DNA from: Rhodobacteraceae bacterium LNNU 3342
GTDB taxonomy: Bacteria > Pseudomonadota > Alphaproteobacteria > Rhodobacterales > Rhodobacteraceae
DNA length: 64,000 nt
Assembly: GCA_008711135.1 (NCBI GenBank)
Contig: VUAW01000007.1
Location: 1 to 64,000, forward strand
Reading direction: 5' to 3'
The notes beneath the pieces were generated by a model, which was given only the letters and a program-made list of their open reading frames with translations, did not search any database and was not told where the DNA came from. Below are positions 1 through 64,000 of the stretch, one piece after another (position 1 is the first letter of the stretch; each line of letters begins with the position of its first letter). A program made the translations under genes and the position numbers.

Positions 1-183
1 GCCGTTCGAGCAAAGCACGCAGGCCGACTGCACCCAGCGCTCGGGCTCTTCGACCAACGCCTCATCGACCCGGACCGGCCAAGCGCCGTGATAGGCTGCC
101 CGGGGGCCCCAGATGTCGCAGATGCTATCGCGGCTCTCCCGGAGCATCGCGCCACCATCGCCGAAGTTCCGCTTTCTGACCAC
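1..183 (-). CDS. Molybdopterin oxidoreductase, N-terminal fragment (runs off left edge)
   Basis: This is the first 61 codons of a large molybdenum/Fe-S oxidoreductase of the formate dehydrogenase / assimilatory nitrate reductase-like family; the rest lies outside the window. The frame reads ...DIWGPRAAYHGAWPVRV... and then WVQSACVLCSNG. The Cys-x-x-Cys near the end is the start of the N-terminal [4Fe-4S] cysteine motif that opens the catalytic subunits of this superfamily. The start is a GTG placed 5 nt after a perfect AGGAGG; an in-frame GTG two codons earlier overlaps that ribosome site and is less likely, and an internal ATG lies 12 codons further in. Family assignment rests on a short stretch and on recalled homologues with the same WGxRxxY...ERWVQSACVLCSNG pattern. 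The exact substrate cannot be told. Confidence 0.75.
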   Translation of the reverse strand, partial: MVRKRNFGDGGAMLRESRDSICDIWGPRAAYHGAWPVRVDEALVEEPERWVQSACVLCSNG

Positions 184-403
184 GCGCACCTCCTCAAGAT
201 GGGTTCATCATGCCTCTGCACCTAAGGCCCAACGGTGGCGGCACTGCTATGTTCCCCGCCGCCCCGCCAGCTTCCGGGCGGGCGAGGGAACCCACGCGCC
301 GCACCCGACCTGTGATCACCTCAGTCGATGCCGCAGCCAGAAGGCGCCTTGGGGCTGGCCCAGCAGCTTGTTCAGCCTCGGGCGCCTGAGGTGGTCATCA
401 CCA

Positions 404-969
404 TCACAACCAACGAGGCACCGTCCTGATCAAGCGTGCATAATCTTCACCGTAGGCGGCACGCAAGATACGCTCCTCCGTTCGGATCTGCGTTGCGGCT
501 GAGGCAAAGAACATCACAACCGCCAGGAGCGTCGGCCAGCAGGGAACCGCCAGTGCCACGCCTGCCAGCAGCACCCCTTGGCCCAGAAAGGTTGGGTTGC
601 GGCTGATGCGGAAAAGGCCATTGGTGACTAGGGGGCCGCTCTCGCCGTCTTGAACACCGACGCGCCAGTCAGCGCCCCCGCCCCCGCCACAAATACGCCA
701 ACGGCACCCAGTGCCTGCGATCTGCCCTCGCTCCACAATGGATCGAGCCTGTGCAGCGTCGGCAAGGCAGGCCACAGCAGCGGCCCAAGAAGCGCGAGCG
801 TAAAGGCCAGGCGAAAGCCCACTGCGGCGAGGCGCTCGGTTCCGCGAGCTTGCCCGAACAACCAGACCGGACGACCTGCGACGCGTGCCGCCTCTGCCGT
901 GCCCCATGCAAAGAACGCCAGATACATCGCCCCGATGCCAAGGCTGATCCATCCTGCCTGTCCCGACAT
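404..969 (-). pseudogene. Isoprenylcysteine carboxyl methyltransferase-like membrane protein, frameshifted
   Basis: Two overlapping frames together make one ICMT-type integral membrane methyltransferase. The N-terminal half starts MSGQAGWISL and carries three hydrophobic segments, then hits a stop near 628. The C-terminal half continues in another frame as DWRVGVQDGESGPLV, then the NGLFRISRNPTFLG stretch that is diagnostic of this family, a hydrophobic segment, and EERILRAAYGEDY near the end. The break is a net loss of one base (or gain of two) around 645-665, in a GC-rich run (ggcgggggcgggggcgctga on the coding strand). The ATG sits one base after the stop of the P-type ATPase remnant, so the two were once co-transcribed, a pairing I recall from rhodobacterial metal-resistance loci. 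A sequencing error is possible, but the neighbour is also broken. Confidence 0.72.
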
Positions 970-970
970 C

Positions 971-1252
971 TCAAGCCTCTTTCGCAGGATCAAACGCCAG
1001 CAGGCGCAGGGCGTTCAGCGTGACCAGAACCGTGGCCCCGGTATCGGCAAGGATCGCGATCCAGAGGCCGGTGATGCCCAGAACCGACGTCACCAGGAAC
1101 ACCGCCTTCAGCCCGAGCGCGAGCGTCACGTTCTGCCGGATGTTGCCCATGGTCGCGCGCGCCAGCCGGATCATGGCAGGAACATCGGTCACCCGGTCGC
1201 GCAGGATGGCGGCATCCGCCGTCTCCAGCGCCACATCGGTGCCCGAACCCAT
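971..1252 (-). pseudogene. C-terminal remnant of a Zn/Cd/Pb-type heavy-metal P-type ATPase
   Basis: About 93 residues survive. They begin exactly at the MGSGTDVALE segment that ends the phosphorylation/hinge domain of P1B-type ATPases, continue with ETADAAIL and the helix leading to NIRQNV, and end with the last two transmembrane helices and LNALRLLAFDP. A full transporter is about 650-850 residues, so at least 85% is missing. Upstream of the surviving ATG the frame reads only seven unrelated codons before a stop, so the break is a sharp junction near 1252. No ribosome binding site precedes the ATG. The remnant retains neither the DKTGT phosphorylation site nor the CPx helix and cannot pump metal. 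Confidence 0.85.
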
Positions 1253-1292
1253 TGGCCCGCGATCTAGACGTGATCAACATGGAGGAGCGGTG

Positions 1293-1391
1293 ATGGATCA
1301 TGCACGCATCCCCCGCAGAGGAACCGCCATGAGTCCGAGGTGGTCCGCCATGTTCAGAAAGATGATGGGGAAGTTCTGGAGGAAGAAATAG
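1293..1391 (+). CDS. Possible 32-residue basic peptide (unsupported by family)
   Basis: A short frame encodes a Met/Arg/Lys-rich peptide beginning MDHARIPRRG and ending MMGKFWRKK. Its ATG overlaps the TGA of a preceding frame ending ...NMEER (TGATG), and GGAGGAG lies 6 nt upstream of it, so the translation signals are good. I recognise no family. It sits in the junction between the broken ATPase and the tRNA, where the sequence may simply be the scrambled tail of a lost gene. Treat it as a candidate only. Confidence 0.2.
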   Translation: MDHARIPRRGTAMSPRWSAMFRKMMGKFWRKK

Positions 1392-1440
1392 GATAGTCGA
1401 CTGGTTTTACACGGAAAATCAGCATCTTGAGAAAGAAATT

Positions 1441-1517
1441 TGGCGCACCCGACAGGATTCGAACCTGTGACCTCTGCCTTCGGAGGGCAGCACTCTATCC
1501 AGCTGAGCTACGGGTGC
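1441..1517 (-). tRNA. tRNA-Arg, anticodon CCG
   Basis: Read on the minus strand, the sequence folds as a full cloverleaf: acceptor stem GCACCCG/CGGGTGC, D arm with AGCTCAGCTGGATAGAG, anticodon stem CTGCC/GGCAG closing the loop CTCCGAA (anticodon CCG, decoding CGG), and a T arm with the invariant GGTTCGAATCC. The discriminator is G and the 3' CCA is encoded. Its 3' end faces the decayed accessory genes at the left edge, the usual orientation for an integration target, but no duplicated 3' segment (att site) is visible in this window. Confidence 0.97.
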
Positions 1518-1553
1518 GCAGCGCGTTTTCTATAACCCCGGCTGCGGGGGGCT

Positions 1554-1584
1554 GCAACCGGCAATCTGCATGCCGGTTGCTTTT
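1554..1584. terminator. Hairpin after sufS, possibly bidirectional terminator
   Basis: A perfect 10-bp stem (gcaaccggca / tgccggttgc) with a 7-nt loop lies just beyond the sufS stop codon. On the plus strand it is followed by tttt; on the minus strand, the direction of sufS, there is no clear U-tract. Position and stem strength suggest it ends the suf transcript or separates it from the tRNA. Confidence 0.5.
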
Positions 1585-1590
1585 CCGGTG

Positions 1591-2811
1591 TCAGGCGAAA
1601 AGCTCGTGGCAAAGCTCCAGCGCCTCGACCAGGACGTCGACTTCGCCGGTGGTGTTGTAGAGGCCGAAGGAGGCGCGGCAGGTGGCATTGACGCCCAGAT
1701 GCTCCATCAGCGGGCCGGCGCAGTGCTGGCCGGCGCGGACCGCTACACCCTTTTTGTCCAGCACGGTCGAGATGTCATGCGCGTGGGCCGCCCCTTCCAG
1801 CGTGAAGGAGAAGATCGCCCCCTTCCCCGGCGCGGTGCCCTGCAGGCGCAGCCAGTTGAGGCCCGCGAACCGCTGCATCGCGTAATCGCGCAGCCCCGCC
1901 TCATGCGTAGCGATGTTGTCCATCCCGAGCTCCATCAGGTAGTCGATGGCGGTGCCCAAGCCGATCTGGGACACGATGCCGGGGGTGCCGGCCTCGAACT
2001 TGTGCGGCGGCTCATTATAGATGACACGGTCGCGGTGAACCTCGCGGATCATGTCGCCGCCGCCGATGAAGGGGCGCATTTCGGCCAGCCGGTCGCGGTG
2101 GATATAGATCGCCCCCGAGCCCGACGGGCCGTAGAGCTTGTGCCCGGTGATCGCGTAAAAATCGCAACCGATGGCCTGCACATCCACCGGCATGTGGACC
2201 GCCGCCTGCGACCCGTCGACCAGCACCGGCACGCCCTTTTCGCGGGCACCGGCACAGATGGCCGCCACGTCGACCTTGGTGCCCAGCACGTTCGACATGT
2301 GGGTAACCGCCACCAGCCGCGTCTTCGGGCCGATCGCATCCAGCACCGCCTGCGGGTCAAGGCTGCCGTCCGGCGCGGTTTCAACCCACTTCAGCACCAC
2401 CCCCTGACGTTCGCGCAGGAAATGCCACGGAACGATGTTGGCGTGATGCTCCATCACCGACAGCACGATCTCATCGCCTGCCTGCATCCGAGGCATGGCC
2501 CAGCCATAGGCGATCATGTTGATGCCAACGGTCGTGCCGGTGTTGAAGATGATCTCATCCTCATGCCCGGCGTTCAGGAACCGCTGAATCTTGCCGCGGA
2601 CGGATTCGTACCGGTCGGTGGCGAGGTTCGAGAGGTAGTGCAGCCCGCGATGGACGTTGGCATATTCCTCGGCATAGGCGCGGGTGACGGCGTCGATCAC
2701 CACCTGCGGCTTTTGCGCCGAGGCGCCGTTGTCCAGGTAGACCAGCGGCCGGCCATTGACCTCACGCGAGAGGATGGGAAAGTCGCGGCGGACCGCGTTC
2801 ACGTCATACAT
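1591..2811 (-). CDS. sufS: Cysteine desulfurase SufS (group II)
   Basis: SufS takes sulfur from L-cysteine and holds it as a persulfide for Fe-S cluster assembly on the SufBCD scaffold. The 406-residue product has the full fold-type I PLP enzyme layout: the PLP lysine in AITGHKLYG (about K225), and the catalytic cysteine in RAGQHCAGP (about C364, the position used in E. coli SufS), followed by the RASFGLYNT segment typical of group II enzymes. The start is the ATG of MYDVNAVRRD, which overlaps the end of the upstream membrane-protein gene by 8 nt (ATGTATGA); an in-frame TTG two codons earlier is a less likely start. It is the last gene of the operon. No SufE or SufU partner is seen nearby. 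Confidence 0.97.
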   Translation of the reverse strand: MYDVNAVRRDFPILSREVNGRPLVYLDNGASAQKPQVVIDAVTRAYAEEYANVHRGLHYLSNLATDRYESVRGKIQRFLNAGHEDEIIFNTGTTVGINMIAYGWAMPRMQAGDEIVLSVMEHHANIVPWHFLRERQGVVLKWVETAPDGSLDPQAVLDAIGPKTRLVAVTHMSNVLGTKVDVAAICAGAREKGVPVLVDGSQAAVHMPVDVQAIGCDFYAITGHKLYGPSGSGAIYIHRDRLAEMRPFIGGGDMIREVHRDRVIYNEPPHKFEAGTPGIVSQIGLGTAIDYLMELGMDNIATHEAGLRDYAMQRFAGLNWLRLQGTAPGKGAIFSFTLEGAAHAHDISTVLDKKGVAVRAGQHCAGPLMEHLGVNATCRASFGLYNTTGEVDVLVEALELCHELFA

Positions 2812-3382
2812 CGTCAAAAGCCCCCGGGACCGACACCCCCAGCAACGCGAGCACGAAAGACAACGCGAAGGCCAGGGCGAAAAAACTGGCCAACAGGCCG
2901 AACAGGACCATCACGCGCGACCGGAAGCCGTGGAGCGCCTGGATGAAGCTGACCAGCAGCCAAAGAAACACCACGACGCTGGCAATCGCCACAAGACCCG
3001 CCAGCGGTGGCACGATCAGCAGCGTCACGATCTGCGCCACCTGAAAGCACAGCGTCACGAATTGCAGCCACGCCATCAGGATCAGCGCATCGGGAAAGGT
3101 CCCCGACCCGCCAAAGGCCCGGCCGATGTAGTGCACCGCCAGAACCGTGCCGACCAGCACCGCCCCTTGCAAAAGCCCCGACATCATCACGCCGCCGGTC
3201 TGTCCACCCGAAAGCATGACGGCGAGCTGCAGGAGAATGACGCTCAGCACCACGACAAGCAGCAGCGCCTGCCAGCGCGCGCCGTCGGGCAGCGGCGTCC
3301 CCATCACCCGGCGTGCGGCCGCATGCGGATCGCGCAGCGTCTCGCGCAGAAGCGCCATCAGCGCAGGAAAACTCAGTTCCAT
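2804..3382 (-). CDS. Yip1-family polytopic membrane protein
   Basis: This 192-residue protein has a short amphipathic N-terminus (MELSFPALMALLRETLRDP) with the pattern of bacterial YIP1-domain proteins, in which a soluble helix precedes about five transmembrane helices. Hydrophobic stretches fall near residues 38-58, 65-85, 100-122, 125-148 and 158-185. Its 3' end overlaps sufS and it lies 17 nt after another small membrane-protein gene, so it belongs to the suf transcript. No catalytic motif is visible. Its role in Fe-S metabolism is unknown; membrane recruitment of the SUF machinery or an unrelated housekeeping role are both open. Confidence 0.75.
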   Translation of the reverse strand: MELSFPALMALLRETLRDPHAAARRVMGTPLPDGARWQALLLVVVLSVILLQLAVMLSGGQTGGVMMSGLLQGAVLVGTVLAVHYIGRAFGGSGTFPDALILMAWLQFVTLCFQVAQIVTLLIVPPLAGLVAIASVVVFLWLLVSFIQALHGFRSRVMVLFGLLASFFALAFALSFVLALLGVSVPGAFDDV

Positions 3383-3399
3383 TTCTAACCCCGCGCCTT

Positions 3400-3879
3400 T
3401 CAGCCGCTCTCTGCCTCGGCCATCGCCGCGCCCCAGATGCGCAGGAACAGCCCCAGAACAACAATTCCGGTGACCACGGATACCGCGCCGCCGACCAGAC
3501 CCGCAAGCGCCCCCTGCAGCAGCATCAGCGGGCTGATGGCCAGCATCGACCAGAATAGCGCCAGCCGGGCTGAAAGCCAGCTGCCGCGCCCGCCTACCAT
3601 CCGCGCCAGCAGATGCGCCACCGCGGCGATCGCATAGCAGATGAGCGGCAGCATGAAGAGCATCGCCAGCAAGGCACCCCCCAGCCGCGCGTCAAGCGGG
3701 ATCGATGGATCCAGATGCGCCGCCCGGGCCAGCGAGGGCCATTGCGAAACAAAGATCAGCAGGCAGGCGGCCATCAGAAACGCAAGCGCGCGGTCATCCC
3801 GCGCGCCTGACGATAGGTGCCGCCGCATCACCGCACGTGGCGCGCGGTAGGTGCGAAGGATATCAGCGGTGACCGACAT
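3400..3879 (-). CDS. Small Yip1-like membrane protein in the suf operon
   Basis: The 159-residue product starts MSVTADILRTYRAPRAVMRRH, an amphipathic basic leader like that of the next gene, and then has about four hydrophobic helices (residues ~38-55, 68-95, 105-125 and 130-150). The chosen ATG lies 5 nt after the sufD stop with a GGAAAG motif upstream; a longer form starting six codons earlier would overlap sufD. It resembles the adjacent Yip1-family protein in layout and may be a diverged relative. I infer this from topology and position rather than from clear sequence identity. Confidence 0.6.
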   Translation of the reverse strand: MSVTADILRTYRAPRAVMRRHLSSGARDDRALAFLMAACLLIFVSQWPSLARAAHLDPSIPLDARLGGALLAMLFMLPLICYAIAAVAHLLARMVGGRGSWLSARLALFWSMLAISPLMLLQGALAGLVGGAVSVVTGIVVLGLFLRIWGAAMAEAESG

Positions 3880-3884
3880 CGCCG

Positions 3885-5147
3885 TTACAGCAACCAACTT
3901 TCCAAGCGGCTACGAATTTCCTCGGCGATGGTCTCGTCCTCGATCTCTTGCAGGGCCTCTGCCAAGAAGGCGAGCACTAGCAGCACGCGCGCCTCGGCCT
4001 CTGGTACCCCGCGCGAGCGGAGATAGAACAGTCCGGTTTCGTCGATCGCGCCTGAGGTCGATCCGTGGCTGCACTTCACGTCGTCGGCATAGATCTCCAG
4101 CTCCGGCTTGGCGAGGAACTGGCTGTCATCGTCCAGCAGGAGCGACTGGCTGATCTGGTAGCCGTCGGTTTTCTGCGCCACCTGCCGGACGAGGATCTTG
4201 CCCTGGAACACGCCGACCGCGCCGTTCTTCAGCACCTTCTTGTAGACCTGGCGGCTTTCGCAGCCCGGCGCACCGTGGGTGATGAAGACCGTATCGTCGT
4301 GGTGGAAGCCCGCCTCGCCGATCGCCGCGCCGGCAATGTGGGCCACGCCCGCCGCGCCGGCTAGTTCTATCACCGCCTCATTCCGCGTCAGGATGCCGTT
4401 CGCCGACAGGGTGAAGGACTTGAACACGGCCTCTGCACCAACACGGGCAAAGAGGTGGGTATTCGCCACCCGTTCGTGCGCACGGCCCTGAGTCCGGATG
4501 TGGTTGAAGCGGCCACCATCGGCCACGTCAACCTCCAGCGTGGTGTTGTAGCGGGCACCGGCAAAGCCAACCTCGAGCAGGGTCAGCGCGGCGCCGCCTT
4601 CCACCTTCACGCAGTGGTGGAGGATCGGGTCGGAAACCGTTCCAGTGGAACGATAAACCAGTTCAACGGGACGCGTTGCTTCGGCGGTGACGCGGATCAC
4701 CACGCCGTCGGCCGCGAAGGCCGTGTTCAGCGCCGCAAAGGGCCGCGCCACCGGCGTCTGCCCCTGCGTTTCCAGCGAGCCGTAGAAGTCGCGCACCCAA
4801 TGGATGTCGCGGCTGGCAGCATCGGAGAGCGTTTCGATCTCTACCCCCGCCTGCGCCAGATCGTCCGAGGCCGCGGCATCGAAGGCGCCGTCGGTAAAGA
4901 CGATACGCGCCCGGTCCAGCGCCGCGAAGAAGTCTGCCTCTCCCTCGGCGGCAAGCGCGGGCGGTTCGGCCGCGTTCAGCCGTGCCGGGTCGGTGTAGAT
5001 CCAGTACTCCTCGCGCCGCAGCGGCAGGCCCATGCCCGACAGCCGCGCCAGCGCAGCATCACGCGCCGGGCGCAGCCCTTCGGGCAGCGCAAGCGCCGCG
5101 ATCCGGGCACTCAGCGCGTCCTGTTTCGCCTGCGCTCTTGCCATCAT
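3885..5147 (-). CDS. sufD: Fe-S assembly scaffold subunit SufD
   Basis: SufD pairs with SufB to form the scaffold on which SufC drives cluster assembly. The 420-residue protein has a variable helical N-terminus (residues ~1-120) and the right-handed beta-helix core shared with SufB, ending in the conserved signature around DDVKCSHGSTSGAIDETGLF, whose Cys and His are the residues at the SufB-SufD interface. The C-terminus has the FLAEALQEIEDE helix. The start is an ATG that overlaps the sufC stop by 4 nt; a second ATG follows immediately. Length is normal for the family. Confidence 0.96.
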   Translation of the reverse strand: MMARAQAKQDALSARIAALALPEGLRPARDAALARLSGMGLPLRREEYWIYTDPARLNAAEPPALAAEGEADFFAALDRARIVFTDGAFDAAASDDLAQAGVEIETLSDAASRDIHWVRDFYGSLETQGQTPVARPFAALNTAFAADGVVIRVTAEATRPVELVYRSTGTVSDPILHHCVKVEGGAALTLLEVGFAGARYNTTLEVDVADGGRFNHIRTQGRAHERVANTHLFARVGAEAVFKSFTLSANGILTRNEAVIELAGAAGVAHIAGAAIGEAGFHHDDTVFITHGAPGCESRQVYKKVLKNGAVGVFQGKILVRQVAQKTDGYQISQSLLLDDDSQFLAKPELEIYADDVKCSHGSTSGAIDETGLFYLRSRGVPEAEARVLLVLAFLAEALQEIEDETIAEEIRSRLESWLL

Positions 5148-5899
5148 ACTGCCTCCGACATGATGTCGGCGTAACCGTTGCGTTCGACTTCAAGCGCAAG
5201 CTCCGGCCCGCCGGTCTTCACGATGCGGCCACCGGCCATGATGTGCACCACGTCCGGCGTGATGTGGTCCAGCAGGCGCTGGTAGTGGGTGATGACCAGG
5301 AAGGCGCGGCCTTCGTCCCGCAGTGCGTTCACGCCTTCGGACACCAGCTTCATCGCATCGACGTCGAGGCCCGAGTCCGTTTCATCAAGGATGCACATCT
5401 TGGGTTCGAGCATCGCCATCTGAAGGATCTCGTTCCGCTTCTTCTCACCGCCCGAAAAGCCCATGTTGACCGGGCGCTTCAGCATGTCGGCGTCGATCTT
5501 CAGCGCCTTGGCCTTTTCGCGCACGACCTTGAGGAATTCAGCCGCGCTCATTTCCTCTTCGCCGCGGGCCTTGCGCTGCGCGTTCACCGCGGTGCGCAGG
5601 AAGGTCATGTTGCCGACGCCGGGGATTTCGACCGGGTACTGGAACGCCAGGAACAGGCCCGCCGCAGCGCGCTCTTCCGGCTCCATCTCCAGCAGTTCCT
5701 CACCTTCAAGCGTGGCAGAGCCTTCGGTGACTTCGTAGCCTTCGCGCCCCGACAGCACGTAGGACAGCGTCGATTTGCCGGACCCGTTCGGGCCCATGAT
5801 CGCATGGACCTTGCCAGCCTCGACGGTCAGGTTGACGCCCTTGAGGATCTGCTTGTCCTCTTCCTCAAGTTTCACGTGCAGGTTCTTGATTTCCAACAT
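5144..5899 (-). CDS. sufC: Fe-S assembly ATPase SufC
   Basis: SufC is the ABC-type ATPase of the SufBC2D complex. The 251-residue protein shows the Walker A motif GPNGSGKST (about residues 36-44), a Q-loop in FLAFQYP, the SufC-type signature MGFSGGEKKRNE, the Walker B motif CILDETDSGLDVDA, and a switch histidine in LVITHYQRLL. The DETDSGLD form instead of the usual DEPTSGLD is characteristic of SufC. An upstream GGAGA supports the ATG. It is separated from sufB by 21 nt and overlaps sufD by 4 nt. Confidence 0.98.
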   Translation of the reverse strand: MLEIKNLHVKLEEEDKQILKGVNLTVEAGKVHAIMGPNGSGKSTLSYVLSGREGYEVTEGSATLEGEELLEMEPEERAAAGLFLAFQYPVEIPGVGNMTFLRTAVNAQRKARGEEEMSAAEFLKVVREKAKALKIDADMLKRPVNMGFSGGEKKRNEILQMAMLEPKMCILDETDSGLDVDAMKLVSEGVNALRDEGRAFLVITHYQRLLDHITPDVVHIMAGGRIVKTGGPELALEVERNGYADIMSEAV

Positions 5900-5920
5900 T
5901 CTTCTATCTCCGCGAATACG

Positions 5921-7441
5921 TCAGCCGACCGAGCCTTCGAGGCTGATCGCAACGAGGCTTTGCGCCTCCATGGCAAATTCCATCGGCAGCGCCTGAAGCA
6001 CTTCCTTGCAGAAACCGTTCACGACCAGCGCGACGGCCTCTTCCTCATCCATCCCGCGCGAGCGGCAGTAGAACAGCTGATCCTCGTCCACCTTGGACGT
6101 GGTCGCCTCATGCTCCACCCGGCTGGAGTTGTTCTTGACCTCGATATACGGGACAGTGTGCGCCCCGCACTGATCCCCGATCAACAGGCTGTCGCACTGG
6201 GTGTAGTTGCGGCTGTTCTTGGCCTTCGGGTGCATCGTCACCAGCCCGCGATAGGTGTTCTGCGCCTTGCCCGCGCTGATCCCCTTGGACACGATCCGGC
6301 TCCGGGTGTTCTTGCCCAGATGGATCATCTTGGTACCGGTGTCGGCCTGCTGCATGTTGTTGGCAATGGCGATGGAATAGAACTCGCCCTGGCTGTCATC
6401 GCCGCGCAGGATGCACGACGGGTACTTCCAAGTGATGGCCGAGCCGGTTTCCACCTGCGTCCACATCACCTTGGACCGGTCGCCGCGGCAGTCGGCGCGC
6501 TTGGTCACGAAGTTGTAGATACCGCCCTTGCCGTTTTCGTCGCCCGGATACCAGTTCTGGACGGTCGAGTATTTCACCTCGGCATCGTCCAGCGCCACGA
6601 TTTCCACCACGGCGGCGTGAAGCTGGTTGGTGTCGCGCTGCGGCGCCGTGCAGCCTTCGAGGTAGCTGACATAGGCGCCCTTGTCGGCGATGATCAGCGT
6701 CCGTTCGAACTGGCCGGTGTTTTCGGCGTTGATCCGGAAGTAGGTCGACAGTTCCATCGGGCAGCGCACGCCTTCAGGGATGTAGACGAACGACCCGTCG
6801 GAAAAGACCGCCGAGTTCAGCGTCGCAAAGAAGTTGTCGGACTGCGGGACGACCGAGCCGAGGTACTTCTTGACCAGTTCGGGATGTTCGCGGATCGCCT
6901 CGGAGATCGAGCAGAAGATCACGCCGGCCTTGGCCAGTTCGTCCTTGAAGGTCGTGCCCAGCGAGACGGAGTCGAACACCGCGTCCACCGCGACCTTGCG
7001 GCCTTCGGCGGGGGCGTTTTCCGCACCTTCGACGCCCGCGAGGATCATCTGTTCCTTCAGCGGGATACCCAGCTTTTCATAGGTCGCCAGCAGCTTGGGG
7101 TCGACCTCGTCCAGCGACTTGGGTTTTTCCGCCATGCTCTTGGGCTTGGCGTAGTAGAACTGATCCTGGTAGTCGATCTCGGGGTAGTTGAGCATCGCCC
7201 AGCGGGGCTCTTCCATCTTGACCCAGCGCTGGTAGGCCTCAAGCCGCCAGGCAAGCATCCACTCCGGTTCGCCGTTCTTTTCCGAAATCAGGCGGACGAT
7301 GTCCTCGTTCAGGCCCTTGGGCGCGAACTCCATCTCGATATCGGTTTCCCAGCCGTGCTTGTACTTGCCGGCCATCGCCTGCACGGTCTCGACCGTCTCG
7401 CGGTCCACGCCCTCGCGGACTTCCGCATCCAAAGCTGCCAT
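5921..7441 (-). CDS. sufB: Fe-S assembly scaffold subunit SufB
   Basis: SufB is the main scaffold subunit on which the nascent cluster is built. The 506-residue product carries the family landmarks: [14 protein letters not shown] near the N-terminus, [10 protein letters not shown]-type strands (here [16 protein letters not shown]), the cysteine-containing EGCTAPQRD that lies in the sulfur-transfer tunnel in studied SufB proteins, and the C-terminal [22 protein letters not shown] place the start at the ATG giving MAALDAEV; an in-frame GTG four codons earlier (VGTD) is an alternative, and the ATG has GGGAACGG just upstream. A small inverted repeat precedes it in the operon. Confidence 0.97.
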
Positions 7442-7460
7442 ATCCGTTCCCACTTCTACT

Positions 7461-7477
7461 GCGCGGCCAAGCCGCGC
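7461..7477. other. Intercistronic stem-loop before sufB
   Basis: A perfect 7-bp stem (gcgcggc / gccgcgc) with a 3-nt loop fills most of the gap between the cysteine desulfurase stop and sufB. No U-tract follows in the transcribed direction, so it is not a standard terminator. It could tune RNA stability between the regulator/desulfurase part and the sufBCD part of the transcript; that role is an inference. Confidence 0.4.
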
Positions 7478-7483
7478 GGATCC

Positions 7484-8530
7484 TCATGCAGCCCGCGCCC
7501 GGAACTTCCGGTACTGGGCCAGCCACGCATCAGCAAAGCGCAGCACGTCCTCTTTCTTCACCTCGGGGCCGAGAGAGACGCGGATCGCCGAAGCCGCCGC
7601 GCCTTCATCAAACCCCATCGCCTGCAGAACCCGGCTTGCCCGCACCTTGCCGCTGGAACAGGCCGATCCGGCGGAAATGGCAAAGCCCGCAAGGTCCATC
7701 TGCATGACCTGCGTTTCACCCTTCCACCCAGGCGTCACGACGCAGGTCGTGTTGGGCAGGCGGCGGGCATCCTTCCCCACCAAGATAGGGTTATCGGCCC
7801 CCTGTTCCAGAGCCGTTTCTAGAATATTTCTAAGTTCGTCAACCCGCCCCCACACACCATCCGCGAGACGTTGCGCCGCAGCCTCGGCCGCGGCGCCGAA
7901 GCCCGCAATTCCGATGACATTTTCAGTGCCGGACCGGCGGCCCATTTCCTGCCCACCGCCACGGATCTGCGCCGCGACGTCCAGCCCCCGCCGCAGGACA
8001 AGCGCCCCGATCCCCTTTGGTCCGCCCAGCTTGTGGGCCGAAATCAGGCCCATGTCGCAGCCCAGCCAGTTGAAGGCCAGCGGCAGCTTGCCAAAGCCCT
8101 GGGTCAGGTCCGACACGGCAAGTCCTTCGGGCAGGTCCTGCACGATACCGGTTTCGGAATTGGCCAGTTGAAGCGTCGCACGCGCGGGATCGGTCACCGC
8201 CACGCGGCCCGCCGCATCAGCGGTTAGCACCGGGTCGATCCAGGCAGCGACCGCGTCATGCTCCAGCGCCGCGCCCTGCAGCCCCCGCCCCGCCAGCGCA
8301 AGCGCCGCAGCCTCGGTCGCGCCAGAGGTGAAGACGACATCTGCCCCATCCGCGCCCAGCGCCGTCGCCACCTGCCCCCGCGCCCGTTCCACGATGGCCT
8401 TGGCCGCGCGCCCCTCGGCATGGACCGAGGACGGGTTGCCCACGGCATCCATCGCCGCGATCATCGCAGCGCGCGCCTCGGGCAACAGGGGTGCCGTGGC
8501 GTTCCAGTCAAGGTAAGCGCGCGGCTTCAT
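7484..8530 (-). CDS. Cysteine desulfurase, NifS/IscS-like (group I)
   Basis: This is a second cysteine desulfurase, distinct from SufS at the other end of the operon. The 348-residue protein begins KPRAYLDWNATAP, binds PLP through the lysine of ISAHKLGGPKG (about K167) and has the mobile catalytic cysteine in SAGSACSSGK (about C291), the SSG(R/K) form of group I enzymes. It is shorter than E. coli IscS (404 aa) and lacks its C-terminal extension for IscU binding. The ATG overlaps the iscR stop codon (ATGA), so the two are translationally coupled. A longer open frame upstream of this ATG lies inside iscR and is not used. It likely supplies sulfur for clusters or another thiol pathway; the partner is not encoded here. 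Confidence 0.9.
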   Translation of the reverse strand: MKPRAYLDWNATAPLLPEARAAMIAAMDAVGNPSSVHAEGRAAKAIVERARGQVATALGADGADVVFTSGATEAAALALAGRGLQGAALEHDAVAAWIDPVLTADAAGRVAVTDPARATLQLANSETGIVQDLPEGLAVSDLTQGFGKLPLAFNWLGCDMGLISAHKLGGPKGIGALVLRRGLDVAAQIRGGGQEMGRRSGTENVIGIAGFGAAAEAAAQRLADGVWGRVDELRNILETALEQGADNPILVGKDARRLPNTTCVVTPGWKGETQVMQMDLAGFAISAGSACSSGKVRASRVLQAMGFDEGAAASAIRVSLGPEVKKEDVLRFADAWLAQYRKFRARAA

Positions 8531-8988
8531 CCCTCGTCCACCACCTGGAACAGGGTTGGCACGGCGCGGCACGGTGTCAGATCGTTCTGCACCACGTCCG
8601 AAAGCCGCGTCTGGTGAAGGAAAACATAGACATGGGCTGACAGGCTTTCCCAAAGCCGATTCGTCAGCGACTGCGCCCGCGTTCCGGAAACGGCGCCGGA
8701 CGCGCCCGCCCCGGTGTGCATGGCGCTGACGGTTTCATCGACCGCCTCCAGGATCTCGCTGACACGGATGGCATCGGGGGACCGGGACAGCCGGTAGCCG
8801 CCGCCGGGGCCGCGCACGGATTCAACCAGCCCGGCCCGGCGCAGCTTGACGAAGAGTTGTTCAAGATACGGAAGAGAGATGTCCTGCCGGCGCGATATCT
8901 CTGCAAGCGAGACAAGCCCGCCATCCTTGGCAGCCGCCATATCCGCCAGGGCAACCATGGCATAACGGCCCTTTGTCGAGAGTTTCAT
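8527..8988 (-). CDS. iscR: Rrf2-family Fe-S regulator IscR, single-cysteine type
   Basis: The 153-residue product starts MKLSTKGRYAMVAL and has the Rrf2 winged helix, with recognition helix ISLPYLEQLFVKLRRAGLV and wing SVRGPGGGYRLSR. It leads the suf operon and very likely represses it when Fe-S clusters are sufficient. Canonical IscR binds a [2Fe-2S] cluster with three cysteines in the loop after the DNA-binding domain; here the matching loop (residues ~88-108, ETVSAMHTGAGASGAVSGTR) has none. The only cysteine is near the C-terminus (C140 in DLTPCRAVP). Published work on Rhodobacter sphaeroides IscR describes such an atypical protein, so this is a lineage trait rather than a defect. It is coupled to the downstream desulfurase. 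Confidence 0.93.
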   Translation of the reverse strand: MKLSTKGRYAMVALADMAAAKDGGLVSLAEISRRQDISLPYLEQLFVKLRRAGLVESVRGPGGGYRLSRSPDAIRVSEILEAVDETVSAMHTGAGASGAVSGTRAQSLTNRLWESLSAHVYVFLHQTRLSDVVQNDLTPCRAVPTLFQVVDEG

Positions 8989-9071
8989 GCCCTACCACCC
9001 CACCAAAGCAATTGACCTTGCAGAAAAGCCTGCTTAAGTCCATCCGGATCAGGCCGGCCCAGACCGGAATT

Positions 9072-9084
9072 TAGAATTGTTCTA
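9072..9084. promoter_or_regulatory. Palindromic operator candidate for IscR
   Basis: A perfect inverted repeat TAGAA-TTG-TTCTA lies 84 bp upstream of the iscR start and 66 bp upstream of the divergent hydrolase. On the iscR strand it falls between a TTGCGT (possible -35) and TTCTAA (possible -10, 17-bp spacing), a position suited to autorepression. It resembles the palindromic iron-responsive motif predicted for Rhodobacterales IscR (the 'Iron-Rhodo-box'), as far as I recall it. No second copy was noticed in the window. Confidence 0.45.
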
Positions 9085-9149
9085 GGTTGTCCGACGCAAA
9101 TCGTCAAGAACGACATGCCCGGCCAACGCAGAGGAAAGACAGGCGAACC

Positions 9150-9803
9150 ATGCCCGAGGTCATTTTTCCAGGCCCTGAAGGGCGCCTTGAAGGCCGCTAT
9201 CATCCCCAGAAAGACCGCGACGCCCCGATCGCCATCGTCCTGCACCCGAACCCGCAGTTCGGCGGCACGATGAACAACAAGGTCGTCTACAACCTGCATT
9301 ACGCCTTTTACAACATGGGCTTCACGGTGCTGCGGTTCAACTTCCGCGGTGTGGGGCGCAGCCAGGGCGAATATGATCAGGGGATCGGCGAGTTGTCGGA
9401 TGCGGCCTCGGCGCTGGATTACCTGCAGTCGATGAACCAGAACGCCAAGCACTGCTGGGTCGCGGGCTTCAGCTTTGGCGCCTGGATCGGGATGCAGCTG
9501 CTGATGCGGCGGCCGGAAATCACCGGATTTGTTTCGGTCGCGCCGCCGGCGAACATGTATGACTTCAGCTTCCTTGCGCCCTGCCCGGCCTCGGGGCTGA
9601 TCATCAACGGCACCGCAGACCGCGTCGCCCCGCCGCGCGACACCACCGCGCTGGTGTCCAAGCTGCATGAACAGAAGGGCATCACCATCACCCATGAACA
9701 GGTGGAAGGTGCGGGCCACTTCTTTGACGACGCGCATATGGACCAGATGATCGGCACCGTCACGTCTTATGTGAAGCGCCGGCTGACCGAAGGCACGCGC
9801 TAG
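9150..9803 (+). CDS. Alpha/beta hydrolase (small serine hydrolase)
   Basis: This 217-residue cytosolic hydrolase has the nucleophile elbow GFSFGAW, an oxyanion-side HPNPQFGG motif, the acid residue in NGTADRVAPP and the histidine in GAGHFFDD. The RFNFRGVGRSQGEYD segment is typical of a widespread bacterial subfamily (often annotated as alpha/beta hydrolase or dienelactone-hydrolase-like) with no firm substrate. The start is the ATG of MPEVIFPGPEG after a GAGGAAAG ribosome site; an upstream in-frame ATG would place 21 low-quality residues ahead of the fold. It is divergent from iscR and convergent with the glutamine synthetase-like gene, so the adjacent operator could affect it, but nothing links it to Fe-S metabolism directly. 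Confidence 0.85.
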   Translation: MPEVIFPGPEGRLEGRYHPQKDRDAPIAIVLHPNPQFGGTMNNKVVYNLHYAFYNMGFTVLRFNFRGVGRSQGEYDQGIGELSDAASALDYLQSMNQNAKHCWVAGFSFGAWIGMQLLMRRPEITGFVSVAPPANMYDFSFLAPCPASGLIINGTADRVAPPRDTTALVSKLHEQKGITITHEQVEGAGHFFDDAHMDQMIGTVTSYVKRRLTEGTR

Positions 9804-9813
9804 GCCGCAGGGC

Positions 9814-11199
9814 CTAGACCGTGTGCAGGTAAAGGTCGTAATCCACCGCCGACACCGTCCGGGCGACGCGGGCATGTTCCGCCGCCTTGATCGCGGTGAA
9901 GGTGCGGTGCATGTCGGCGCCCAGCGCATCCCTCAGGAAAATCGACTGGCGCGCTGCCTCGATCGCGCTGCGCCAGTCGGGGGGCATCGGCAGGTCGGAG
10001 GCGGCGTCATAGCCGTTGCCGGTAACCTGCGGCCCCGGGTCCAAGGCTTCGGCCAGCCCCTTGCGGATACCAGCCAGCACCACCGCACCCACAAGATACG
10101 GGTTCGCATCCACCCCGGCGGGACGGTGTTCGATCCGCCGGGCGCTCCGTGGGCCTGCGGGAATCCGCAGCGCGACTGATCGGTTGTTCACCCCCCAGTT
10201 CGGCGACACCGGCGCATAGCTTTGGCTGGCAAAGCGGCGCCAGCTGTTGGCATGGGGCGCGAAGACCAGCATGGATTCCCCCATCGTCGCCCGCAGCCCG
10301 CCCAGCGCGTGCAGAAGCTGGGGCGTCAGCGGCTCTCCCTCGCCCTCGGCCAGCATGTTTTCCCCCTGCTCGTCGCAGATCGAGACGTGGAAATGCATGC
10401 CGGAGCCCGCGTAATCCTCATTCGGTTTGGCCATGAAACAGGCGGTGATGCCGTGACGGCGGGCCTGCATCCGCACGATCCGCTTCAGCCGGATCAGGTC
10501 ATCCGCCGCCTGCAGCACGTCGCGCCGATAATCCAGCGTCAGTTCGTACTGCCCCGGCGCGTACTCCGAGATTACGGTTTCTGCTCGGATGTCCATGACC
10601 GCCGCTGCGCGGTAGATGTCGGAAAACAGCGGCTCCATCCCATGTAGGTGATCAACGGAATAAACCTCGGTCTTGCGGCTGTCGCGGCCGTCCAGAACCG
10701 CCCGTGCGGGGCGCATCCGCCCGTCCGGCCCCGGCTGCGGATCCAGCAGGAAGAATTCAAGTTCAAACGCGCCGGCGGGATGCATCCCCTCGGCCGCCAT
10801 GGCGCGAACCTGCCGGGCCAGCGCGTGGCGCGGGTCGCTGGTCATTTCCGCGCCATCGAGATGATATATCGACAGCAGAACCTCTGCCCGCGCGGGGTTG
10901 GTGCCGTACAGGGGCTTCAGCGTGCCGGGGATCGGCCAAGCCCGCAGGTCACCGTCGCCCTGGTCCCAGATCAGCCCGGTTTCATGCACATCCTCGCCAC
11001 AGACATCGAGGCCGAGGATCGAGATCGGCAGGTGCCGCCCGTGTTCGAACAGGCCACGAAGTTCATGCCGCCGGATGATCTTGCCGCGCCCGATCCCGTT
11101 GGCGTCGGTCAGGACTATGTCGATCGCCTCGACCTCGGGGTGGGCGTCAAGGAAGTCCTGCGCCTCTGCCACATCGGCGCCGCTGGGGGATTGGGTCAT
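9814..11199 (-). CDS. Glutamine synthetase-family ligase, PuuA-like (gamma-glutamyl-amine synthetase)
   Basis: The enzyme should join glutamate to an amine in an ATP-dependent step, as PuuA does with putrescine. The 461-residue protein has the GS catalytic-domain landmarks: FELEFFLLDPQ (metal-binding glutamates), SEYAPGQYELT, GSGMHFHVSI (the ATP/metal loop), NRSVALRIP and EHRPAGVDANPYL. The N-terminal domain is the short beta-grasp form of the PuuA/GSIII-like group, and the Tyr-adenylylation site of housekeeping GlnA is absent. The start overlaps the aminotransferase stop by 4 nt. It is last in an operon with an ABC peptide transporter, suggesting that an imported amine is gamma-glutamylated before oxidation. 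The substrate is not identifiable from sequence. Confidence 0.85.
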   Translation of the reverse strand: MTQSPSGADVAEAQDFLDAHPEVEAIDIVLTDANGIGRGKIIRRHELRGLFEHGRHLPISILGLDVCGEDVHETGLIWDQGDGDLRAWPIPGTLKPLYGTNPARAEVLLSIYHLDGAEMTSDPRHALARQVRAMAAEGMHPAGAFELEFFLLDPQPGPDGRMRPARAVLDGRDSRKTEVYSVDHLHGMEPLFSDIYRAAAVMDIRAETVISEYAPGQYELTLDYRRDVLQAADDLIRLKRIVRMQARRHGITACFMAKPNEDYAGSGMHFHVSICDEQGENMLAEGEGEPLTPQLLHALGGLRATMGESMLVFAPHANSWRRFASQSYAPVSPNWGVNNRSVALRIPAGPRSARRIEHRPAGVDANPYLVGAVVLAGIRKGLAEALDPGPQVTGNGYDAASDLPMPPDWRSAIEAARQSIFLRDALGADMHRTFTAIKAAEHARVARTVSAVDYDLYLHTV

Positions 11200-12566
11200 T
11201 GAAACAGGTCCGAGCAGATGGAGTCAAAGGCCGAAACCAGCCGGTCGATCTGCTTGCGCTTGGTGACCGGGCTGACCAGCATCATGTTGTGGAAGGGCGC
11301 GATCAGGCAGCCACGGGTCAGCAGGGCCGCGTGGATTGCCGCCTCAAGGTCCGGCTGATGGGCCTCGGCGGCCTCTGCCCCGTTGCGCAGCGGGGTGGGA
11401 TGGCAGATGAATTCCACCCGCGCGCCCACGCGCACCACGTGCCAAGCGGCGCGGTGGCGGGCGATGGCCGCGTTCAGCCCCTCTTCCAGCCGGGCGGCGC
11501 CGCGTTCCATGCGGGCGTAGTTCTTTTCGGTCATCACCTCGGCCAGCGTGGCGCGCATGGCGGCGAACTGCAGCGGGTTGCCGGCCAGCGTCGTGCCCAT
11601 GCCGCTGTGCCCCGATGGCCGCAGGGCGTCATAGGCGGCGAAACGGGCGGCGACGTCAAAGTGCATCCCCCAGACGGCGGCGGGGACGCCACCAGCCACT
11701 GGCTTGCCCAGCACGAAGATGTCGGGCTGCAGCCCGTGCGTCCGGCAGTACCCGCCAAGGCCGGAGGAGATCGTGTGCGTTTCATCCACGATCAGCAGCG
11801 TCCCATGCGCCCGGGACAGCTGGCGCAACCCGTCGTGGAAATCGGGGTCAGGCAGGACCATGCAGGAATTGGTCATCACCGGCTCGGTCAGGATGGCGGC
11901 GACGTCGCCCTTGGCGAGCGCGGCCTCTACCCCATCAAGGTCGTTGAACTCGGCGACCACGCCGGTTGCGGACAGATCGGCCACCTGCCCCACCAGCCCC
12001 TGCCGCGCGACTGTGCGCCCGCCCTCCAGCCGGATCATCGTGTCATCCACCGTGCCGTGGTAGCAGCCGTTGAAGACCAGCACCTTGGGCCGCCCTGTGA
12101 CTGCCCGCGCCACCCGCAGGGCAAAGCGGTTGGCATCGGTCGCCGTCACCGCCACCTGCCAGCGGAACCGCCCGAAGCGTTCGGTCAGCAGGGCCCCGAC
12201 GGCCAGCGCATCCTCTGTCGGGAGCATGCAGGTCAGGCCGCGCTGCGCCTGCCGCCGGATCGCCTTGGCCACGGGGGGCGGCGAATGGCCGAACATCGCG
12301 CCGGTGTCGCCCAGGCAGAAGTCGTCGATCTCGTGCCCGTCGATGTCGATGATGCGGGCATCCTGCGCGCGGTCCACCAGCAGCGGGAAGGGCTGCGGCC
12401 AGTCCCGCATCCAGTGCATCGGCACGCCGCCTAGAAATGCCGCAGCACCATCGCGCAGCGCTGCCTGCGTGCGCGGGCGGGCGCGGATGAATGCCTCGGC
12501 GGCTGCGTCTCGCAGAGCGGTAATCCGGGCGCGGGGAACGCCGGCGATGCGGTCAGGGGCGGTCAT
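11196..12566 (-). CDS. Class III PLP aminotransferase
   Basis: The 456-residue enzyme belongs to the omega-aminotransferase / glutamate-1-semialdehyde aminomutase-like group. Visible motifs are the phosphate-binding NGCYHGTVD, the PLP aspartate in LLIVDETHT (about D261) and the PLP lysine in FVLGKPVAGGVP (about K288). The start is an ATG 7 nt after GGAAAGGAG; a longer form starting ten codons upstream would swallow that ribosome site. It overlaps the PuuA-like ligase by 4 nt. Together they suggest amine or amino-acid degradation. It is not hemL: the catalytic-lysine context and operon place it in catabolism. Confidence 0.85.
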   Translation of the reverse strand: MTAPDRIAGVPRARITALRDAAAEAFIRARPRTQAALRDGAAAFLGGVPMHWMRDWPQPFPLLVDRAQDARIIDIDGHEIDDFCLGDTGAMFGHSPPPVAKAIRRQAQRGLTCMLPTEDALAVGALLTERFGRFRWQVAVTATDANRFALRVARAVTGRPKVLVFNGCYHGTVDDTMIRLEGGRTVARQGLVGQVADLSATGVVAEFNDLDGVEAALAKGDVAAILTEPVMTNSCMVLPDPDFHDGLRQLSRAHGTLLIVDETHTISSGLGGYCRTHGLQPDIFVLGKPVAGGVPAAVWGMHFDVAARFAAYDALRPSGHSGMGTTLAGNPLQFAAMRATLAEVMTEKNYARMERGAARLEEGLNAAIARHRAAWHVVRVGARVEFICHPTPLRNGAEAAEAHQPDLEAAIHAALLTRGCLIAPFHNMMLVSPVTKRKQIDRLVSAFDSICSDLFQ

Positions 12567-12641
12567 CGGCAGGCTCCTTTCCCATTGGAACACCACCAGA
12601 TTACTGCGGCCGCGCTGGAATTCACAGGGGCTTTCCGCGGC

Positions 12642-13400
12642 CTAGCCGTCCAGCATCCGGTCCGCGCTGGCGTTGAACAGGGTGCGGGCATAGCCGGTCT
12701 TCATCGCCCCTGCCGCAAGCTGGTCGCGGTCCAGTTCCTCCACCGCGCGACCGTGCTGCATGACCAGGATCCGGTCGCACATGTGGTCGATCACCGCTAG
12801 ATCGTGGCTCACCATCAGGAAGGTCAGCCCTCGTTCCGCCCGCAGCCGCGACAGCAGGTTCAGCGTTTCCGCCTGGACCGAGGCATCGAGCGCCGAGGTC
12901 GGTTCATCCAGCAGCAGGATTTCGGGTTCAAGCATCAGGGCCCGCGCGATGGCGACGCGCTGCCGCTGCCCGCCTGAAAGCTGGTGCGGATAGCGGAACC
13001 GGAACGACGGGTCGAGGCCCACGTCCCTTAGCGCCTGCACCACGCGCCGGTCGGTGTCGCCGATCCGGTGGATGGCCAAGGGTTCGGCCAGCGTCCGGTC
13101 AATCGTGTGCCGGGGGTGGAGGGAGGCGTAGGGGTCCTGGAACACCATCTGCACCCGCCGCGCAAAGTCGAACCCGCGCGGGGTTTGCAGCGGCTTGCCG
13201 TCGATGCGGATCGCGCCGCCGCTGATCGGGGCCAGCCCACAGATCGCCCGCAGGATGGTGGACTTGCCCGAACCGCTTTCGCCGACAAGGCCAAAGCTCT
13301 CGCGGGCGTGGACCGTCAGGCTGACCCCCTGCACGGCGTGGACATAGCGGTCGCCTGCGTCGAAGGTGACGGAAAGGTTGTCGATCTCGATCAGCGCCAT
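12642..13400 (-). CDS. Peptide-type ABC transporter ATPase (OppF/DppF-like)
   Basis: The second ATPase of the transporter has 252 residues with Walker A GESGSGKST, signature LSGGQRQRVAIARAL, Walker B ILLLDEPTSALD and switch histidine in MVSHDLAVI. It is shorter than typical DppF proteins (~330 aa) because the C-terminal oligopeptide-transporter extension with the cysteine-rich iron-sulfur motif is missing; it ends soon after GYARTLFNAS. The start is the ATG of MALIEIDNLS, 4 nt after the partner ATPase stop. A longer upstream frame overlaps that gene and is rejected. A 7-bp inverted repeat (ggccgcg...cgcggcc) spans its stop codon and the start of the 75-nt gap before the aminotransferase. Confidence 0.93.
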   Translation of the reverse strand: MALIEIDNLSVTFDAGDRYVHAVQGVSLTVHARESFGLVGESGSGKSTILRAICGLAPISGGAIRIDGKPLQTPRGFDFARRVQMVFQDPYASLHPRHTIDRTLAEPLAIHRIGDTDRRVVQALRDVGLDPSFRFRYPHQLSGGQRQRVAIARALMLEPEILLLDEPTSALDASVQAETLNLLSRLRAERGLTFLMVSHDLAVIDHMCDRILVMQHGRAVEELDRDQLAAGAMKTGYARTLFNASADRMLDG

Positions 13401-13404
13401 CGTC

Positions 13405-14235
13405 CTACCCTGCCCATGCCGCGGCGCGGTCCAGCCCCGGCAGCGGCCCGCGGTCGCCGCCAATCCGCGGCAGGCAGTTGAGCAGCCCCTGCGTATAGGG
13501 GTGCTGCGCCTGCATGAGGTGCTTCGCCTCCAACTCCTCCACCACGCGGCCCTTGTACATGACCAGCACCCGGTCGCAGAAACGCCCGACCAGCCGCAGG
13601 TCGTGGCTGATGAAGATCAGCCCCATGCCCCGGTCGCGTACCAGCCCGTCAAGGATCGACAGAACCTCTGCCTGTACCGTCACGTCGAGCGCCGAGGTCG
13701 GTTCATCCGCGATCAGCAGGTCGGGTTGCGGGATCAGCATCATTGCGATCATCACCCGCTGGCCCATCCCGCCCGACAGTTCGTGCGGATAGGCGCGCAG
13801 GACCCGTTCAGGGTCACGGATCTGCACTGCCTCCAGCGCGGCGATGGCCTTGCGATGCAGCTCCGCGCCCCGCAGCCCGTCGCGGCGGCGCAGGCCCTCG
13901 GTCAGCTGTTCGCCCACCCGCATCACGGGGTTGAGCGAATATTTCGGGTCTTGCATCACCATGGCGATCCGCTTGCCCCGCAGGGCCCGCATCTGGCGTT
14001 CCGAGATCTTCAGCAGGTCGATGCCGTCGAAGGTCATTTCGACCGCGTCGATCCGGCCCGGCGGGCGGATTAGGCGCAGCACCGACCGGCCCGTCATCGT
14101 CTTGCCCGAACCGCTTTCGCCAACGATACCCAGCCGTTCGCGGCCAAGGTCAAAGGACACGCCGCGCACGGCCTCCACGATCCCGCTTTCGGTGCGGAAA
14201 GTGACGTAAAGGTCTTTCACCGACAGCAGGGTCAT
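13405..14235 (-). CDS. Peptide-type ABC transporter ATPase (OppD/DppD-like)
   Basis: The first ATPase of the transporter has 276 residues: Walker A GESGSGKTMTGRS, Q-loop AMVMQDPKYSLNPVMR, signature LSGGMGQRVMIAMML, Walker B LLIADEPTSALDVT and switch FISHDLRLV. The start overlaps the permease stop by 4 nt. As in its partner, the usual C-terminal extension with cysteines is short. Dimerisation with the next ATPase to power import through the DppB/DppC-like permeases follows from operon structure. Confidence 0.94.
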   Translation of the reverse strand: MTLLSVKDLYVTFRTESGIVEAVRGVSFDLGRERLGIVGESGSGKTMTGRSVLRLIRPPGRIDAVEMTFDGIDLLKISERQMRALRGKRIAMVMQDPKYSLNPVMRVGEQLTEGLRRRDGLRGAELHRKAIAALEAVQIRDPERVLRAYPHELSGGMGQRVMIAMMLIPQPDLLIADEPTSALDVTVQAEVLSILDGLVRDRGMGLIFISHDLRLVGRFCDRVLVMYKGRVVEELEAKHLMQAQHPYTQGLLNCLPRIGGDRGPLPGLDRAAAWAG

Positions 14236-15137
14236 CGGCTCGCGCTCCTTGGGTCAAGGACGTCGCGCAGGCCGTCGCCCAGCAGGTTGAAGCCCAGGCT
14301 GACGGTAAAGATCGCAAGGCCCGGCACCGTCGCGACCCACCACTGGTCGAACAGGAACTTGCGCCCCGACGAAATCATCTGCCCCCATTCGGCCATTGGT
14401 GGCTGCACGCCCAGGCCCAGGAAGCCCAACCCCGCCGCCGTCAGGATCACGCCGGCCATGTCCAGCGTAACGCGGATGATGACCGACGGCAGGCACATGG
14501 GCATCACATAGCCCCAGATGATCCGCCCCGACCCCGCGCCCTGCAACTGCACGGCAGCGATGTAGTCGGCGCTGCGCACGGTCAGCGTTTCCGCCCGCGC
14601 CACCCGCGCATAGGGGGGCCATGCCGTCAGCGCGATGGCGAGCACCGCGTTTTCGACTCCCGGGCCCAGCGCCGCCACCAGCGCCAGCGCAAGGATGAGG
14701 CGTGGGAAGGCCAGGAAGATGTCGGTGATCCGCATCAGCACCTGATCCACCCAGCCGCCGAAATAGCCCGACACCGTCCCGATCAGCAGGCCGAAGGCCG
14801 GCGCGGTCAGCGCCACAAGCCCCACGATGTAAAGCGTCACGCGGCTGCCATAGACGATGCGCGACCAGATATCCCGGCCAAATTCATCCGTGCCCAGCCA
14901 GTGCCCCGCGCTGCCCGGCGGCAACAGCCGCTGCGACAGGTTCTGGGTCAGCGGGTCATGCGTCGCCAGAAGCGGCGCCCAGGCCGCCATCAAGAGCAGC
15001 GCCAGCACGATCATCAGCCCGATCATCGCCAGCGGGTTGCGCCGCATCCTGAGCCAGCCCAGCCACATCTGCCCCAGCCGCGCCTGCGTCCGGCTTTGCG
15101 GGTTCGGGTCCCGCAACCATGTCATCATCGCGGTCAT
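14232..15137 (-). CDS. Peptide-type ABC transporter permease (DppC-like)
   Basis: This 301-residue inner-membrane permease has an N-terminal cytoplasmic segment with RRNPLAMIGL, then the conserved HWLGTDEFGRDIWSRIVYGSR-type loop (here GHWLGTDEFGRDIWS) and the EAA coupling motif around ARAETLTVRSADYIAAVQL. About six transmembrane helices are visible. It overlaps both neighbours by 4 nt. Family: binding-protein-dependent transport permease of the OppBC group. Confidence 0.95.
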   Translation of the reverse strand: MTAMMTWLRDPNPQSRTQARLGQMWLGWLRMRRNPLAMIGLMIVLALLLMAAWAPLLATHDPLTQNLSQRLLPPGSAGHWLGTDEFGRDIWSRIVYGSRVTLYIVGLVALTAPAFGLLIGTVSGYFGGWVDQVLMRITDIFLAFPRLILALALVAALGPGVENAVLAIALTAWPPYARVARAETLTVRSADYIAAVQLQGAGSGRIIWGYVMPMCLPSVIIRVTLDMAGVILTAAGLGFLGLGVQPPMAEWGQMISSGRKFLFDQWWVATVPGLAIFTVSLGFNLLGDGLRDVLDPRSASR

Positions 15138-16207
15138 GAGCGCGCCCTCGGGTCAACAAGGCGGTAAAGCACGTCGCTCAGCATGTTGAGGAAGACGAAG
15201 ACCGCGCCCACCACGATCGTGCCGCCCATCACCGCCGCCATATCCGCGGAAAACAGCGCGTTGGTGATGTAAAGCCCCAGCCCCGGCCAGGCAAAGACGG
15301 TTTCGGTCAGCACGGACCCTTCCAGCAGCGTCGCGTAGCTGAGCGCAATGACCGTGATCAGCGGCACCATGACATTGCGCAGCGCATGAACCCAGACCAC
15401 CCGCCATTCGGGCATACCCTTGACGCGAGCGGTGGTGATGTATTCCTGGCTCAGCTCATTCATCATGAAGCTGCGGGTCATGCGGCTGATGTAGGCCATG
15501 GAATAGTATCCCAGCACGCCCGCCGGCAGCACGATGTGGCTGACCGCGTTGCGGAAGATGTCCCATTTCCCGGCCAGCGCGGTGTCGATCAGGATCATCC
15601 CCGTCACGCGCGGCACGTCGAATTCGAACATCATCTCATACCCGCTGTCGAGCCGCCCGGGCCCGCCCACCCAGCCGAGGATGCCATAGAACAGCAACAG
15701 CCCCATCAACCCCAGCCAGAACACCGGCATCGAATAGCCTGCCAGCCCCACCAGCCGCACAAGTTGGTCGATCCAGCTTCCCGGACGGGTGGCGGCAACC
15801 ACGCCCGCCGGGATGCCCAGCAGCACGCCAAAGATCGTAGCAATGGTCGCCAGTTCGAGCGTCGCCGGAAACACGCGGGCGATATCCTCCATCACCGGGC
15901 GGCGGGTCAGGATCGACGTGCCGAAGTTTCCCGTCAACGCGTCGCGGACATAGATCAGGAACTGCATCCAGACCGGCTGGTCCAGTCCAAGCGCCTCGCG
16001 CGCGGCGGCGTATTGGGCGGCGGTGGCACGTTCGCCGATCACGGCAAGCACGGGATCGATGGGGACGATCCGCCCGATGAAGAAGGTGACAAGCAGAAGG
16101 CCCAGAAGCGTCGCCACCAGGCTCAGGATCAGGCCGGCGGCGGTACGGGCCCGCCGCGCTGCCCGCGAAGGGCGCCGTGTCGGCGTGGGATCGGGGATCA
16201 GGGTCAT
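15134..16207 (-). CDS. Peptide-type ABC transporter permease (DppB-like)
   Basis: The 357-residue permease has a first transmembrane helix at ~30-52, then GERATAAQYAAAREALGLDQP, the periplasmic loop GNFGTSILTRRPV typical of DppB proteins, and the EAA motif in SQEYITTARVKGMPEWRVV. The start is the ATG of MTLIPDPTPT, just after an intercistronic hairpin; a longer in-frame region upstream would cover the hairpin and part of the binding-protein gene and has no membrane-protein character. It pairs with the DppC-like permease. Confidence 0.94.
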   Translation of the reverse strand: MTLIPDPTPTRRPSRAARRARTAAGLILSLVATLLGLLLVTFFIGRIVPIDPVLAVIGERATAAQYAAAREALGLDQPVWMQFLIYVRDALTGNFGTSILTRRPVMEDIARVFPATLELATIATIFGVLLGIPAGVVAATRPGSWIDQLVRLVGLAGYSMPVFWLGLMGLLLFYGILGWVGGPGRLDSGYEMMFEFDVPRVTGMILIDTALAGKWDIFRNAVSHIVLPAGVLGYYSMAYISRMTRSFMMNELSQEYITTARVKGMPEWRVVWVHALRNVMVPLITVIALSYATLLEGSVLTETVFAWPGLGLYITNALFSADMAAVMGGTIVVGAVFVFLNMLSDVLYRLVDPRARS

Positions 16208-16217
16208 GTTTATGGGA

Positions 16218-16254
16218 ACGGGGCGAGCCGCCGGAAATCCGGTGCCCGCCCCGT
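16218..16254. other. Intercistronic stem-loop between binding-protein and permease genes
   Basis: A perfect 8-bp outer stem (acggggcg / cgccccgt) encloses a second ccgg-aaat-ccgg stem in the 55-nt gap after the solute-binding protein gene. There is no U-tract. Such structures after binding-protein genes are known to protect the upstream mRNA or partly terminate, giving excess binding protein over permease; here that is an inference. Confidence 0.55.
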
Positions 16255-16262
16255 CCGCGTCC

Positions 16263-17861
16263 TTACTTCGTTGCCAGCCAGTAGGTCGCGGCGTCGACCC
16301 CGCCCCCGGGGTGATAGTCGTTGACGTTCGCCTGCATCGAGATCTGGTCGACCTCTTCGAACATCGGGATGAAGGGCGAGGTGTCGCGGTGGATCCGCTG
16401 GATTTCCTCATACATGGCGCGGCGGGTGTCGGCGTCGCTTTCGCGCACGGCGGCCTCGGTCATTTCCTGCAGCTCGCCGGGTTCATAGGCGGTGCGCCAA
16501 GCCAGAAGACCCGTCAGCCCGGCCTCGTCGCTGTTGTCCGGGTTGACCGTGAAGGTCGAGGCGTTGGTATGCGGGTCGGGATAGTCCGGGCCCCAGCTTT
16601 GCAGCGTGATCTCGTGCTGGCGGCCGCGGAATTCGCCCAGCACCTCTGCCCCCGCACCCACGCTGAGGTTGAGCGTGATGCCCGCTTGGGCAAAGGTGTT
16701 CTGCAGCGCCTGCCCTATCTCCATCCGGTCCTGGTTGTTGCGCACCGTCAGCTTGGCCGTGAAGGGCTCAACCCCCGCCTCTTCCAGGATCGACTTGGCC
16801 TTTTCGATGTCCAGCGAATAAGGGGTTTCATCCAGCGCGCCAAGGAAGCCGGTGGGCAGGAAGCTTTGCCGCGGGATGTACTGCCCCTTCAGGAACGTGT
16901 CGGCCATCCCCTGGTAGTCCACCAGCCAGCGCATCGCCTCGATCACCGCGGGATTGTTCAGCGGCTCGACCTTCTGGTTCAGCGCAAGGTAGTAGATATA
17001 GCCCGCCGGCGCCTCATCGACCTTCAGCGCCTCGTTCCCGGCGATCCCCTCGACATCCACCGGGGTCAGGTCGCGGGCCACGTCCACGTCGCCACGTTCC
17101 AGCAGAAGCCGCTGGGTCGCGGGCTCTGGCACGTGACGGACGAAGACGCGGTTCAGCTGCACGTCGCCGCGCCAGTAGTCGCCCGCGGCTTCAAGCACGT
17201 AGCTTTCGTTCGGGCGGAAGGTCAGCAGCCGGAAGGCGCCCGATCCCGCGCTGTTGGACTTGAGCCATTCGTAGCCGAGATCGCCGTCGACCTCGTTTTC
17301 CAGCACCAGTTCCTTGTCCACGACCGAGGCGATCCGCGCGGTCAGGCAGTTGTAGACAAAAGTGGGCGCGACGGGTTCATCGATTAAGATGGTCAGCGTG
17401 TTGCCCTCAAAGGTCACGCGTTCATCGACGTTGTCGGGCGTCAGGCCGAACTGGGTCAGGATAAAGGCGGGGGTCTTGTCCAGCTTGACCGCGCGCTGGA
17501 TGGAAAACGCCGCATCCTCGGCCCGGACGGGGTTGCCGGAATGAAAGGTGATCCCTTCGCGGATGGTAAAGGTAAAGGTCACGCCGTCTTCGGCCACATC
17601 CCAGCTTTCGGCGATGCCGCCGGTTAGTTCGCTGGTGCCCGGAACAAGTTCGATCAGCGAGTCATAGACGTTGTTGATCAGGTCGCCGCCAGATTTCTCG
17701 AAGCTTTCCGCCGGGTCGATGGACACGATGTCGTCGATCTGCGCGGCAATGACCAGAGTATCTTCAGGCGTGGCGGCCAGCAGCGCGGCGGGCGCGGTGC
17801 CCAGCATCATCGCAGCCGCAAGCGCAAGCCCCGCAGGACGAAACCAAAGGGTCGAAGGCAT
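16263..17861 (-). CDS. Periplasmic solute-binding protein, family 5 (peptide/opine type)
   Basis: The 532-residue secreted protein begins with a Sec signal peptide (MPSTLWFRPAGLALAAAMMLGTAP..., likely cleaved near ALLAA-TPEDTLV) and carries the family 5 signature region, including GGIAESWDVAEDGVTFTFTIREG followed by FHSGNPVRAEDAAFS. It should deliver a peptide, opine or amine-containing ligand to the permeases. The start is the second of two adjacent ATGs, 6 nt from GGGAG. It is the first gene of the operon and lies divergent from an M19 dipeptidase gene, which hints at a peptide ligand. The ligand is not readable from sequence. Confidence 0.93.
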   Translation of the reverse strand: MPSTLWFRPAGLALAAAMMLGTAPAALLAATPEDTLVIAAQIDDIVSIDPAESFEKSGGDLINNVYDSLIELVPGTSELTGGIAESWDVAEDGVTFTFTIREGITFHSGNPVRAEDAAFSIQRAVKLDKTPAFILTQFGLTPDNVDERVTFEGNTLTILIDEPVAPTFVYNCLTARIASVVDKELVLENEVDGDLGYEWLKSNSAGSGAFRLLTFRPNESYVLEAAGDYWRGDVQLNRVFVRHVPEPATQRLLLERGDVDVARDLTPVDVEGIAGNEALKVDEAPAGYIYYLALNQKVEPLNNPAVIEAMRWLVDYQGMADTFLKGQYIPRQSFLPTGFLGALDETPYSLDIEKAKSILEEAGVEPFTAKLTVRNNQDRMEIGQALQNTFAQAGITLNLSVGAGAEVLGEFRGRQHEITLQSWGPDYPDPHTNASTFTVNPDNSDEAGLTGLLAWRTAYEPGELQEMTEAAVRESDADTRRAMYEEIQRIHRDTSPFIPMFEEVDQISMQANVNDYHPGGGVDAATYWLATK

Positions 17862-18008
17862 CATCAACTCCCTGTTTATGTTCTGGATTTTTCGGCTATA
17901 CCCTAGGGGTGCCTTTTCCAATTGGGGCGTTCGGTTCCCCACTTGTCAAGACGCATAGTGATGGTTCCGTAACGTAAGGCCGGCCGCATCGCCGGGCAGG
18001 AGCACAGA

Positions 18009-19046
18009 GTGACAGAATTCCCGGTATTCGACGGCCACAACGATCTTCTTTTGCACCTTTGGCGCACGGGCGACCACGACGGGCACGGCTTCTTCGAAGG
18101 GCGCGGCGGGCATATCGACCTGCCCCGCGCGCGCGAAGGCGGGTTTGCCGGGGGCTTCTTTGCTACCTGGATTCCCAACCCCGAAGAGCTTCCAGACCCT
18201 GACGACCGGGCAAAGGTGGTGGAGTTTCCGCCGCTGGAACAGGACCGCGCCTGCCGCATCACAGTAGAAATGATGGGCATCCTGACCCGCATGACCCGCG
18301 CGCGGCCCGACGCGATCCGCCTGTGCCGTTCCGCCGCCGAGATCGAGGACGCCCGCGCCGCGGGCGCCATCGCCGCCATCATGCACCTGGAAGGGTGCGA
18401 GGCGATCGGCCCCGATCTGGATGCCCTGCACCTGTTTCACGCCGCAGGGATGCGGTCGTTGGGCCCGGTCTGGTCGCGCGACACGATCTTTGGCCACGGC
18501 GTGCCCTTCCTGTTCGACCAGAGCCCCGACACCGGGCCCGGGCTGACCGACGCGGGCCAGCGGCTGGTGCGGGAATGCGATGCGCTGGGGATTCTGGTGG
18601 ACCTCAGCCACCTGAACGAGGCCGGGTTCTGGGACGTGGCGCGGATCAGCGACAGGCCAATTGTGGCGACGCACAGCAACGTGCACGCCCTTTGCCCGAT
18701 GACGCGCAACCTGACCGACAAGCAGCTTGACGCGATCGCCGAACGCGGCGGCGTGGTCGGGCTGAACTTCGCGGTCAGCTTCCTGCGCGAGGACGGGCTG
18801 AAGGACGAAGATACCGCGGTCGAGGTGATGACTCGCCACCTTGCCTACATGGTCGAACGGCTGGGCGAAGGCGGTGTTGCGCTGGGATCGGACTTTGACG
18901 GGGCGCTGATCCCCCAGGCGGTCGGGTCCGTGGCGGGGCTGCCGGTGGTGACGCAGGCGATGCGCCGCGCCGGGTTCGACGAGGCGCTGATCCGCCGGAT
19001 CTGCTGGGACAACTGGCTTTCTCTTCTGAACCGGGTGATCGGCTAG
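18009..19046 (+). CDS. Membrane dipeptidase-family (peptidase M19) enzyme
   Basis: This 345-residue zinc peptidase of the renal dipeptidase family hydrolyses dipeptides, often those with unusual or D-residues. Metal ligands are visible: HxD in [11 protein letters not shown] near the N-terminus, the bridging glutamate in [10 protein letters not shown], the histidine pair in DLSHLNE and ATHSNVHAL, and the aspartate in LGSDFDGAL. There is no signal peptide, so it is probably cytoplasmic. It starts at GTG, 8 nt after AGGAG. Its divergent position next to the binding-protein operon suggests that it processes the imported substrate. A GC-rich hairpin (cccccgccggggg) lies downstream, before icd. Confidence 0.93.
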
Positions 19047-19135
19047 CTTTCCCCGTATACAACGGCATACATCACTTCCCCCGCCGGGGGATTTCCGTTA
19101 AGCAGGCCCCGAGTCACCCGCAACCGGAGAGGCAC

Positions 19136-20350
19136 ATGACCAAGATCAAGGTAGAGAACCCCGTCGTCGAGCTCGACGGCGATGAGATGACCCGCATCAT
19201 CTGGGACTTCATCAAGAAAAAGCTGATCCTGCCCTATCTGGACATCGACCTGAAATACTATGACCTGGGTATCGAGGAGCGTGACCGCACCGACGACCAG
19301 ATCACCATCGACGCAGCCCATGCGATCAAGGAACATGGCGTCGGCGTGAAATGCGCCACCATTACTCCGGACGAACAGCGGGTTGAGGAATTCGGGCTGA
19401 AGCAGATGTGGCGGTCGCCGAACGGCACGATCCGCAACATCCTGGGCGGCGTGATCTTCCGCGAGCCGATCATCTGCCAGAACGTGCCGCGGCTTGTGCC
19501 GGGCTGGACCCAGCCGATCGTGGTCGGCCGCCACGCATTCGGCGACCAGTACCGCGCGACCGACTTCCGCTTCCCCGGCAAGGGCAAGCTGACGATCAAG
19601 TTCGTCGGCGAAGACGGCGAGACGATCGAGCGCGAAGTGTTCGACGCCCCCGGCGCCGGCGTAACGATGGCGATGTACAACCTCGACCAGTCGATCATCG
19701 ACTTTGCCCGCGCCTCGATGAACTATGGCCTGGTCAAAGGCTGGCCGGTGTACCTGTCGACCAAGAACACGATCCTCAAGGCCTATGACGGCCGCTTCAA
19801 GGACCTGTTCCAGCAGGTGTTCGACGAAGAGTTCGCGGACAAGTTCAAGGCCGCCGGCATCACCTACGAACACCGCCTGATCGACGACATGGTGGCTTCG
19901 GCGCTGAAGTGGTCGGGTGGCTATGTCTGGGCCTGCAAGAACTACGACGGCGACGTGCAGTCCGATACCGTGGCGCAGGGCTTCGGCTCGCTTGGCCTGA
20001 TGACCTCGGTCCTGATGACGCCAGATGGCAAGACGGTCGAGGCTGAAGCCGCCCACGGCACCGTGACGCGTCACTTCCGCCAGCACCAGCAGGGCAAGGA
20101 GACCTCGACGAACTCCATCGCGTCGATCTACGCCTGGACGGGCGGCCTGAAGCACCGCGCCAAGCTCGACAACAACGAGGCGCTGCTGAACTTCGCCAAC
20201 ACGCTGGAGCGTGTGACCGTGCAGACGGTCGAGGACGGGTTCATGACCAAGGACCTCGCGCTGCTGGTCGGGCCAGACCAGAAGTGGCTCACCACCATGG
20301 GCTACCTGGAAAAGGTGGACGAGTACCTCAACAACGCCCTCAAGGGCTGA
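19136..20350 (+). CDS. icd: NADP-dependent isocitrate dehydrogenase (homodimeric, eukaryotic-like type)
   Basis: The enzyme converts isocitrate to 2-oxoglutarate in the TCA cycle, reducing NADP+. The 404-residue sequence matches the type II homodimeric IDH found in alphaproteobacteria and eukaryotes rather than the E. coli type: [12 protein letters not shown] near the N-terminus, the substrate loop [42 protein letters not shown] with metal aspartates, and the NADP site [18 protein letters not shown]. The start follows GGAGAGG by 3 nt. Its own promoter region is short and it is followed at once by a strong terminator. Confidence 0.98.
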
Positions 20351-20356
20351 GGTCAG

Positions 20357-20384
20357 GGGCCGGCACTGCCGGCCCTTTTCTTTT
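20357..20384 (+). terminator. Rho-independent terminator of icd
   Basis: An 8-bp stem gggccggc / gccggccc with a 3-nt loop is followed by ttttctttt. It begins 7 nt after the icd stop codon. Confidence 0.93.
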
Positions 20385-20434
20385 GCCCCGGATTTGATCT
20401 GGACCATCGGCCGCGCCTGCGCCATCAGGGCGCC

Positions 20435-21046
20435 ATGACCGAGCCGCAGAAAAGCCCCGCCCATACCTTTCTTGATGACACGCAGGGCATCCTGTTCGGC
20501 GTGACCATGTGCGCCTTTGGCGTCATCATCCTGACCGCGGCCGGGTTGGTCACGGGGCAGACGGCGGGGATGGCGGTTTTGATTGCCTACATGACCGGCT
20601 GGGCTTTTGGCCCGGTGTTCTTCGTCATCAACCTGCCCTTCTACCTGCTGGCCCTGCGGCGGATGGGGCTGCGTTTCACGATCAAGACTTTCGTGACGGT
20701 GGGGGTGCTTTCGCTGATGTCGCTGGTGCTGCCGCAAGTGGTGGCCTTTGACCAATTGCATCCGGCGGCGGCGGCCGTGCTATTCGGCTGCGTCACGGGG
20801 GCCGGGTTGCTGGCGCTGTTCCGGCACGGCGCAAGCCTTGGGGGCGTCGGCATCATGGCGCTGTACCTGCAGGACCGGACCGGGTTCCGCGCGGGCTGGG
20901 CGCAGATGATCTTCGACGCGCTGTTGTTCATGGTGGCGGCGCTGGTCATGGACCTGCGGGCGGTGGCGTGGTCGCTGCTGGGGGCCGTGCTTCTCAACCT
21001 TGTGATTGCTGTCAATCACCGAAGAGATCGCTATATCGCCACGTAG
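20435..21046 (+). CDS. YitT-family membrane protein (DUF161)
   Basis: The 203-residue integral membrane protein has five or six hydrophobic helices (approx. residues 18-40, 45-72, 82-103, 108-130, 155-172 and 174-192), GQTAGMAVLIAY in the first loop and SLGGVGIMALYLQ in the second half, typical of the short YitT family, which lacks the C-terminal DUF2179 domain. Its function is not established for the family; transport is assumed. It is a single gene between the icd terminator and typA. The ATG follows a weak AGGG ribosome site. Confidence 0.8.
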   Translation: MTEPQKSPAHTFLDDTQGILFGVTMCAFGVIILTAAGLVTGQTAGMAVLIAYMTGWAFGPVFFVINLPFYLLALRRMGLRFTIKTFVTVGVLSLMSLVLPQVVAFDQLHPAAAAVLFGCVTGAGLLALFRHGASLGGVGIMALYLQDRTGFRAGWAQMIFDALLFMVAALVMDLRAVAWSLLGAVLLNLVIAVNHRRDRYIAT

Positions 21047-21116
21047 GGCGCCTTGGGTCTGGTCATTTGGGGCGTCTTCGGCTATCGCGGCGGCGCAGCA
21101 TCAAAGGCAGACGACC

Positions 21117-22937
21117 ATGGACCTTCGCAATATCGCGATCATCGCGCACGTTGACCACGGCAAGACCACTCTTGTGGACGAGCTTCTCAAACAATCCGGC
21201 GCGTTTCGCGACAACCAGGCCGTGGCCGAACGGGCGATGGATTCGAACGACATCGAGCGGGAGCGTGGCATCACGATCCTTGCCAAGTGTACCTCGCTTG
21301 AATGGGGCGGCAAGCGGATCAACATCGTCGATACCCCCGGCCACGCCGACTTTGGCGGCGAGGTGGAGCGTATCCTGAGCATGGTCGATGGCGTGGTGCT
21401 GCTGGTCGATGCCGCCGAAGGCCCGATGCCGCAGACGAAATTCGTGACCTCCAAGGCGCTGGCGCTGGGGCTGCGCCCGATCGTGGTGTTGAACAAGGTC
21501 GACAAGCCCGACGCCGAGCCCGACCGCGCGCTGGACGAGGTGTTCGACCTCTTCGCCAACCTTGGCGCGAATGATGAACAGCTTGATTTCCCGGTTCTTT
21601 ATGCTTCGGGCCGGTCTGGCTGGGCAGATACGGAACTGGACGGTCCGCGCAAGGACCTGTCGGCGCTTTATGATCTGATCGTGCGCCATGTGCCGGAACC
21701 CAAGCAGGTTGCCCACCGGGCAGAGCCCTTCCGGATGCTGGCCACCACGCTTTCCGCCGACCCGTTCATCGGGCGCATCCTGACCGGCCGTGTCGAAAGC
21801 GGCACGCTGAAAGTGGGTGAGACGCTCAAGGCCCTGTCCCGCGATGGCGAGCGGATCGAACAATTCCGCGTGACCAAGATCCTCGCCTTCCGCGGCCTGA
21901 GCCAGCAGCCCATCGACGCCGCCGAAGCCGGCGACATCGTGACGCTTGCAGGCATGAGCAAGGCCACCGTGGCCGACACGCTTTGCGCGCTGGAAATCGA
22001 CGTGCCCCTGCCCGCCCAGCCGATCGACCCGCCGACCATCTCGGTCACCTTTGGGATCAACGATTCCCCGCTGGCCGGCAAGGACGGCAACAAGGTGCAG
22101 TCCCGCGTCATCCGCGAACGGCTGATGAAGGAAGCCGAGGTCAACGTTGCGATCAAGGTCACCGACACCCCCGGTGGTGAGGCGTTCGAGGTTGCTGGCC
22201 GCGGCGAACTCCAGATGGGCGTCCTGATCGAGAACATGCGCCGCGAAGGGTTCGAACTCTCGATTTCCCGCCCGCGCGTCCTGTTCCGCGAAGAGAACGG
22301 CGAGCGGCTGGAGCCGATCGAGGAAGTCACCATCGACGTGGATGACGAATATTCCGGCGCCGTGATCGAAAAACTGACCGGCGCCCGCAAGGGCGACCTG
22401 GTCGAGATGAAGCCCGCGGGCGCCGGCAAGACTCGGATCATTGCCCACGTGCCCTCGCGCGGGTTGATCGGCTATCATGGCGAGTTCCTGACGGATACGC
22501 GCGGCACCGGCGTGCTGAACCGCGTGTTCCACGAATGGGCGCCCCACAAGGGGCCGATCCAGGGCCGCCGCGCCGGGGTGCTGATCTCGATGGAGAATGG
22601 CGTTTCCGTGGGCTACGCGCTCTGGAACCTCGAAGAACGCGGGCGGCTGTTCATCGGCGCGCAGGAGCAGGTCTATGAGGGGATGATCATCGGCGAACAT
22701 TCCCGCGACAACGACCTTGAGGTGAACCCGCTCAAGGGCAAGAAGCTGACCAACGTCCGCGCATCCGGCACGGACGAGGCGGTGCGGCTGACGACCCCGG
22801 TGCGCTTCAGCCTGGAAGAGGCGATCGCCTATATTGACGACGATGAGCTGGTGGAGGTGACGCCCAAGTCGATCCGCCTGCGCAAGCGGTTCCTTGACCC
22901 CCATGAGCGCAAGCGCCAGGCCAAGGCTGCAAGCTGA
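21117..22937 (+). CDS. typA: Ribosome-associated GTPase TypA/BipA
   Basis: TypA binds the ribosome like EF-G and LepA and helps 50S assembly and stress adaptation. The 606-residue protein has all G-motifs: HVDHGKTT (G1), [11 protein letters not shown] (G2), [14 protein letters not shown] (G3), NKVDKPDA (G4). Beta-barrel and EF-G-like domains follow, with the TypA-specific [16 protein letters not shown] loop and a basic C-terminus. The start is the ATG of [15 protein letters not shown]; an upstream in-frame extension overlaps the previous gene and lacks any conserved sequence. Confidence 0.98.
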
Positions 22938-22943
22938 TTGAAC

Positions 22944-22969
22944 GGGGCGGGATCATTCCCGCCCCTTTT
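22944..22969 (+). terminator. Rho-independent terminator of typA
   Basis: A 9-bp stem ggggcggga / tcccgcccc with a 4-nt loop is followed by tttt, starting 6 nt after the typA stop. Confidence 0.93.
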
Positions 22970-23081
22970 CATTGTGCGGCCGCGTCCCAAGGCGTCAGGT
23001 TGAGCGATGCCGCACCCTTTTCCGGGAACAGACGTGGATTGCGTCCGTTCACCCCGCGAGCCACGAGACGCGAGGAGAACG

Positions 23082-24038
23082 ATGCACAGGAAACACCCCC
23101 AGCCCCGCCACCGGGGCCTGACCCGGTTGCTGACTCTTGCCGCGGCCGGCATCGCCGCCGCTGCCTACGTCCGGCACAAGACGAGTGAGGCGGAACTGCG
23201 GCACCCGCCGACCGGCGGCTTCGTGACGGTAGAGGGGGTTCGCCTTCATTATACCGAGGCGGGTTCTGGTCCGCCGCTCGTCCTGTTGCACGGCAATTCG
23301 ATGATGGGGCAGGATTTCCTGTTGAGCGATCTGGTTCGGCTTGCGGCGCGAAAGTACCGGGTTATCGTGATCGACCGCCCGGGCTATGGCTACAGCACCC
23401 GGCCCCGGCCGGAGTCCTGGGGGCCAGAGGCACAGGCCCGCGTCATCCATGCGGCGCTGCGCAGGATCGGGGTGGATCGCGCGCTGGTGCTGGGCCACAG
23501 CTGGGGGGCCATGGCGGCGGCGGCCTTGGCGCTGGACTATCCGCAGATGGTGCGCGGGCTGGTGCTGGAGGCAGGATATTTCTACCCCCGCCCCCGGCTG
23601 GAGATGCTGATGCGCATCCCCGAGGCCCTGCCGATGCTGGGTGATCTGACGCGGCGGACGTTCGTGCCGATCCTGCACCGGCTGGCCTGGCCGTTGTTGG
23701 CAAAGGTGCTGTTCGCCCCGGCAAAGGTGCCGCCGCATTTCTGGAAACTGCCGCCGTGGATGCTGATCCGGCCGGAACCGCTGCGGGCGGCCTCGACCGA
23801 AATGGCCGGCATCATGCTGGCGGCGGCGCGGCTGGCCCCGCGGTATCCGGCGCTTGACCTGCCGGTGGTGATCATCGCGGGCCGGGACGAGGCATTCATC
23901 TCCACTGAAAAGCACAGCGTGCGCCTTGCGCAGGAACTGCCCGACGTGGAACTGCGGCTTTTTGAAGGGGTGGGCCACATGGTCCACCACCTGATCCCCG
24001 AAGAGGTGATGGCGGCGATCCACGCCGCCGATCGCTAG
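23082..24038 (+). CDS. Membrane-anchored alpha/beta hydrolase
   Basis: The 318-residue protein has an N-terminal hydrophobic helix (LTRLLTLAAAGIAAAAYV) after a basic start, so it is probably anchored in or exported across the inner membrane. The fold shows the oxyanion HGNSMMG, the nucleophile LGHSWGA, the acid in IIAGRDEAF and the histidine in GVGHMVHHL. The lid region is rich in Pro and Arg. The start is the ATG preceded by GAGGAG; an earlier ATG would add 25 residues with no signal character. Substrate unknown. Its TAG stop overlaps the stop of the convergent treY gene within the tetranucleotide CTAG. Confidence 0.85.
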   Translation: MHRKHPQPRHRGLTRLLTLAAAGIAAAAYVRHKTSEAELRHPPTGGFVTVEGVRLHYTEAGSGPPLVLLHGNSMMGQDFLLSDLVRLAARKYRVIVIDRPGYGYSTRPRPESWGPEAQARVIHAALRRIGVDRALVLGHSWGAMAAAALALDYPQMVRGLVLEAGYFYPRPRLEMLMRIPEALPMLGDLTRRTFVPILHRLAWPLLAKVLFAPAKVPPHFWKLPPWMLIRPEPLRAASTEMAGIMLAAARLAPRYPALDLPVVIIAGRDEAFISTEKHSVRLAQELPDVELRLFEGVGHMVHHLIPEEVMAAIHAADR

Positions 24039-26647
24039 ACGGCCCGCAGCACCGCCACCGGCAGATGACGGAACAGGTCTGCCGGGGCAAGTTCCTGATG
24101 GGTGTTGCCATCGATCAGGCTTTGCCAGTTCCGCGCCGCCCAGTCGGAAGGTGACAGCTCAGTGCCCGACCATTCCTGCGGCGCGCGGCCGTGCAGGGCG
24201 GCGCCGACGAACAGCATCTGGTCGCCTGCCTGCCGGATGAAGCCCAGGAAGCTTTCGGCCGCCGGACCCTGCGCGGCGACGGGTTCATAGCTGCCCTCTG
24301 CGAAAAGTGCGGGCTGTTCGGCCCGCAGGCGCAGCAGTTGCCCGATGAGGGCCAGCTTGATTTCCTCGGCCGGGCGGCCTTCCTCCCACACCGGCCCGTT
24401 GGACAGCCTTTCCAGCAGCCGGGTCCGGCGCGGGAAATGGACGGGGCGGCGATTATCGGGATCGACAAGGCTTTGTTCCCACATCTCTGCGCCCTGATAG
24501 ATGTCGGGCACACCGGGAAGCGTCAGTTTCAGCGTGGTCTGGATCAGGCTGTTCGCCTCCCCCAGCGGCGCGAGCTCTGCCGCGAAGGATTGGAATGACT
24601 CAAGGAACGGCCCTTCAGCCAGGGCGCGACGGATGAAGGCGCAGAGGTTGGCCTCGTACTTCTCGTCGCCGAAGACCCAGCGGCTGTTCGCCCCGGCCTC
24701 GCGCACCGACTTCAGCATGGCGGCTTCGACCCGGTCGGCAAGGGCGGAGAGTTCATCGCCGACGTTTTCAGGCCAAGCGCCCAGCAGGAGCTGGTAGAAG
24801 AAATACTCCTCGTTCCGGTCGATAGGCTGCGCGGCATCGGCCAGCATTCCGTGCCATTCCTCGACCTTTTGCCGCCACAGCGGCACATGGGCGGAGATGG
24901 CAGCGATCCGCATCCGCGCATCCTCGCCACGTTTCGTATCATGCGATGAGGTGCCCAGCATGTTTCGTGGCGCCACCCGCGCCCGCGTCGCCTGCGCCAC
25001 ATGGAAGCCTGCGACCGGCAGGTTGAAGTGGCCGGGCTCGCTGCCGACCTCGTTCAGCGCGATCATCCGGTTGAAGCGGTAAAGCGAGCGATCCTCCAGC
25101 CCCTTGGCCATCACTGGGCCGCTGAGCTGCTGGAACCGCATTCCGGCCTCAACCACCGCGTCGCGGGCCTCTGGCAGCCGGTCTGCAAGGTCGAGCGTCA
25201 GGATCGACGCGATCAGGTCGAAGATCGCCGGGTCAAGTTCGGGCACGCGTGGGCGTGCTTTGCCGATCGCATCGGTGATCCGGGCGCGGCCTTCGGGCGC
25301 CAGCCCATTGGCATCGGCATAGGTACGATAGACATCCAGCGCTGCGATCACCTGCGATATTCCCTGCCGCAGCGCCCCCTGCCCGATATCGGCAAATTCC
25401 GGCACCTGCGCGCCCAGCGCCGCGAAACGGGCGGTCAGGGCCACGGCCTCTGCCGCCATGGGACCCTGAAGGACGCGCAGCTTGGACTCGTACACGATCT
25501 CGACCGGCGGATCGGTGCGACCGGTGAATTCGGCATAGGCCTCGCTCAGCGCCTCGGTCGCGCGGGGATCGACGACAAGCGACACGACCTCGTTCGCGAA
25601 TTCATAGCCGGTGGTGCCATCGGTTTCCCAGTCGGCAGGCAGGTGTTCTTCAGGCCCAAGGATCTTTTCGACGTAAAGCGGGAAGGGCCGCCCCACCGCC
25701 TGCCGCAGCCGCAGGCAATAGCCCTTGGGGTCCAGCAGCCCGTCGATGTGGTCGATCCGGATGCCATCCACCACGCCGTCGCGCAGCAGCGAAAGGATCA
25801 GCTTGTGCGTTTCCTCGAACACCTCTGGCCGTTCAACACGGACGCCGGCAAGGTCGCTGATGGTGAAGAACCGGCGGTAGTTGATGGCGTCGCCATCAAG
25901 GTTGAACTTGGACGCCCGCCAGTGCTGCCGCGCGATCAGCGCGTCCAGCGCCGTCCAGCTGCCGCGGTCGCCCTTTTCGCCGGCAAAGGCGGAAAGGTCG
26001 GGCTTTTCCTGCGCAAGGCGGCTGAACAACCCGGCCCAGCGCGGGTCGCCGGGGCCTGCGGCCTCCATTGCGTCGAAATCCGCAACGAGGGGCGAGCCGA
26101 TGCGGTCCATCACCTGCGCATAATCATGCGGGCAGATTGGCAGGCGGTGGGTGTCATGCGCCCAGACGGCAAGCCGGCCCGCATCGTCCAGCTTCAGCCG
26201 CAGCTCGCCTTCTGCCAGCGCGACGCCGTATGGCTGGCCCAGGAAGGGGAACAGCACCTTGCCCGGAAAGGCCGGCGCGTTCCAGTCGATGTCGAACCAG
26301 TGGGCATAGGGGCTTTCCGGCCCCCACTCCAGCACGCTGTCCCAGTACGCATTCTCTGCCCCCCCGATGCCCATGTGGTTCGGCACGAAGTCGAGGATCA
26401 AGCCAAGCCCCTTGTCGCGGAAGGCGCGCACCATGGCATGGAAATCATCCTCGGTTCCCAGTTCCGGGTTCAGCCGGTTGTAGTCGGTGACGTCATAGCC
26501 ATGGGTGCTGCCCGGCCGCGCCGCAAAGATGGGCGAGGCATAAACATGGCTGATCCCCAGCGCCGCAAGATAAGGCGCCAGCGCCGCCCCGTCGGCAAAG
26601 CGGAACGCGGCCGTGAACTGAAGCCGGTAGGTGGCGCGGACGGTCAT
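24035..26647 (-). CDS. treY: Maltooligosyl trehalose synthase TreY
   Basis: TreY rearranges the reducing-end alpha-1,4 bond of a maltooligosaccharide to alpha,alpha-1,1, making maltooligosyl trehalose. The 870-residue GH13 enzyme has ATYRLQF at the N-terminus (typical of TreY), SPIFAARPGSTHGYDV, VPNHMGIG, the nucleophile in GIRIDHIDGLLDP (about D299), the acid/base glutamate in YVEKILGPEE (about E327) and SSHDTKRGEDARMR. Length is slightly above the usual ~700-850. It is the last gene of the seven-gene operon and its ATG overlaps the malQ stop by 4 nt. TreZ, encoded two genes earlier, acts next in the pathway. Confidence 0.95.
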   Translation of the reverse strand: MTVRATYRLQFTAAFRFADGAALAPYLAALGISHVYASPIFAARPGSTHGYDVTDYNRLNPELGTEDDFHAMVRAFRDKGLGLILDFVPNHMGIGGAENAYWDSVLEWGPESPYAHWFDIDWNAPAFPGKVLFPFLGQPYGVALAEGELRLKLDDAGRLAVWAHDTHRLPICPHDYAQVMDRIGSPLVADFDAMEAAGPGDPRWAGLFSRLAQEKPDLSAFAGEKGDRGSWTALDALIARQHWRASKFNLDGDAINYRRFFTISDLAGVRVERPEVFEETHKLILSLLRDGVVDGIRIDHIDGLLDPKGYCLRLRQAVGRPFPLYVEKILGPEEHLPADWETDGTTGYEFANEVVSLVVDPRATEALSEAYAEFTGRTDPPVEIVYESKLRVLQGPMAAEAVALTARFAALGAQVPEFADIGQGALRQGISQVIAALDVYRTYADANGLAPEGRARITDAIGKARPRVPELDPAIFDLIASILTLDLADRLPEARDAVVEAGMRFQQLSGPVMAKGLEDRSLYRFNRMIALNEVGSEPGHFNLPVAGFHVAQATRARVAPRNMLGTSSHDTKRGEDARMRIAAISAHVPLWRQKVEEWHGMLADAAQPIDRNEEYFFYQLLLGAWPENVGDELSALADRVEAAMLKSVREAGANSRWVFGDEKYEANLCAFIRRALAEGPFLESFQSFAAELAPLGEANSLIQTTLKLTLPGVPDIYQGAEMWEQSLVDPDNRRPVHFPRRTRLLERLSNGPVWEEGRPAEEIKLALIGQLLRLRAEQPALFAEGSYEPVAAQGPAAESFLGFIRQAGDQMLFVGAALHGRAPQEWSGTELSPSDWAARNWQSLIDGNTHQELAPADLFRHLPVAVLRAV

Positions 26648-28440
26648 TCAGCATTCCTCGGGCGTTCCGCGGCAATGGCCGCCGTGATGTTGCGGTAAAG
26701 CGGCGACTGGGGAAGCTCCTCCAGCGTCAGGCGCAGCTTGCGTCGCCAGTTGGGATATTCGTCAACGGTGCTGGGCACGTTCACCGGCTCCAGCTCTGCC
26801 GTCAGATCCTCGAGCCTAGCGGCGAACAGCCGCGACGGCGTGCGCGCCAGGTGCCGGTGGGCGGCTACGGTCAGCGCGGGCGTGGCGTCTTCCGGGGTGG
26901 CGGCGCGCGCCTCGCCTTCGGTCAGCAGGCCGGCGGCGACCAGATCCTCCAGAAGCTGCACCCGTTCGACCTTGCGGGTGTCGTTCTGTTCCTCGGCGGC
27001 GCTGTCGCTGATGAAGCCGAAGCCCACCCGCAGCGCCACGTCGTCGCCCCGCCACCAGCCGCGGAAGGTGGGCAGATCATGGGTAGCTATACAGACCAGC
27101 GCCTCGCGCGGGAAATCCTCGGGTGGGATAAAGCCCTCGTCCGTCCGCTCGAACAGCAGGATGCGGTAGGACAGGATGCGACACGCCTCCATCACGTCCT
27201 GGAAGCCGTCGGGCACGTTGCCCAGATCCTCGCCGATGATGACGGTCTGGTTCTTGCGCGAGGCATCGGCCAGCGCCGTCAGCATGTCGCCGATCGGGTA
27301 GCGGGCATAGGTGCCCTCGGGCGCCTCTGCCCCTTCGGGGATCAGGAACAGTTGCCATAGCCCCATAGCGTGGTCGATCCGCAGCGCCCCGGCTTGGCGC
27401 GTGGCGCGTTCGATCAGCTTCTCGAACGGGGCGGCGTGCTGCTTGGCCATTTCCACTGGCGACAGCGGCGCAAGCCCCCAGTCCTGGCCCTGTTCGTTGA
27501 AGTAGTCGGGCGGCGCGCCTACCCGCACATCGGGCAGCACGATCGGGCTGCCCCAGCTTCCCGAACCATCGGCGGCCTCGCCTACCGCGAAGTCGAGGTA
27601 GAGGCCGATCTTCATTCCCGCCTCGGCGCAGGCGTCGCGGACTTGCGACAGCTGCAGATCGGCCAGATACTGAAGCCAGCAGTAGAAGCGCATTTCTTCC
27701 GCATGATCCTCGGCAAAGCGGCGGACGGCCTCGCCCTTGGCATCCTGCCATTCCTTTGGCCAGGCAAGCCACCCTGCCCCATGCCCTTCGGCGACCATAT
27801 GGGCCGAAACCGCATCAAAAAGCGCATGACGCCGCAGTTCATCGCCGCCGTTCTCGATGAAACGCTCCAGTTCCTCTGGCGCGCCTTTTTCCCAGATCTG
27901 GCGCAGCACCGGCAGCTTCAGCCCGGCGACGGCGGGATAATCGACAAGTTCGCTGTTCCGCGCGGCCTTTATCGCGGCGGGGTCGCACATGTCTTCCTCG
28001 AACCCCTCAAGCCGATCCACGGCGATGTAAAGCGGGTTCAGGAACCTGCGGTTCGACGGGGAGAACGGGCTGCACCGGGACGGGTCGGACAGGAACATCG
28101 CGTGCAGCGGGTTCAGGCCAAGGAAATCGGCCCCGGCCTCTGCGGCAAGCCCCACCAGGACCTCCAGATCGGCGAAATCCCCGATCCCCCAGTTGCGGCC
28201 GGACCGGACCTGGTAAAGCTGCAGGGCGATGCCCCAGAAGCGGCCATCGCCCGGCACATGGCAAACCGCGCCTTCAGGGGCCTCCAGCACCGGTTCCTTG
28301 TCCAGCGGCGGCAGGCGGTCGGCGCCAAAGGCTTTCAGCAGCTTTTCCAGTGTCTCCTTCGGCGCCTTGTGGGTCACGCCGTCGGCGCTTTCGTACTCTG
28401 GCTGGATGCCGTAGGCGCGCGCCCGCTGCTCAAGGTTCAT
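26644..28440 (-). CDS. malQ: 4-alpha-glucanotransferase MalQ (amylomaltase)
   Basis: MalQ transfers glucan segments between maltooligosaccharides, lengthening short chains and releasing glucose. The 598-residue GH77 protein shows NPLHAMFLSDPSRCSPFSPS, the nucleophile in ALRIDHAMGLWQL, the acid/base in IIGEDLGNVPDGF and the third carboxylate in ATHDLPTFRGWW. The region before the catalytic domain is short, as in many alphaproteobacterial MalQ proteins. Both ends overlap neighbours by 4 nt. In this operon it should remodel the chains that GlgX releases so that TreY can use them. Confidence 0.95.
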   Translation of the reverse strand: MNLEQRARAYGIQPEYESADGVTHKAPKETLEKLLKAFGADRLPPLDKEPVLEAPEGAVCHVPGDGRFWGIALQLYQVRSGRNWGIGDFADLEVLVGLAAEAGADFLGLNPLHAMFLSDPSRCSPFSPSNRRFLNPLYIAVDRLEGFEEDMCDPAAIKAARNSELVDYPAVAGLKLPVLRQIWEKGAPEELERFIENGGDELRRHALFDAVSAHMVAEGHGAGWLAWPKEWQDAKGEAVRRFAEDHAEEMRFYCWLQYLADLQLSQVRDACAEAGMKIGLYLDFAVGEAADGSGSWGSPIVLPDVRVGAPPDYFNEQGQDWGLAPLSPVEMAKQHAAPFEKLIERATRQAGALRIDHAMGLWQLFLIPEGAEAPEGTYARYPIGDMLTALADASRKNQTVIIGEDLGNVPDGFQDVMEACRILSYRILLFERTDEGFIPPEDFPREALVCIATHDLPTFRGWWRGDDVALRVGFGFISDSAAEEQNDTRKVERVQLLEDLVAAGLLTEGEARAATPEDATPALTVAAHRHLARTPSRLFAARLEDLTAELEPVNVPSTVDEYPNWRRKLRLTLEELPQSPLYRNITAAIAAERPRNAE

Positions 28441-30218
28441 GCGGCGGCCTCCAACAGGCAGGTGACGGTGAAGGGTGGCAGCGGCGCATCCAGCGGCGGG
28501 CCAGCGAGGATTTCGCCGCTGGCCGCGGGGGCATCCTGTGGGTGGTCGGTGAGGTTGGCGCGCATCCGCAGCACGGCGCCGTCAAGCTGCCAGTCCACCG
28601 CGATCAGCCCCTCGTCGGCATGGATCACGCGCCCGCCGTGCCCCGGCGCCCCGGCCAGATGCGGCACGATGCGCTGCGCGCGCACCTGCAGCAGGTGGCG
28701 GGTAAAGGCCAGCCAGTCGCGCCCCTCCTCGCCGTTCGCGCGGTCCCAGTCGATGCGCGACGCCTCGAAGGTCGACAGCGCGTTGGGGTCGGGGATCATG
28801 GCGCGCAGGGATTCGTTCTGGAATTCGCCAAAGGCGGCGAATTCGCGGCGGCGGCCTTCGCGCACTGCCTCGGCCAGGTCACCGTGGAAATCGGTGAAGA
28901 AGGCGAAGGGCCGCACCTCGCCCCACTCCTCGCCCATGAACATCAGCGGAATATGCGGCGACAGCAGGTGGATCGTCATCAGCGCCCGCACCATCGGCGC
29001 CGAGGACAGCGCCAGCAGCCGTTCGCCAAAGGCGCGGTTGCCGGTCTGGTCGTGGTTCTGCAGGAAATCCACGAAGGCCGTCGGCGGCAGATGCGCCGAA
29101 GGCTCGCCCCGCGGAGCGTCGGCATGAACCGAATGTTCGCCCTGCCAGATGAAGCCTTCGGCCAAAGCCCGGCCCAGCTTGCCCCAGTGGTCGCCGGTGA
29201 AGTCGGCGTAGTAGCCCTCGCTCTCTCCGGTCGCGATGACATGGGCGACGTTGTGGAAGTCGTCGTTCCATTCGCCGGAATAGAGCTTGATCCGCCCGTC
29301 GCCGTCGCGTTCGTGCAGGCGGGTGATGTTGCGGTTGTCCTCCGTCGTCAGGTGGATGTGCCTGCCGGGATTGGCCTCACGGATGCGCTGGGCGATTTCG
29401 ACTAGGATCTCTCGCTCGGACTTGGGGTCGCGGACGTGGTCAACGGCGTCGAGCCGCAGCCCGTCCAGGTGGAACTCCTCGATCCAGTAGAGCGCGTTCT
29501 CGATGAAATAGCGGCGCACGGGTTCGCGCTGATAGGCAATGGCCGCCCCCCAAGGCGTCTGCCGGTCGGGATCGAAGAAGTCGGGCGCATAGGCGTGCAG
29601 GTAGTTCCCTTCAGGCCCGAAGTGGTTGTAGACCACATCCAGCAGCACCATCAGCCCGTGCCGATGCGCGGCGTCGATGAAGGCCTTCATGTCGTCGGGC
29701 GTGCCATAGGCCGGGTGCGGCGTGTAGGGCAGAACCCCGTCATAGCCCCAGCCCCGGTTGCCCGCAAACTGGGCCACGGGCATGATCTCCACCGCCGTGA
29801 TGCCGGTTTCCACCAGGTGCGGAAGCTTTTCCATCGCGGCGCGGAAGGTACCTTCGGGCGTGAAGGTGCCCACGTGGATTTCCAGGATCACGGCCTCTTC
29901 CCAAGGCCGCCCCTCCCACGGGGACCAGTCAAAGGCACAAGGGTCAGTCACGCGCGAGGGGCCGTGCACGTCGCCCGCCTGCGCCCGCGCCGCCGGGTCC
30001 GGCACGACCTGCCCGTCCATGAGTACAAAGGCATAGTTGGTGCCTGCGCCCGCTTCGGGCACCATCAGCTCGAACCAGCCGTCGCCCTCGGCATGCATCG
30101 GGTGGTCTTGGGCGCCGATGCGCAGCCGCACCTGGTCCTGTCCCGGCGCCCAGAGCCGGAAGCGGGTCCCGCCTTCGACCAGCTCGGCGCCCCAGCTTTT
30201 GCGAAAGATCCGCTTCAT
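28437..30218 (-). CDS. treZ: Malto-oligosyltrehalose trehalohydrolase TreZ
   Basis: TreZ cuts free trehalose from maltooligosyl trehalose. The 593-residue enzyme has an N-terminal CBM48-like beta-domain (FRLWAPGQDQVRL), then a GH13 barrel with YNHFGPEGNYLHAYAPDFF, the nucleophile in GLRLDAVDHVRD, the acid/base in LTTEDNRNI and FLQNHDQTGNRA. The combination HFGPEGNYL plus NHDQ(T/I)GNRA separates TreZ from GlgB. It is translationally coupled to glgX upstream and malQ downstream. Confidence 0.95.
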   Translation of the reverse strand: MKRIFRKSWGAELVEGGTRFRLWAPGQDQVRLRIGAQDHPMHAEGDGWFELMVPEAGAGTNYAFVLMDGQVVPDPAARAQAGDVHGPSRVTDPCAFDWSPWEGRPWEEAVILEIHVGTFTPEGTFRAAMEKLPHLVETGITAVEIMPVAQFAGNRGWGYDGVLPYTPHPAYGTPDDMKAFIDAAHRHGLMVLLDVVYNHFGPEGNYLHAYAPDFFDPDRQTPWGAAIAYQREPVRRYFIENALYWIEEFHLDGLRLDAVDHVRDPKSEREILVEIAQRIREANPGRHIHLTTEDNRNITRLHERDGDGRIKLYSGEWNDDFHNVAHVIATGESEGYYADFTGDHWGKLGRALAEGFIWQGEHSVHADAPRGEPSAHLPPTAFVDFLQNHDQTGNRAFGERLLALSSAPMVRALMTIHLLSPHIPLMFMGEEWGEVRPFAFFTDFHGDLAEAVREGRRREFAAFGEFQNESLRAMIPDPNALSTFEASRIDWDRANGEEGRDWLAFTRHLLQVRAQRIVPHLAGAPGHGGRVIHADEGLIAVDWQLDGAVLRMRANLTDHPQDAPAASGEILAGPPLDAPLPPFTVTCLLEAAA

Positions 30219-32292
30219 TCCGCTGTATCCTCCAGAACCAGCAGCCCGCGTGGGGGCACTTCGATGGTCGCGCCGTCGACCCCGGGTGGCCGGCGCAGGA
30301 ACAGTTCGCCGGAATGGGTATCCGCGATCCTGGTCCAGCCCCCGGAGAACCGGGGCTGCGGAAGCTCGAACGGGACTGGTTCGAAATGGCTGTTGAACAG
30401 CACGAGGATCGCGGCCGTTTCGTTCGACAGCAGCATTCCCAACGTGCGGGCGTCCGGGTTGTGCCAGTCGTTATCCTCCATCGGCTGGCCGTCGGGGCGC
30501 AGCCAGTGGATGTCTACGGCCCGGGTGCTCTTGTGGATGAAGGCGCTGTGGTTGATCAGTTCACGCGATTTGCGCAGCTTGATCAGGCCAGCGACGAAGT
30601 CACGGAACCCGTCGTCCCGTGGGTCAAGGCCGCGCAGCTGAAGCCAGTTCATCTCTGCGTCCTGGCAATAGGCGTTGTTGTTGCCGCCCTGGCTGCGGCC
30701 GAGCTCGTCGCCCATCAGGATCATAGGCGTGCCCTGCGACAGCAGCAGCGTCGCCATCATGGCCCGGCGCATCTGGTCGCGCAGGTCCAGGATCTCGGGA
30801 TCATCCGTCGGCCCCTCGACCCCGCAGTTCCAGCTGCGGTTGTCGGAATGGCCGTCGCGGTTGTCTTCCTTGTTCGCCTCGTTGTGCTTGTCGTTGTAGG
30901 ACACAGTGTCCATCAGGGTGAAACCGTCATGGGCCGTGATGAAGTTCACGCTGGACCAGGGACGCCGGCCGCGGCGGTCGAACCGTTCCGCCGTCGCCAG
31001 CAGGCGTGAGGCCAACGGCGCCAGCATCGACTGGTCGCCCTTCCAGTAGGACCGCACCGTATCGCGATACTGGTCGTTCCATTCCGCCCAGCCGGGCGGA
31101 AAGTTACCTACCTGATAACCGTTCGTGCCGGTGTCCCAGGGTTCGGCGATCATCTTGACCTTGGACAGCACCGGGTCCTGCCGCACCGCATCAAGGAACG
31201 TGGCCGAGGGGCTGAACGTATCCCGCACCCGACCCAGCGACGACGCAAGGTCGAACCGGAAGCCGTCGACGTGGCAGGCCTCGACCCAGTAGCGGAGCGA
31301 ATCCATCACCATCTGCAGCACGCGCGGGTGCTGCAGGTTGACCGTGTTGCCGCAGCCGGTCGTGTCGAAGTAATAGCGCGGATCGTCGGCAAGGATGTAA
31401 TAGCTGGCATTGTCGATCCCCCGGAACGACAGCGTGGGACCCATCTGGTTGCCCTCGGCCGTGTGGTTGTAGACCACGTCAAGGATCACCTCGATCCCCG
31501 CCTCGTGCAGGCGGCGCACCATCAGCTTGAATTCATGCAGGTTGGCGCCCGGTGAGATGTAGCGCATGGCGGGGGCGAAGAAGCCGACCGTATTGTAGCC
31601 CCAGTAGTTCGTCAGCCCCTTTTCGATCAGGTAACGGTCGTCAAAGAACGCCTGCGTCGGCATCAGTTCAACAGCCGTCACGCCCAGCTTGACCAGGTGG
31701 TCGATAACCTTGGGGTCGGCCAGCCCGCCAAAGGTGCCGCGAAGGTTGTCGTTTATGTCCTCGTTCAGGGCGGTCATGCCCTTTACGTGGGCTTCATAGA
31801 TGATCGTGTCGGCCCAGGCAGTGTTGGGGCGAATGTCCGGACCCCAGGTCACGGCGGGATCGACCACGACGCATTTCGGCATGACAAAGGCGCTGTCGCG
31901 GCGGTCAAAGGAAAGGTCGTCGCGGTTGCTGCCGATCCGATAGCCGAACACTGCGTCGTGCCAGCGGATGTCGCCTTGAAGCTCCAGCGCATAGGGGTCG
32001 AGCACGAGCTTGTTCGGGTTGAACCGGTGCCCGTTTGCCGGGTCATAGGGCCCGTGCACGCGGTAGCCGTAAAGCTGCCCCGGGCGGACCTCGGGAAGAT
32101 AGCTGTGCCACACCTCGTCCGTATATTCCGGCAACGGGATGCGGGCGGTTTCGCGGCGGCCACGGCTGTCGAACAGACAAAGTTCGACCTTGGTCGCATG
32201 GGCGGAAAAGATGGCGAAGTTGGTACCGGAACCGTCCCATGTCGCGCCGAGGGTGGCCGGCGAGCCCTCGAGCACAGTGAAGCCGTGTTTGC

Positions 32293-32296
<4 letters not shown>
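30215..32296 (-). CDS. glgX: Glycogen debranching enzyme GlgX
   Basis: GlgX hydrolyses alpha-1,6 branches, preferring short outer chains trimmed by phosphorylase. The 693-residue isoamylase-type GH13 protein has an N-terminal CBM48 ([18 protein letters not shown]), the catalytic sites [22 protein letters not shown] and [11 protein letters not shown], and the GlgX-type [13 protein letters not shown]. Overlaps of 4 nt join it to glgB and treZ. No glycogen phosphorylase gene lies in this window. Within the operon GlgX opens branched glucan to linear substrate for MalQ and TreY. Confidence 0.96.
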
Positions 32297-34475
<2,179 letters not shown>

Positions 34476-34479
<4 letters not shown>

Positions 34480-37400
34480 GAGGTCTCCCGCTCCAGCAGG
34501 TCGAGGATCCCGCGCAGCGGAATTCCGATCCATGCCGGTCGATTGCCAAGTTCATATCCGGCCTCGTAAACCGCCTTCTGCAGAAGGAAGAGGTCCAAAA
34601 GCGCCGTGGTGGTCGTGTCGTCCGACGGAAGGTTCGCGGCCCCTTCGGCATGGCGGAAATAGGCGTCAAGGAAGTCGCGCGCGGTGGTCTGGCGCCAGCG
34701 TTCGACCCGGTCAAAAGCCGCGTCGGCGGTGGCGCCAAAGCTTTGCCGGTGCCGCGCGATTGCCGACAGTGCCGCATAGTCGAAGGACCGCAGCATCCCC
34801 GCCACATCCCGCAGAGGCGAGGATTTGGCCCGGCGTTCGGCAAGGCTCCGCGCCGGTTCGCCTTCAAAGTCGATGATCGCCACGTCGTTCTGGGCCAGAA
34901 GCACCTGCCCCAGGTGATAGTCGCCGTGGATCCGCGACAGCGCCCCCGACGGCGTCAGCTCGCCCACCTGCCGCAGCCGCGACAGAAGCTTCTCGCGCGC
35001 CTGCAGCAGGGCATCGGCCAGCGGCGCGGCCTCGGCCGGCAGTTGGCCGCGGGCCTGTTCCAGCCGGGTCAGCATCGCTTCGGCTTCGGCGGTGGCGCCT
35101 TCAGCCAACTCGCGCAGGTGATCGGCGGTCAGTTCCTCGATGGCAAAGGCCGGATCGTCTGTGGGGGTGGCAAGCGCCTTGTGCATCTGCGCCGTGCGCT
35201 GGCCCAGCAGGGAGCCGACGCTCAGCGGGAACTCGAACCCCTCGGGCTCATGCGATGTTTCCGAGGCCGAGGACCAGGTCTCGTTCTCGTTCAGCTCCAG
35301 CATCAGGCCGTCAAAGATGCCGGTCCAGGCGTCCCCGCGGTTGGCGACAAAGGCAAAGGCGGCGGCAAGCGTGGTCTTGCCCTCCTCACCCTCATGGGCA
35401 AGCTGGCCCAGATAGCGCGGGGTGTGGGCGAAATCCGCGACCTCGGTCAGGAAGCGCGCCACCTCGACATCCGGCTGTTCACCGGCCCGCAGGCGGCGGT
35501 ACAGCTTCAGGATCACCTTGTCGCTGAACGCGATGGAGATGTTGGACTGTTCCGCCCCCAGCTGCCGCGGCGCGCCCGGATCGGTCAGATTGCGCAGCGC
35601 CTCGGTACCCTCGAACGTAAGGGAGCCTTGTGTCTTGGCGTCGCGCATGCAGTCCAGAAGGATCTGCGGCAAGCGCTCGTCATAGGCGCCGTCGATCAGC
35701 GCCCCCAGCCGCGCGGTGTGGCGGATCTTGGCAAGGGTATAGGACAGCTTCGGCGCGCCCGGCCGCAGGTTCTCATCCCCCCAGCGCGAGGCGATGGGCA
35801 GGAAGTAGCTCTGTTCCTCTTCGCCCACCGTGACCTTTACGGAAACCAGCGCATGTTCCCCGTCCCCCAGTTCGCCCAGGTGGTTCATGCGGACCTGGCC
35901 GATCCGTTCGTCCTTGGCGGCGAACCAGCGCTGCAGCGGCAGCCACTGGGGCAGGACCTCGTTCTGGAACTGGGACCCCTCGCGCCCCTTGAGCGCGTTC
36001 TGGACCCGCCCGTTCCGGGTGGTCAGGGTGATGAACTCGGGCAGGATTTCGGGCAGCGCCTCGTGCCAGCTGGGCATGTCTTCTTCTCCACTCAGGAAGA
36101 ACCAGTAGAACCCGTAGGCCGGCAGCGTCAGCATGTAGGGCAGATCGCCCAGCGGCGGGAAGGCGGACCGGCCCGTCAGCTCGATCGGGACCTTGCCGCG
36201 ATGCGCTGACAGATCCAGCTCCACCGCCTGTGCACTGTCGGAAAGGTTTGCGACGCAAAGATAGGCCCGGCCTTCATGTTCACGGACATAGGCCAGGATC
36301 TTGCGGTTGCGCGGGTACAGCAGGGTCATCGTCCCGCGGCCAAAGGCCGGGTGCTGCTTGCGCACGGTGATCATCCGCCGCATCCAGTTCAGAAGCGAAG
36401 AAGGGTCGTCGGCCTGCGCCTCGACGTTGATGACCTGGTGGCCATAGATCGCGTCGATGATCACCGGCAGGTAAAGCTCCTGCGGCTTGGCGCGGGAAAA
36501 TCCGGCGTTGCGGTCGCCCGACCACTGCATCGGCGTGCGCACCCCATCGCGGTCGCCAAGGTAATAGTTGTCGCCCATGCCGATCTCGTCGCCATAATAG
36601 ATGATCGGCGTGCCCGGCATCGACAGCAGCATCGAGTTCAGAAGCTCGATCTTGCGGCGGTCGTTCTGCATCAATGGCGCAAGGCGGCGGCGGATGCCAA
36701 GGTTGATCCGCGCCCGCGTGTCGGAGGCATAGGTCTGCCAGAGGTAGTCGCGCTCCTCGGACGTGACCATTTCCAGCGTCAGTTCGTCATGGTTGCGCAG
36801 GAAGATGCCCCACTGGCACAGCTCCGGGATTTCCGGGGTCTGGCGAATGATGTCGGTGATCGGGTGCCGGTCAGCCTGCGCCAGTGCCATGTACATCCGC
36901 GGCATCAGCGGGAAGTGAAAGCCCATGTGGCATTCATCGCCGTCGCCGAAATACGGACGCGTATCCTCGGGCCACTGGTTCGCCTCGGCGAGCAACATGC
37001 GGTCAGGGAAATGCGCGTCCAGGTCGGCGCGGATCTTCTTCAGGACCTCGTGGGTTTCGGGCAGGTTTTCGTTGTTCGTGCCGTCGCGTTCCACCAGGTA
37101 CGGGATCGCGTCCAGCCGCAGCCCGTCCACCCCCATGTCCAGCCACATCCGCATGACCTTCAGGACTTCCTCCAGCACGCGGGGGTTGTCGAAGTTCAGG
37201 TCGGGCTGGTGCGAATAGAAGCGGTGCCAGTAATAGGCACCCGCCACCGGGTCCCAGGTCCAGTTCGACTTTTCCGTATCAAGGAAGATGATCCGAGTTT
37301 CCGGCCATTTTTCGTCCGTGTCGGACCAGACGTACCAGTCCCGCGCAGCCGAGCCGGGCTTGGCCCGCCGCGCCTTCTGGAACCACGGGTGCTGGTCAGA

Positions 37401-37775
37401 GGTGTGGTTAATGACCAGTTCGGTGATGACCCGGATGCCGCGGCGGTGCGCCTCGTTCACGAAGGCCTTGAAGTCCTTCATGTTCCCATAGGACGGGTTG
37501 ATGGAACGGTAGTCCGAGATGTCATACCCATCGTCACGCAGCGGCGACGGGTAGAAGGGCAACAGCCAGATCGCCGTCACCCCCAGTTCCTGGACATAAT
37601 CCAGCCGCTGCATCAGCCCGGCGAAATCGCCGATGCCGTCGCCGTTGGAATCCTGGAACGCCTTGATGTGCAGCTGGTAGATGATCGCGTCCTTGTACCA
37701 GTCCTTCTGCGACCGATCGACACCGGTGGCGACTGCGAAATTGGCGTTCTTGCGGGGCGGCATGGGAAGATTCAT
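34476..37775 (-). CDS. treS: Trehalose synthase-maltokinase fusion (TreS-Pep2/Mak)
   Basis: A 1099-residue two-enzyme protein. Residues ~25-570 are TreS, a GH13 isomerase of trehalose and maltose: [16 protein letters not shown], nucleophile in [10 protein letters not shown] (about D222), acid/base in [10 protein letters not shown] (about E264) and FLRNHDELT (about D330). Residues ~610-1099 are a maltokinase, which makes maltose 1-phosphate with ATP: the catalytic loop [10 protein letters not shown] (about residues 948-957) and the metal-binding [15 protein letters not shown] (about 968-982), in a kinase fold related to aminoglycoside phosphotransferases. The fusion channels trehalose to maltose 1-phosphate for GlgE, encoded immediately upstream. 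Its start shares one base with the glgE stop (TGATG). Confidence 0.97.
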
Positions 37776-39862
37776 CAGCGCGGGACTCCGGGCGCGAAAA
37801 GTTGCCAGATGGCATAGGGACGGGTTTCAGGGTCAAGTTCCAGCCAGTGGTCCTTGCCGTGCCAGGTGAAGCGGTTGCCGTTGATCAGGTCACGCACTTC
37901 GACCGAGGCGTCGTCGGGCAGGCCGAATTCCCACAGCGGCACCTCGAACCGGAAGCGCTGGACGTTGTGCGGATCAAGGTTGACGTGGAACAGCAGGAAG
38001 TCGTCGCCTGTCTGCTTGCCATAGGCGAGAACCTGGTCATTGGCTGCAAGGTAGAACTTGAGGTTGGTGAACTCCTGCAGTGCGGGATGTTCGCGGCGCA
38101 GCCGGTTGACCAGGCGGATGTCGTCCTTGATGTGCCCCGGCTTGTCCATGTCCCAGACGCGGATCTCGTATTTCTCGGAATTGAGGTATTCCTCCTTCCC
38201 GGGAACGGGTTCCGCCTCGCAGATCTCATAGCCGTTATAGACGCCGTAGTTGCCACCCAGCGTCGCCGCCAGCACCAGCCGGGTGCGGAAGCCGGGCCGC
38301 CCGCTGGTCTGCAGGAACTTCGGGTTGATGTCGGGCGTGTTGACGAAGAAGTTCGGGCGCATGTAGTGGCGCGCCTCGGTCTGGGTCAGTTCCGTGAGGT
38401 ATTCGGTCAGCTCCCACTTCTCGTTCCGCCAGGTGAAGTAGGAATAGGACTGAGAGAACCCGATCTTGGCCAGCCGCTTCATCACCTTGGGCCGGGTAAA
38501 GGCCTCAGCCAGGAAGATCACGTCCGGGTGCTTGGAGCGGACCTCGGCGATCATCCATTCCCAGAACGGGAAGGGCTTGGTGTGCGGGTTGTCCACGCGG
38601 AAGATCCGCACGCCGTGGCCTACCCAGAACAGCACGATGTCGCGCAGCGCGTACCACAGGTCCGGCAGCGCCCCGCGGTAGAAATGGACGTTGACGATGT
38701 CCTCGTATTTCTTGGGCGGGTTTTCAGCAAACTTGATGGTGCCATCGGGGCGCCAGTCGAACCACTCGGGGTGCTGCTTGATCCACGGATGGTCCGGCGA
38801 ACACTGGATGGCGAAGTCGAGCGCGATTTCCAACCCGTGGTCACGCGCTGCGTCCACCAGCCGGCGGAAGTCGTCGAAGGTGCCCAGTTCGGGATGGATG
38901 GCGTCATGCCCGCCCTCTTCCGAGCCGATCGCATAGGGGCTGCCGGGATCGTCCGGTTCTGGCGTCAGGCTGTTGTTGCGGCCCTTGCGGTTGGTCTTGC
39001 CGATCGGGTGGATCGGCGGGAAATACAGCACGTCAAAGCCCAGGTCGCGGACATAGGGAAGCCGCGCGATCACGTCGTCAAAGGTGCCATGCCGGTTCAC
39101 GTCGCCGGATTGCGACCGCGGCATCAATTCATACCAGGCGCTGAATTCAGCCGCGAGCCGGTCGGCAAAGACCGGCAGCACCTTGTAGGGCGTCAGGTTC
39201 GTGCGCGGCCCCACCCGCTGCATCAGGTCCACCACGTCGGGCGCGCCCAGCAGCGCGAAGCGGCGGGCGTCCACGTCAGCCTCGGCGCCGCCTTCCTTCT
39301 GGAGCGTCTTGTCATCCTTCAGCAGCGTCTTGAGCGCGGCCTTCTCCTCGCGTCCGCCGCGGCCTGCGGTGACCGCGGCTTCGATCAACTCGCGCCCTTC
39401 CTGCAGTTCAAGCGCAATGCGCTGGCCCGCTGCGTGCTTCTTGGTGACCTCCTTCCGCCAAGTGGCGAACAGGTCGCGCCAGGCGATGAAGCTCACCTCA
39501 TAATCGCCGGGGTCAGGGAAGGTCGCCGTCACAGTCCAGCGGTCGTTGATCAGGAACTCCATCGGCAGCTCGGTGAATTCGGCTGCGCCCTGGCGGCGAT
39601 AAAGGAAGGCTGCGTCAATGGAATCGTGGCCGTCGGAAAAGATGTCGGCCTCGATCTTGACCGGACGACCAGCCACGACCTTGGCGGCAAAGCGCCCGCC
39701 GTCGATCTCGATCGAGACGCCCTCGATCGCCAGCCGGTCTGCCGCGATGCCATGCAAGGCAGGATCGCGAACCACCTCGGCTGCCACGGCCTTGGGGGCG
39801 CGTCTGCGTTTGGGTGCGGTTTCCTTTTCGGTGGTCGTCTGCGCCGTTTCGGCAATATTCAT
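37775..39862 (-). CDS. glgE: Alpha-1,4-glucan:maltose-1-phosphate maltosyltransferase GlgE
   Basis: GlgE extends alpha-1,4-glucan by two glucose units per maltose 1-phosphate. The 695-residue GH13_3 protein has the N and S helical/beta domains, YFPPIHPIGKTNRKGRNN, the nucleophile in GVRIFRVDNPHTKPF (about D424), the acid/base in VIFLAEAFTRP (about E453) and the third carboxylate in FVNTPDINP (about D511). The first ~30 residues are a low-complexity, Ala/Lys/Arg-rich tail not expected in the fold. I chose the ATG of MNIAETAQTT, but its ribosome site is weak; an in-frame ATG 38 codons upstream (39976) is possible. It is the first gene of the operon. Confidence 0.93.
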   Translation of the reverse strand: MNIAETAQTTTEKETAPKRRRAPKAVAAEVVRDPALHGIAADRLAIEGVSIEIDGGRFAAKVVAGRPVKIEADIFSDGHDSIDAAFLYRRQGAAEFTELPMEFLINDRWTVTATFPDPGDYEVSFIAWRDLFATWRKEVTKKHAAGQRIALELQEGRELIEAAVTAGRGGREEKAALKTLLKDDKTLQKEGGAEADVDARRFALLGAPDVVDLMQRVGPRTNLTPYKVLPVFADRLAAEFSAWYELMPRSQSGDVNRHGTFDDVIARLPYVRDLGFDVLYFPPIHPIGKTNRKGRNNSLTPEPDDPGSPYAIGSEEGGHDAIHPELGTFDDFRRLVDAARDHGLEIALDFAIQCSPDHPWIKQHPEWFDWRPDGTIKFAENPPKKYEDIVNVHFYRGALPDLWYALRDIVLFWVGHGVRIFRVDNPHTKPFPFWEWMIAEVRSKHPDVIFLAEAFTRPKVMKRLAKIGFSQSYSYFTWRNEKWELTEYLTELTQTEARHYMRPNFFVNTPDINPKFLQTSGRPGFRTRLVLAATLGGNYGVYNGYEICEAEPVPGKEEYLNSEKYEIRVWDMDKPGHIKDDIRLVNRLRREHPALQEFTNLKFYLAANDQVLAYGKQTGDDFLLFHVNLDPHNVQRFRFEVPLWEFGLPDDASVEVRDLINGNRFTWHGKDHWLELDPETRPYAIWQLFAPGVPR

Positions 39863-40066
39863 TTCATTTTCTGGAGTCGCTGCTGACACCGGCTGTCCCC
39901 CCGTGGTTGCAGTCTGCTGGGTGAAACGGGCTGCTCGCGTAAAAGTTCCTTTGAAGGATGGGGTGATGCGGACCATCGGCAGGACTTGGTCACGCCCTTA
40001 TGAGTTGTCCCGGAGACCCTGTGCGAACAGGGTATCCGAATGCCAATAATGCCCAAGGACCTGCCG

Positions 40067-41071
40067 ATGACCCCGTCGTTCTACCTGCCCCGCCGGGGCT
40101 TCCTAGCCGCAGGCGCGGCTTTTTCCATCATCGGCACCGCCGCGGCGCAGCCTGCCAGATGGTCCGAGGTGCTGGACGCGGCGCGGCAGCACGAACAGTT
40201 CCGCGCGCTGGTCATCGCGCATCGCGGCGAAATCGCACTGGCCGAGGCGATCCGCGGCCCCGCGCCCGACCGGCCCGTGAACGTGAAGTCAGTGTCCAAG
40301 ACCATCGTCGCCGCCGTGCTGGGCGCGGCGATTGACCGCGACCATGTTCCGGGTGTCGATGCCACGCTGGGCGCAGTCGCCCCAAACCTGATCCCGGCGG
40401 GTGCCGATCCGCGCGTGCAGGGGATCACGCTGGGCGATCTTTGCACCATGCAGGCGGGGCTGGAGCGAACGTCGGGCCAGAACTATGGCGGCTGGGTGTC
40501 CAGCCGGAACTGGGTCGCCAATGCGCTGTCGCGGCCGATGGTAGCGGAACCCGGGCAACGAATGCTCTATTCCACCGGCAGCTTCCACGTGCTGGGGGCG
40601 GCGCTGGCCCGCGCCTCGGGCGCGAGCCTGCTGGAGATGACCCGGACCTGGATCGGCGGCCCCCTGAACATCGATGTTCCTGCCTGGACGCGCGACCCGC
40701 AGGGCTTTTACCTCGGCGGGAACGAAATGGCGCTGTCCCCGCTGGCCATGGTCCGCTTTGGCGAAATGTACCGCAAGGGCGGCGACGGGGTGCTGAGCGC
40801 GGATTGGGTGCGGGCGTCCTTCGTGCCGCGCACGCGGTCGCCGTTTTCGGGGCTGGACTACGGCTATGGCTGGTTCCTTGGCACCATGGGGGGCACGCGG
40901 GTGGCATTGGCCCGCGGCTATGGCGGACAGATCATCGCGGTCGCGCCGGACCTGGAACTGAGTGTCGCCATCACCTCGGACGCGACGCTGCCGGCCCGCA
41001 GCGGCGGCTATTTCGGGGACCTCCTTGCCTTGATCGAGCGCCGGATTCTGCCTGCCGCGCGCGCCGCCTGA
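40067..41071 (+). CDS. Exported serine hydrolase, beta-lactamase/class C fold
   Basis: The 334-residue protein starts with a twin-arginine-like signal (LPRRGFLAAGAAFSIIGTAAAQ), so it is likely exported; only RRGF of the Tat consensus is present. The active-site SxxK is KSVSKT (S75, K78) and the second motif is YST in LYSTGSFH, as in penicillin-binding-protein-like esterases and D-aminopeptidases. The typical C-terminal RGYGGQIIAVAPD replaces the KTG box (H/RGxGG form seen in 6-aminohexanoate hydrolase-like enzymes). The start has AAGGA 8 nt upstream; earlier ATGs do not. The substrate could be a peptide, ester or oligoamide. Confidence 0.85.
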   Translation: MTPSFYLPRRGFLAAGAAFSIIGTAAAQPARWSEVLDAARQHEQFRALVIAHRGEIALAEAIRGPAPDRPVNVKSVSKTIVAAVLGAAIDRDHVPGVDATLGAVAPNLIPAGADPRVQGITLGDLCTMQAGLERTSGQNYGGWVSSRNWVANALSRPMVAEPGQRMLYSTGSFHVLGAALARASGASLLEMTRTWIGGPLNIDVPAWTRDPQGFYLGGNEMALSPLAMVRFGEMYRKGGDGVLSADWVRASFVPRTRSPFSGLDYGYGWFLGTMGGTRVALARGYGGQIIAVAPDLELSVAITSDATLPARSGGYFGDLLALIERRILPAARAA

Positions 41072-41139
41072 CGGTTCTCCCTCGTCCGGGCCGCGCGTGG
41101 CACTATCTTTCGCGTCGGAAACAGGGACGAGGGGACGGG

Positions 41140-42243
41140 ATGCCAGATAGTGGAATGATGCCGCAGGCGCAGGGTTCGACCGTGATGCCCGGCGCCGCCG
41201 TGCTGTCGGGGCTGGCCACCGCTCTTCCGCCGCACCGCCTTGACCAGAGCGACGTGATCGAGAACGCCCGCCGCATCTTCGGCGCCCGCACCGGTCTGTT
41301 CGAGACGCTGGAACCCGTCTTCACCAATGCCGAGATCGACAGCCGCTGGTCCTGCATGCCGCTGGAGTGGTTTTCGGAACAAACGGACATGCCGGAAAAG
41401 ACGGTGCTGTACCTTCGCCATGCGACCGATCTGGCCGAGCGGGCGGCCCTGGCGGCGCTGGATGACGCCGGTCTCGCGCCCGAGGACATCGACACGCTGG
41501 TCTTTGTCAGCTCCACGGGCATCTCTACCCCCTCGATCGAGGCGCGTCTGATGAACCGGATCGGCTTTCGCTCCGACGTGGCGCGGCTGCCGATCTTTGG
41601 CCTTGGCTGCGCGGGCGGGGCGCTGGGCCTCAGCCGCGCGACGCAGATGGTGGCGGGTCGGCCCGGCGCGCGCTGCCTGCTGATCGTGGTGGAGCTTTGC
41701 ACGCTGGCCTTTCGGCACGACAGCCTGACCAAAAGCAACCTTGTCGCCACTGCGCTGTTCGGCGACGGCGCGGCGGCGGCGGTGCTGACGGGCGGCACCG
41801 GGAGCGGCGGCTTTGCACGGCTGGGGGCGGCCGGCGAACATCTTTGGCCCGACACGTTGAACGTCATGGGATGGAAGCTCGACCCCGAGGGGTTCGAGGT
41901 CATCTTTCACCGAGACATCCCGCGCATCGTGGCGGGCGAATTCCGCGAGGCGCTGGACGCATTCCTTGACCGCACGGGGACGGCACCGGGGTCGATTGCC
42001 CGCCCCTGCTGCCACCCCGGCGGCGCGCGTGTTCTTGACGCGCTGGAAGATGTCTTCGGCCTGCCCGACCGCGGCCTTGACGCCGAACGCGAGGTTCTGC
42101 GCCGTCACGGCAACATGTCGGCGCCGACGGTGCTGTTCGTGCTGGACGAGCTCCGCCGCCAAGGGGCACAAGGGCGTCACCTGCTGACCGCGCTGGGCCC
42201 AGGGTTCACCGGCGCCTTTCAACTGCTGGAGATGGACGCATGA
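41140..42243 (+). CDS. Type III polyketide synthase (chalcone/stilbene synthase family)
   Basis: The 367-residue iterative polyketide synthase condenses malonyl-CoA units on an acyl-CoA starter. The Cys-His-Asn triad is visible: C157 in FGLGCAGGALG, H292 in CCHPGGARVLD and N325 in RHGNMSAPT. Bacterial relatives next to a membrane methyltransferase (BpsA-BpsB in Bacillus, SrsA-SrsB in Streptomyces) make alkylpyrones and alkylresorcinols from long fatty acyl chains. The next gene is such a methyltransferase, overlapping by 4 nt. The start is an ATG after GAGGGGA. A longer upstream open frame covers the preceding gene and is a shadow. Product chain length and ring type are not predictable here. 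Confidence 0.94.
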   Translation: MPDSGMMPQAQGSTVMPGAAVLSGLATALPPHRLDQSDVIENARRIFGARTGLFETLEPVFTNAEIDSRWSCMPLEWFSEQTDMPEKTVLYLRHATDLAERAALAALDDAGLAPEDIDTLVFVSSTGISTPSIEARLMNRIGFRSDVARLPIFGLGCAGGALGLSRATQMVAGRPGARCLLIVVELCTLAFRHDSLTKSNLVATALFGDGAAAAVLTGGTGSGGFARLGAAGEHLWPDTLNVMGWKLDPEGFEVIFHRDIPRIVAGEFREALDAFLDRTGTAPGSIARPCCHPGGARVLDALEDVFGLPDRGLDAEREVLRRHGNMSAPTVLFVLDELRRQGAQGRHLLTALGPGFTGAFQLLEMDA

Positions 42244-42743
42244 CCCTTGGCTGGGCCTACCTTCTGATCGGGCTGATCGTGGTGCAGCGGCTGGCGGAAC
42301 TGGTGCTGGCGCGGCGCAACACGCAGCGGCTGCTGGCCCGCGGCGCCGAGGAACACGGCCGCCGCCACTACCCGCTGTTCATCCTGCTGCACGGCAGCTG
42401 GCTGATCGCGATGGCGCTGCTGACGGACCCTTCGCCGCCGCTGAACCCATGGCTGCTGGCGGGTTTTGCAATGCTGTTCGTCGCCCGGATCTGGGTGATC
42501 GCGACGCTGGGCGAATACTGGACCACCCGGATCATCAGCCTGCCGCAGGCGCCGCTGGTCCGCCGCGGGCCGTTCCGGTTTCTGCGCCACCCGAACTACA
42601 CGGTCGTCGCGCTGGAAATCCCGTTGGTGCCCGCGCTTCTGGGGCTGCATGTGCTGGGGGTGGTGTTCGGGCTCCTGAACCTCGCGCTGCTGACCTGGCG
42701 CATCCGGGTCGAGAACGCAGCCCTTGCCCCCCGCGAAGGGTGA
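42240..42743 (+). CDS. ICMT-family membrane methyltransferase, partner of the type III PKS
   Basis: The 167-residue integral membrane protein has hydrophobic helices near residues 5-22, 44-62, 68-90 and 122-152 and the ICMT-type motif VRRGPFRFLRHPNYTVVALE, which binds S-adenosylmethionine and the membrane substrate. Its ATG overlaps the PKS stop (ATGA), so they are coupled. By analogy with BpsB/SrsB it should O-methylate the lipid polyketide, not prenylated protein. It is intact, unlike the ICMT-like gene at the left edge. Confidence 0.88.
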   Translation: MTLGWAYLLIGLIVVQRLAELVLARRNTQRLLARGAEEHGRRHYPLFILLHGSWLIAMALLTDPSPPLNPWLLAGFAMLFVARIWVIATLGEYWTTRIISLPQAPLVRRGPFRFLRHPNYTVVALEIPLVPALLGLHVLGVVFGLLNLALLTWRIRVENAALAPREG

Positions 42744-42786
42744 CAGGCGGCGCACCTGCCGCTAGGCTTGGCCAAAGGAGGTGCGG

Positions 42787-43368
42787 ATGACGGGGGACGA
42801 ACTTGCACGCGGGGTTTACCTGGGGCTGCTGCTTGCGGTGGTAGCCGGGTATTTCATCGTGCGGAACCGCCGGCAGCTGGGCGAGATGGCGCAGCTTGCG
42901 GCGATCTGGCTGCTTATCATCATCGGGTTGGCGGCGGGTTGGTCGCTTTGGTCCGACATCCGCATGGACCGGATGCCGCGCCAGTCGGTCATCACCGGTG
43001 CCGCGCGGGTAGAGGTTCCGCGCGCCCCGGATGGTCATTATTACCTGACCGTGACCCTGAACGGGACGCCGGTGCGCTTTGTCGTGGATACCGGCGCGAC
43101 GGATGTGGTGCTGACAGCACAAGACGCCACGCGGATCGGGTTCGATCCTGCGGACCTACCCTACCTTGGCCAGGCGCGGACTGCGAACGGACTTGTCCGT
43201 ACGGCCCGCATCCGCATTGACCGCGTCGAACTGGGCGAATTCCTTGACCACGACCTGCCGGTCTGGGTGAACGAGGGGCAGATGGAAACGTCGCTGCTTG
43301 GGATGACCTATCTGAACCGCTTTGCCCGGATCGAGATCGCGGGCGACCGGATGATCTTCAGCCGCTAA
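42787..43368 (+). CDS. Membrane-anchored retropepsin-like aspartic protease (TIGR02281-like)
   Basis: The 193-residue protein has two N-terminal transmembrane helices (residues ~8-25 and ~38-55) and a single retropepsin domain with VRFVVDTGATDVVLT (catalytic DTGA, about residues 98-112) and the second-half LLGMTYLNRFARIEIAGDRM. It would need to form a dimer to be active, as in retroviral proteases and rickettsial APRc. The domain is predicted to face the periplasm. The start is an ATG 5 nt after AAAGGAGG; the frame also opens at a GTG two codons earlier. Function unknown. It may be co-transcribed with the polyketide genes (43-nt gap). Confidence 0.88.
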   Translation: MTGDELARGVYLGLLLAVVAGYFIVRNRRQLGEMAQLAAIWLLIIIGLAAGWSLWSDIRMDRMPRQSVITGAARVEVPRAPDGHYYLTVTLNGTPVRFVVDTGATDVVLTAQDATRIGFDPADLPYLGQARTANGLVRTARIRIDRVELGEFLDHDLPVWVNEGQMETSLLGMTYLNRFARIEIAGDRMIFSR

Positions 43369-43383
43369 GGCAACACGCGAAGA

Positions 43384-43854
43384 TCAGCCTGCAGCGCCTT
43401 GGCTTTCCGCCTTTTTCTGCCAGCGACCGGATTCCTCGCTCCAGTACTGGGCGGGAACGGCGGCGGCGGTCAGCGCGCGCCACTGGCCTCGGGCGTGATC
43501 GACCGCCGCCGGGTCGTTGCCGTCGAACAGGATCCACGCACGTTCCAGTTCGCGCGCTTCCTGCGGTGAAACCTCAGCCCCGTCGATGGACATCAGGCAG
43601 CGGGCTCCGTTTGGCATGTCGCTGCCTGTCGTCAGCAGGATCGGCTGGTCCGCATCATGCGGCCCGCCCGCGATGCCATGCGGCAGGAACCCGTCGTCAG
43701 ACCCCAGCCACAGCCGCTGGTCCAGCCATTCAAGCCGGCCGGCAGATGGCGCACGAAGCACCACCCGCCAGCCGGTAGCCAGCGCCTTTTCCAGCAGCAT
43801 CGGCACCACGTTTTCCAGCGGTGACTGCGTCAGATGATAGAAAAGCGCGGGCAT
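43384..43854 (-). CDS. holC: DNA polymerase III chi subunit HolC
   Basis: The 156-residue protein has the chi-subunit pattern: FYHLTQSPLENVVPMLLEKAL near the N-terminus, WRVVLRAPS, LDQRLWLGSDDGFLPHG and the later WILFDGNDPAAVDHAR. In the replisome chi contacts single-strand DNA-binding protein. The start shares one base with the pepA stop, the common pepA-holC arrangement. It converges with the retropepsin gene, 15 nt apart. Confidence 0.95.
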   Translation of the reverse strand: MPALFYHLTQSPLENVVPMLLEKALATGWRVVLRAPSAGRLEWLDQRLWLGSDDGFLPHGIAGGPHDADQPILLTTGSDMPNGARCLMSIDGAEVSPQEARELERAWILFDGNDPAAVDHARGQWRALTAAAVPAQYWSEESGRWQKKAESQGAAG

Positions 43855-45314
43855 CAGCCCCCGGCTTTCTCGAACTTGTCGCGGATCAGCCGGTCAAGCG
43901 CCCGCACCCCCCAGCCCGTCGCGCCCTTGGGGGCAAAGGTGCTGTCAGAGGACAGGAGCGCCACCCCGGCGATATCAAGATGGATCCAGGGCGTTTCCGG
44001 CTTCACGAAGCGCTGCAGGAACTGCGCTGCGGTGATCGAGCCCGCAGGCCGCCCGCCTACGTTCTTCATGTCCGCGATCCGCGACTTCAGCATCTTGTCA
44101 TAGGCGTCGCCCAGCGGCATCCGCCATGCCCCCTCACCCTCGGCCGCGGCGGCGGCAAGGAAGGCGTTGCACAGCCCGTCGTTGTTGGAAAATACGCCCG
44201 CGTTTTCATGGCCAAGCCCGATGATGATCGCGCCGGTCAGCGTCGCAAGGTCGATCATGCCGGTCGGTTTGAAGCGTTCCTGCGCGTACCACATGACATC
44301 GGCGAGCACGAGCCGCCCTTCCGCGTCGGTGTTGATCACCTCGATCGTGTCGCCCTTCATGGACCGCACGACATCACCCGGGCGCTGCGCACGGCCGTCG
44401 GGCATGTTTTCAACCAGCCCCACCAGCCCCACGACATTGGCCTTGGCCTTGCGCAGCGCCAGCGCCCGCATGACACCTGCGACGACGCCCGCGCCGCCCA
44501 TGTCCATGGTCATCTCCTCCATCCCCGCCGCAGGCTTGATGGAGATGCCGCCGCTGTCGAACACGACGCCCTTGCCGATCAACGCGAGCGGGGCTTCATC
44601 CCCGCCGCCCTGCCACTGCATGACGACGACCTTGGTGGGGCTTTCCGAACCCTGCCCCACGCCCAGCAGCGCGCGCATGCCAAGACGTTCCAGCTCCGGC
44701 TCTTCAAGGATCTCCACCTCCAGCCCGAGTTCCTGCATTGCAGCAAGGCGGGCGGCGAAATCATTGGTGGTCAGTATGTTGGCAGGTTCGTTCACCAGGT
44801 CGCGGGTGAAGAACACAGCCTCGGCCAGGGCGGCCATTGGTTGCGCGGCGGCGGCGACCTGTTCGGGGTTGTCGGCCATCAGCGTGACGGTGCCGAAGGA
44901 CTTTTTTTCGCCTGTCTTGTGGTCGCTGAACTCATAGGCCCGCAGCGCCAGCCCATAGGCGATGTCGGCGGCACGGGGGTGGTTTCCGGCAACCACCAGC
45001 ACCGGTGCGGCGCCCATGGTGCGGCCGATGGTGGCCCCGGCGCGGCGGGCGTCATCGGCCCCTGCCCGACGCGGAAGGTTCACCACCTGCACCGCTTCGG
45101 CCTGCATGTTGGCGGGAAAGGCCAGTTCCATCGCATCCCCGGCGCGGCCCTTCTGCCAGGCCTCTGCCGCGAACAACCGGTCCACGGCGCCGCGTGTGGC
45201 ACGGTTGACGCGCCGCAGCGCCGCGCTTTCGGACAGAACCACGACACGGCCCTGGAACCCGGCCAGCGCGTCAAGATCGGTCGCGGTGAAGTTGATGGTG
45301 ACAGGTGTGGTCAT
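43854..45314 (-). CDS. pepA: Leucyl aminopeptidase PepA (M17)
   Basis: This cytosolic two-metal aminopeptidase forms hexamers and removes N-terminal residues from peptides; in enterobacteria PepA also binds DNA. The 486-residue protein has the N-terminal macro-like domain and the M17 catalytic half: LIGKGVVFDSGGISIKPA with the metal-binding Lys and Asp, MTMDMGGAG, and the signature NTDAEGRLVLAD. The start is an ATG after AGGGGCGAAGA. It is divergent from lptF, as in many proteobacteria, and coupled to holC. Confidence 0.97.
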   Translation of the reverse strand: MTTPVTINFTATDLDALAGFQGRVVVLSESAALRRVNRATRGAVDRLFAAEAWQKGRAGDAMELAFPANMQAEAVQVVNLPRRAGADDARRAGATIGRTMGAAPVLVVAGNHPRAADIAYGLALRAYEFSDHKTGEKKSFGTVTLMADNPEQVAAAAQPMAALAEAVFFTRDLVNEPANILTTNDFAARLAAMQELGLEVEILEEPELERLGMRALLGVGQGSESPTKVVVMQWQGGGDEAPLALIGKGVVFDSGGISIKPAAGMEEMTMDMGGAGVVAGVMRALALRKAKANVVGLVGLVENMPDGRAQRPGDVVRSMKGDTIEVINTDAEGRLVLADVMWYAQERFKPTGMIDLATLTGAIIIGLGHENAGVFSNNDGLCNAFLAAAAAEGEGAWRMPLGDAYDKMLKSRIADMKNVGGRPAGSITAAQFLQRFVKPETPWIHLDIAGVALLSSDSTFAPKGATGWGVRALDRLIRDKFEKAGG

Positions 45315-45439
45315 TCTTCGCCCCTCGGATGCTTCGCGCCGGAGCCTATCGCCCGCCCCGTCCCTTGACCAGATTAGAGTTTTCCCCGCCCTGAAATCCG
45401 GCTAGGTTCCCGCCACTGTTCACCGGGGGCACCACAGGC

Positions 45440-46552
45440 ATGTCGAGATTCGACAGATACATGCTGTCGCAATTGATGGTGGTGTTCGGATTCTTTGCGC
45501 TGGTTCTGGTGTCGATCTATTGGGTGAACCGGGCCGTCGCGCTGTTCGACCAGCTGCTGGGCGACGGCCAGACGGCGCTGGTGTTCCTAGAAATCAGCGC
45601 GCTGACGCTGCCCAACGTGATCCGACTTGTGTTGCCGGTTGCATCCTTCGCGGCGGCGGTGTTCGTCACCAACCGGCTGTCGACGGACAGCGAACTCGTG
45701 GTCATGCAGGCGACCGGCTTTTCCAGCTTCCGGCTGGCGCGGCCGGTGCTGATGTTCGGGTTGATCGTTGCGTTGATGATGTCAGTGCTGACCCACTACC
45801 TCGTGCCCGCCAGCCGGGCCGCCCTTGCCGACCGGCAGGCAGAGATCGCCGAGAATATCACCGCCCGCCTGCTGACCGAGGGCCGGTTCCTGCACCCAGC
45901 TGAGGGCATCACCCTTTACATCCGCGAAATTACCCCGCAGGGCGAGTTGCGCGACATCTACCTGTCGGATGCGCGGTCGGAATCCAGCCGCACCACCTAT
46001 TCCGCCCGTTCCGCCTTCATCGTCCGCGGCGACAGTGGGCCGATGCTTGTCATGGTCGAGGGCGTGGCCCAGACCCTGCGGCGCGAGGGGCAGCGCCTGT
46101 TCACCACCCGTTTTGCTGATTTCACCTATGACATCGGCGCCCTGATCACGGGCGGCGGGCGCGGGCGGATTGACGCGCGGGAACTGCCGACGACGGCGCT
46201 CTTTAACCCCTCGCTCGCCGCGCTGGAGCAAACAGGCCAGAGCCGCGCCTTCTTCCTGTTTGAAGGGCACAGCCGATTTGCCCAGCCGATGCTTGCGGCG
46301 GTGACGGCGGTGGTGGGGTTCGGGACGCTGCTGCTGGGTGGGTTCAGCCGCTTTGGCGTATGGCGGCAGATCCTGTTCGCGATCGTGCTGCTGGTCCTGG
46401 TGCAGATGATGGGCAACGTGACAGCGGGGATCGCGCTGCGCGACGAACGGCTGGCGGTGCTGGCCTGGACCCCGGTCGTGTTCGGGGCGGCGCTTTCGGT
46501 GGCGGTGCTTTGGGCCTCCGGCCGTCCCCGGCGGCGGAGGGCTGCGGCATGA
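45440..46552 (+). CDS. lptF: LPS export permease LptF
   Basis: LptF and LptG form the inner-membrane channel of the LptB2FGC transporter that extracts lipopolysaccharide. The 370-residue protein has the YjgP/YjgQ layout: three N-terminal helices (about residues 10-35, 52-78 and 95-118), a periplasmic beta-jellyroll, and three C-terminal helices. SRFDRYMLSQL and LVVMQATGFSSFRLARPVL are typical. Its ATGA overlap with lptG indicates coupling. The N-terminal start has no strong ribosome site. Confidence 0.95.
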   Translation: MSRFDRYMLSQLMVVFGFFALVLVSIYWVNRAVALFDQLLGDGQTALVFLEISALTLPNVIRLVLPVASFAAAVFVTNRLSTDSELVVMQATGFSSFRLARPVLMFGLIVALMMSVLTHYLVPASRAALADRQAEIAENITARLLTEGRFLHPAEGITLYIREITPQGELRDIYLSDARSESSRTTYSARSAFIVRGDSGPMLVMVEGVAQTLRREGQRLFTTRFADFTYDIGALITGGGRGRIDARELPTTALFNPSLAALEQTGQSRAFFLFEGHSRFAQPMLAAVTAVVGFGTLLLGGFSRFGVWRQILFAIVLLVLVQMMGNVTAGIALRDERLAVLAWTPVVFGAALSVAVLWASGRPRRRRAAA

Positions 46553-47640
46553 CGCTGGCCCGGTACTTCGCGCGCCGCTTCCTGCGGGCCTTCCTGATCG
46601 TGCTGTCAGTCTTTGCGGGGATGATGCTGCTGCTGGACATGGTGGAACAGATCCGGCGCCTGTCAGGCACGGCGCCGGGGCTGGGCGCGGCATTCGAGCT
46701 TGCGCTTCTGAACATGCCAGAAGGGGTGTACCGCATCCTGCCTCTGATCGTGATCCTCGCGTCCCTCTTGATGTTCCTGAGCCTTGCGCGCAGCAGCGAG
46801 CTGGTCGTCACGCGGGCGGCGGGGGTATCCGCGCTGCGCAGCCTGATCGCGCCGGTGGCGACGGCAATGCTGCTGGGCGTGATGGCGGTGGCGGTGTTGA
46901 ACCCGCTGGTCGCCGCGACATCGCAGCGGTACGAGGCGCGGGCCGGGCAGTTGACGGGCAACGAAAGCGTCCTGTCGATCAGCCGTGAAGGGCTCTGGAT
47001 GCGGCAGGGCGATGCCGAAGGGCAGACCGTGATCCGCGCCGCGCGGGCGAACCTTGAAGGGACGGAACTTTACGACACGACCTTCCTGACCTTTGCCCCG
47101 CAAGGCGGCCCCCTGCGTCGGGTGGAAGCAGCGCGAGCCCGGCTTTTGCCCGGGGAATGGGAACTGGAGACGGTCAAGGACTGGCCGCTGGACAGCGACA
47201 ACCCCGAACGCGACGCGCAGGTGCACGACGCGCTGCGCCTGCCGACAGACCTGACGGTTGACCAGATCCGCGACAGTTTCGGCACACCTTCGGCCATTGC
47301 GATCTGGGACCTGCCGGCCTTCATCACGCAGTTGGAACGGGCCGGGTTTTCCGCGCGGCAGCACAGGGTGTGGTTGCAGATGGAACTGGCGCTGCCGCTC
47401 CTGATGGCGGCGATGGTGCTGATCGGCGCCGCCTTTACCATGCGCCCGCCCCGGCTGGGCCGTACTGGCCCGCTGGTGCTGATGGCGCTGCTGGCGGGGC
47501 TGGCAATCTTTTTCCTGCGCAACTTTGCGCAGGTGCTGGGTGAAAACGGGCAGATCCCCGTCGCGCTTGCGGCGTGGAGCCCGCCGGTCGTGGCCACCCT
47601 GCTGGCGCTTGGGCTTCTCTTGCATCTGGAGGAAGGATGA
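46549..47640 (+). CDS. lptG: LPS export permease LptG
   Basis: The second channel subunit, 363 residues, starts MTLARYFARRFLRAFL and has the same six-helix plus jellyroll layout as LptF, with SRSSELVVTRAAGVSALRSL-like coupling helix sequence (here ARSSELVVTRAAGVS). The C-terminal LGENGQIPVALAAWSPPVVATLLAL matches the LptG C-terminal helix. The start codon overlaps the lptF stop (ATGA), and the gene's own stop overlaps lptD the same way. An upstream in-frame extension lies within lptF and is a shadow. Confidence 0.95.
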   Translation: MTLARYFARRFLRAFLIVLSVFAGMMLLLDMVEQIRRLSGTAPGLGAAFELALLNMPEGVYRILPLIVILASLLMFLSLARSSELVVTRAAGVSALRSLIAPVATAMLLGVMAVAVLNPLVAATSQRYEARAGQLTGNESVLSISREGLWMRQGDAEGQTVIRAARANLEGTELYDTTFLTFAPQGGPLRRVEAARARLLPGEWELETVKDWPLDSDNPERDAQVHDALRLPTDLTVDQIRDSFGTPSAIAIWDLPAFITQLERAGFSARQHRVWLQMELALPLLMAAMVLIGAAFTMRPPRLGRTGPLVLMALLAGLAIFFLRNFAQVLGENGQIPVALAAWSPPVVATLLALGLLLHLEEG

Positions 47641-49763
47641 AAACGCTGCGCATCCTGGCGGCTTCCGTGGCGCTGGCGCTGGCACTTCCGGCAATGGCGC
47701 AGGAACGCCCGGCAACGCTGGTTGCCGACCGGCTATCGATTACCGGCGACAACGTCCTGGTGGCCGAAGGCGCGGTCGAGGTTCTGTATCAGGGTCAGCG
47801 GATGCGCGCCCAGCGCATCACCTTTGACCGCGCCGCCGACCTGCTGACGATCGAGGGACCGATCACGCTGGTCGATCCCGCCTCTGGCGCCATCGTGACC
47901 GCCGATGCGGCCGAGCTTACCACCGACCTGCGCGAAGGGATCCTGACCGGCGCGCGCATGGTGCTGGAGCAGCAGCTTCAACTTGCCGCCAACACCATCA
48001 CGCGGAGCGAGGGGCGCTATACCGAACTGTCGCGGACGGTGGCATCGTCGTGCCAGGTCTGCGCCGCAAATCCTACCCCCCTGTGGGAAATCCGCGCCGC
48101 CCGCGTCCTGCATGACGAGGTCGAGCGGCAGCTTTATTTCGACCGGGCGCAGTTCCGGGTGATGGGGGTGCCGGTGGCCTATATCCCCCGGCTGCGGATG
48201 CCCGACCCGACACTGGACCGCGCCGATGGCTTCCTGACCCCGCGCTTCCGCACGACCAGCACGCTCGGCTATGGGGTCAAGCTGCCCTATTTCATCACGC
48301 TGGGCGATCATGCTGACCTGACGCTGTCGCCCTATGTGGCGACGCGGTCGCGCACGCTGGAATTCCGCTACCGCCAGGCGCTGGCCAATGGCAGCTACAC
48401 GTTCGAGGGCGGAGTTTCGAAGGACAAGGTGGAACCGGACGAAATGCGCGGCTACCTGTTCGGCAGCGGACAGTTCAACCTGCCCCGCGACTTCGTGCTG
48501 ACCTTCGGGCTGCAAACGGTCAGCGACAGCTATTACCTGCAGGACTACGACATCACTGATCAGGACCGGCTGACGAGCCATGTGACCATCGCCCGGACGC
48601 GGCGGGACGAACATATCTCAGCACGGCTTTTCAACTTTCACAGCATCCGGGCCGGAGAGGTCAATTCCTTGCAGCCTACCATCGTCGGCGATGCCACCTG
48701 GCTGCGCCGCGGCGACCTGTGGGGCGGGATCGGCTCGCTGAGTCTTGGCACCAATGGGCACTACCGCCCTTCGCAGGCCGATGTGCTGGGCCGCGATGTC
48801 CTTCGCACCAGCGCCGAGGGGGAGTGGCAGCGCAGTTGGGTGCTCTACGGCGGGATCGTGGCGACCTCAGCGCTGCGCACGACGCTTGACCATTATTCCA
48901 TCCGGCAGGATTCGACCCTGCCCGCGCAGGCGGCGCGCCTGACGCCTGCGGCGGGGGCGGAACTGCGCTGGCCCTGGTCGCGCCCTGGGAATGCGGGGGT
49001 GGTTCATGTGATCGAGCCGGTGCTGCAGGTTGTCGGCAGCCGTACCACCCGGCAGGGCCTGCCGGACGAAGACAGCGTGCTGGTGGAGTTCGACGAGGGG
49101 AATCTCTTTTCCCTTGATCGGTTTCCGGGCGGGGACCGGCATGAAACCGGACTGCGGGTGAACGCGGGACTGCATTACAGCCGGCTTGACCCGACGGGCT
49201 GGCAGTTGGGGCTGACGCTGGGGCGGGTGTGGCGCGGATCGGATACTGACCAGTTCGCGCCGGGCAGCGGGCTGGGCGGCGCGCGGTCCGACTGGCTGGT
49301 GGTGACCGACCTCACGAACTTTGCCCTGCGCGGGTCGGGCACGATCAGCCTGACGAACCGGGCGCTGTTCGACAGCGACCTGAGCTTTTCCCGGAACGAA
49401 CTGCGGCTGGGATATGATGCCGGGCGACTTGCGATGGCCACGTCGTACCTGTGGCTGGCGCCGGATGCGCAGCAGGGCCTGCCCGAAGGCGCCTCGGAAT
49501 GGGTGATGGACGCGGCCTGGCGGCTGACGGCGAACTGGCAGGCGAGGACCGACTGGCGCTATGACTTCACTGCCGACCAGGCGACGCGGGCAGGACTTGG
49601 CCTGACCTGGCGCAACGAATGCATCGCGGTTGATCTTTCCCTCTCGCGCAGGTTCACTTCCTCGACTAGTGTGAGGCCGACGACAACCTTCGGCCTTTCG
49701 GTCGATCTTGTCGGTTTCGGCACCGGGCAGCCGGGCGCGCGCAGCCGTGCCTGCGGCCTGTGA
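47637..49763 (+). CDS. lptD: LPS-assembly outer-membrane protein LptD
   Basis: LptD inserts lipopolysaccharide into the outer leaflet. The 708-residue protein begins with a Sec signal peptide (MKTLRILAASVALALALPAMAQ), then an OstA/LptA-like domain (LVADRLSITGDNVLVAEGAVEV), followed by the large LptD beta-barrel with alternating aromatic strands. Cysteines in SSCQVCAANPTPLWEIRA and near the C-terminus (ECIAVDLSLSRR, RACGL) could form the interdomain disulfides needed for maturation. It is coupled to lptG. The peptidyl-prolyl isomerase SurA, its periplasmic chaperone, is encoded next. Confidence 0.96.
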   Translation: MKTLRILAASVALALALPAMAQERPATLVADRLSITGDNVLVAEGAVEVLYQGQRMRAQRITFDRAADLLTIEGPITLVDPASGAIVTADAAELTTDLREGILTGARMVLEQQLQLAANTITRSEGRYTELSRTVASSCQVCAANPTPLWEIRAARVLHDEVERQLYFDRAQFRVMGVPVAYIPRLRMPDPTLDRADGFLTPRFRTTSTLGYGVKLPYFITLGDHADLTLSPYVATRSRTLEFRYRQALANGSYTFEGGVSKDKVEPDEMRGYLFGSGQFNLPRDFVLTFGLQTVSDSYYLQDYDITDQDRLTSHVTIARTRRDEHISARLFNFHSIRAGEVNSLQPTIVGDATWLRRGDLWGGIGSLSLGTNGHYRPSQADVLGRDVLRTSAEGEWQRSWVLYGGIVATSALRTTLDHYSIRQDSTLPAQAARLTPAAGAELRWPWSRPGNAGVVHVIEPVLQVVGSRTTRQGLPDEDSVLVEFDEGNLFSLDRFPGGDRHETGLRVNAGLHYSRLDPTGWQLGLTLGRVWRGSDTDQFAPGSGLGGARSDWLVVTDLTNFALRGSGTISLTNRALFDSDLSFSRNELRLGYDAGRLAMATSYLWLAPDAQQGLPEGASEWVMDAAWRLTANWQARTDWRYDFTADQATRAGLGLTWRNECIAVDLSLSRRFTSSTSVRPTTTFGLSVDLVGFGTGQPGARSRACGL

Positions 49764-49798
49764 CGCCGGAACCAAAGGGACAGAAGAACGGAAAGACC

Positions 49799-51004
49799 AT
49801 GCGCCTGACCACGATCATCACCGTTGCAGCGATCGCCCTTGCGCCCCTTCCCATCGCGGCGCAGGGAATGTTCCAGACCCGCGCGCAGGTGAACGACAGG
49901 ATCATCACCAACTATGAGGTGTCCCAGCGGGCGCTGTTCCTGCAGGTCCTGAACACCACTGGCGACGTGCAGCAGCAGGCGCTGGATGCGCTGATCGAGG
50001 ATCGTCTGCGCCTTGACGCGGCCCAGCGGATGGGCATCTCGCTGACCCCTGAACAGCTCGCCACTGGGATGGAAGAATTTGCCGGCCGGGCAAACCTGAC
50101 CACGGAACAGTTCATCACGAATCTTCGCGGCGCGGGCATCGCCGAAGAAACCTTCCGCGACTTCGTCGAGGCCGGCCTTGTGTGGCGCGAAGTCGTGCGC
50201 GCCCGCTTTGGCCAGCGCGTGACGGGCAGCGTCACCGAGGCCGACATTGACCGCGCCCTGTCCGCAAGCGCGCAGCGCGGCGGGCTGCGGGTGCTCTTGT
50301 CGGAGATCATCCTGCCGGCGACGCCTGAATTCATCGGCCAGACGGCGCCGCTGGCGCGGGAGCTTTCGACGATCCGCAGCACCCAGACCTTTGCCGATGC
50401 GGCGCGGCAGTATTCGGCCTCGCAATCGGGACCGCAGGGGGGGCAGATCGACTGGCTGCCCCTGTCGAACCTGCCGCCTGCCATCGCCTCGATGTTCCTG
50501 ACCATGTCGCCCGGCGAGGTAACGGAGCCGATCACGCTTGGCAACGCCATCGCGGTGTTCCAGCTTCGCGCGCTGGAGGAAACGCCCGCGCTCGCCCCTT
50601 CGTCGGTCGAGGTGGAGTATGCTGAGTTCCTGATCCCCGGCACCGGTCCCGAGGCCCAGGCCGAAGCCGCGCGCGTCGCTGCCAGCGTCGATACCTGCGT
50701 AGACCTGAACCGCATCGCTGCTGGCCTGCCGCCCGAACAGCTGAGCTTCACCACCGCTTTGGTGCCGCAACTGCCGCAGGATGTGGGGATGGAGCTTGCG
50801 CGGCTTGACGCAAACGAAGTGTCGACAACCCTCACCCGTGGGAACGCGACTGTTTTCCTGATGCTGTGTCATCGTCGGGCAGAGGAAAGCCAGCGACCAG
50901 ACCGGGCGCAGGTTCGCGAACAGCTCATCAACCAGCGGCTCAACGGCCATGCCGAGATCCTGATGGACGAGCTTCGCGCCGACGCCTTCATCCAGACGCC
51001 ATGA
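49799..51004 (+). CDS. surA: Periplasmic chaperone / peptidyl-prolyl isomerase SurA
   Basis: The 401-residue product has a signal peptide (MRLTTIITVAAIALAPLPIAAQG), an N-terminal SurA chaperone domain (VNDRIITNYEVSQRALFL) and one parvulin-like domain around residues 165-270 (LSEIILP, FADAARQYSASQSGPQGGQIDWLP, FLTMSPGEVTEPI). A C-terminal domain follows with two cysteines. Enterobacterial SurA has two parvulin domains; the single clear one here is usual for alphaproteobacteria. The start is preceded by GGAAAG; an in-frame GTG 13 codons upstream is less likely. The stop overlaps pdxA (ATGA). Confidence 0.9.
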   Translation: MRLTTIITVAAIALAPLPIAAQGMFQTRAQVNDRIITNYEVSQRALFLQVLNTTGDVQQQALDALIEDRLRLDAAQRMGISLTPEQLATGMEEFAGRANLTTEQFITNLRGAGIAEETFRDFVEAGLVWREVVRARFGQRVTGSVTEADIDRALSASAQRGGLRVLLSEIILPATPEFIGQTAPLARELSTIRSTQTFADAARQYSASQSGPQGGQIDWLPLSNLPPAIASMFLTMSPGEVTEPITLGNAIAVFQLRALEETPALAPSSVEVEYAEFLIPGTGPEAQAEAARVAASVDTCVDLNRIAAGLPPEQLSFTTALVPQLPQDVGMELARLDANEVSTTLTRGNATVFLMLCHRRAEESQRPDRAQVREQLINQRLNGHAEILMDELRADAFIQTP

Positions 51005-51987
51005 GCCGCGCGCCCATCGCCCTTACCTGCGGGGAGCCTTCGGGCATTGGCCCCGAAGTCGCTGCCGGCGCATGGTCCGTATTAGGCGGGCGGATGCCGT
51101 TCTTCCTGATCGGCGATCCGACTCATCTGCCCGCCGGCACGCCGTGGAAGGAGATCAGCGATCCCGCCGACGCGTTGCATGTCGCCGCGTCTGCCCTTCC
51201 GGTGCTGCGCCACCCCTTTCCCGTTCCGGCCGCGCCGGGCGAACCTGCGCCCGAAAACGCCCCTGCGGTGATCGAGGTCATCACCCGTGCGGTGCAGCTG
51301 GTTCAGGAAGGCCGTGCCTCGGCCCTTTGCACCGGGCCGATCCACAAGAAGGCGCTGCAGGATGGCGCGGGTTTCGCCTATCCGGGCCATACTGAATATC
51401 TGGCGGCGCTGGCGGGCGTGCATCGCGTAGTGATGATGCTTGCGTGCGAAACGTTGCGCGTGGTGCCGACGACGATCCACATCCCCTTGTCCGAGGTGCC
51501 GCGCAGGCTGACGGCGGACCTGCTCCGCGATACGCTGCGGATCACCCATGGCGGGCTGATCCGCGACTTCGGCATCCACAGCCCCCGGATCGCGGTAACG
51601 GGCCTCAACCCTCACGCGGGCGAAGGCGGTGCAATGGGGCACGAGGAAGCGGAACTGATCGCCCCGGTGATCGAGGCGTTGCGGGCCGAAGGCATGGCCA
51701 TTTCCGGCCCCCATCCGGCCGACACGATGTTCCACCCACAGGCACGGGCGCGGTATGACGTGGCGGTGGCCATGTACCACGATCAGGCGCTGATCCCGAT
51801 CAAGGCGATCGACTTCGCTGGCGGGGTCAATGTCACGCTGGGGCTGCCGTTCATCCGCACCTCGCCCGACCATGGGACTGCGTTTGACATCGCGGGCCAA
51901 GGCGTCGCGGACCCGTCAAGCCTTGTGGCCGCGTTGCGGATGGCCGACGCCATGGCCCGCGCCCGCGCCCTTGGCGGCCCCGCATGA
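51001..51987 (+). CDS. pdxA: 4-hydroxythreonine-4-phosphate dehydrogenase PdxA
   Basis: PdxA oxidises 4-phosphohydroxy-L-threonine in the DXP-dependent pyridoxal phosphate pathway. The 328-residue protein has [13 protein letters not shown] at the N-terminus, [19 protein letters not shown]-like [11 protein letters not shown] and the metal-binding histidines in [13 protein letters not shown] and [13 protein letters not shown]. It sits between surA and rsmA, the same order as surA-pdxA-rsmA in E. coli, with 4-nt overlaps on both sides. Confidence 0.97.
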
Positions 51988-52823
51988 GCGCCATCGACGG
52001 GCTGCCGCCCCTGCGCGCGGTCATCGCCACCCATGGGCTGAGCGCGAAGAAGCAGCTGGGCCAGAACTTCCTTCTGGACCTGAACCTGACAGCCAAGATC
52101 GCCCGCCAGGCCGGCGATCTGACGCAGGCCGATGTGCTGGAGGTCGGCCCCGGCCCCGGCGGGCTGACGCGCGGCCTTCTGGCCGAAGGCGCGCGCCGCG
52201 TGCTGGCGGTGGAAAAGGACCCTCGCTGCCTGCCCGCGCTGGCCGAGATTTCCGACGCGTACCCCGGCCAACTGGAGGTCATCAACGCCGACGCGCTGGA
52301 ACTTGACGTGGCCGCGCATCTGACGCCGCCTATCAAGGTGGTGGCCAACCTGCCCTACAACGTTGGAACGGAACTTCTGGTGCGCTGGTTGACGCCGCGG
52401 CAATGGCCGCCGTTCTGGCAGAGCCTGACGCTGATGTTCCAGAAAGAGGTGGCGGAACGCATCGTCGCCAAGCCCGGATCCAAGGCCTATGGGCGGCTTG
52501 CGCTGCTGGTCCAGTGGCGGGCGGAGGCGCGGATCGTCATGACCCTGCCGCCAGAGGCGTTCATTCCCGCTCCCAAAGTCCATTCCGCGGTTGTCCATAT
52601 CACGCGGAGAGAGGCCCCGCTTTATCCCGCCGACGAAAGGATCCTGTCGCGGATCACGGCGGCTGCCTTCAACCAGCGGCGCAAGATGCTGCGGGCCAGC
52701 CTGCGTGGTGTTGCGCCCGATATCGAGAGCCATCTGCTTGCCGCGGGAATTCCCCCAACGGCGCGGGGCGAGGAGATAGAGCTGGAGCGGTTCTGCGCGC
52801 TGGCGCGGTCGCTCGCGGGGTAG
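51984..52823 (+). CDS. rsmA: 16S rRNA dimethyladenosine transferase RsmA (KsgA)
   Basis: RsmA dimethylates two adjacent adenosines near the 3' end of 16S rRNA, a late step in small-subunit assembly. The 279-residue enzyme shows [16 protein letters not shown] motif [15 protein letters not shown], the acidic residue in AVEKDPR, and the catalytic [13 protein letters not shown] (NLPY). The C-terminal helical domain begins around [11 protein letters not shown]. It is coupled to pdxA and ends the lpt operon. Confidence 0.97.
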
Positions 52824-52829
52824 GATCAG

Positions 52830-53196
52830 CCCCCCGGTGCTGCGAGTAATGCGGCAGGTGGTGATATCGTAACAGTCGCCTATGCCCGCGACAAACGCGC
52901 GGAACGCCGACCAGTGGGCTGGTGGAGGCTGCTGGCTGAATCTCGATCAGGTTCCCGCCCTTGTATTTCCAGAAAAGCACTGAGCCGCAGGTCCGGCAGA
53001 ACGCGGCGCCGGCAATGGGACGAAGGGAACCAGCGCAGGTTCCCGTCTCGCTCGATCTGCAGGCCGCGGGCGGCGATGGCCGGGATTGCACAGAAATGGC
53101 CATCTGCCGTCGGCACTGAAAGCGGTGGCAGTATGCGACGGGGCCAACCGGCCCGGTCACGCAATTACACATCGCCCCGCAGAGGCAAGTACCGGC
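52830..53196 (-). pseudogene. GFA/CENP-V-family protein, multiply frameshifted
   Basis: Pieces of one ~110-120 residue zinc-binding GFA-family protein can be read across three frames in order: TCLCGAMCNCVTGP...YCHRFQCRRQ (the N-terminal Cys-rich zinc site), then GHFCAIPAIAARGLQIERDGNLRWF, then AFCRTCGSVLFWKYKGGNLIEI (second Cys pair), then in the remaining frame FVAGIGDCYDITTC. At least three shifts are needed (near 53100, 53010 and 52945), and no start codon stands in the first frame. GFA proteins include glutathione-dependent formaldehyde-activating enzymes, but most have unknown roles. So many breaks argue for real decay rather than a read error. The tail abuts rsmA. Confidence 0.72.
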
Positions 53197-53235
53197 ATGG
53201 ACACGTCCACCTCGGTACCTTCCCTTGTCTACCGG

Positions 53236-53988
53236 TTACTCGGCCGCTTTCTTTTCTGCTTCAACCTTCGGCTTGCGCGTATAGCGCCGCTTGGGCTTTT
53301 CGGCCGGCTTTTCCTCGGCCGGATCGAACAGCGCGGGCTGTTCCACCGTGCTGGCAGGCGCAGCGGCCTCTGCCGCGGCGCGGCGCGGGGCGCGGCGGTT
53401 GCGGCGTTGAGGGCTCGATTCCGGAGTTTCCACCAGATCGCTTTCACCACCCTCGACGTCGATCACTTCATTCGCGCTGGAACTGACAACTTCGGGCGCT
53501 GCGACCGGCACCTCTGCCACAGGGGCGGGTTCGGGTTCGGCGGGCGCGGGTTCGCGCGGTTCCGGACGGGGCTCGGCGCGGGGCTGATCGTCCTGATGGC
53601 GGTTGTTGTTGCGGCGCTGACCGTCATTGTCGTTCTGACGCTGTTCGAACTGGCGGTCTCGGCCGTTCTGGCCGTTGTTGTAACCATTGTTCTGGCCGTC
53701 ATGCCGGTCCTCGTCGTCGCGGCGGTCCTGCCCTTGGTTCAGTTCGCGCTGCGCCTCGCCCAGCATGCGGGTGTAATGTTCGGCGTGCTGAAGGAAGTTT
53801 TCAGCCGCGACACGGTCGTTCGACAGCTGCGCGTCACGGGCAAGGATAAGGTACTTGTCAATGATCTGTTGCGGCGTCCCCCGCACCTTGCCTTCCGGGC
53901 CCGAGGAATCGAACACCCGGTTGACGATATTGCCCATGGAACGCGGGCGGTTCGACTTGGAACGCGAACGGGACTTGGATGATCTCAT
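53236..53988 (-). CDS. DUF4167 domain protein with long disordered tail
   Basis: The 250-residue protein has a conserved N-terminal block (residues ~1-80: SKSRSRSKSNRPRSMGNIV, FDSSGPEGKVRGT, QQIIDKYLILARDAQ, NFLQHAEHYTRML) that defines DUF4167. This is followed by an Asn/Gln/Asp/Arg-rich stretch (~85-140), a Pro/Glu/Ala-rich stretch (~140-165) and a Lys/Arg-rich end (RRYTRKPKVEAEKKAAE). The basic SR-rich start and low-complexity tail suggest nucleic-acid or ribosome contact, but no function is proven. It follows prfA-prmC on the same strand after a 246-nt gap that probably holds its own promoter; I see no clear gene in that gap. Confidence 0.9.
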   Translation of the reverse strand: MRSSKSRSRSKSNRPRSMGNIVNRVFDSSGPEGKVRGTPQQIIDKYLILARDAQLSNDRVAAENFLQHAEHYTRMLGEAQRELNQGQDRRDDEDRHDGQNNGYNNGQNGRDRQFEQRQNDNDGQRRNNNRHQDDQPRAEPRPEPREPAPAEPEPAPVAEVPVAAPEVVSSSANEVIDVEGGESDLVETPESSPQRRNRRAPRRAAAEAAAPASTVEQPALFDPAEEKPAEKPKRRYTRKPKVEAEKKAAE

Positions 53989-54234
53989 GTTTTCTTTTGT
54001 CCAGCCTTGCAGGCGATTGCGCGGTGGGATGCGGCGACTGCAGCCGTGCCGTAGAACCGATGAACCGCGCGAATTTGGGCTTACGAGTGCAGGAAACAGC
54101 GCAACGCCATCCTCCTGCCACTTGTATGACTAAGCACGCGAGCGGCGGCTAGACAAGGGGAAACTGCATCTTGCCCCTTTGGCGCCGGCGCTTTTGCGTC
54201 GATATTGGTTAATATGTGGCCTTTGAACAGCGCG

Positions 54235-55068
54235 TCAAGGCTTTTGGCGCCCCTTTACCACCCGATCGCGCCCGTCGAGGTCACGGAGCACCTGCACCTG
54301 AACCAGCCCGGCGTCCTGCATCAGGCCTGCCACTGCCGCGCCTTGGATATACCCGATCTCCACCATCAGGCGGCCACTGGGGGCCAGATGATCCCCAACG
54401 CTAGCGGTAATACGACGATAGGCATCAAGTCCGTCACCGCCGGGAGTCAGGGCTAGGTGAGGCTCCCACTCACGCACCTCGGGCGAAAGCGCGGCCATCT
54501 CGGCGTCCGTGATATACGGCGGGTTGGAGACGACGAGGTCGAACCGTCCTTCTACCTGCGTCCACCAGTCTGAAAGCGCAAAGCGCGCCCGCCCGTCTAG
54601 GCCTAGGCGGCGGGCATTGTCCCGGGCGATCTCCAGCGCGGGGGGTGATACATCCACGCCCAGCCCTTCGGCCGCGGTTTCAGCCAGAAGCGAGAGCAGG
54701 ATCGCGCCACTTCCGGTGCCAAGGTCCAGCACGGTGTGGAATTCTTCCTCCAGCGCGGCGGCGACTAGGGTTTCGGTTTCCGGCCGCGGGTCGAGCACGT
54801 CAGGCGTTACCCGGAAGCTGCGGCCATAGAACTCCCGGTAGCCGGTGATCTGTGACACCGGCTGCCGCCGGGCGCGGGCGGCAATGGCAGCCGCAAACCG
54901 TTCGGCGGCATCCTCAGGCAGGGGATCATGCAGGGCCAGCGTCAGCCGGTCGGCGCTGATTCCCAGCGCATGGGCCAGCAGCAGCCGGGCATCCCGCGCG
55001 GCGCTCTCGACCCCGGCCTCGCGCAAGCAGGCGATGGCGGCGGGCAGCGCATCCGCCGCCCTCCTCAT
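54235..55068 (-). CDS. prmC: Release factor glutamine methyltransferase PrmC
   Basis: PrmC methylates the glutamine of the GGQ motif in release factors RF1 and RF2. The 277-residue enzyme has a helical N-terminal domain, [26 protein letters not shown] motif [16 protein letters not shown] and the catalytic [10 protein letters not shown]. Its ATG overlaps the prfA stop by 4 nt, the common pairing with its substrate gene. The C-terminal end is slightly truncated relative to E. coli in the last strand region but looks complete. Confidence 0.96.
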
Positions 55069-56120
55069 GCCTCCATCTCGGCCAGTCGTGCGGCCTGATC
55101 GTGCGCGACAAGCGCGTCGATCACCTCGGTCAGGTCGCCCTGCATGATCGCGTCAAGCCGGTAGAGCGTCAGGTTGATGCGGTGGTCCGTCATCCGCCCC
55201 TGCGGGAAGTTGTAGGTGCGGATACGTTCGCTCCGGTCGCCCGATCCAACCTGCGCCTTGCGGTCGGCAGAACGCGCGGCGTCGGCGCGGCTCCTCTCCA
55301 TGTCGTATAGCCGGGCGCGGAGCACCTGCATCGCGATCGCGCGATTCTGGTGCTGCGATTTTTCGGAGCTTGTCACCACGAGGCCGGTGGGGATGTGGGT
55401 GATGCGCACCGCCGAATCCGTGGTGTTGACATGCTGGCCGCCCGCCCCGCTGGCGCGCATCGTGTCGATGCGAATCTCAGACGGGTCGATCTGGATATCG
55501 ACCTCCTCTGCCTCTGGCAGGACGGCCACCGTCGCGGCAGACGTATGGATGCGACCGCCGCTTTCCGTCGTGGGCACGCGCTGGACGCGGTGCACGCCAG
55601 ATTCGTACTTCAGCCGGGCAAAGACGCCCTCGCCCTGGATGCTGGCGATGGCTTCCTTGACGCCGCCGAGTTCGGTTTCCTGGTACTCGATCAACTGGAA
55701 GCGCCAGCCCTGCGCCTCCGCGTGACGCTGGTACATGCGCAGCAGGTCCCCGGCAAACAGCGCGGCCTCATCCCCGCCGGTGCCGGGACGGATCTCGATG
55801 ATCGCGGGCCGGGCGTCGGCGGCATCCTTGGGCAGCAGCGCCAGACGCAGCGCCTGCTCCAGCTCCGGCTGACGGGCACGCAGGCGGGGAAGTTCTTCTT
55901 CGGCCAGTGCCCGCATCTCGGGATCGGACAGCATGGCCTGAGCATCGTCCATATCGGCCAGAAGCTGGCGATAGGCGGCGATTTCCGTCACCACCGGCTT
56001 CAGCTCAGAATACTCGCGGCTCAGGGAGGCAATCTCTCCGGGTGCGGCACCTTCGGAGAGCTTCGCCTCCAGGAACTGGAAGCGGCGGGTGATCTGATCG
56101 AGTTTTTCCAGAGGAACCAT
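55065..56120 (-). CDS. prfA: Peptide chain release factor 1
   Basis: RF1 terminates translation at UAA and UAG. The 351-residue protein has the GGQ motif in [18 protein letters not shown] and the stop-codon-reading PxT tripeptide region in the beta-domain ([11 protein letters not shown]). Length is typical (~355). It is coupled to prmC downstream. The start is an ATG (MVPLEKLDQ), 15 nt after the agmatinase stop codon. Confidence 0.97.
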
Positions 56121-56135
56121 GGCCGGGGGCTTCGC

Positions 56136-57107
56136 CTATCGCGGCGCCCCCGTCAAGGTGTGGCAATAAAGGCAGATCAGTTCATGCGCCACATGGGCCC
56201 CCATGATCGCCGTCACGCCGGTAGTGTCATAAGGGGGCGAAACCTCTACCACATCGCCGCCCACCAACCGGATGCCGGCGAGGTCCCGCAGAAGATGCGC
56301 GGCCTGCGCGCTGGTCAGCCCACCCCAGACGGGCGTGCCGGTGCCCGGCGCATAGGCGGGGTCGAGCGCGTCGATGTCAAAGGTCAGGTAGGTCGGGTGG
56401 TCCCCTACGATCGCCTTGACCTGCGCGGCCGTTGCCGCCACGCCCTGTTCGTGCACGGTTCTGGCGTCGATAATGTGCACGCCCATCGTGTCGGGGTTAT
56501 CGGTGCGGATGCCGATCTGAACGGATCGCGACGGGTCCACCAGCCCCTCTCGGATCGCCTTGTACATGAAGGTGCCGTGGTCGATCCGCTCCATGTCCTC
56601 ATCCACCCAGGTGTCGGTATGGGCATCGAACTGGATGACAGAGAGCGGGCCGTATTTTTCTGCATAGGCGCGCAGGATCGGCAGGGTGATGAAATGGTCG
56701 CCGCCCAGTGTCACCGTACCTGCGCCCGCTGCCAGAATCGTGCGGAAATGATCGGTCAGCGTTGCGGGAAAGGCCGGGACATTTGCATAGTCAAAGGCAA
56801 GATCGCCGTAGTCCACGATGTTGAAGTCATCAAGAGGGCTGAACCCCCAGCCATAAGGGGCGTCAAAGGCTTGAAGGGCAGACGCCTCGCGGATTGCACG
56901 GGGGCCGAAGCGGGTACCGGGACGATGCGTCACCGCTTGGTCAAAGGGAACGCCGGTGATGGCAAGGTGCACGCCAGTCAGGTTCTTGGTGTAGGTCCGG
57001 CGCAGGAAGCTGGTGGCGCCGCCAAAGGCGTTTTCATAGGCCAGACCGCGCTGTCCCTTGCGGGTGAAGGCCGTATCCACCTGCGTCTTTGCATCTTCCA
57101 GCGCCAT
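56136..57107 (-). CDS. speB: Agmatinase / ureohydrolase-family enzyme
   Basis: Agmatinase splits agmatine into putrescine and urea. The 323-residue protein has the binuclear manganese motifs of the ureohydrolase family: LGGDHFITLP, QFDAHTDTW and FDIDALDPAYAPGTGTPVWGG. N-terminal FGGATSFLRRTYTK and GVPFDQAVTHRPGTRFGP fit the agmatinase/guanidinobutyrase-like group; related enzymes act on other guanidino compounds, so the substrate is probable, not certain. The start is the ATG of MALEDAK; ATGs two and four codons upstream are also in frame. Confidence 0.9.
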   Translation of the reverse strand: MALEDAKTQVDTAFTRKGQRGLAYENAFGGATSFLRRTYTKNLTGVHLAITGVPFDQAVTHRPGTRFGPRAIREASALQAFDAPYGWGFSPLDDFNIVDYGDLAFDYANVPAFPATLTDHFRTILAAGAGTVTLGGDHFITLPILRAYAEKYGPLSVIQFDAHTDTWVDEDMERIDHGTFMYKAIREGLVDPSRSVQIGIRTDNPDTMGVHIIDARTVHEQGVAATAAQVKAIVGDHPTYLTFDIDALDPAYAPGTGTPVWGGLTSAQAAHLLRDLAGIRLVGGDVVEVSPPYDTTGVTAIMGAHVAHELICLYCHTLTGAPR

Positions 57108-57254
57108 CGCCATTCCCATCCGGTTTTCGATGGGCGGCAGACTAGCCTTTGGCACGGGAAAGGCAATCCGGGGCGCTCTCCCGCCCGTCTTCGATGCCTG
57201 CGGCATCTCATCCCGTTGGGCCGGGCGCCGCCTTGCGGCGGCGGGTGTGGCGCA

Positions 57255-57286
57255 AAGAAAAACCCCCCGCCGGTGGGCAGGGGGTT
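57255..57286 (-). terminator. Rho-independent terminator of acpP
   Basis: On the minus strand a stem aaccccc / gggggtt is followed by a U-rich run (tttttcttt), about 30 nt beyond the acpP stop. It separates acpP from the agmatinase gene on the same strand. Confidence 0.9.
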
Positions 57287-57313
57287 CGCAATCCTCGCGT
57301 CAGCGGCCCTGAA

Positions 57314-57547
57314 TCAGGCGGCTTCCGAGATGAACTTGACCGCGTCGCCGAAGGTCTGGATGGTTTCGGCGGCGTCATCGGGGATCTCGATGCCGAACTC
57401 TTCTTCGAAAGCCATCACCAGCTCGACCGTGTCGAGGCTGTCAGCGCCCAGATCGTCGATGAAGGACGCGTTTTCCGTGACCTTGTCCTCTTCGACGCCG
57501 AGGTGCTCGACGACGATCTTCTTAACGCGATCAGCGATATCGCTCAT
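57314..57547 (-). CDS. acpP: Acyl carrier protein AcpP
   Basis: The 77-residue acidic protein carries growing fatty acyl chains. The phosphopantetheine site is [11 protein letters not shown] with S37. The sequence is otherwise canonical ([13 protein letters not shown]). The start is the ATG of MSDIADR, with GAGGA 6 nt upstream; a second ATG two codons earlier sits directly on that ribosome site. The gene follows fabG after a 191-nt leader and ends at its own terminator. Confidence 0.98.
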
Positions 57548-57603
57548 GTTCATTCCTCATACGTTTCGCGGGAGGCATCCCGTCTAGTTGTCCCTGCCCC
57601 GTT

Positions 57604-57625
57604 GGGGCGGTTAGGACCCCGCCCC
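57604..57625. other. Stem-loop in the acpP leader
   Basis: A perfect 7-bp stem (ggggcgg / ccgcccc) with an 8-nt loop lies in the 191-nt fabG-acpP gap, about 57 nt upstream of the acpP start. There is no U-tract in the acpP direction. It may be an RNA-processing or stability element that lets acpP be expressed far above fabG; this is inference. The remainder of the gap shows no gene. Confidence 0.4.
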
Positions 57626-57738
57626 TTGCGGAAACAAGGCCACGACCGGCGCGGGAACGCCCCCGGCTCAATCAGCGCCGCCTATAGCACAGTCTTTACC
57701 AGAGGCAAACGCTTTCAGCCCGGGGGCGCAGGCCCGCA

Positions 57739-58476
57739 TCAGATCATGGCCATGCCGCCGTTCACATGCAAGGTGGCACCCGTGACATAGGCGGCTTCGG
57801 GGCTGGAAAGATAGAGAACGGCTGCCGCGATTTCACGCGCCTCACCCATCCGGCCGGCGGGGACCTGGCTCAGGATCTTGGCCTTCTGGTCGTCGTTCAG
57901 CTTGTCGGTCATCGCGGTGGCGATGAAGCCCGGCGCCACGGCGTTTACCGTGATTCCCCGGCTCGCGACCTCGTAGGCGAGGCTTTTGGACATGCCGATC
58001 ACGCCGGCCTTGGCGGCGGCATAGTTGCCCTGCCCCGGGTTGCCCGTCGCCCCCACGATCGAGGAGATGTTGACGATCCGCCCCCAGCGGGCCTTCATCA
58101 TCCCGCGCAGCACGCCGCGGCAGAGGCGGAAGGTCGCGGTCAGGTTCACGTCAAGCACCTGCTGCCATTCGTCATCCGACATCCGCATGAACAGGTTGTC
58201 GCGGGTGACGCCGGCGTTGTTGATCAGGATGTCAACCGAACCCATCGCCTCGGCCGCCTGTTTGGGCAGCGCCTCGACCGCGGCGGCGTCCGACAGGTTG
58301 CAGGCCAGCACATGGGCCCGTTCGCCCAGTTCGGCCGCCAGTTCTTCAAGCGGGCCGGTGCGGGTGCCCGAAAGCGCCACCGTCGCCCCTGCCCCATGCA
58401 GCGCGCGGGCGATTTCAGCCCCGATCCCGCCCGAGGCGCCGGTAATGAGCGCGGTCTTTCTGCTGAGGTCGAACAT
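57739..58476 (-). CDS. fabG: 3-oxoacyl-ACP reductase FabG
   Basis: FabG reduces 3-ketoacyl-ACP with NADPH in fatty acid synthesis. The 245-residue short-chain dehydrogenase has the cofactor site TGASGGIGAEIA, NNAG at ~87-90, and the catalytic S139, Y152 and K156 in NISSIVG and GNYAAAKAG. Its C-terminus ASYVTGATLHVNGGMAMI-like sequence (AAYVTGATLHVNGGMAMI) is typical FabG. The start is an ATG after AAGGAG; an upstream frame extension runs into fabD and is rejected. Confidence 0.97.
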   Translation of the reverse strand: MFDLSRKTALITGASGGIGAEIARALHGAGATVALSGTRTGPLEELAAELGERAHVLACNLSDAAAVEALPKQAAEAMGSVDILINNAGVTRDNLFMRMSDDEWQQVLDVNLTATFRLCRGVLRGMMKARWGRIVNISSIVGATGNPGQGNYAAAKAGVIGMSKSLAYEVASRGITVNAVAPGFIATAMTDKLNDDQKAKILSQVPAGRMGEAREIAAAVLYLSSPEAAYVTGATLHVNGGMAMI

Positions 58477-58489
58477 CTGTAACTCCTTG

Positions 58490-59422
58490 TTATTGTGCAG
58501 TGGCCGCGGCCACATCCTCGGGCGTGCCAATGGCGCGGGTGGTGGCGTCCTTGGCGATGCGCTTGACCATGCCGGACAAGGCCTTGCCAGCGCCAACCTC
58601 CCAGAACTCAGTCACGCCCTGCGCGGCCATCCACTGCACGGATTCGCGCCAGCGGACGGAACCGGTGACCTGCTCGACCAGAAGCTGGCGGATGACTTCA
58701 GGGTCGGTCACAGCCTCTGCCCGGACGTTGGCGACAACGGGGACGACGGGCGCGTTGATGGCGACGCCTGCCAGGGCCTCTGCCATGGCATCGGCTGCGG
58801 GCTGCATCAGCGTGCAGTGGAAAGGCGCAGATACCGGCAGCATCAGCGCCCGCTTCGCTCCCTTGGCCTTGGCAATGTCGAGCGCGCGTTCCACGGCTTC
58901 CCGGTGCCCCGAAACCACGACCTGCGCCGGGTCGTTGTCATTGGCGGCCTGGCAGACCTGTCCCTGCGCGGCCTCTGCCGCGACCTCGGACGCGGCGGCG
59001 AAATCAAGGCCCAGCAGCGCCGCCATCGCCCCCTGACCGACAGGAACCGCCTCTTGCATCGCGCGGCCGCGGATGCGCAGCAGGCGCGCGGTGTCGGACA
59101 CGCTCAACGATCCGGCGGCGGCCAGCGCGGAATATTCCCCAAGGCTGTGCCCCGCGACGAAAGCCGCGTCCGTGATCTTCACGCCCTCTGCCTCCAGCGC
59201 GCGCATGGCGGCGAGCGAGGTCGCCATCAGCGCGGGCTGCGCATTGGCGGTCAGGGTCAGATCCTCGGTCGTGCCTTCCCAGATCAGGTTCGACAGCTTC
59301 TCGCCCAAGGCCTCGTCCACCTCGTCAAAGATGGCGCGGGCGGCGGGATAGGCCTCGGCAAGGGCGCGGCCCATGCCGACGGTCTGCGCGCCCTGGCCGG
59401 GGAAAACATATGCGCGGCTCAT
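58490..59422 (-). CDS. fabD: Malonyl-CoA:ACP transacylase FabD
   Basis: FabD loads malonyl groups from CoA onto ACP. The 310-residue protein shows FPGQGAQTVGMG at the N-terminus, the nucleophile elbow AGHSLGEYSA (S93) and the histidine in PVSAPFHCTLM. The start follows AGGAGG by 4 nt. It leads the fabD-fabG-acpP cluster and is divergent from the cytochrome b561-YceI gene. Confidence 0.97.
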   Translation of the reverse strand: MSRAYVFPGQGAQTVGMGRALAEAYPAARAIFDEVDEALGEKLSNLIWEGTTEDLTLTANAQPALMATSLAAMRALEAEGVKITDAAFVAGHSLGEYSALAAAGSLSVSDTARLLRIRGRAMQEAVPVGQGAMAALLGLDFAAASEVAAEAAQGQVCQAANDNDPAQVVVSGHREAVERALDIAKAKGAKRALMLPVSAPFHCTLMQPAADAMAEALAGVAINAPVVPVVANVRAEAVTDPEVIRQLLVEQVTGSVRWRESVQWMAAQGVTEFWEVGAGKALSGMVKRIAKDATTRAIGTPEDVAAATAQ

Positions 59423-59585
59423 GGTTCCTCCTGTTCAGGTTTGCCTTGGTCTATCGTCACGGCCGCCCCGGCGCAATCATCACGCGTCCGTGCGGGTCGC
59501 TGCACATCCCCTGTGCGTGGGACCGGATTTTCCTGCGCGGCCCGCTCCTTTAGGGTCGCCTGCGAATCCCACACGGAGCGCGGCC

Positions 59586-60779
59586 ATGGCCCTGACGAAC
59601 ACGAGCGACGATTTCGGCGCCATCACCAAGACATTCCACTGGATGACGGCGCTTCTGATCCTGACGGCCTTCCCGCTGGGCATGATCGCCGAACGCTGGC
59701 CGATGGGGACCGAGGAGGCGCTCGCGGTCAAGGTGGTGCTGTTTTCCCTTCACAAGACGGTAGGGGTAATGGCCTTCCTGATCGCGCTGGGGCGGGTGGC
59801 ATGGGCGCTGGGTCAGCCGAAACCCGCGCCGCTGCACCCTGACCGTCGGGTGGAAACGCTGCTGGCCGATACGGTGCACTGGGCACTTTATGCCTCGATG
59901 CTGCTGGTGCCGCTGACGGGCTGGGTGCATCACGCGGCAACCACCGGCTTTGCGCCCATCTGGTGGCCCTTTGGCCAAAGCCTGCCATTCGTCCCCGTGG
60001 ACGAGAGCGTGGCGCAGGTGGCAGGCGCCATGCATTGGGTGTTCACGAAGGCGCTGCTGGTGACGGTGGGGCTGCATGTGCTGGGCGCGCTGAAGCACCA
60101 TGTGGTGGACCGGGATGGCACCCTGCGGCGAATGCTGCCCGGCGGCACAGGTGTTCAACGCCGCGGCACGGGTGGACGCGGCCATGGGCTGGTTCCGCCG
60201 CTGGCCGCGCTGGCGATCTATGGGCTTGCAACCGCAGGCGCGCTGGCGCTGGTGCGCGAACCCGAAGCTGCCACGAAGCTGGAGGCAGTTGATGCCGGCT
60301 GGGCGGTGCAGGAAGGTACGCTTGCCATCACCGTGCGCCAGATGGGGGCCGAGGTGACAGGCGCCTTTGAAAGCTGGACCGCCGCAATCAACTTTGACGA
60401 AGACGCGCCCGGAGAGGTTCTGGGGACGGTCGATGTTACCATCGCTATCGACAGCCTGCGGCTTGGTTCAGTGACTGCGCAGGCGATGGGCGCGGATTTC
60501 TTTGATGCCGAATCCCACCCCACCGCCCGGTTCGAGGCAGAGATCTTTGCCGCCGGCAGCGACTACGTGGCCGAGGGTACGCTGACGCTGAAGGGGATCA
60601 CCTTGCCGCTCGCCCTGCCCTTCACGCTGGACCTGCAGGGCGATGAGGCGGTGATGACCGCCCGGCTGGAACTTGACCGGCGTGAGTTCGCGATCGGCGA
60701 AAGCCAGCAGAACGAGGCGACGCTGGCTTATGGCGTGATGGTGGACATCGCGCTCACCGCCACCCGCGACCCCCGCTAG
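59586..60779 (+). CDS. Cytochrome b561 domain fused to YceI domain
   Basis: The 397-residue protein combines two modules. Residues ~1-180 are a cytochrome b561-type diheme membrane domain, with about four helices and candidate heme histidines in KTFHWMTAL, FSLHKTVGV, LTGWVHH and GLHVLGALKHHVVDRD. A Gly/Arg linker (~185-200) and a fifth hydrophobic helix (LAALAIYGLATAGALAL) follow. Residues ~235-397 are a YceI domain (lipocalin-like isoprenoid carrier; DFFDAESHPTARFEAE and a C-terminal strand set). The fusion places a lipid/quinone-like ligand carrier on the periplasmic side of an electron-transfer protein. The start has no strong ribosome site; an open frame extends 71 codons upstream without conserved sequence. 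Confidence 0.88.
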   Translation: MALTNTSDDFGAITKTFHWMTALLILTAFPLGMIAERWPMGTEEALAVKVVLFSLHKTVGVMAFLIALGRVAWALGQPKPAPLHPDRRVETLLADTVHWALYASMLLVPLTGWVHHAATTGFAPIWWPFGQSLPFVPVDESVAQVAGAMHWVFTKALLVTVGLHVLGALKHHVVDRDGTLRRMLPGGTGVQRRGTGGRGHGLVPPLAALAIYGLATAGALALVREPEAATKLEAVDAGWAVQEGTLAITVRQMGAEVTGAFESWTAAINFDEDAPGEVLGTVDVTIAIDSLRLGSVTAQAMGADFFDAESHPTARFEAEIFAAGSDYVAEGTLTLKGITLPLALPFTLDLQGDEAVMTARLELDRREFAIGESQQNEATLAYGVMVDIALTATRDPR

Positions 60780-60783
60780 GGGA

Positions 60784-62235
60784 TCACTTCAGCGGCGGCT
60801 TACCCAGGTGCTTGCGCAGGCGTGAGGGTGTGGACTTCTTGCGGTCCTTGTAGGGGTTCTGGTCGCTCTGGCTGCGCAGGGTTACGCGGATCGGCGTGCC
60901 TGGCATGTCGAACGCGTCCCGCAACCCGTTGACCAGATAACGCGTGTAGCTGTCCGGCAGCTTTTCGGGGTGCGAGCACATGATGACGAAGCCCGGCGGC
61001 CGCGTCTTGACTTGGGTCATGTAGCGCAGCCGCACCCGGCGGCCGCCCGGTGCCGGCGGCGGGTGCGCCTCGGTCATCGCGCCCAGCCACTGGTTCAGCT
61101 TGGCGGTGGTGATGCGGCGGTTCCAGACCTCATGCGCCTTGAGAACCGCCTTGTGCAGCCGGTCAAGGCCCCGGCCCGTCTTGGCCGAAACCGTGACCAG
61201 CGGCGCGCCGCGAAGCTGGGGCAGTAGCCGTTCGAACATCTCGCGCAGTTCGTTCAGCTTTTCCTGCTTGTCCTCTTCCAGATCCCACTTGTTGACGGCA
61301 ACAACGACCGCCCGGCCTTCGGTTTCCGCAAAGTCGGCAATCCGCAGGTCCTGCTGTTCAAACGGGATCTCCACGTCCAGAAGCACGACGACCACCTCGG
61401 CAAAGCGGACGGCGCGAAGCCCGTCTGATACCGAAAGCTTTTCCAGCTTGTCCTGCACCTTGGCGCGCTTGCGCATCCCGGCGGTGTCAAAGATCCGGAC
61501 CGGCGTACCCTCCCAATCCGCGCGGAGAGAGATCGCGTCGCGGGTGATCCCGGCCTCTGGCCCGGTCAGCAGCCGGTCCTGGCCGATGATCTTGTTGATC
61601 AGCGTGGACTTGCCCGCGTTCGGGCGGCCGATGACTGCGATCTGCAAGGGCTTGGCCTGCGTCGGGACGCGGGGACCCTCGTCATCCTCATCCACATCCA
61701 CGTCGATTTCGGGGGCGGTTTCGGCGGCGCGTTCGTCGAATTCGTCGGCCAGCGGGCGCAGGCGCTGGTAAAGTTCCTCCAACCCCTCGCCATGTTCGGC
61801 AGAGAGCTGAACGGGTTCGCCCAAGCCAAGCGAATAGGCTTCCAGCGCACCGGCCTCGCCCGCGCGGCCCTCGGCCTTGTTCGCCGCAAGGATGACATGC
61901 GCGTTCTTGCGGCGCAGGATTTCTGCAAAGATCTGGTCGGTCGGCAGCACACCCGCCCGCGCGTCAATCATGAACAGGCAGATATCGGCCATTTCCACGG
62001 CGCGTTCCGTCAGCCGGCGCATCCGGCCCTGAAGGCTGTCGTCGGTCGCATCCTCCAGCCCCGCCGTGTCGATCACGGTAAAGCGCAGGTCGCCCAAGCG
62101 CGCCGCGCCTTCGCGCAGGTCACGGGTTACGCCCGGCTGGTCATCGACCAGCGCAAGCTTCTTGCCCACAAGGCGGTTGAACAGGGTCGACTTGCCCACA
62201 TTGGGGCGCCCGACTATGGCAAGAGTAAAGCTCAT
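60784..62235 (-). CDS. der: Ribosome assembly GTPase Der (EngA)
   Basis: Der is an essential tandem GTPase acting in 50S subunit assembly. The 483-residue protein has two G domains, each with P-loop GRPNVGKST / GRPNAGKST, switch DTAGLE / DTAGMR and NK(A/W)D, here NKAE and NKWD, and a C-terminal KH-like domain ending in a basic tail ([19 protein letters not shown]). The first domain has NKAE in place of NKxD, which is seen in some Der proteins. The start follows GGAGG by 5 nt. Confidence 0.97.
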
Positions 62236-62280
62236 CACGCCCTCCGAGGCTCAAGGGGCGGCCTTTACACCGCTTTCGCG

Positions 62281-63588
62281 TCAGCGGAAAGCGTGAAGCT
62301 GTCCGTTCCGCCCGACGATATACATGGTTTGGTTCACGACCACGGGAAGAGCCGCGGCGCCGCCGGGAATTTCCTGTTCCGACAGAAGGCCGCCATTCAC
62401 CACGTCGAAGGACCGCAGCACCCCGTCGTTCGAGGCCAGCCAAATCCGCCCGCCCGCCAGAACGGGGCCATAGTGGGCGACGATCTCGTTTCGCCGCGCC
62501 TCACGTTCCGTCAGGAAGTAGGGAAGGCTGACGGCAAAGATCCGTTCGCCCGTGGCCGCGTCAAGGCGGACCAGCTGCCCTTCGTCGCTCACAAGGAACA
62601 GCGAGCCGCCCGCGGGCCACACCGGGCCATAAGCACCTTCGCGCGCCGACCAGATCGTGTCGCCGGTGTTCAGGTCCACGGCCATTACCCGCCCCGAGGC
62701 GTTGCCCACATAGACCGTGCTGCCATCCACCACCGGATCGCCGGTAATGTCGGTCACACCCGCCCAGGCCCGGCCGGGACGGCGGCCGGCGACGGTGGTG
62801 CCCCACATGCGCGTGCCGCTGTTGCGCAGGACGCCCACAAGCTCCCCGCTCGAATAAGGCAGGATGGCAAGCCGGTCCGTCACCGCCGGTGCGGGACCGC
62901 CCACAAGGGCCGAGGCCGTCGGCGTACCCGAAAGCTGCCAGCGTTCGCGCCCGTTCGCGGCGTCTAGCGCCCAAGCCGTGCTGTCATCAGCCACTACGTA
63001 GACGGTGCCGTCCGCGAAGGTGGGCGCCGCAGTCACGGGCGCGGCAAAGCGCTGCGTCCAGATCTCGCCCCCCGTGGCGGGGTCAAGCGCCACAAGCCGG
63101 CCATACCCGGTCGTGACGTAAAGCCGTCCGTCCCCATAGGCCAGCGCCCCGCCCGAGGCCCGGCCCGACCGTTCCGCCGCAGGCGTCAGGTCGCGGGACC
63201 AGAGCGTGGTGCCGTCAACGCCCGTCGCCGTCACCGTGGCCCGCGCATCAAGCGTGAACACGCGCCCGCCCGCGACCACGGGATCAGCGGTAATGCGGTA
63301 CTGCCGTCCCTCTCCGGTTCCGATCGGTGCCGACCAGACTCGCTGCGGGGTTGTTGAAAATGCCGGGTGCGTCAGGCGGTGGGTGGCGCTGCCGCCCCGC
63401 TGGGGCCATTCGGCGTGGTTGACCTCGGCTGGCAGGCTGATCGGGCGGACCTGGTTGATGTCCGGCGCCTGGAAGACCTGCCCGTCGCGCAGGGGCAGAC
63501 GCTCGCCCGGCAGGACCGTCTCCGGCTCGGTGCAGGCGGCCAGCGTGCCCAGCGCGGCCAGAACGCCAAAGGTGTGGATCAGCTTCAC
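62281..63588 (-). CDS. bamB: Outer-membrane protein assembly lipoprotein BamB
   Basis: BamB is the WD40-like beta-propeller subunit of the BAM complex. The 435-residue protein has a lipoprotein signal peptide with lipobox LAAC (Cys19), followed by repeated PQQ-type blades (GGRVFTLDARATVTA, GDGRLYVTTGYGRLVALDPATGGEIW, DGSTVYVGNASGRVMAVDLNTGD). Its position next to der and downstream of a TPR-protein gene is the same as in E. coli yfgM-bamB-der. Confidence 0.94.
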   Translation of the reverse strand: MKLIHTFGVLAALGTLAACTEPETVLPGERLPLRDGQVFQAPDINQVRPISLPAEVNHAEWPQRGGSATHRLTHPAFSTTPQRVWSAPIGTGEGRQYRITADPVVAGGRVFTLDARATVTATGVDGTTLWSRDLTPAAERSGRASGGALAYGDGRLYVTTGYGRLVALDPATGGEIWTQRFAAPVTAAPTFADGTVYVVADDSTAWALDAANGRERWQLSGTPTASALVGGPAPAVTDRLAILPYSSGELVGVLRNSGTRMWGTTVAGRRPGRAWAGVTDITGDPVVDGSTVYVGNASGRVMAVDLNTGDTIWSAREGAYGPVWPAGGSLFLVSDEGQLVRLDAATGERIFAVSLPYFLTEREARRNEIVAHYGPVLAGGRIWLASNDGVLRSFDVVNGGLLSEQEIPGGAAALPVVVNQTMYIVGRNGQLHAFR

Positions 63589-63634
63589 TGCCTGTCCCTT
63601 CCTGTTTGCCGGCCGGGCCGGATTCCCGCGGATC

Positions 63635-64000
63635 TCAGCCCGCCGTTTCGGGCGCTTCGCCCAGAACCACCATCATCTGCGTCGCGCGGCGGCGCAAGTT
63701 CGGCGTGGTGCCCGGTTCGTCCAGAAGCTCGCGCAGAAGCGCGACAGCCTGGTCTTCGTTACCGCTTTCGACCCGCAGCAGCGCAAGCTGTTCAAGCGCC
63801 AGCGGGCGGAACGGCTGCCCCGCCTGGGCAAGGCTTTGCAGCGCGGCCTCGCGTTCCTCGACCGGCAGGTCGCTGCCGCCCAGCACGACGCGCTTGAGCA
63901 TGGCAAGCTGCCGATAGCTGGCGGGCAGCGCCGCATCGTCGGCCACCGCCTGCAGCGCGGCCATGGCGGCGTCACGATCGCCCGCGGCCACTGCCTCGGA
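63635..64000 (-). CDS. TPR-containing protein, YfgM-like (5' end beyond right edge)
   Basis: The last 121 residues of an Ala/Leu-rich tetratricopeptide-like protein are present, including YRQLAMLKRVVLGGSD, then ALEQLALLRVESGNEDQAVALLRELLDEP and RRRATQMMVVLGEAPE. The frame stays open to the window edge, so the start is missing. Order with bamB and der suggests the membrane-anchored ancillary factor YfgM, which links the Sec translocon with periplasmic chaperones in E. coli. Assignment is by position plus repeat character. Confidence 0.75.
   Translation of the reverse strand, partial: SEAVAAGDRDAAMAALQAVADDAALPASYRQLAMLKRVVLGGSDLPVEEREAALQSLAQAGQPFRPLALEQLALLRVESGNEDQAVALLRELLDEPGTTPNLRRRATQMMVVLGEAPETAG

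Follow-up and report, generated by a model that had tools for sequence, protein, structure and literature searches.

Genes at the locus

Four genes lie on the forward strand of the window (the whole stretch of DNA that was analysed, 64,000 nucleotides in length), in the order hydrolase, polyketide synthase, methyltransferase and retropepsin, and are bordered on both sides by genes of the reverse strand:

24035..39976, minus strand: treY-malQ-treZ-glgX-glgB-treS/mak-glgE, seven overlapping genes, the other side of the site
40067..41071, plus strand: Tat-like exported SxxK serine hydrolase of the Beta-lactamase family (PF00144, 84.2 bits), judged to be outside the cassette
41140..42243, plus strand: type III polyketide synthase (PKS), 367 aa, alternative start at 41185
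42240..42743, plus strand: integral membrane methyltransferase of the ICMT family (MT), 167 aa
42781 (GTG) or 42787 (ATG)..43368, plus strand: membrane retropepsin (TIGR02281, 116.2 bits), judged to be outside the cassette
43384..45314, minus strand: holC and pepA, the conserved side of the site

The Pfam matches of treY, treZ and glgX are of a general amylase type, and these three names are those we presume to fit. The gaps measure 68 nt between hydrolase and PKS and 37 or 43 nt between MT and retropepsin, in line with the single strand and short gaps described in the initial annotation. The identities proposed there for the two flanking genes were confirmed as well, the upstream match to PF00144 exceeding its cut-off of 27 in a protein with S75-V-S-K78 and RRGFL at residue 9, and the downstream match to TIGR02281 exceeding its cut-off of 57.95 in a protein with DTGA at residue 101.

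Catalytic residues and predicted structures of the PKS and MT

The PKS contains both Chal_sti_synt domains, N and C (97.2 and 63 bits, Pfam cut-off 27), and a Cys-His-Asn triad in a CHS fold, which identifies it as a type III PKS. The triad consists of exactly the residues named beforehand, C157, H292 and N325, and is invariant in all 128 sequences compared (123 of them distinct, with five pairs of identical PKS). When the predicted model was compared with PKS11 (4jat), a Z of 49.5 and an rmsd of 1.6 over 344 were obtained. Residues 1-15 of the model have a pLDDT below 50 and, consequently, translation could start at M16 (41185).

The stop of the PKS and the start of the MT overlap by 4 bases (ATGA), and the MT matches PF04140 (ICMT) with 79.8 bits against a cut-off of 24, so that the overlap with an ICMT-family methyltransferase claimed earlier is real; the same in-frame start/stop overlap of 4 bases occurs in 85 of 123 PKS-MT pairs, the window included. 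The AlphaFold2 model of the MT (pLDDT 96) resembles Ma-ICMT (4a2n; Z 14.8, rmsd 3.1, 161 aligned), with a Z only slightly above the values that helical proteins may attain through a shared arrangement. Further structure matches were 8xku_G (Z 11.8), ICMT 5v7p (11.8) and steroid 5-alpha-reductase (8.7), the next row being at 3.5, and the best Foldseek match was again 5v7p (E 0.17, probability 0.99), while a sequence search of the PDB returned 0 matches. Against the NCBIfam equivalog for ICMT (NF040696) the MT scored 19.7 bits, far under the cut-off of 160, and it is thus a family member that is not assigned to the true ICMTs.

Conservation of the PKS-MT pair

The MT gene directly follows the PKS gene in 122 of 127 related loci, and this repetition argues that their adjacency is not due to chance. 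It also supports the initial annotation's view of a PKS-ICMT pair of the methylated alkylpyrone/alkylresorcinol type; a PKS with an ICMT-family methyltransferase immediately after it is the arrangement of BpsA-BpsB. Because the set of 127 loci was drawn from the stronger matches (the best 80 of 585 were confirmed, and 28 new ones came from class-wide matches), distant relatives are under-sampled in it; the flanks of these loci vary in length, with at least 5 kb on both sides in 57 loci. The pair was present in 57 of 289 sampled alphaproteobacterial genomes and the PKS in 12 of 198 genomes of the family, the window's own genome being included in both counts. PKS-MT is a widespread two-gene unit and the four-gene set is not.

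A third conserved neighbour was considered and rejected. In a Pfam tally of 131 of the 144 downstream ORF candidates (the other 13, chiefly belonging to the last loci, were omitted because of their size), which were called mechanically and are spurious in many cases, MFS_1 was found in 13 and no other family in more than 5. All-against-all clustering of crude gene calls from 81 stretches gave no neighbour besides readings of the PKS and MT in more than 11, except one cluster of 14 loci, represented by a reading of the opposite strand across the MT.

Proposed pathway

The explanation that we favour, with fair though far from complete confidence, is that PKS and MT form a two-gene cassette for a fatty polyketide that is methylated and whose ring may be of either type, the hydrolases standing outside the pathway. 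The PKS would load a long-chain acyl group, extend it with malonyl-type units and cyclise the chain into an alkylresorcinol or an alkyl-alpha-pyrone, with some preference for the former. The MT, embedded in the membrane, would then transfer a methyl group from S-adenosylmethionine to this product, the simplest target being a ring hydroxyl, and so yield a membrane-soluble methoxy lipid, and the flanking hydrolase and retropepsin would take no part. By analogy, methylation could occur on carbon instead of the ring hydroxyl, as reported for a planctomycete cluster (in part of PMC10896814).

Active-site residues and ring type

The closest solved sequence to the PKS is PKS11 (4jao, 4jat; 206 bits), which accepts palmitoyl- or stearoyl-CoA (passages of PMC6274091), in favour of a long-chain starter. 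C187 is situated 30 residues after the catalytic Cys, like C205 of PKS18, and is Cys in 125 of the 128 sequences, a Ser being found at this position in the closest relatives (L041-L043). W245 is Trp in all 128. Through an intermediate sequence (L013) it aligns with a Gly of CHS and a Leu of PKS18, and in a direct alignment it faces a Leu of 2-pyrone synthase; we take this column to be the CHS 256 position. At an equivalent place, ArsB has W281 and makes resorcinols whereas ArsC has Gly and makes pyrones (passages of PMC6274091 and PMC9927152), and W245, mapped indirectly through other enzymes, would occupy this place. A Trp is, on the other hand, also found there in PKS11, a pyrone synthase, and a Leu in CylI, which was solved with a resorcinol product. 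W245 leans to resorcinol without deciding the matter, and because of PKS11 and CylI it was rejected as proof of that ring.

It is also possible, though doubtful, that the pair makes an O-methylated alkylpyrone which, as in Bacillus, would serve for signalling or to modulate development. This alternative differs from the favoured explanation in ring and role; since both employ the same two enzymes and neither involves the neighbours, and the confidence given above covers both ring types, the two overlap. PKS11, the closest solved enzyme, makes pyrones, and the two characterised alphaproteobacterial enzymes of the same review gave mainly pyrones: RePKS produced pyrones, and RpsA, using methylmalonyl extenders, produced dimethylpyrones and/or resorcylic acids (sections of PMC6274091). 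In B. subtilis, alkylpyrones delayed sporulation (part of PMC5686519). Against a pyrone stands the Trp conserved in 128 of 128 sequences.

Search for an oxidoreductase

Conversion of a methylated resorcinol into a polyketide quinone for respiration by an unlinked flavin monooxygenase, as for the actinobacterial PkQ, is improbable. PkQ is made by PKS-methyltransferase-oxidoreductase operons in Streptomyces and Mycobacterium (section of PMC9927152), clusters of Acetobacteraceae contain a PKS, a methyltransferase and an FAD monooxygenase (part of PMC8776678), and the window's genome holds 19 FAD_binding_3 matches. However, none of these matches is on the window's contig (C60), and five FAD_binding_3 queries from this genome, which find one another in 17 of 20 cross pairs, revealed no flavin monooxygenase near the PKS in the 127 loci within the flanks examined, these being short in many.

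Flanking genes and genomic site

That all four genes constitute a single locus for an envelope lipid, with the hydrolases working alongside that lipid, is highly unlikely, despite the shared strand, the short gaps and the lack of a terminator-like site between PKS and retropepsin in a consensus scan, which finds fewer sites than shuffles (1 versus a mean of 2.3), as neither hydrolase nor retropepsin accompanies the PKS in any of the 127 related loci within their flanks and the retropepsin adjoins holC-pepA in 12 of 15 family relatives. Promoter and terminator scans of the locus remained at or under shuffle level, and a scan finding fewer sites than shuffles makes the missing terminator weak evidence. 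Consequently, the membership of the hydrolases in the locus, as initially annotated, was not supported and their part in the pathway was rejected.

Retropepsin matches occur in 24 family relatives, 15 of which supplied the contexts counted here; the block usually follows abcF-marC, most relatives with retropepsin-holC-pepA are without the PKS, and marC was not found in the window's genome. The retropepsin is part of this chromosomal retropepsin-holC-pepA block. Five strong homologues of the hydrolase were found among 40 relatives, all elsewhere in those genomes. The cassette having landed between unrelated genes, the two hydrolases are probably just chance neighbours of PKS-MT, which may still be co-transcribed with it in this one strain.

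On its other side, the cassette of the window is set beside the trehalose/glycogen operon. An amylase-type gene is near the PKS in 1 of the 127 loci (L063), and a general linkage was rejected.

Origin of the PKS

In a careful tree of 59 sequences selected by hand, the window PKS grouped with those of Kaistia and Bosea (support 100/99.7), and its placement with the homologues of its own family was rejected (p-AU 1.3e-6). One family member (L038) lay outside the family clade in a quick tree and was excluded when the group for the p-AU test was defined, so that this group was partly picked after seeing a tree. The quick tree, built from 118 of the 128 sequences (ten were omitted: a broken one, one cut at its end, and eight presumed to be near kept rows), gave the same grouping with Kaistia and Bosea at an SH-aLRT of 94, not starred. 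Since the PKS groups with Kaistia and Bosea and the family clade is rejected, the PKS-MT cassette was probably gained horizontally; ancient duplication and loss could also produce such a tree.

Significance

The locus of the window is ordinary, but the PKS-MT pair is common in Alphaproteobacteria, and no product assignment for it in this class was found in the open-access literature. Once the hydrolases are set aside, the hypothesis narrows to two genes and can be examined cleanly. A broader and rather unlikely extension is that the cassette, transmitted as a self-contained unit, represents a class-wide alphaproteobacterial pathway to an undescribed methoxy-alkylresorcinol membrane lipid, perhaps protective or redox-active under drought or low oxygen.

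Comparison with known systems

Within the same bacterial group, type III PKS clusters are already listed for Roseibaca (PMC10584327) and Paracoccus (PMC8273931), in papers whose main texts do not contain the word methyltransferase and whose passages on these clusters assign no product. The type-3 PKS clusters of Acetobacteraceae likewise associate an alphaproteobacterial PKS with a methyltransferase, but all have an FAD monooxygenase, for which no linked counterpart was found in the window, and the metabolite of these Acetobacteraceae/Rhodospirillales clusters is stated to be unknown by the authors (part of PMC8776678). Hierridin-like clusters of planctomycetes and cyanobacteria also join an alkylresorcinol-type PKS and a methyltransferase, but mostly comprise three genes with an oxidoreductase, and they are set beside the window by description (passages of PMC10896814 and PMC8086630). 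Similarly, actinobacterial pkqABC shares with the window the PKS and the methyltransferase and has a Trp at position 281 of ArsB (section of PMC9927152), the place that W245 would occupy, whereas no linked oxidoreductase was found in the window. M. tuberculosis PKS11 (4jao, 4jat) has the same Cys and Trp positions as the window PKS, at 33-34% identity in structural alignment.

A Bacillus T3PKS cluster has been annotated as ICMT (part of PMC11008187). Although BpsA-BpsB of Bacillus subtilis belongs to a different phylum and is likened to the window by gene arrangement and description, it is, like the window pair, a type III PKS with a methylating enzyme in a two-gene operon, and it yields triketide pyrones with small amounts of resorcinols, a 4-O-methylated pyrone having been identified (section of PMC5686519).

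Genomic setting and conservation of the PKS-methyltransferase pair

The initial annotation had described a type III polyketide synthase (PKS) overlapping a methyltransferase (MT), with a hydrolase upstream and a retropepsin downstream on the same strand. All four genes were found where it had placed them, its numbering of the PKS triad (C157/H292/N325) was exact and the MT start overlaps the PKS stop by four bases. A profile search of the genome for the CHS C-terminal family returned the window's PKS as its single match. Pfam and NCBIfam assignments are included below.

24035-39976, minus strand: seven overlapping genes read as treY-malQ-treZ-glgX-glgB-treS/mak-glgE (several names presumed), a trehalose/glycogen run including GlgE and a TreS-maltokinase fusion
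40067-41071, plus strand: SxxK hydrolase, Beta-lactamase family
41140-42243, plus strand: type III PKS
42240-42743, plus strand: ICMT-family MT
42781-43368 (alternative start 42787), plus strand: retropepsin, TIGR02281
Right of these, minus strand: holC and pepA
Beyond holC and pepA: lptF, then genes that, judging by synteny in relatives, are probably lptG, lptD and surA

Of 127 related PKS loci, relatives contributed 10, the family 9 and the class 28; the other 80 are the best of 585 titled genome contigs. Five pairs of loci have identical PKS sequences, and the flanks vary in length, both reaching 5 kb or more in 57 loci. The MT lies directly 3' of the PKS in 122 of the 127 loci and is absent beside it in five, one of which (L201) stops at a contig edge. 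Counting the window's own pair, 85 of the 123 PKS-MT pairs have an in-frame start codon that would give the four-base overlap, and 105 have an overlapping MT start of any kind, these being possible rather than proven starts. In three Rhizobium loci (L104, L107, L110) with a PKS of the window's family, no MT was detected alongside. Locus L017 (genome G018, ~1010-1701) holds a decayed pair, with a 66-residue PKS end only and MT matches across two frames. In locus L037 (genome G212, 1501-2520), which also has an adjacent MT match, the PKS homologue is good apart from TAG codons in frame at matched residues 34 and 49; these two codons may reflect a pseudogene, sequencing error or recoding.

The flanking hydrolases

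The 127 PKS loci gave no match to either the hydrolase or the retropepsin (E 1e-4; flank lengths differ), and relatives place both elsewhere, so that their proposed membership of the locus was not upheld. A retropepsin match was obtained in each of 25 genomes covered from the window's family, own included, at only 28-30% identity in two (G008, G017). The context of the gene was viewed in 15 relatives over stretches of up to 16.6 kb: holC and pepA adjoin it within 0.9 kb in 12, followed by lptF in 11 and a contig edge in one; they lie 5 kb away in L184 and were not seen in two. By clustering, a MarC gene stands just upstream in 13/15 relatives, preceded by an ABC-type gene in 12/15 (Pfam names taken from one relative, L173). 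In the window, the hydrolase, PKS and MT occupy the place of these genes. A MarC search that was positive in 10 of 14 control genomes found none in the window's genome, an assembly of 62 contigs with a stated completeness of 100. Strong hydrolase homologues (E <1e-70) occur in 5/40 relatives, and the 15-17 kb around them held none of 11 other queried window genes. Both flanking hydrolases probably belong elsewhere, as unrelated neighbours of the PKS-MT pair.

Distribution and origin

The PKS is present in 12 of 198 family genomes and matched at E 1e-30 in 64 of 289 class genomes (own included in both); 57 of the 64, those with E <1e-57, were counted as the window's kind, and the remaining seven show 32-39% identity. 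Among the best 80 of 585 titled matches, the closest are two Kaistia and one Bosea MAG at 59-60% identity; family homologues share 46-52%. A careful tree of 59 sequences groups the window's PKS with these three at 100/99.7 (94 in a preceding quick tree). Constraining the window's PKS to group with 12 family sequences lowers the log-likelihood by 155 units (p-AU 1.3e-6). In the quick tree, titled Paracoccus and Sulfitobacter sequences cluster with those of the family, which is therefore probably Rhodobacteraceae. Since the tree groups the window's PKS with Kaistia/Bosea and family placement is rejected, the pair was probably gained horizontally; old duplication followed by loss could also give this tree position. 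A contig labelled Candidatus Kuenenia (Planctomycetota; L109) and an alphaproteobacterial genome (L210) share one identical PKS, and the label or binning of the former is therefore doubtful.

Predicted enzymes and product

The predicted MT model (pLDDT 96) matched Ma-ICMT with Z 14.8 (rmsd 3.1, 161 residues), bearing in mind that helical proteins can reach ~14 by common arrangement, followed by 8xku_G, ICMT 5v7p/5vg9 and steroid 5-alpha-reductase, the row after these being at 3.5. The best Foldseek E was 0.17, and the MT fell below the cut-off of the true-ICMT profile (NCBIfam). Because the Pfam score joins the fold match, predicted kinship to the ICMT family was accepted. The simplest reading is that a membrane MT would methylate a fatty PKS product, presumably on oxygen rather than carbon.

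For the PKS, the top fold matches were PKS11 (Z 49.5, rmsd 1.6, 344 aligned) and CylI (Z 47.1, rmsd 1.8, 346 aligned), and C187 corresponds by spacing to C205 of PKS18. W245 is invariant in 128/128 sequences (123 distinct) and aligns with Gly in CHS and Leu in PKS18 (through L013) and, directly, with Leu in 2-pyrone synthase. We take it as the counterpart of ArsB W281/ArsC G284 (PMC6274091, PMC9927152). PKS11, however, shares this Trp yet is an alpha-pyrone synthase, whereas Leu takes its place in CylI, whose solved structure includes a resorcinol product; the alphaproteobacterial RePKS and RpsA made pyrones or resorcylic acids (PMC6274091). As these enzymes tell against W245, the residue suggests no more than a slight lean towards resorcinol over pyrone.

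Comparison with known clusters

Five FAD_binding_3 queries, 17 of whose 20 pairwise cross-searches were positive, gave no match near the PKS in the 127 loci, within flanks of differing length, and FAD_binding_3 had none on the window's contig. Acetobacteraceae clusters are reported to carry a flavin oxidoreductase besides the PKS and methyltransferase (PMC8776678), and actinobacterial clusters likewise add one (PMC9927152), whereas none was found linked to the PKS-MT pair here; a quinone as end product would require an enzyme unlinked to the pair.
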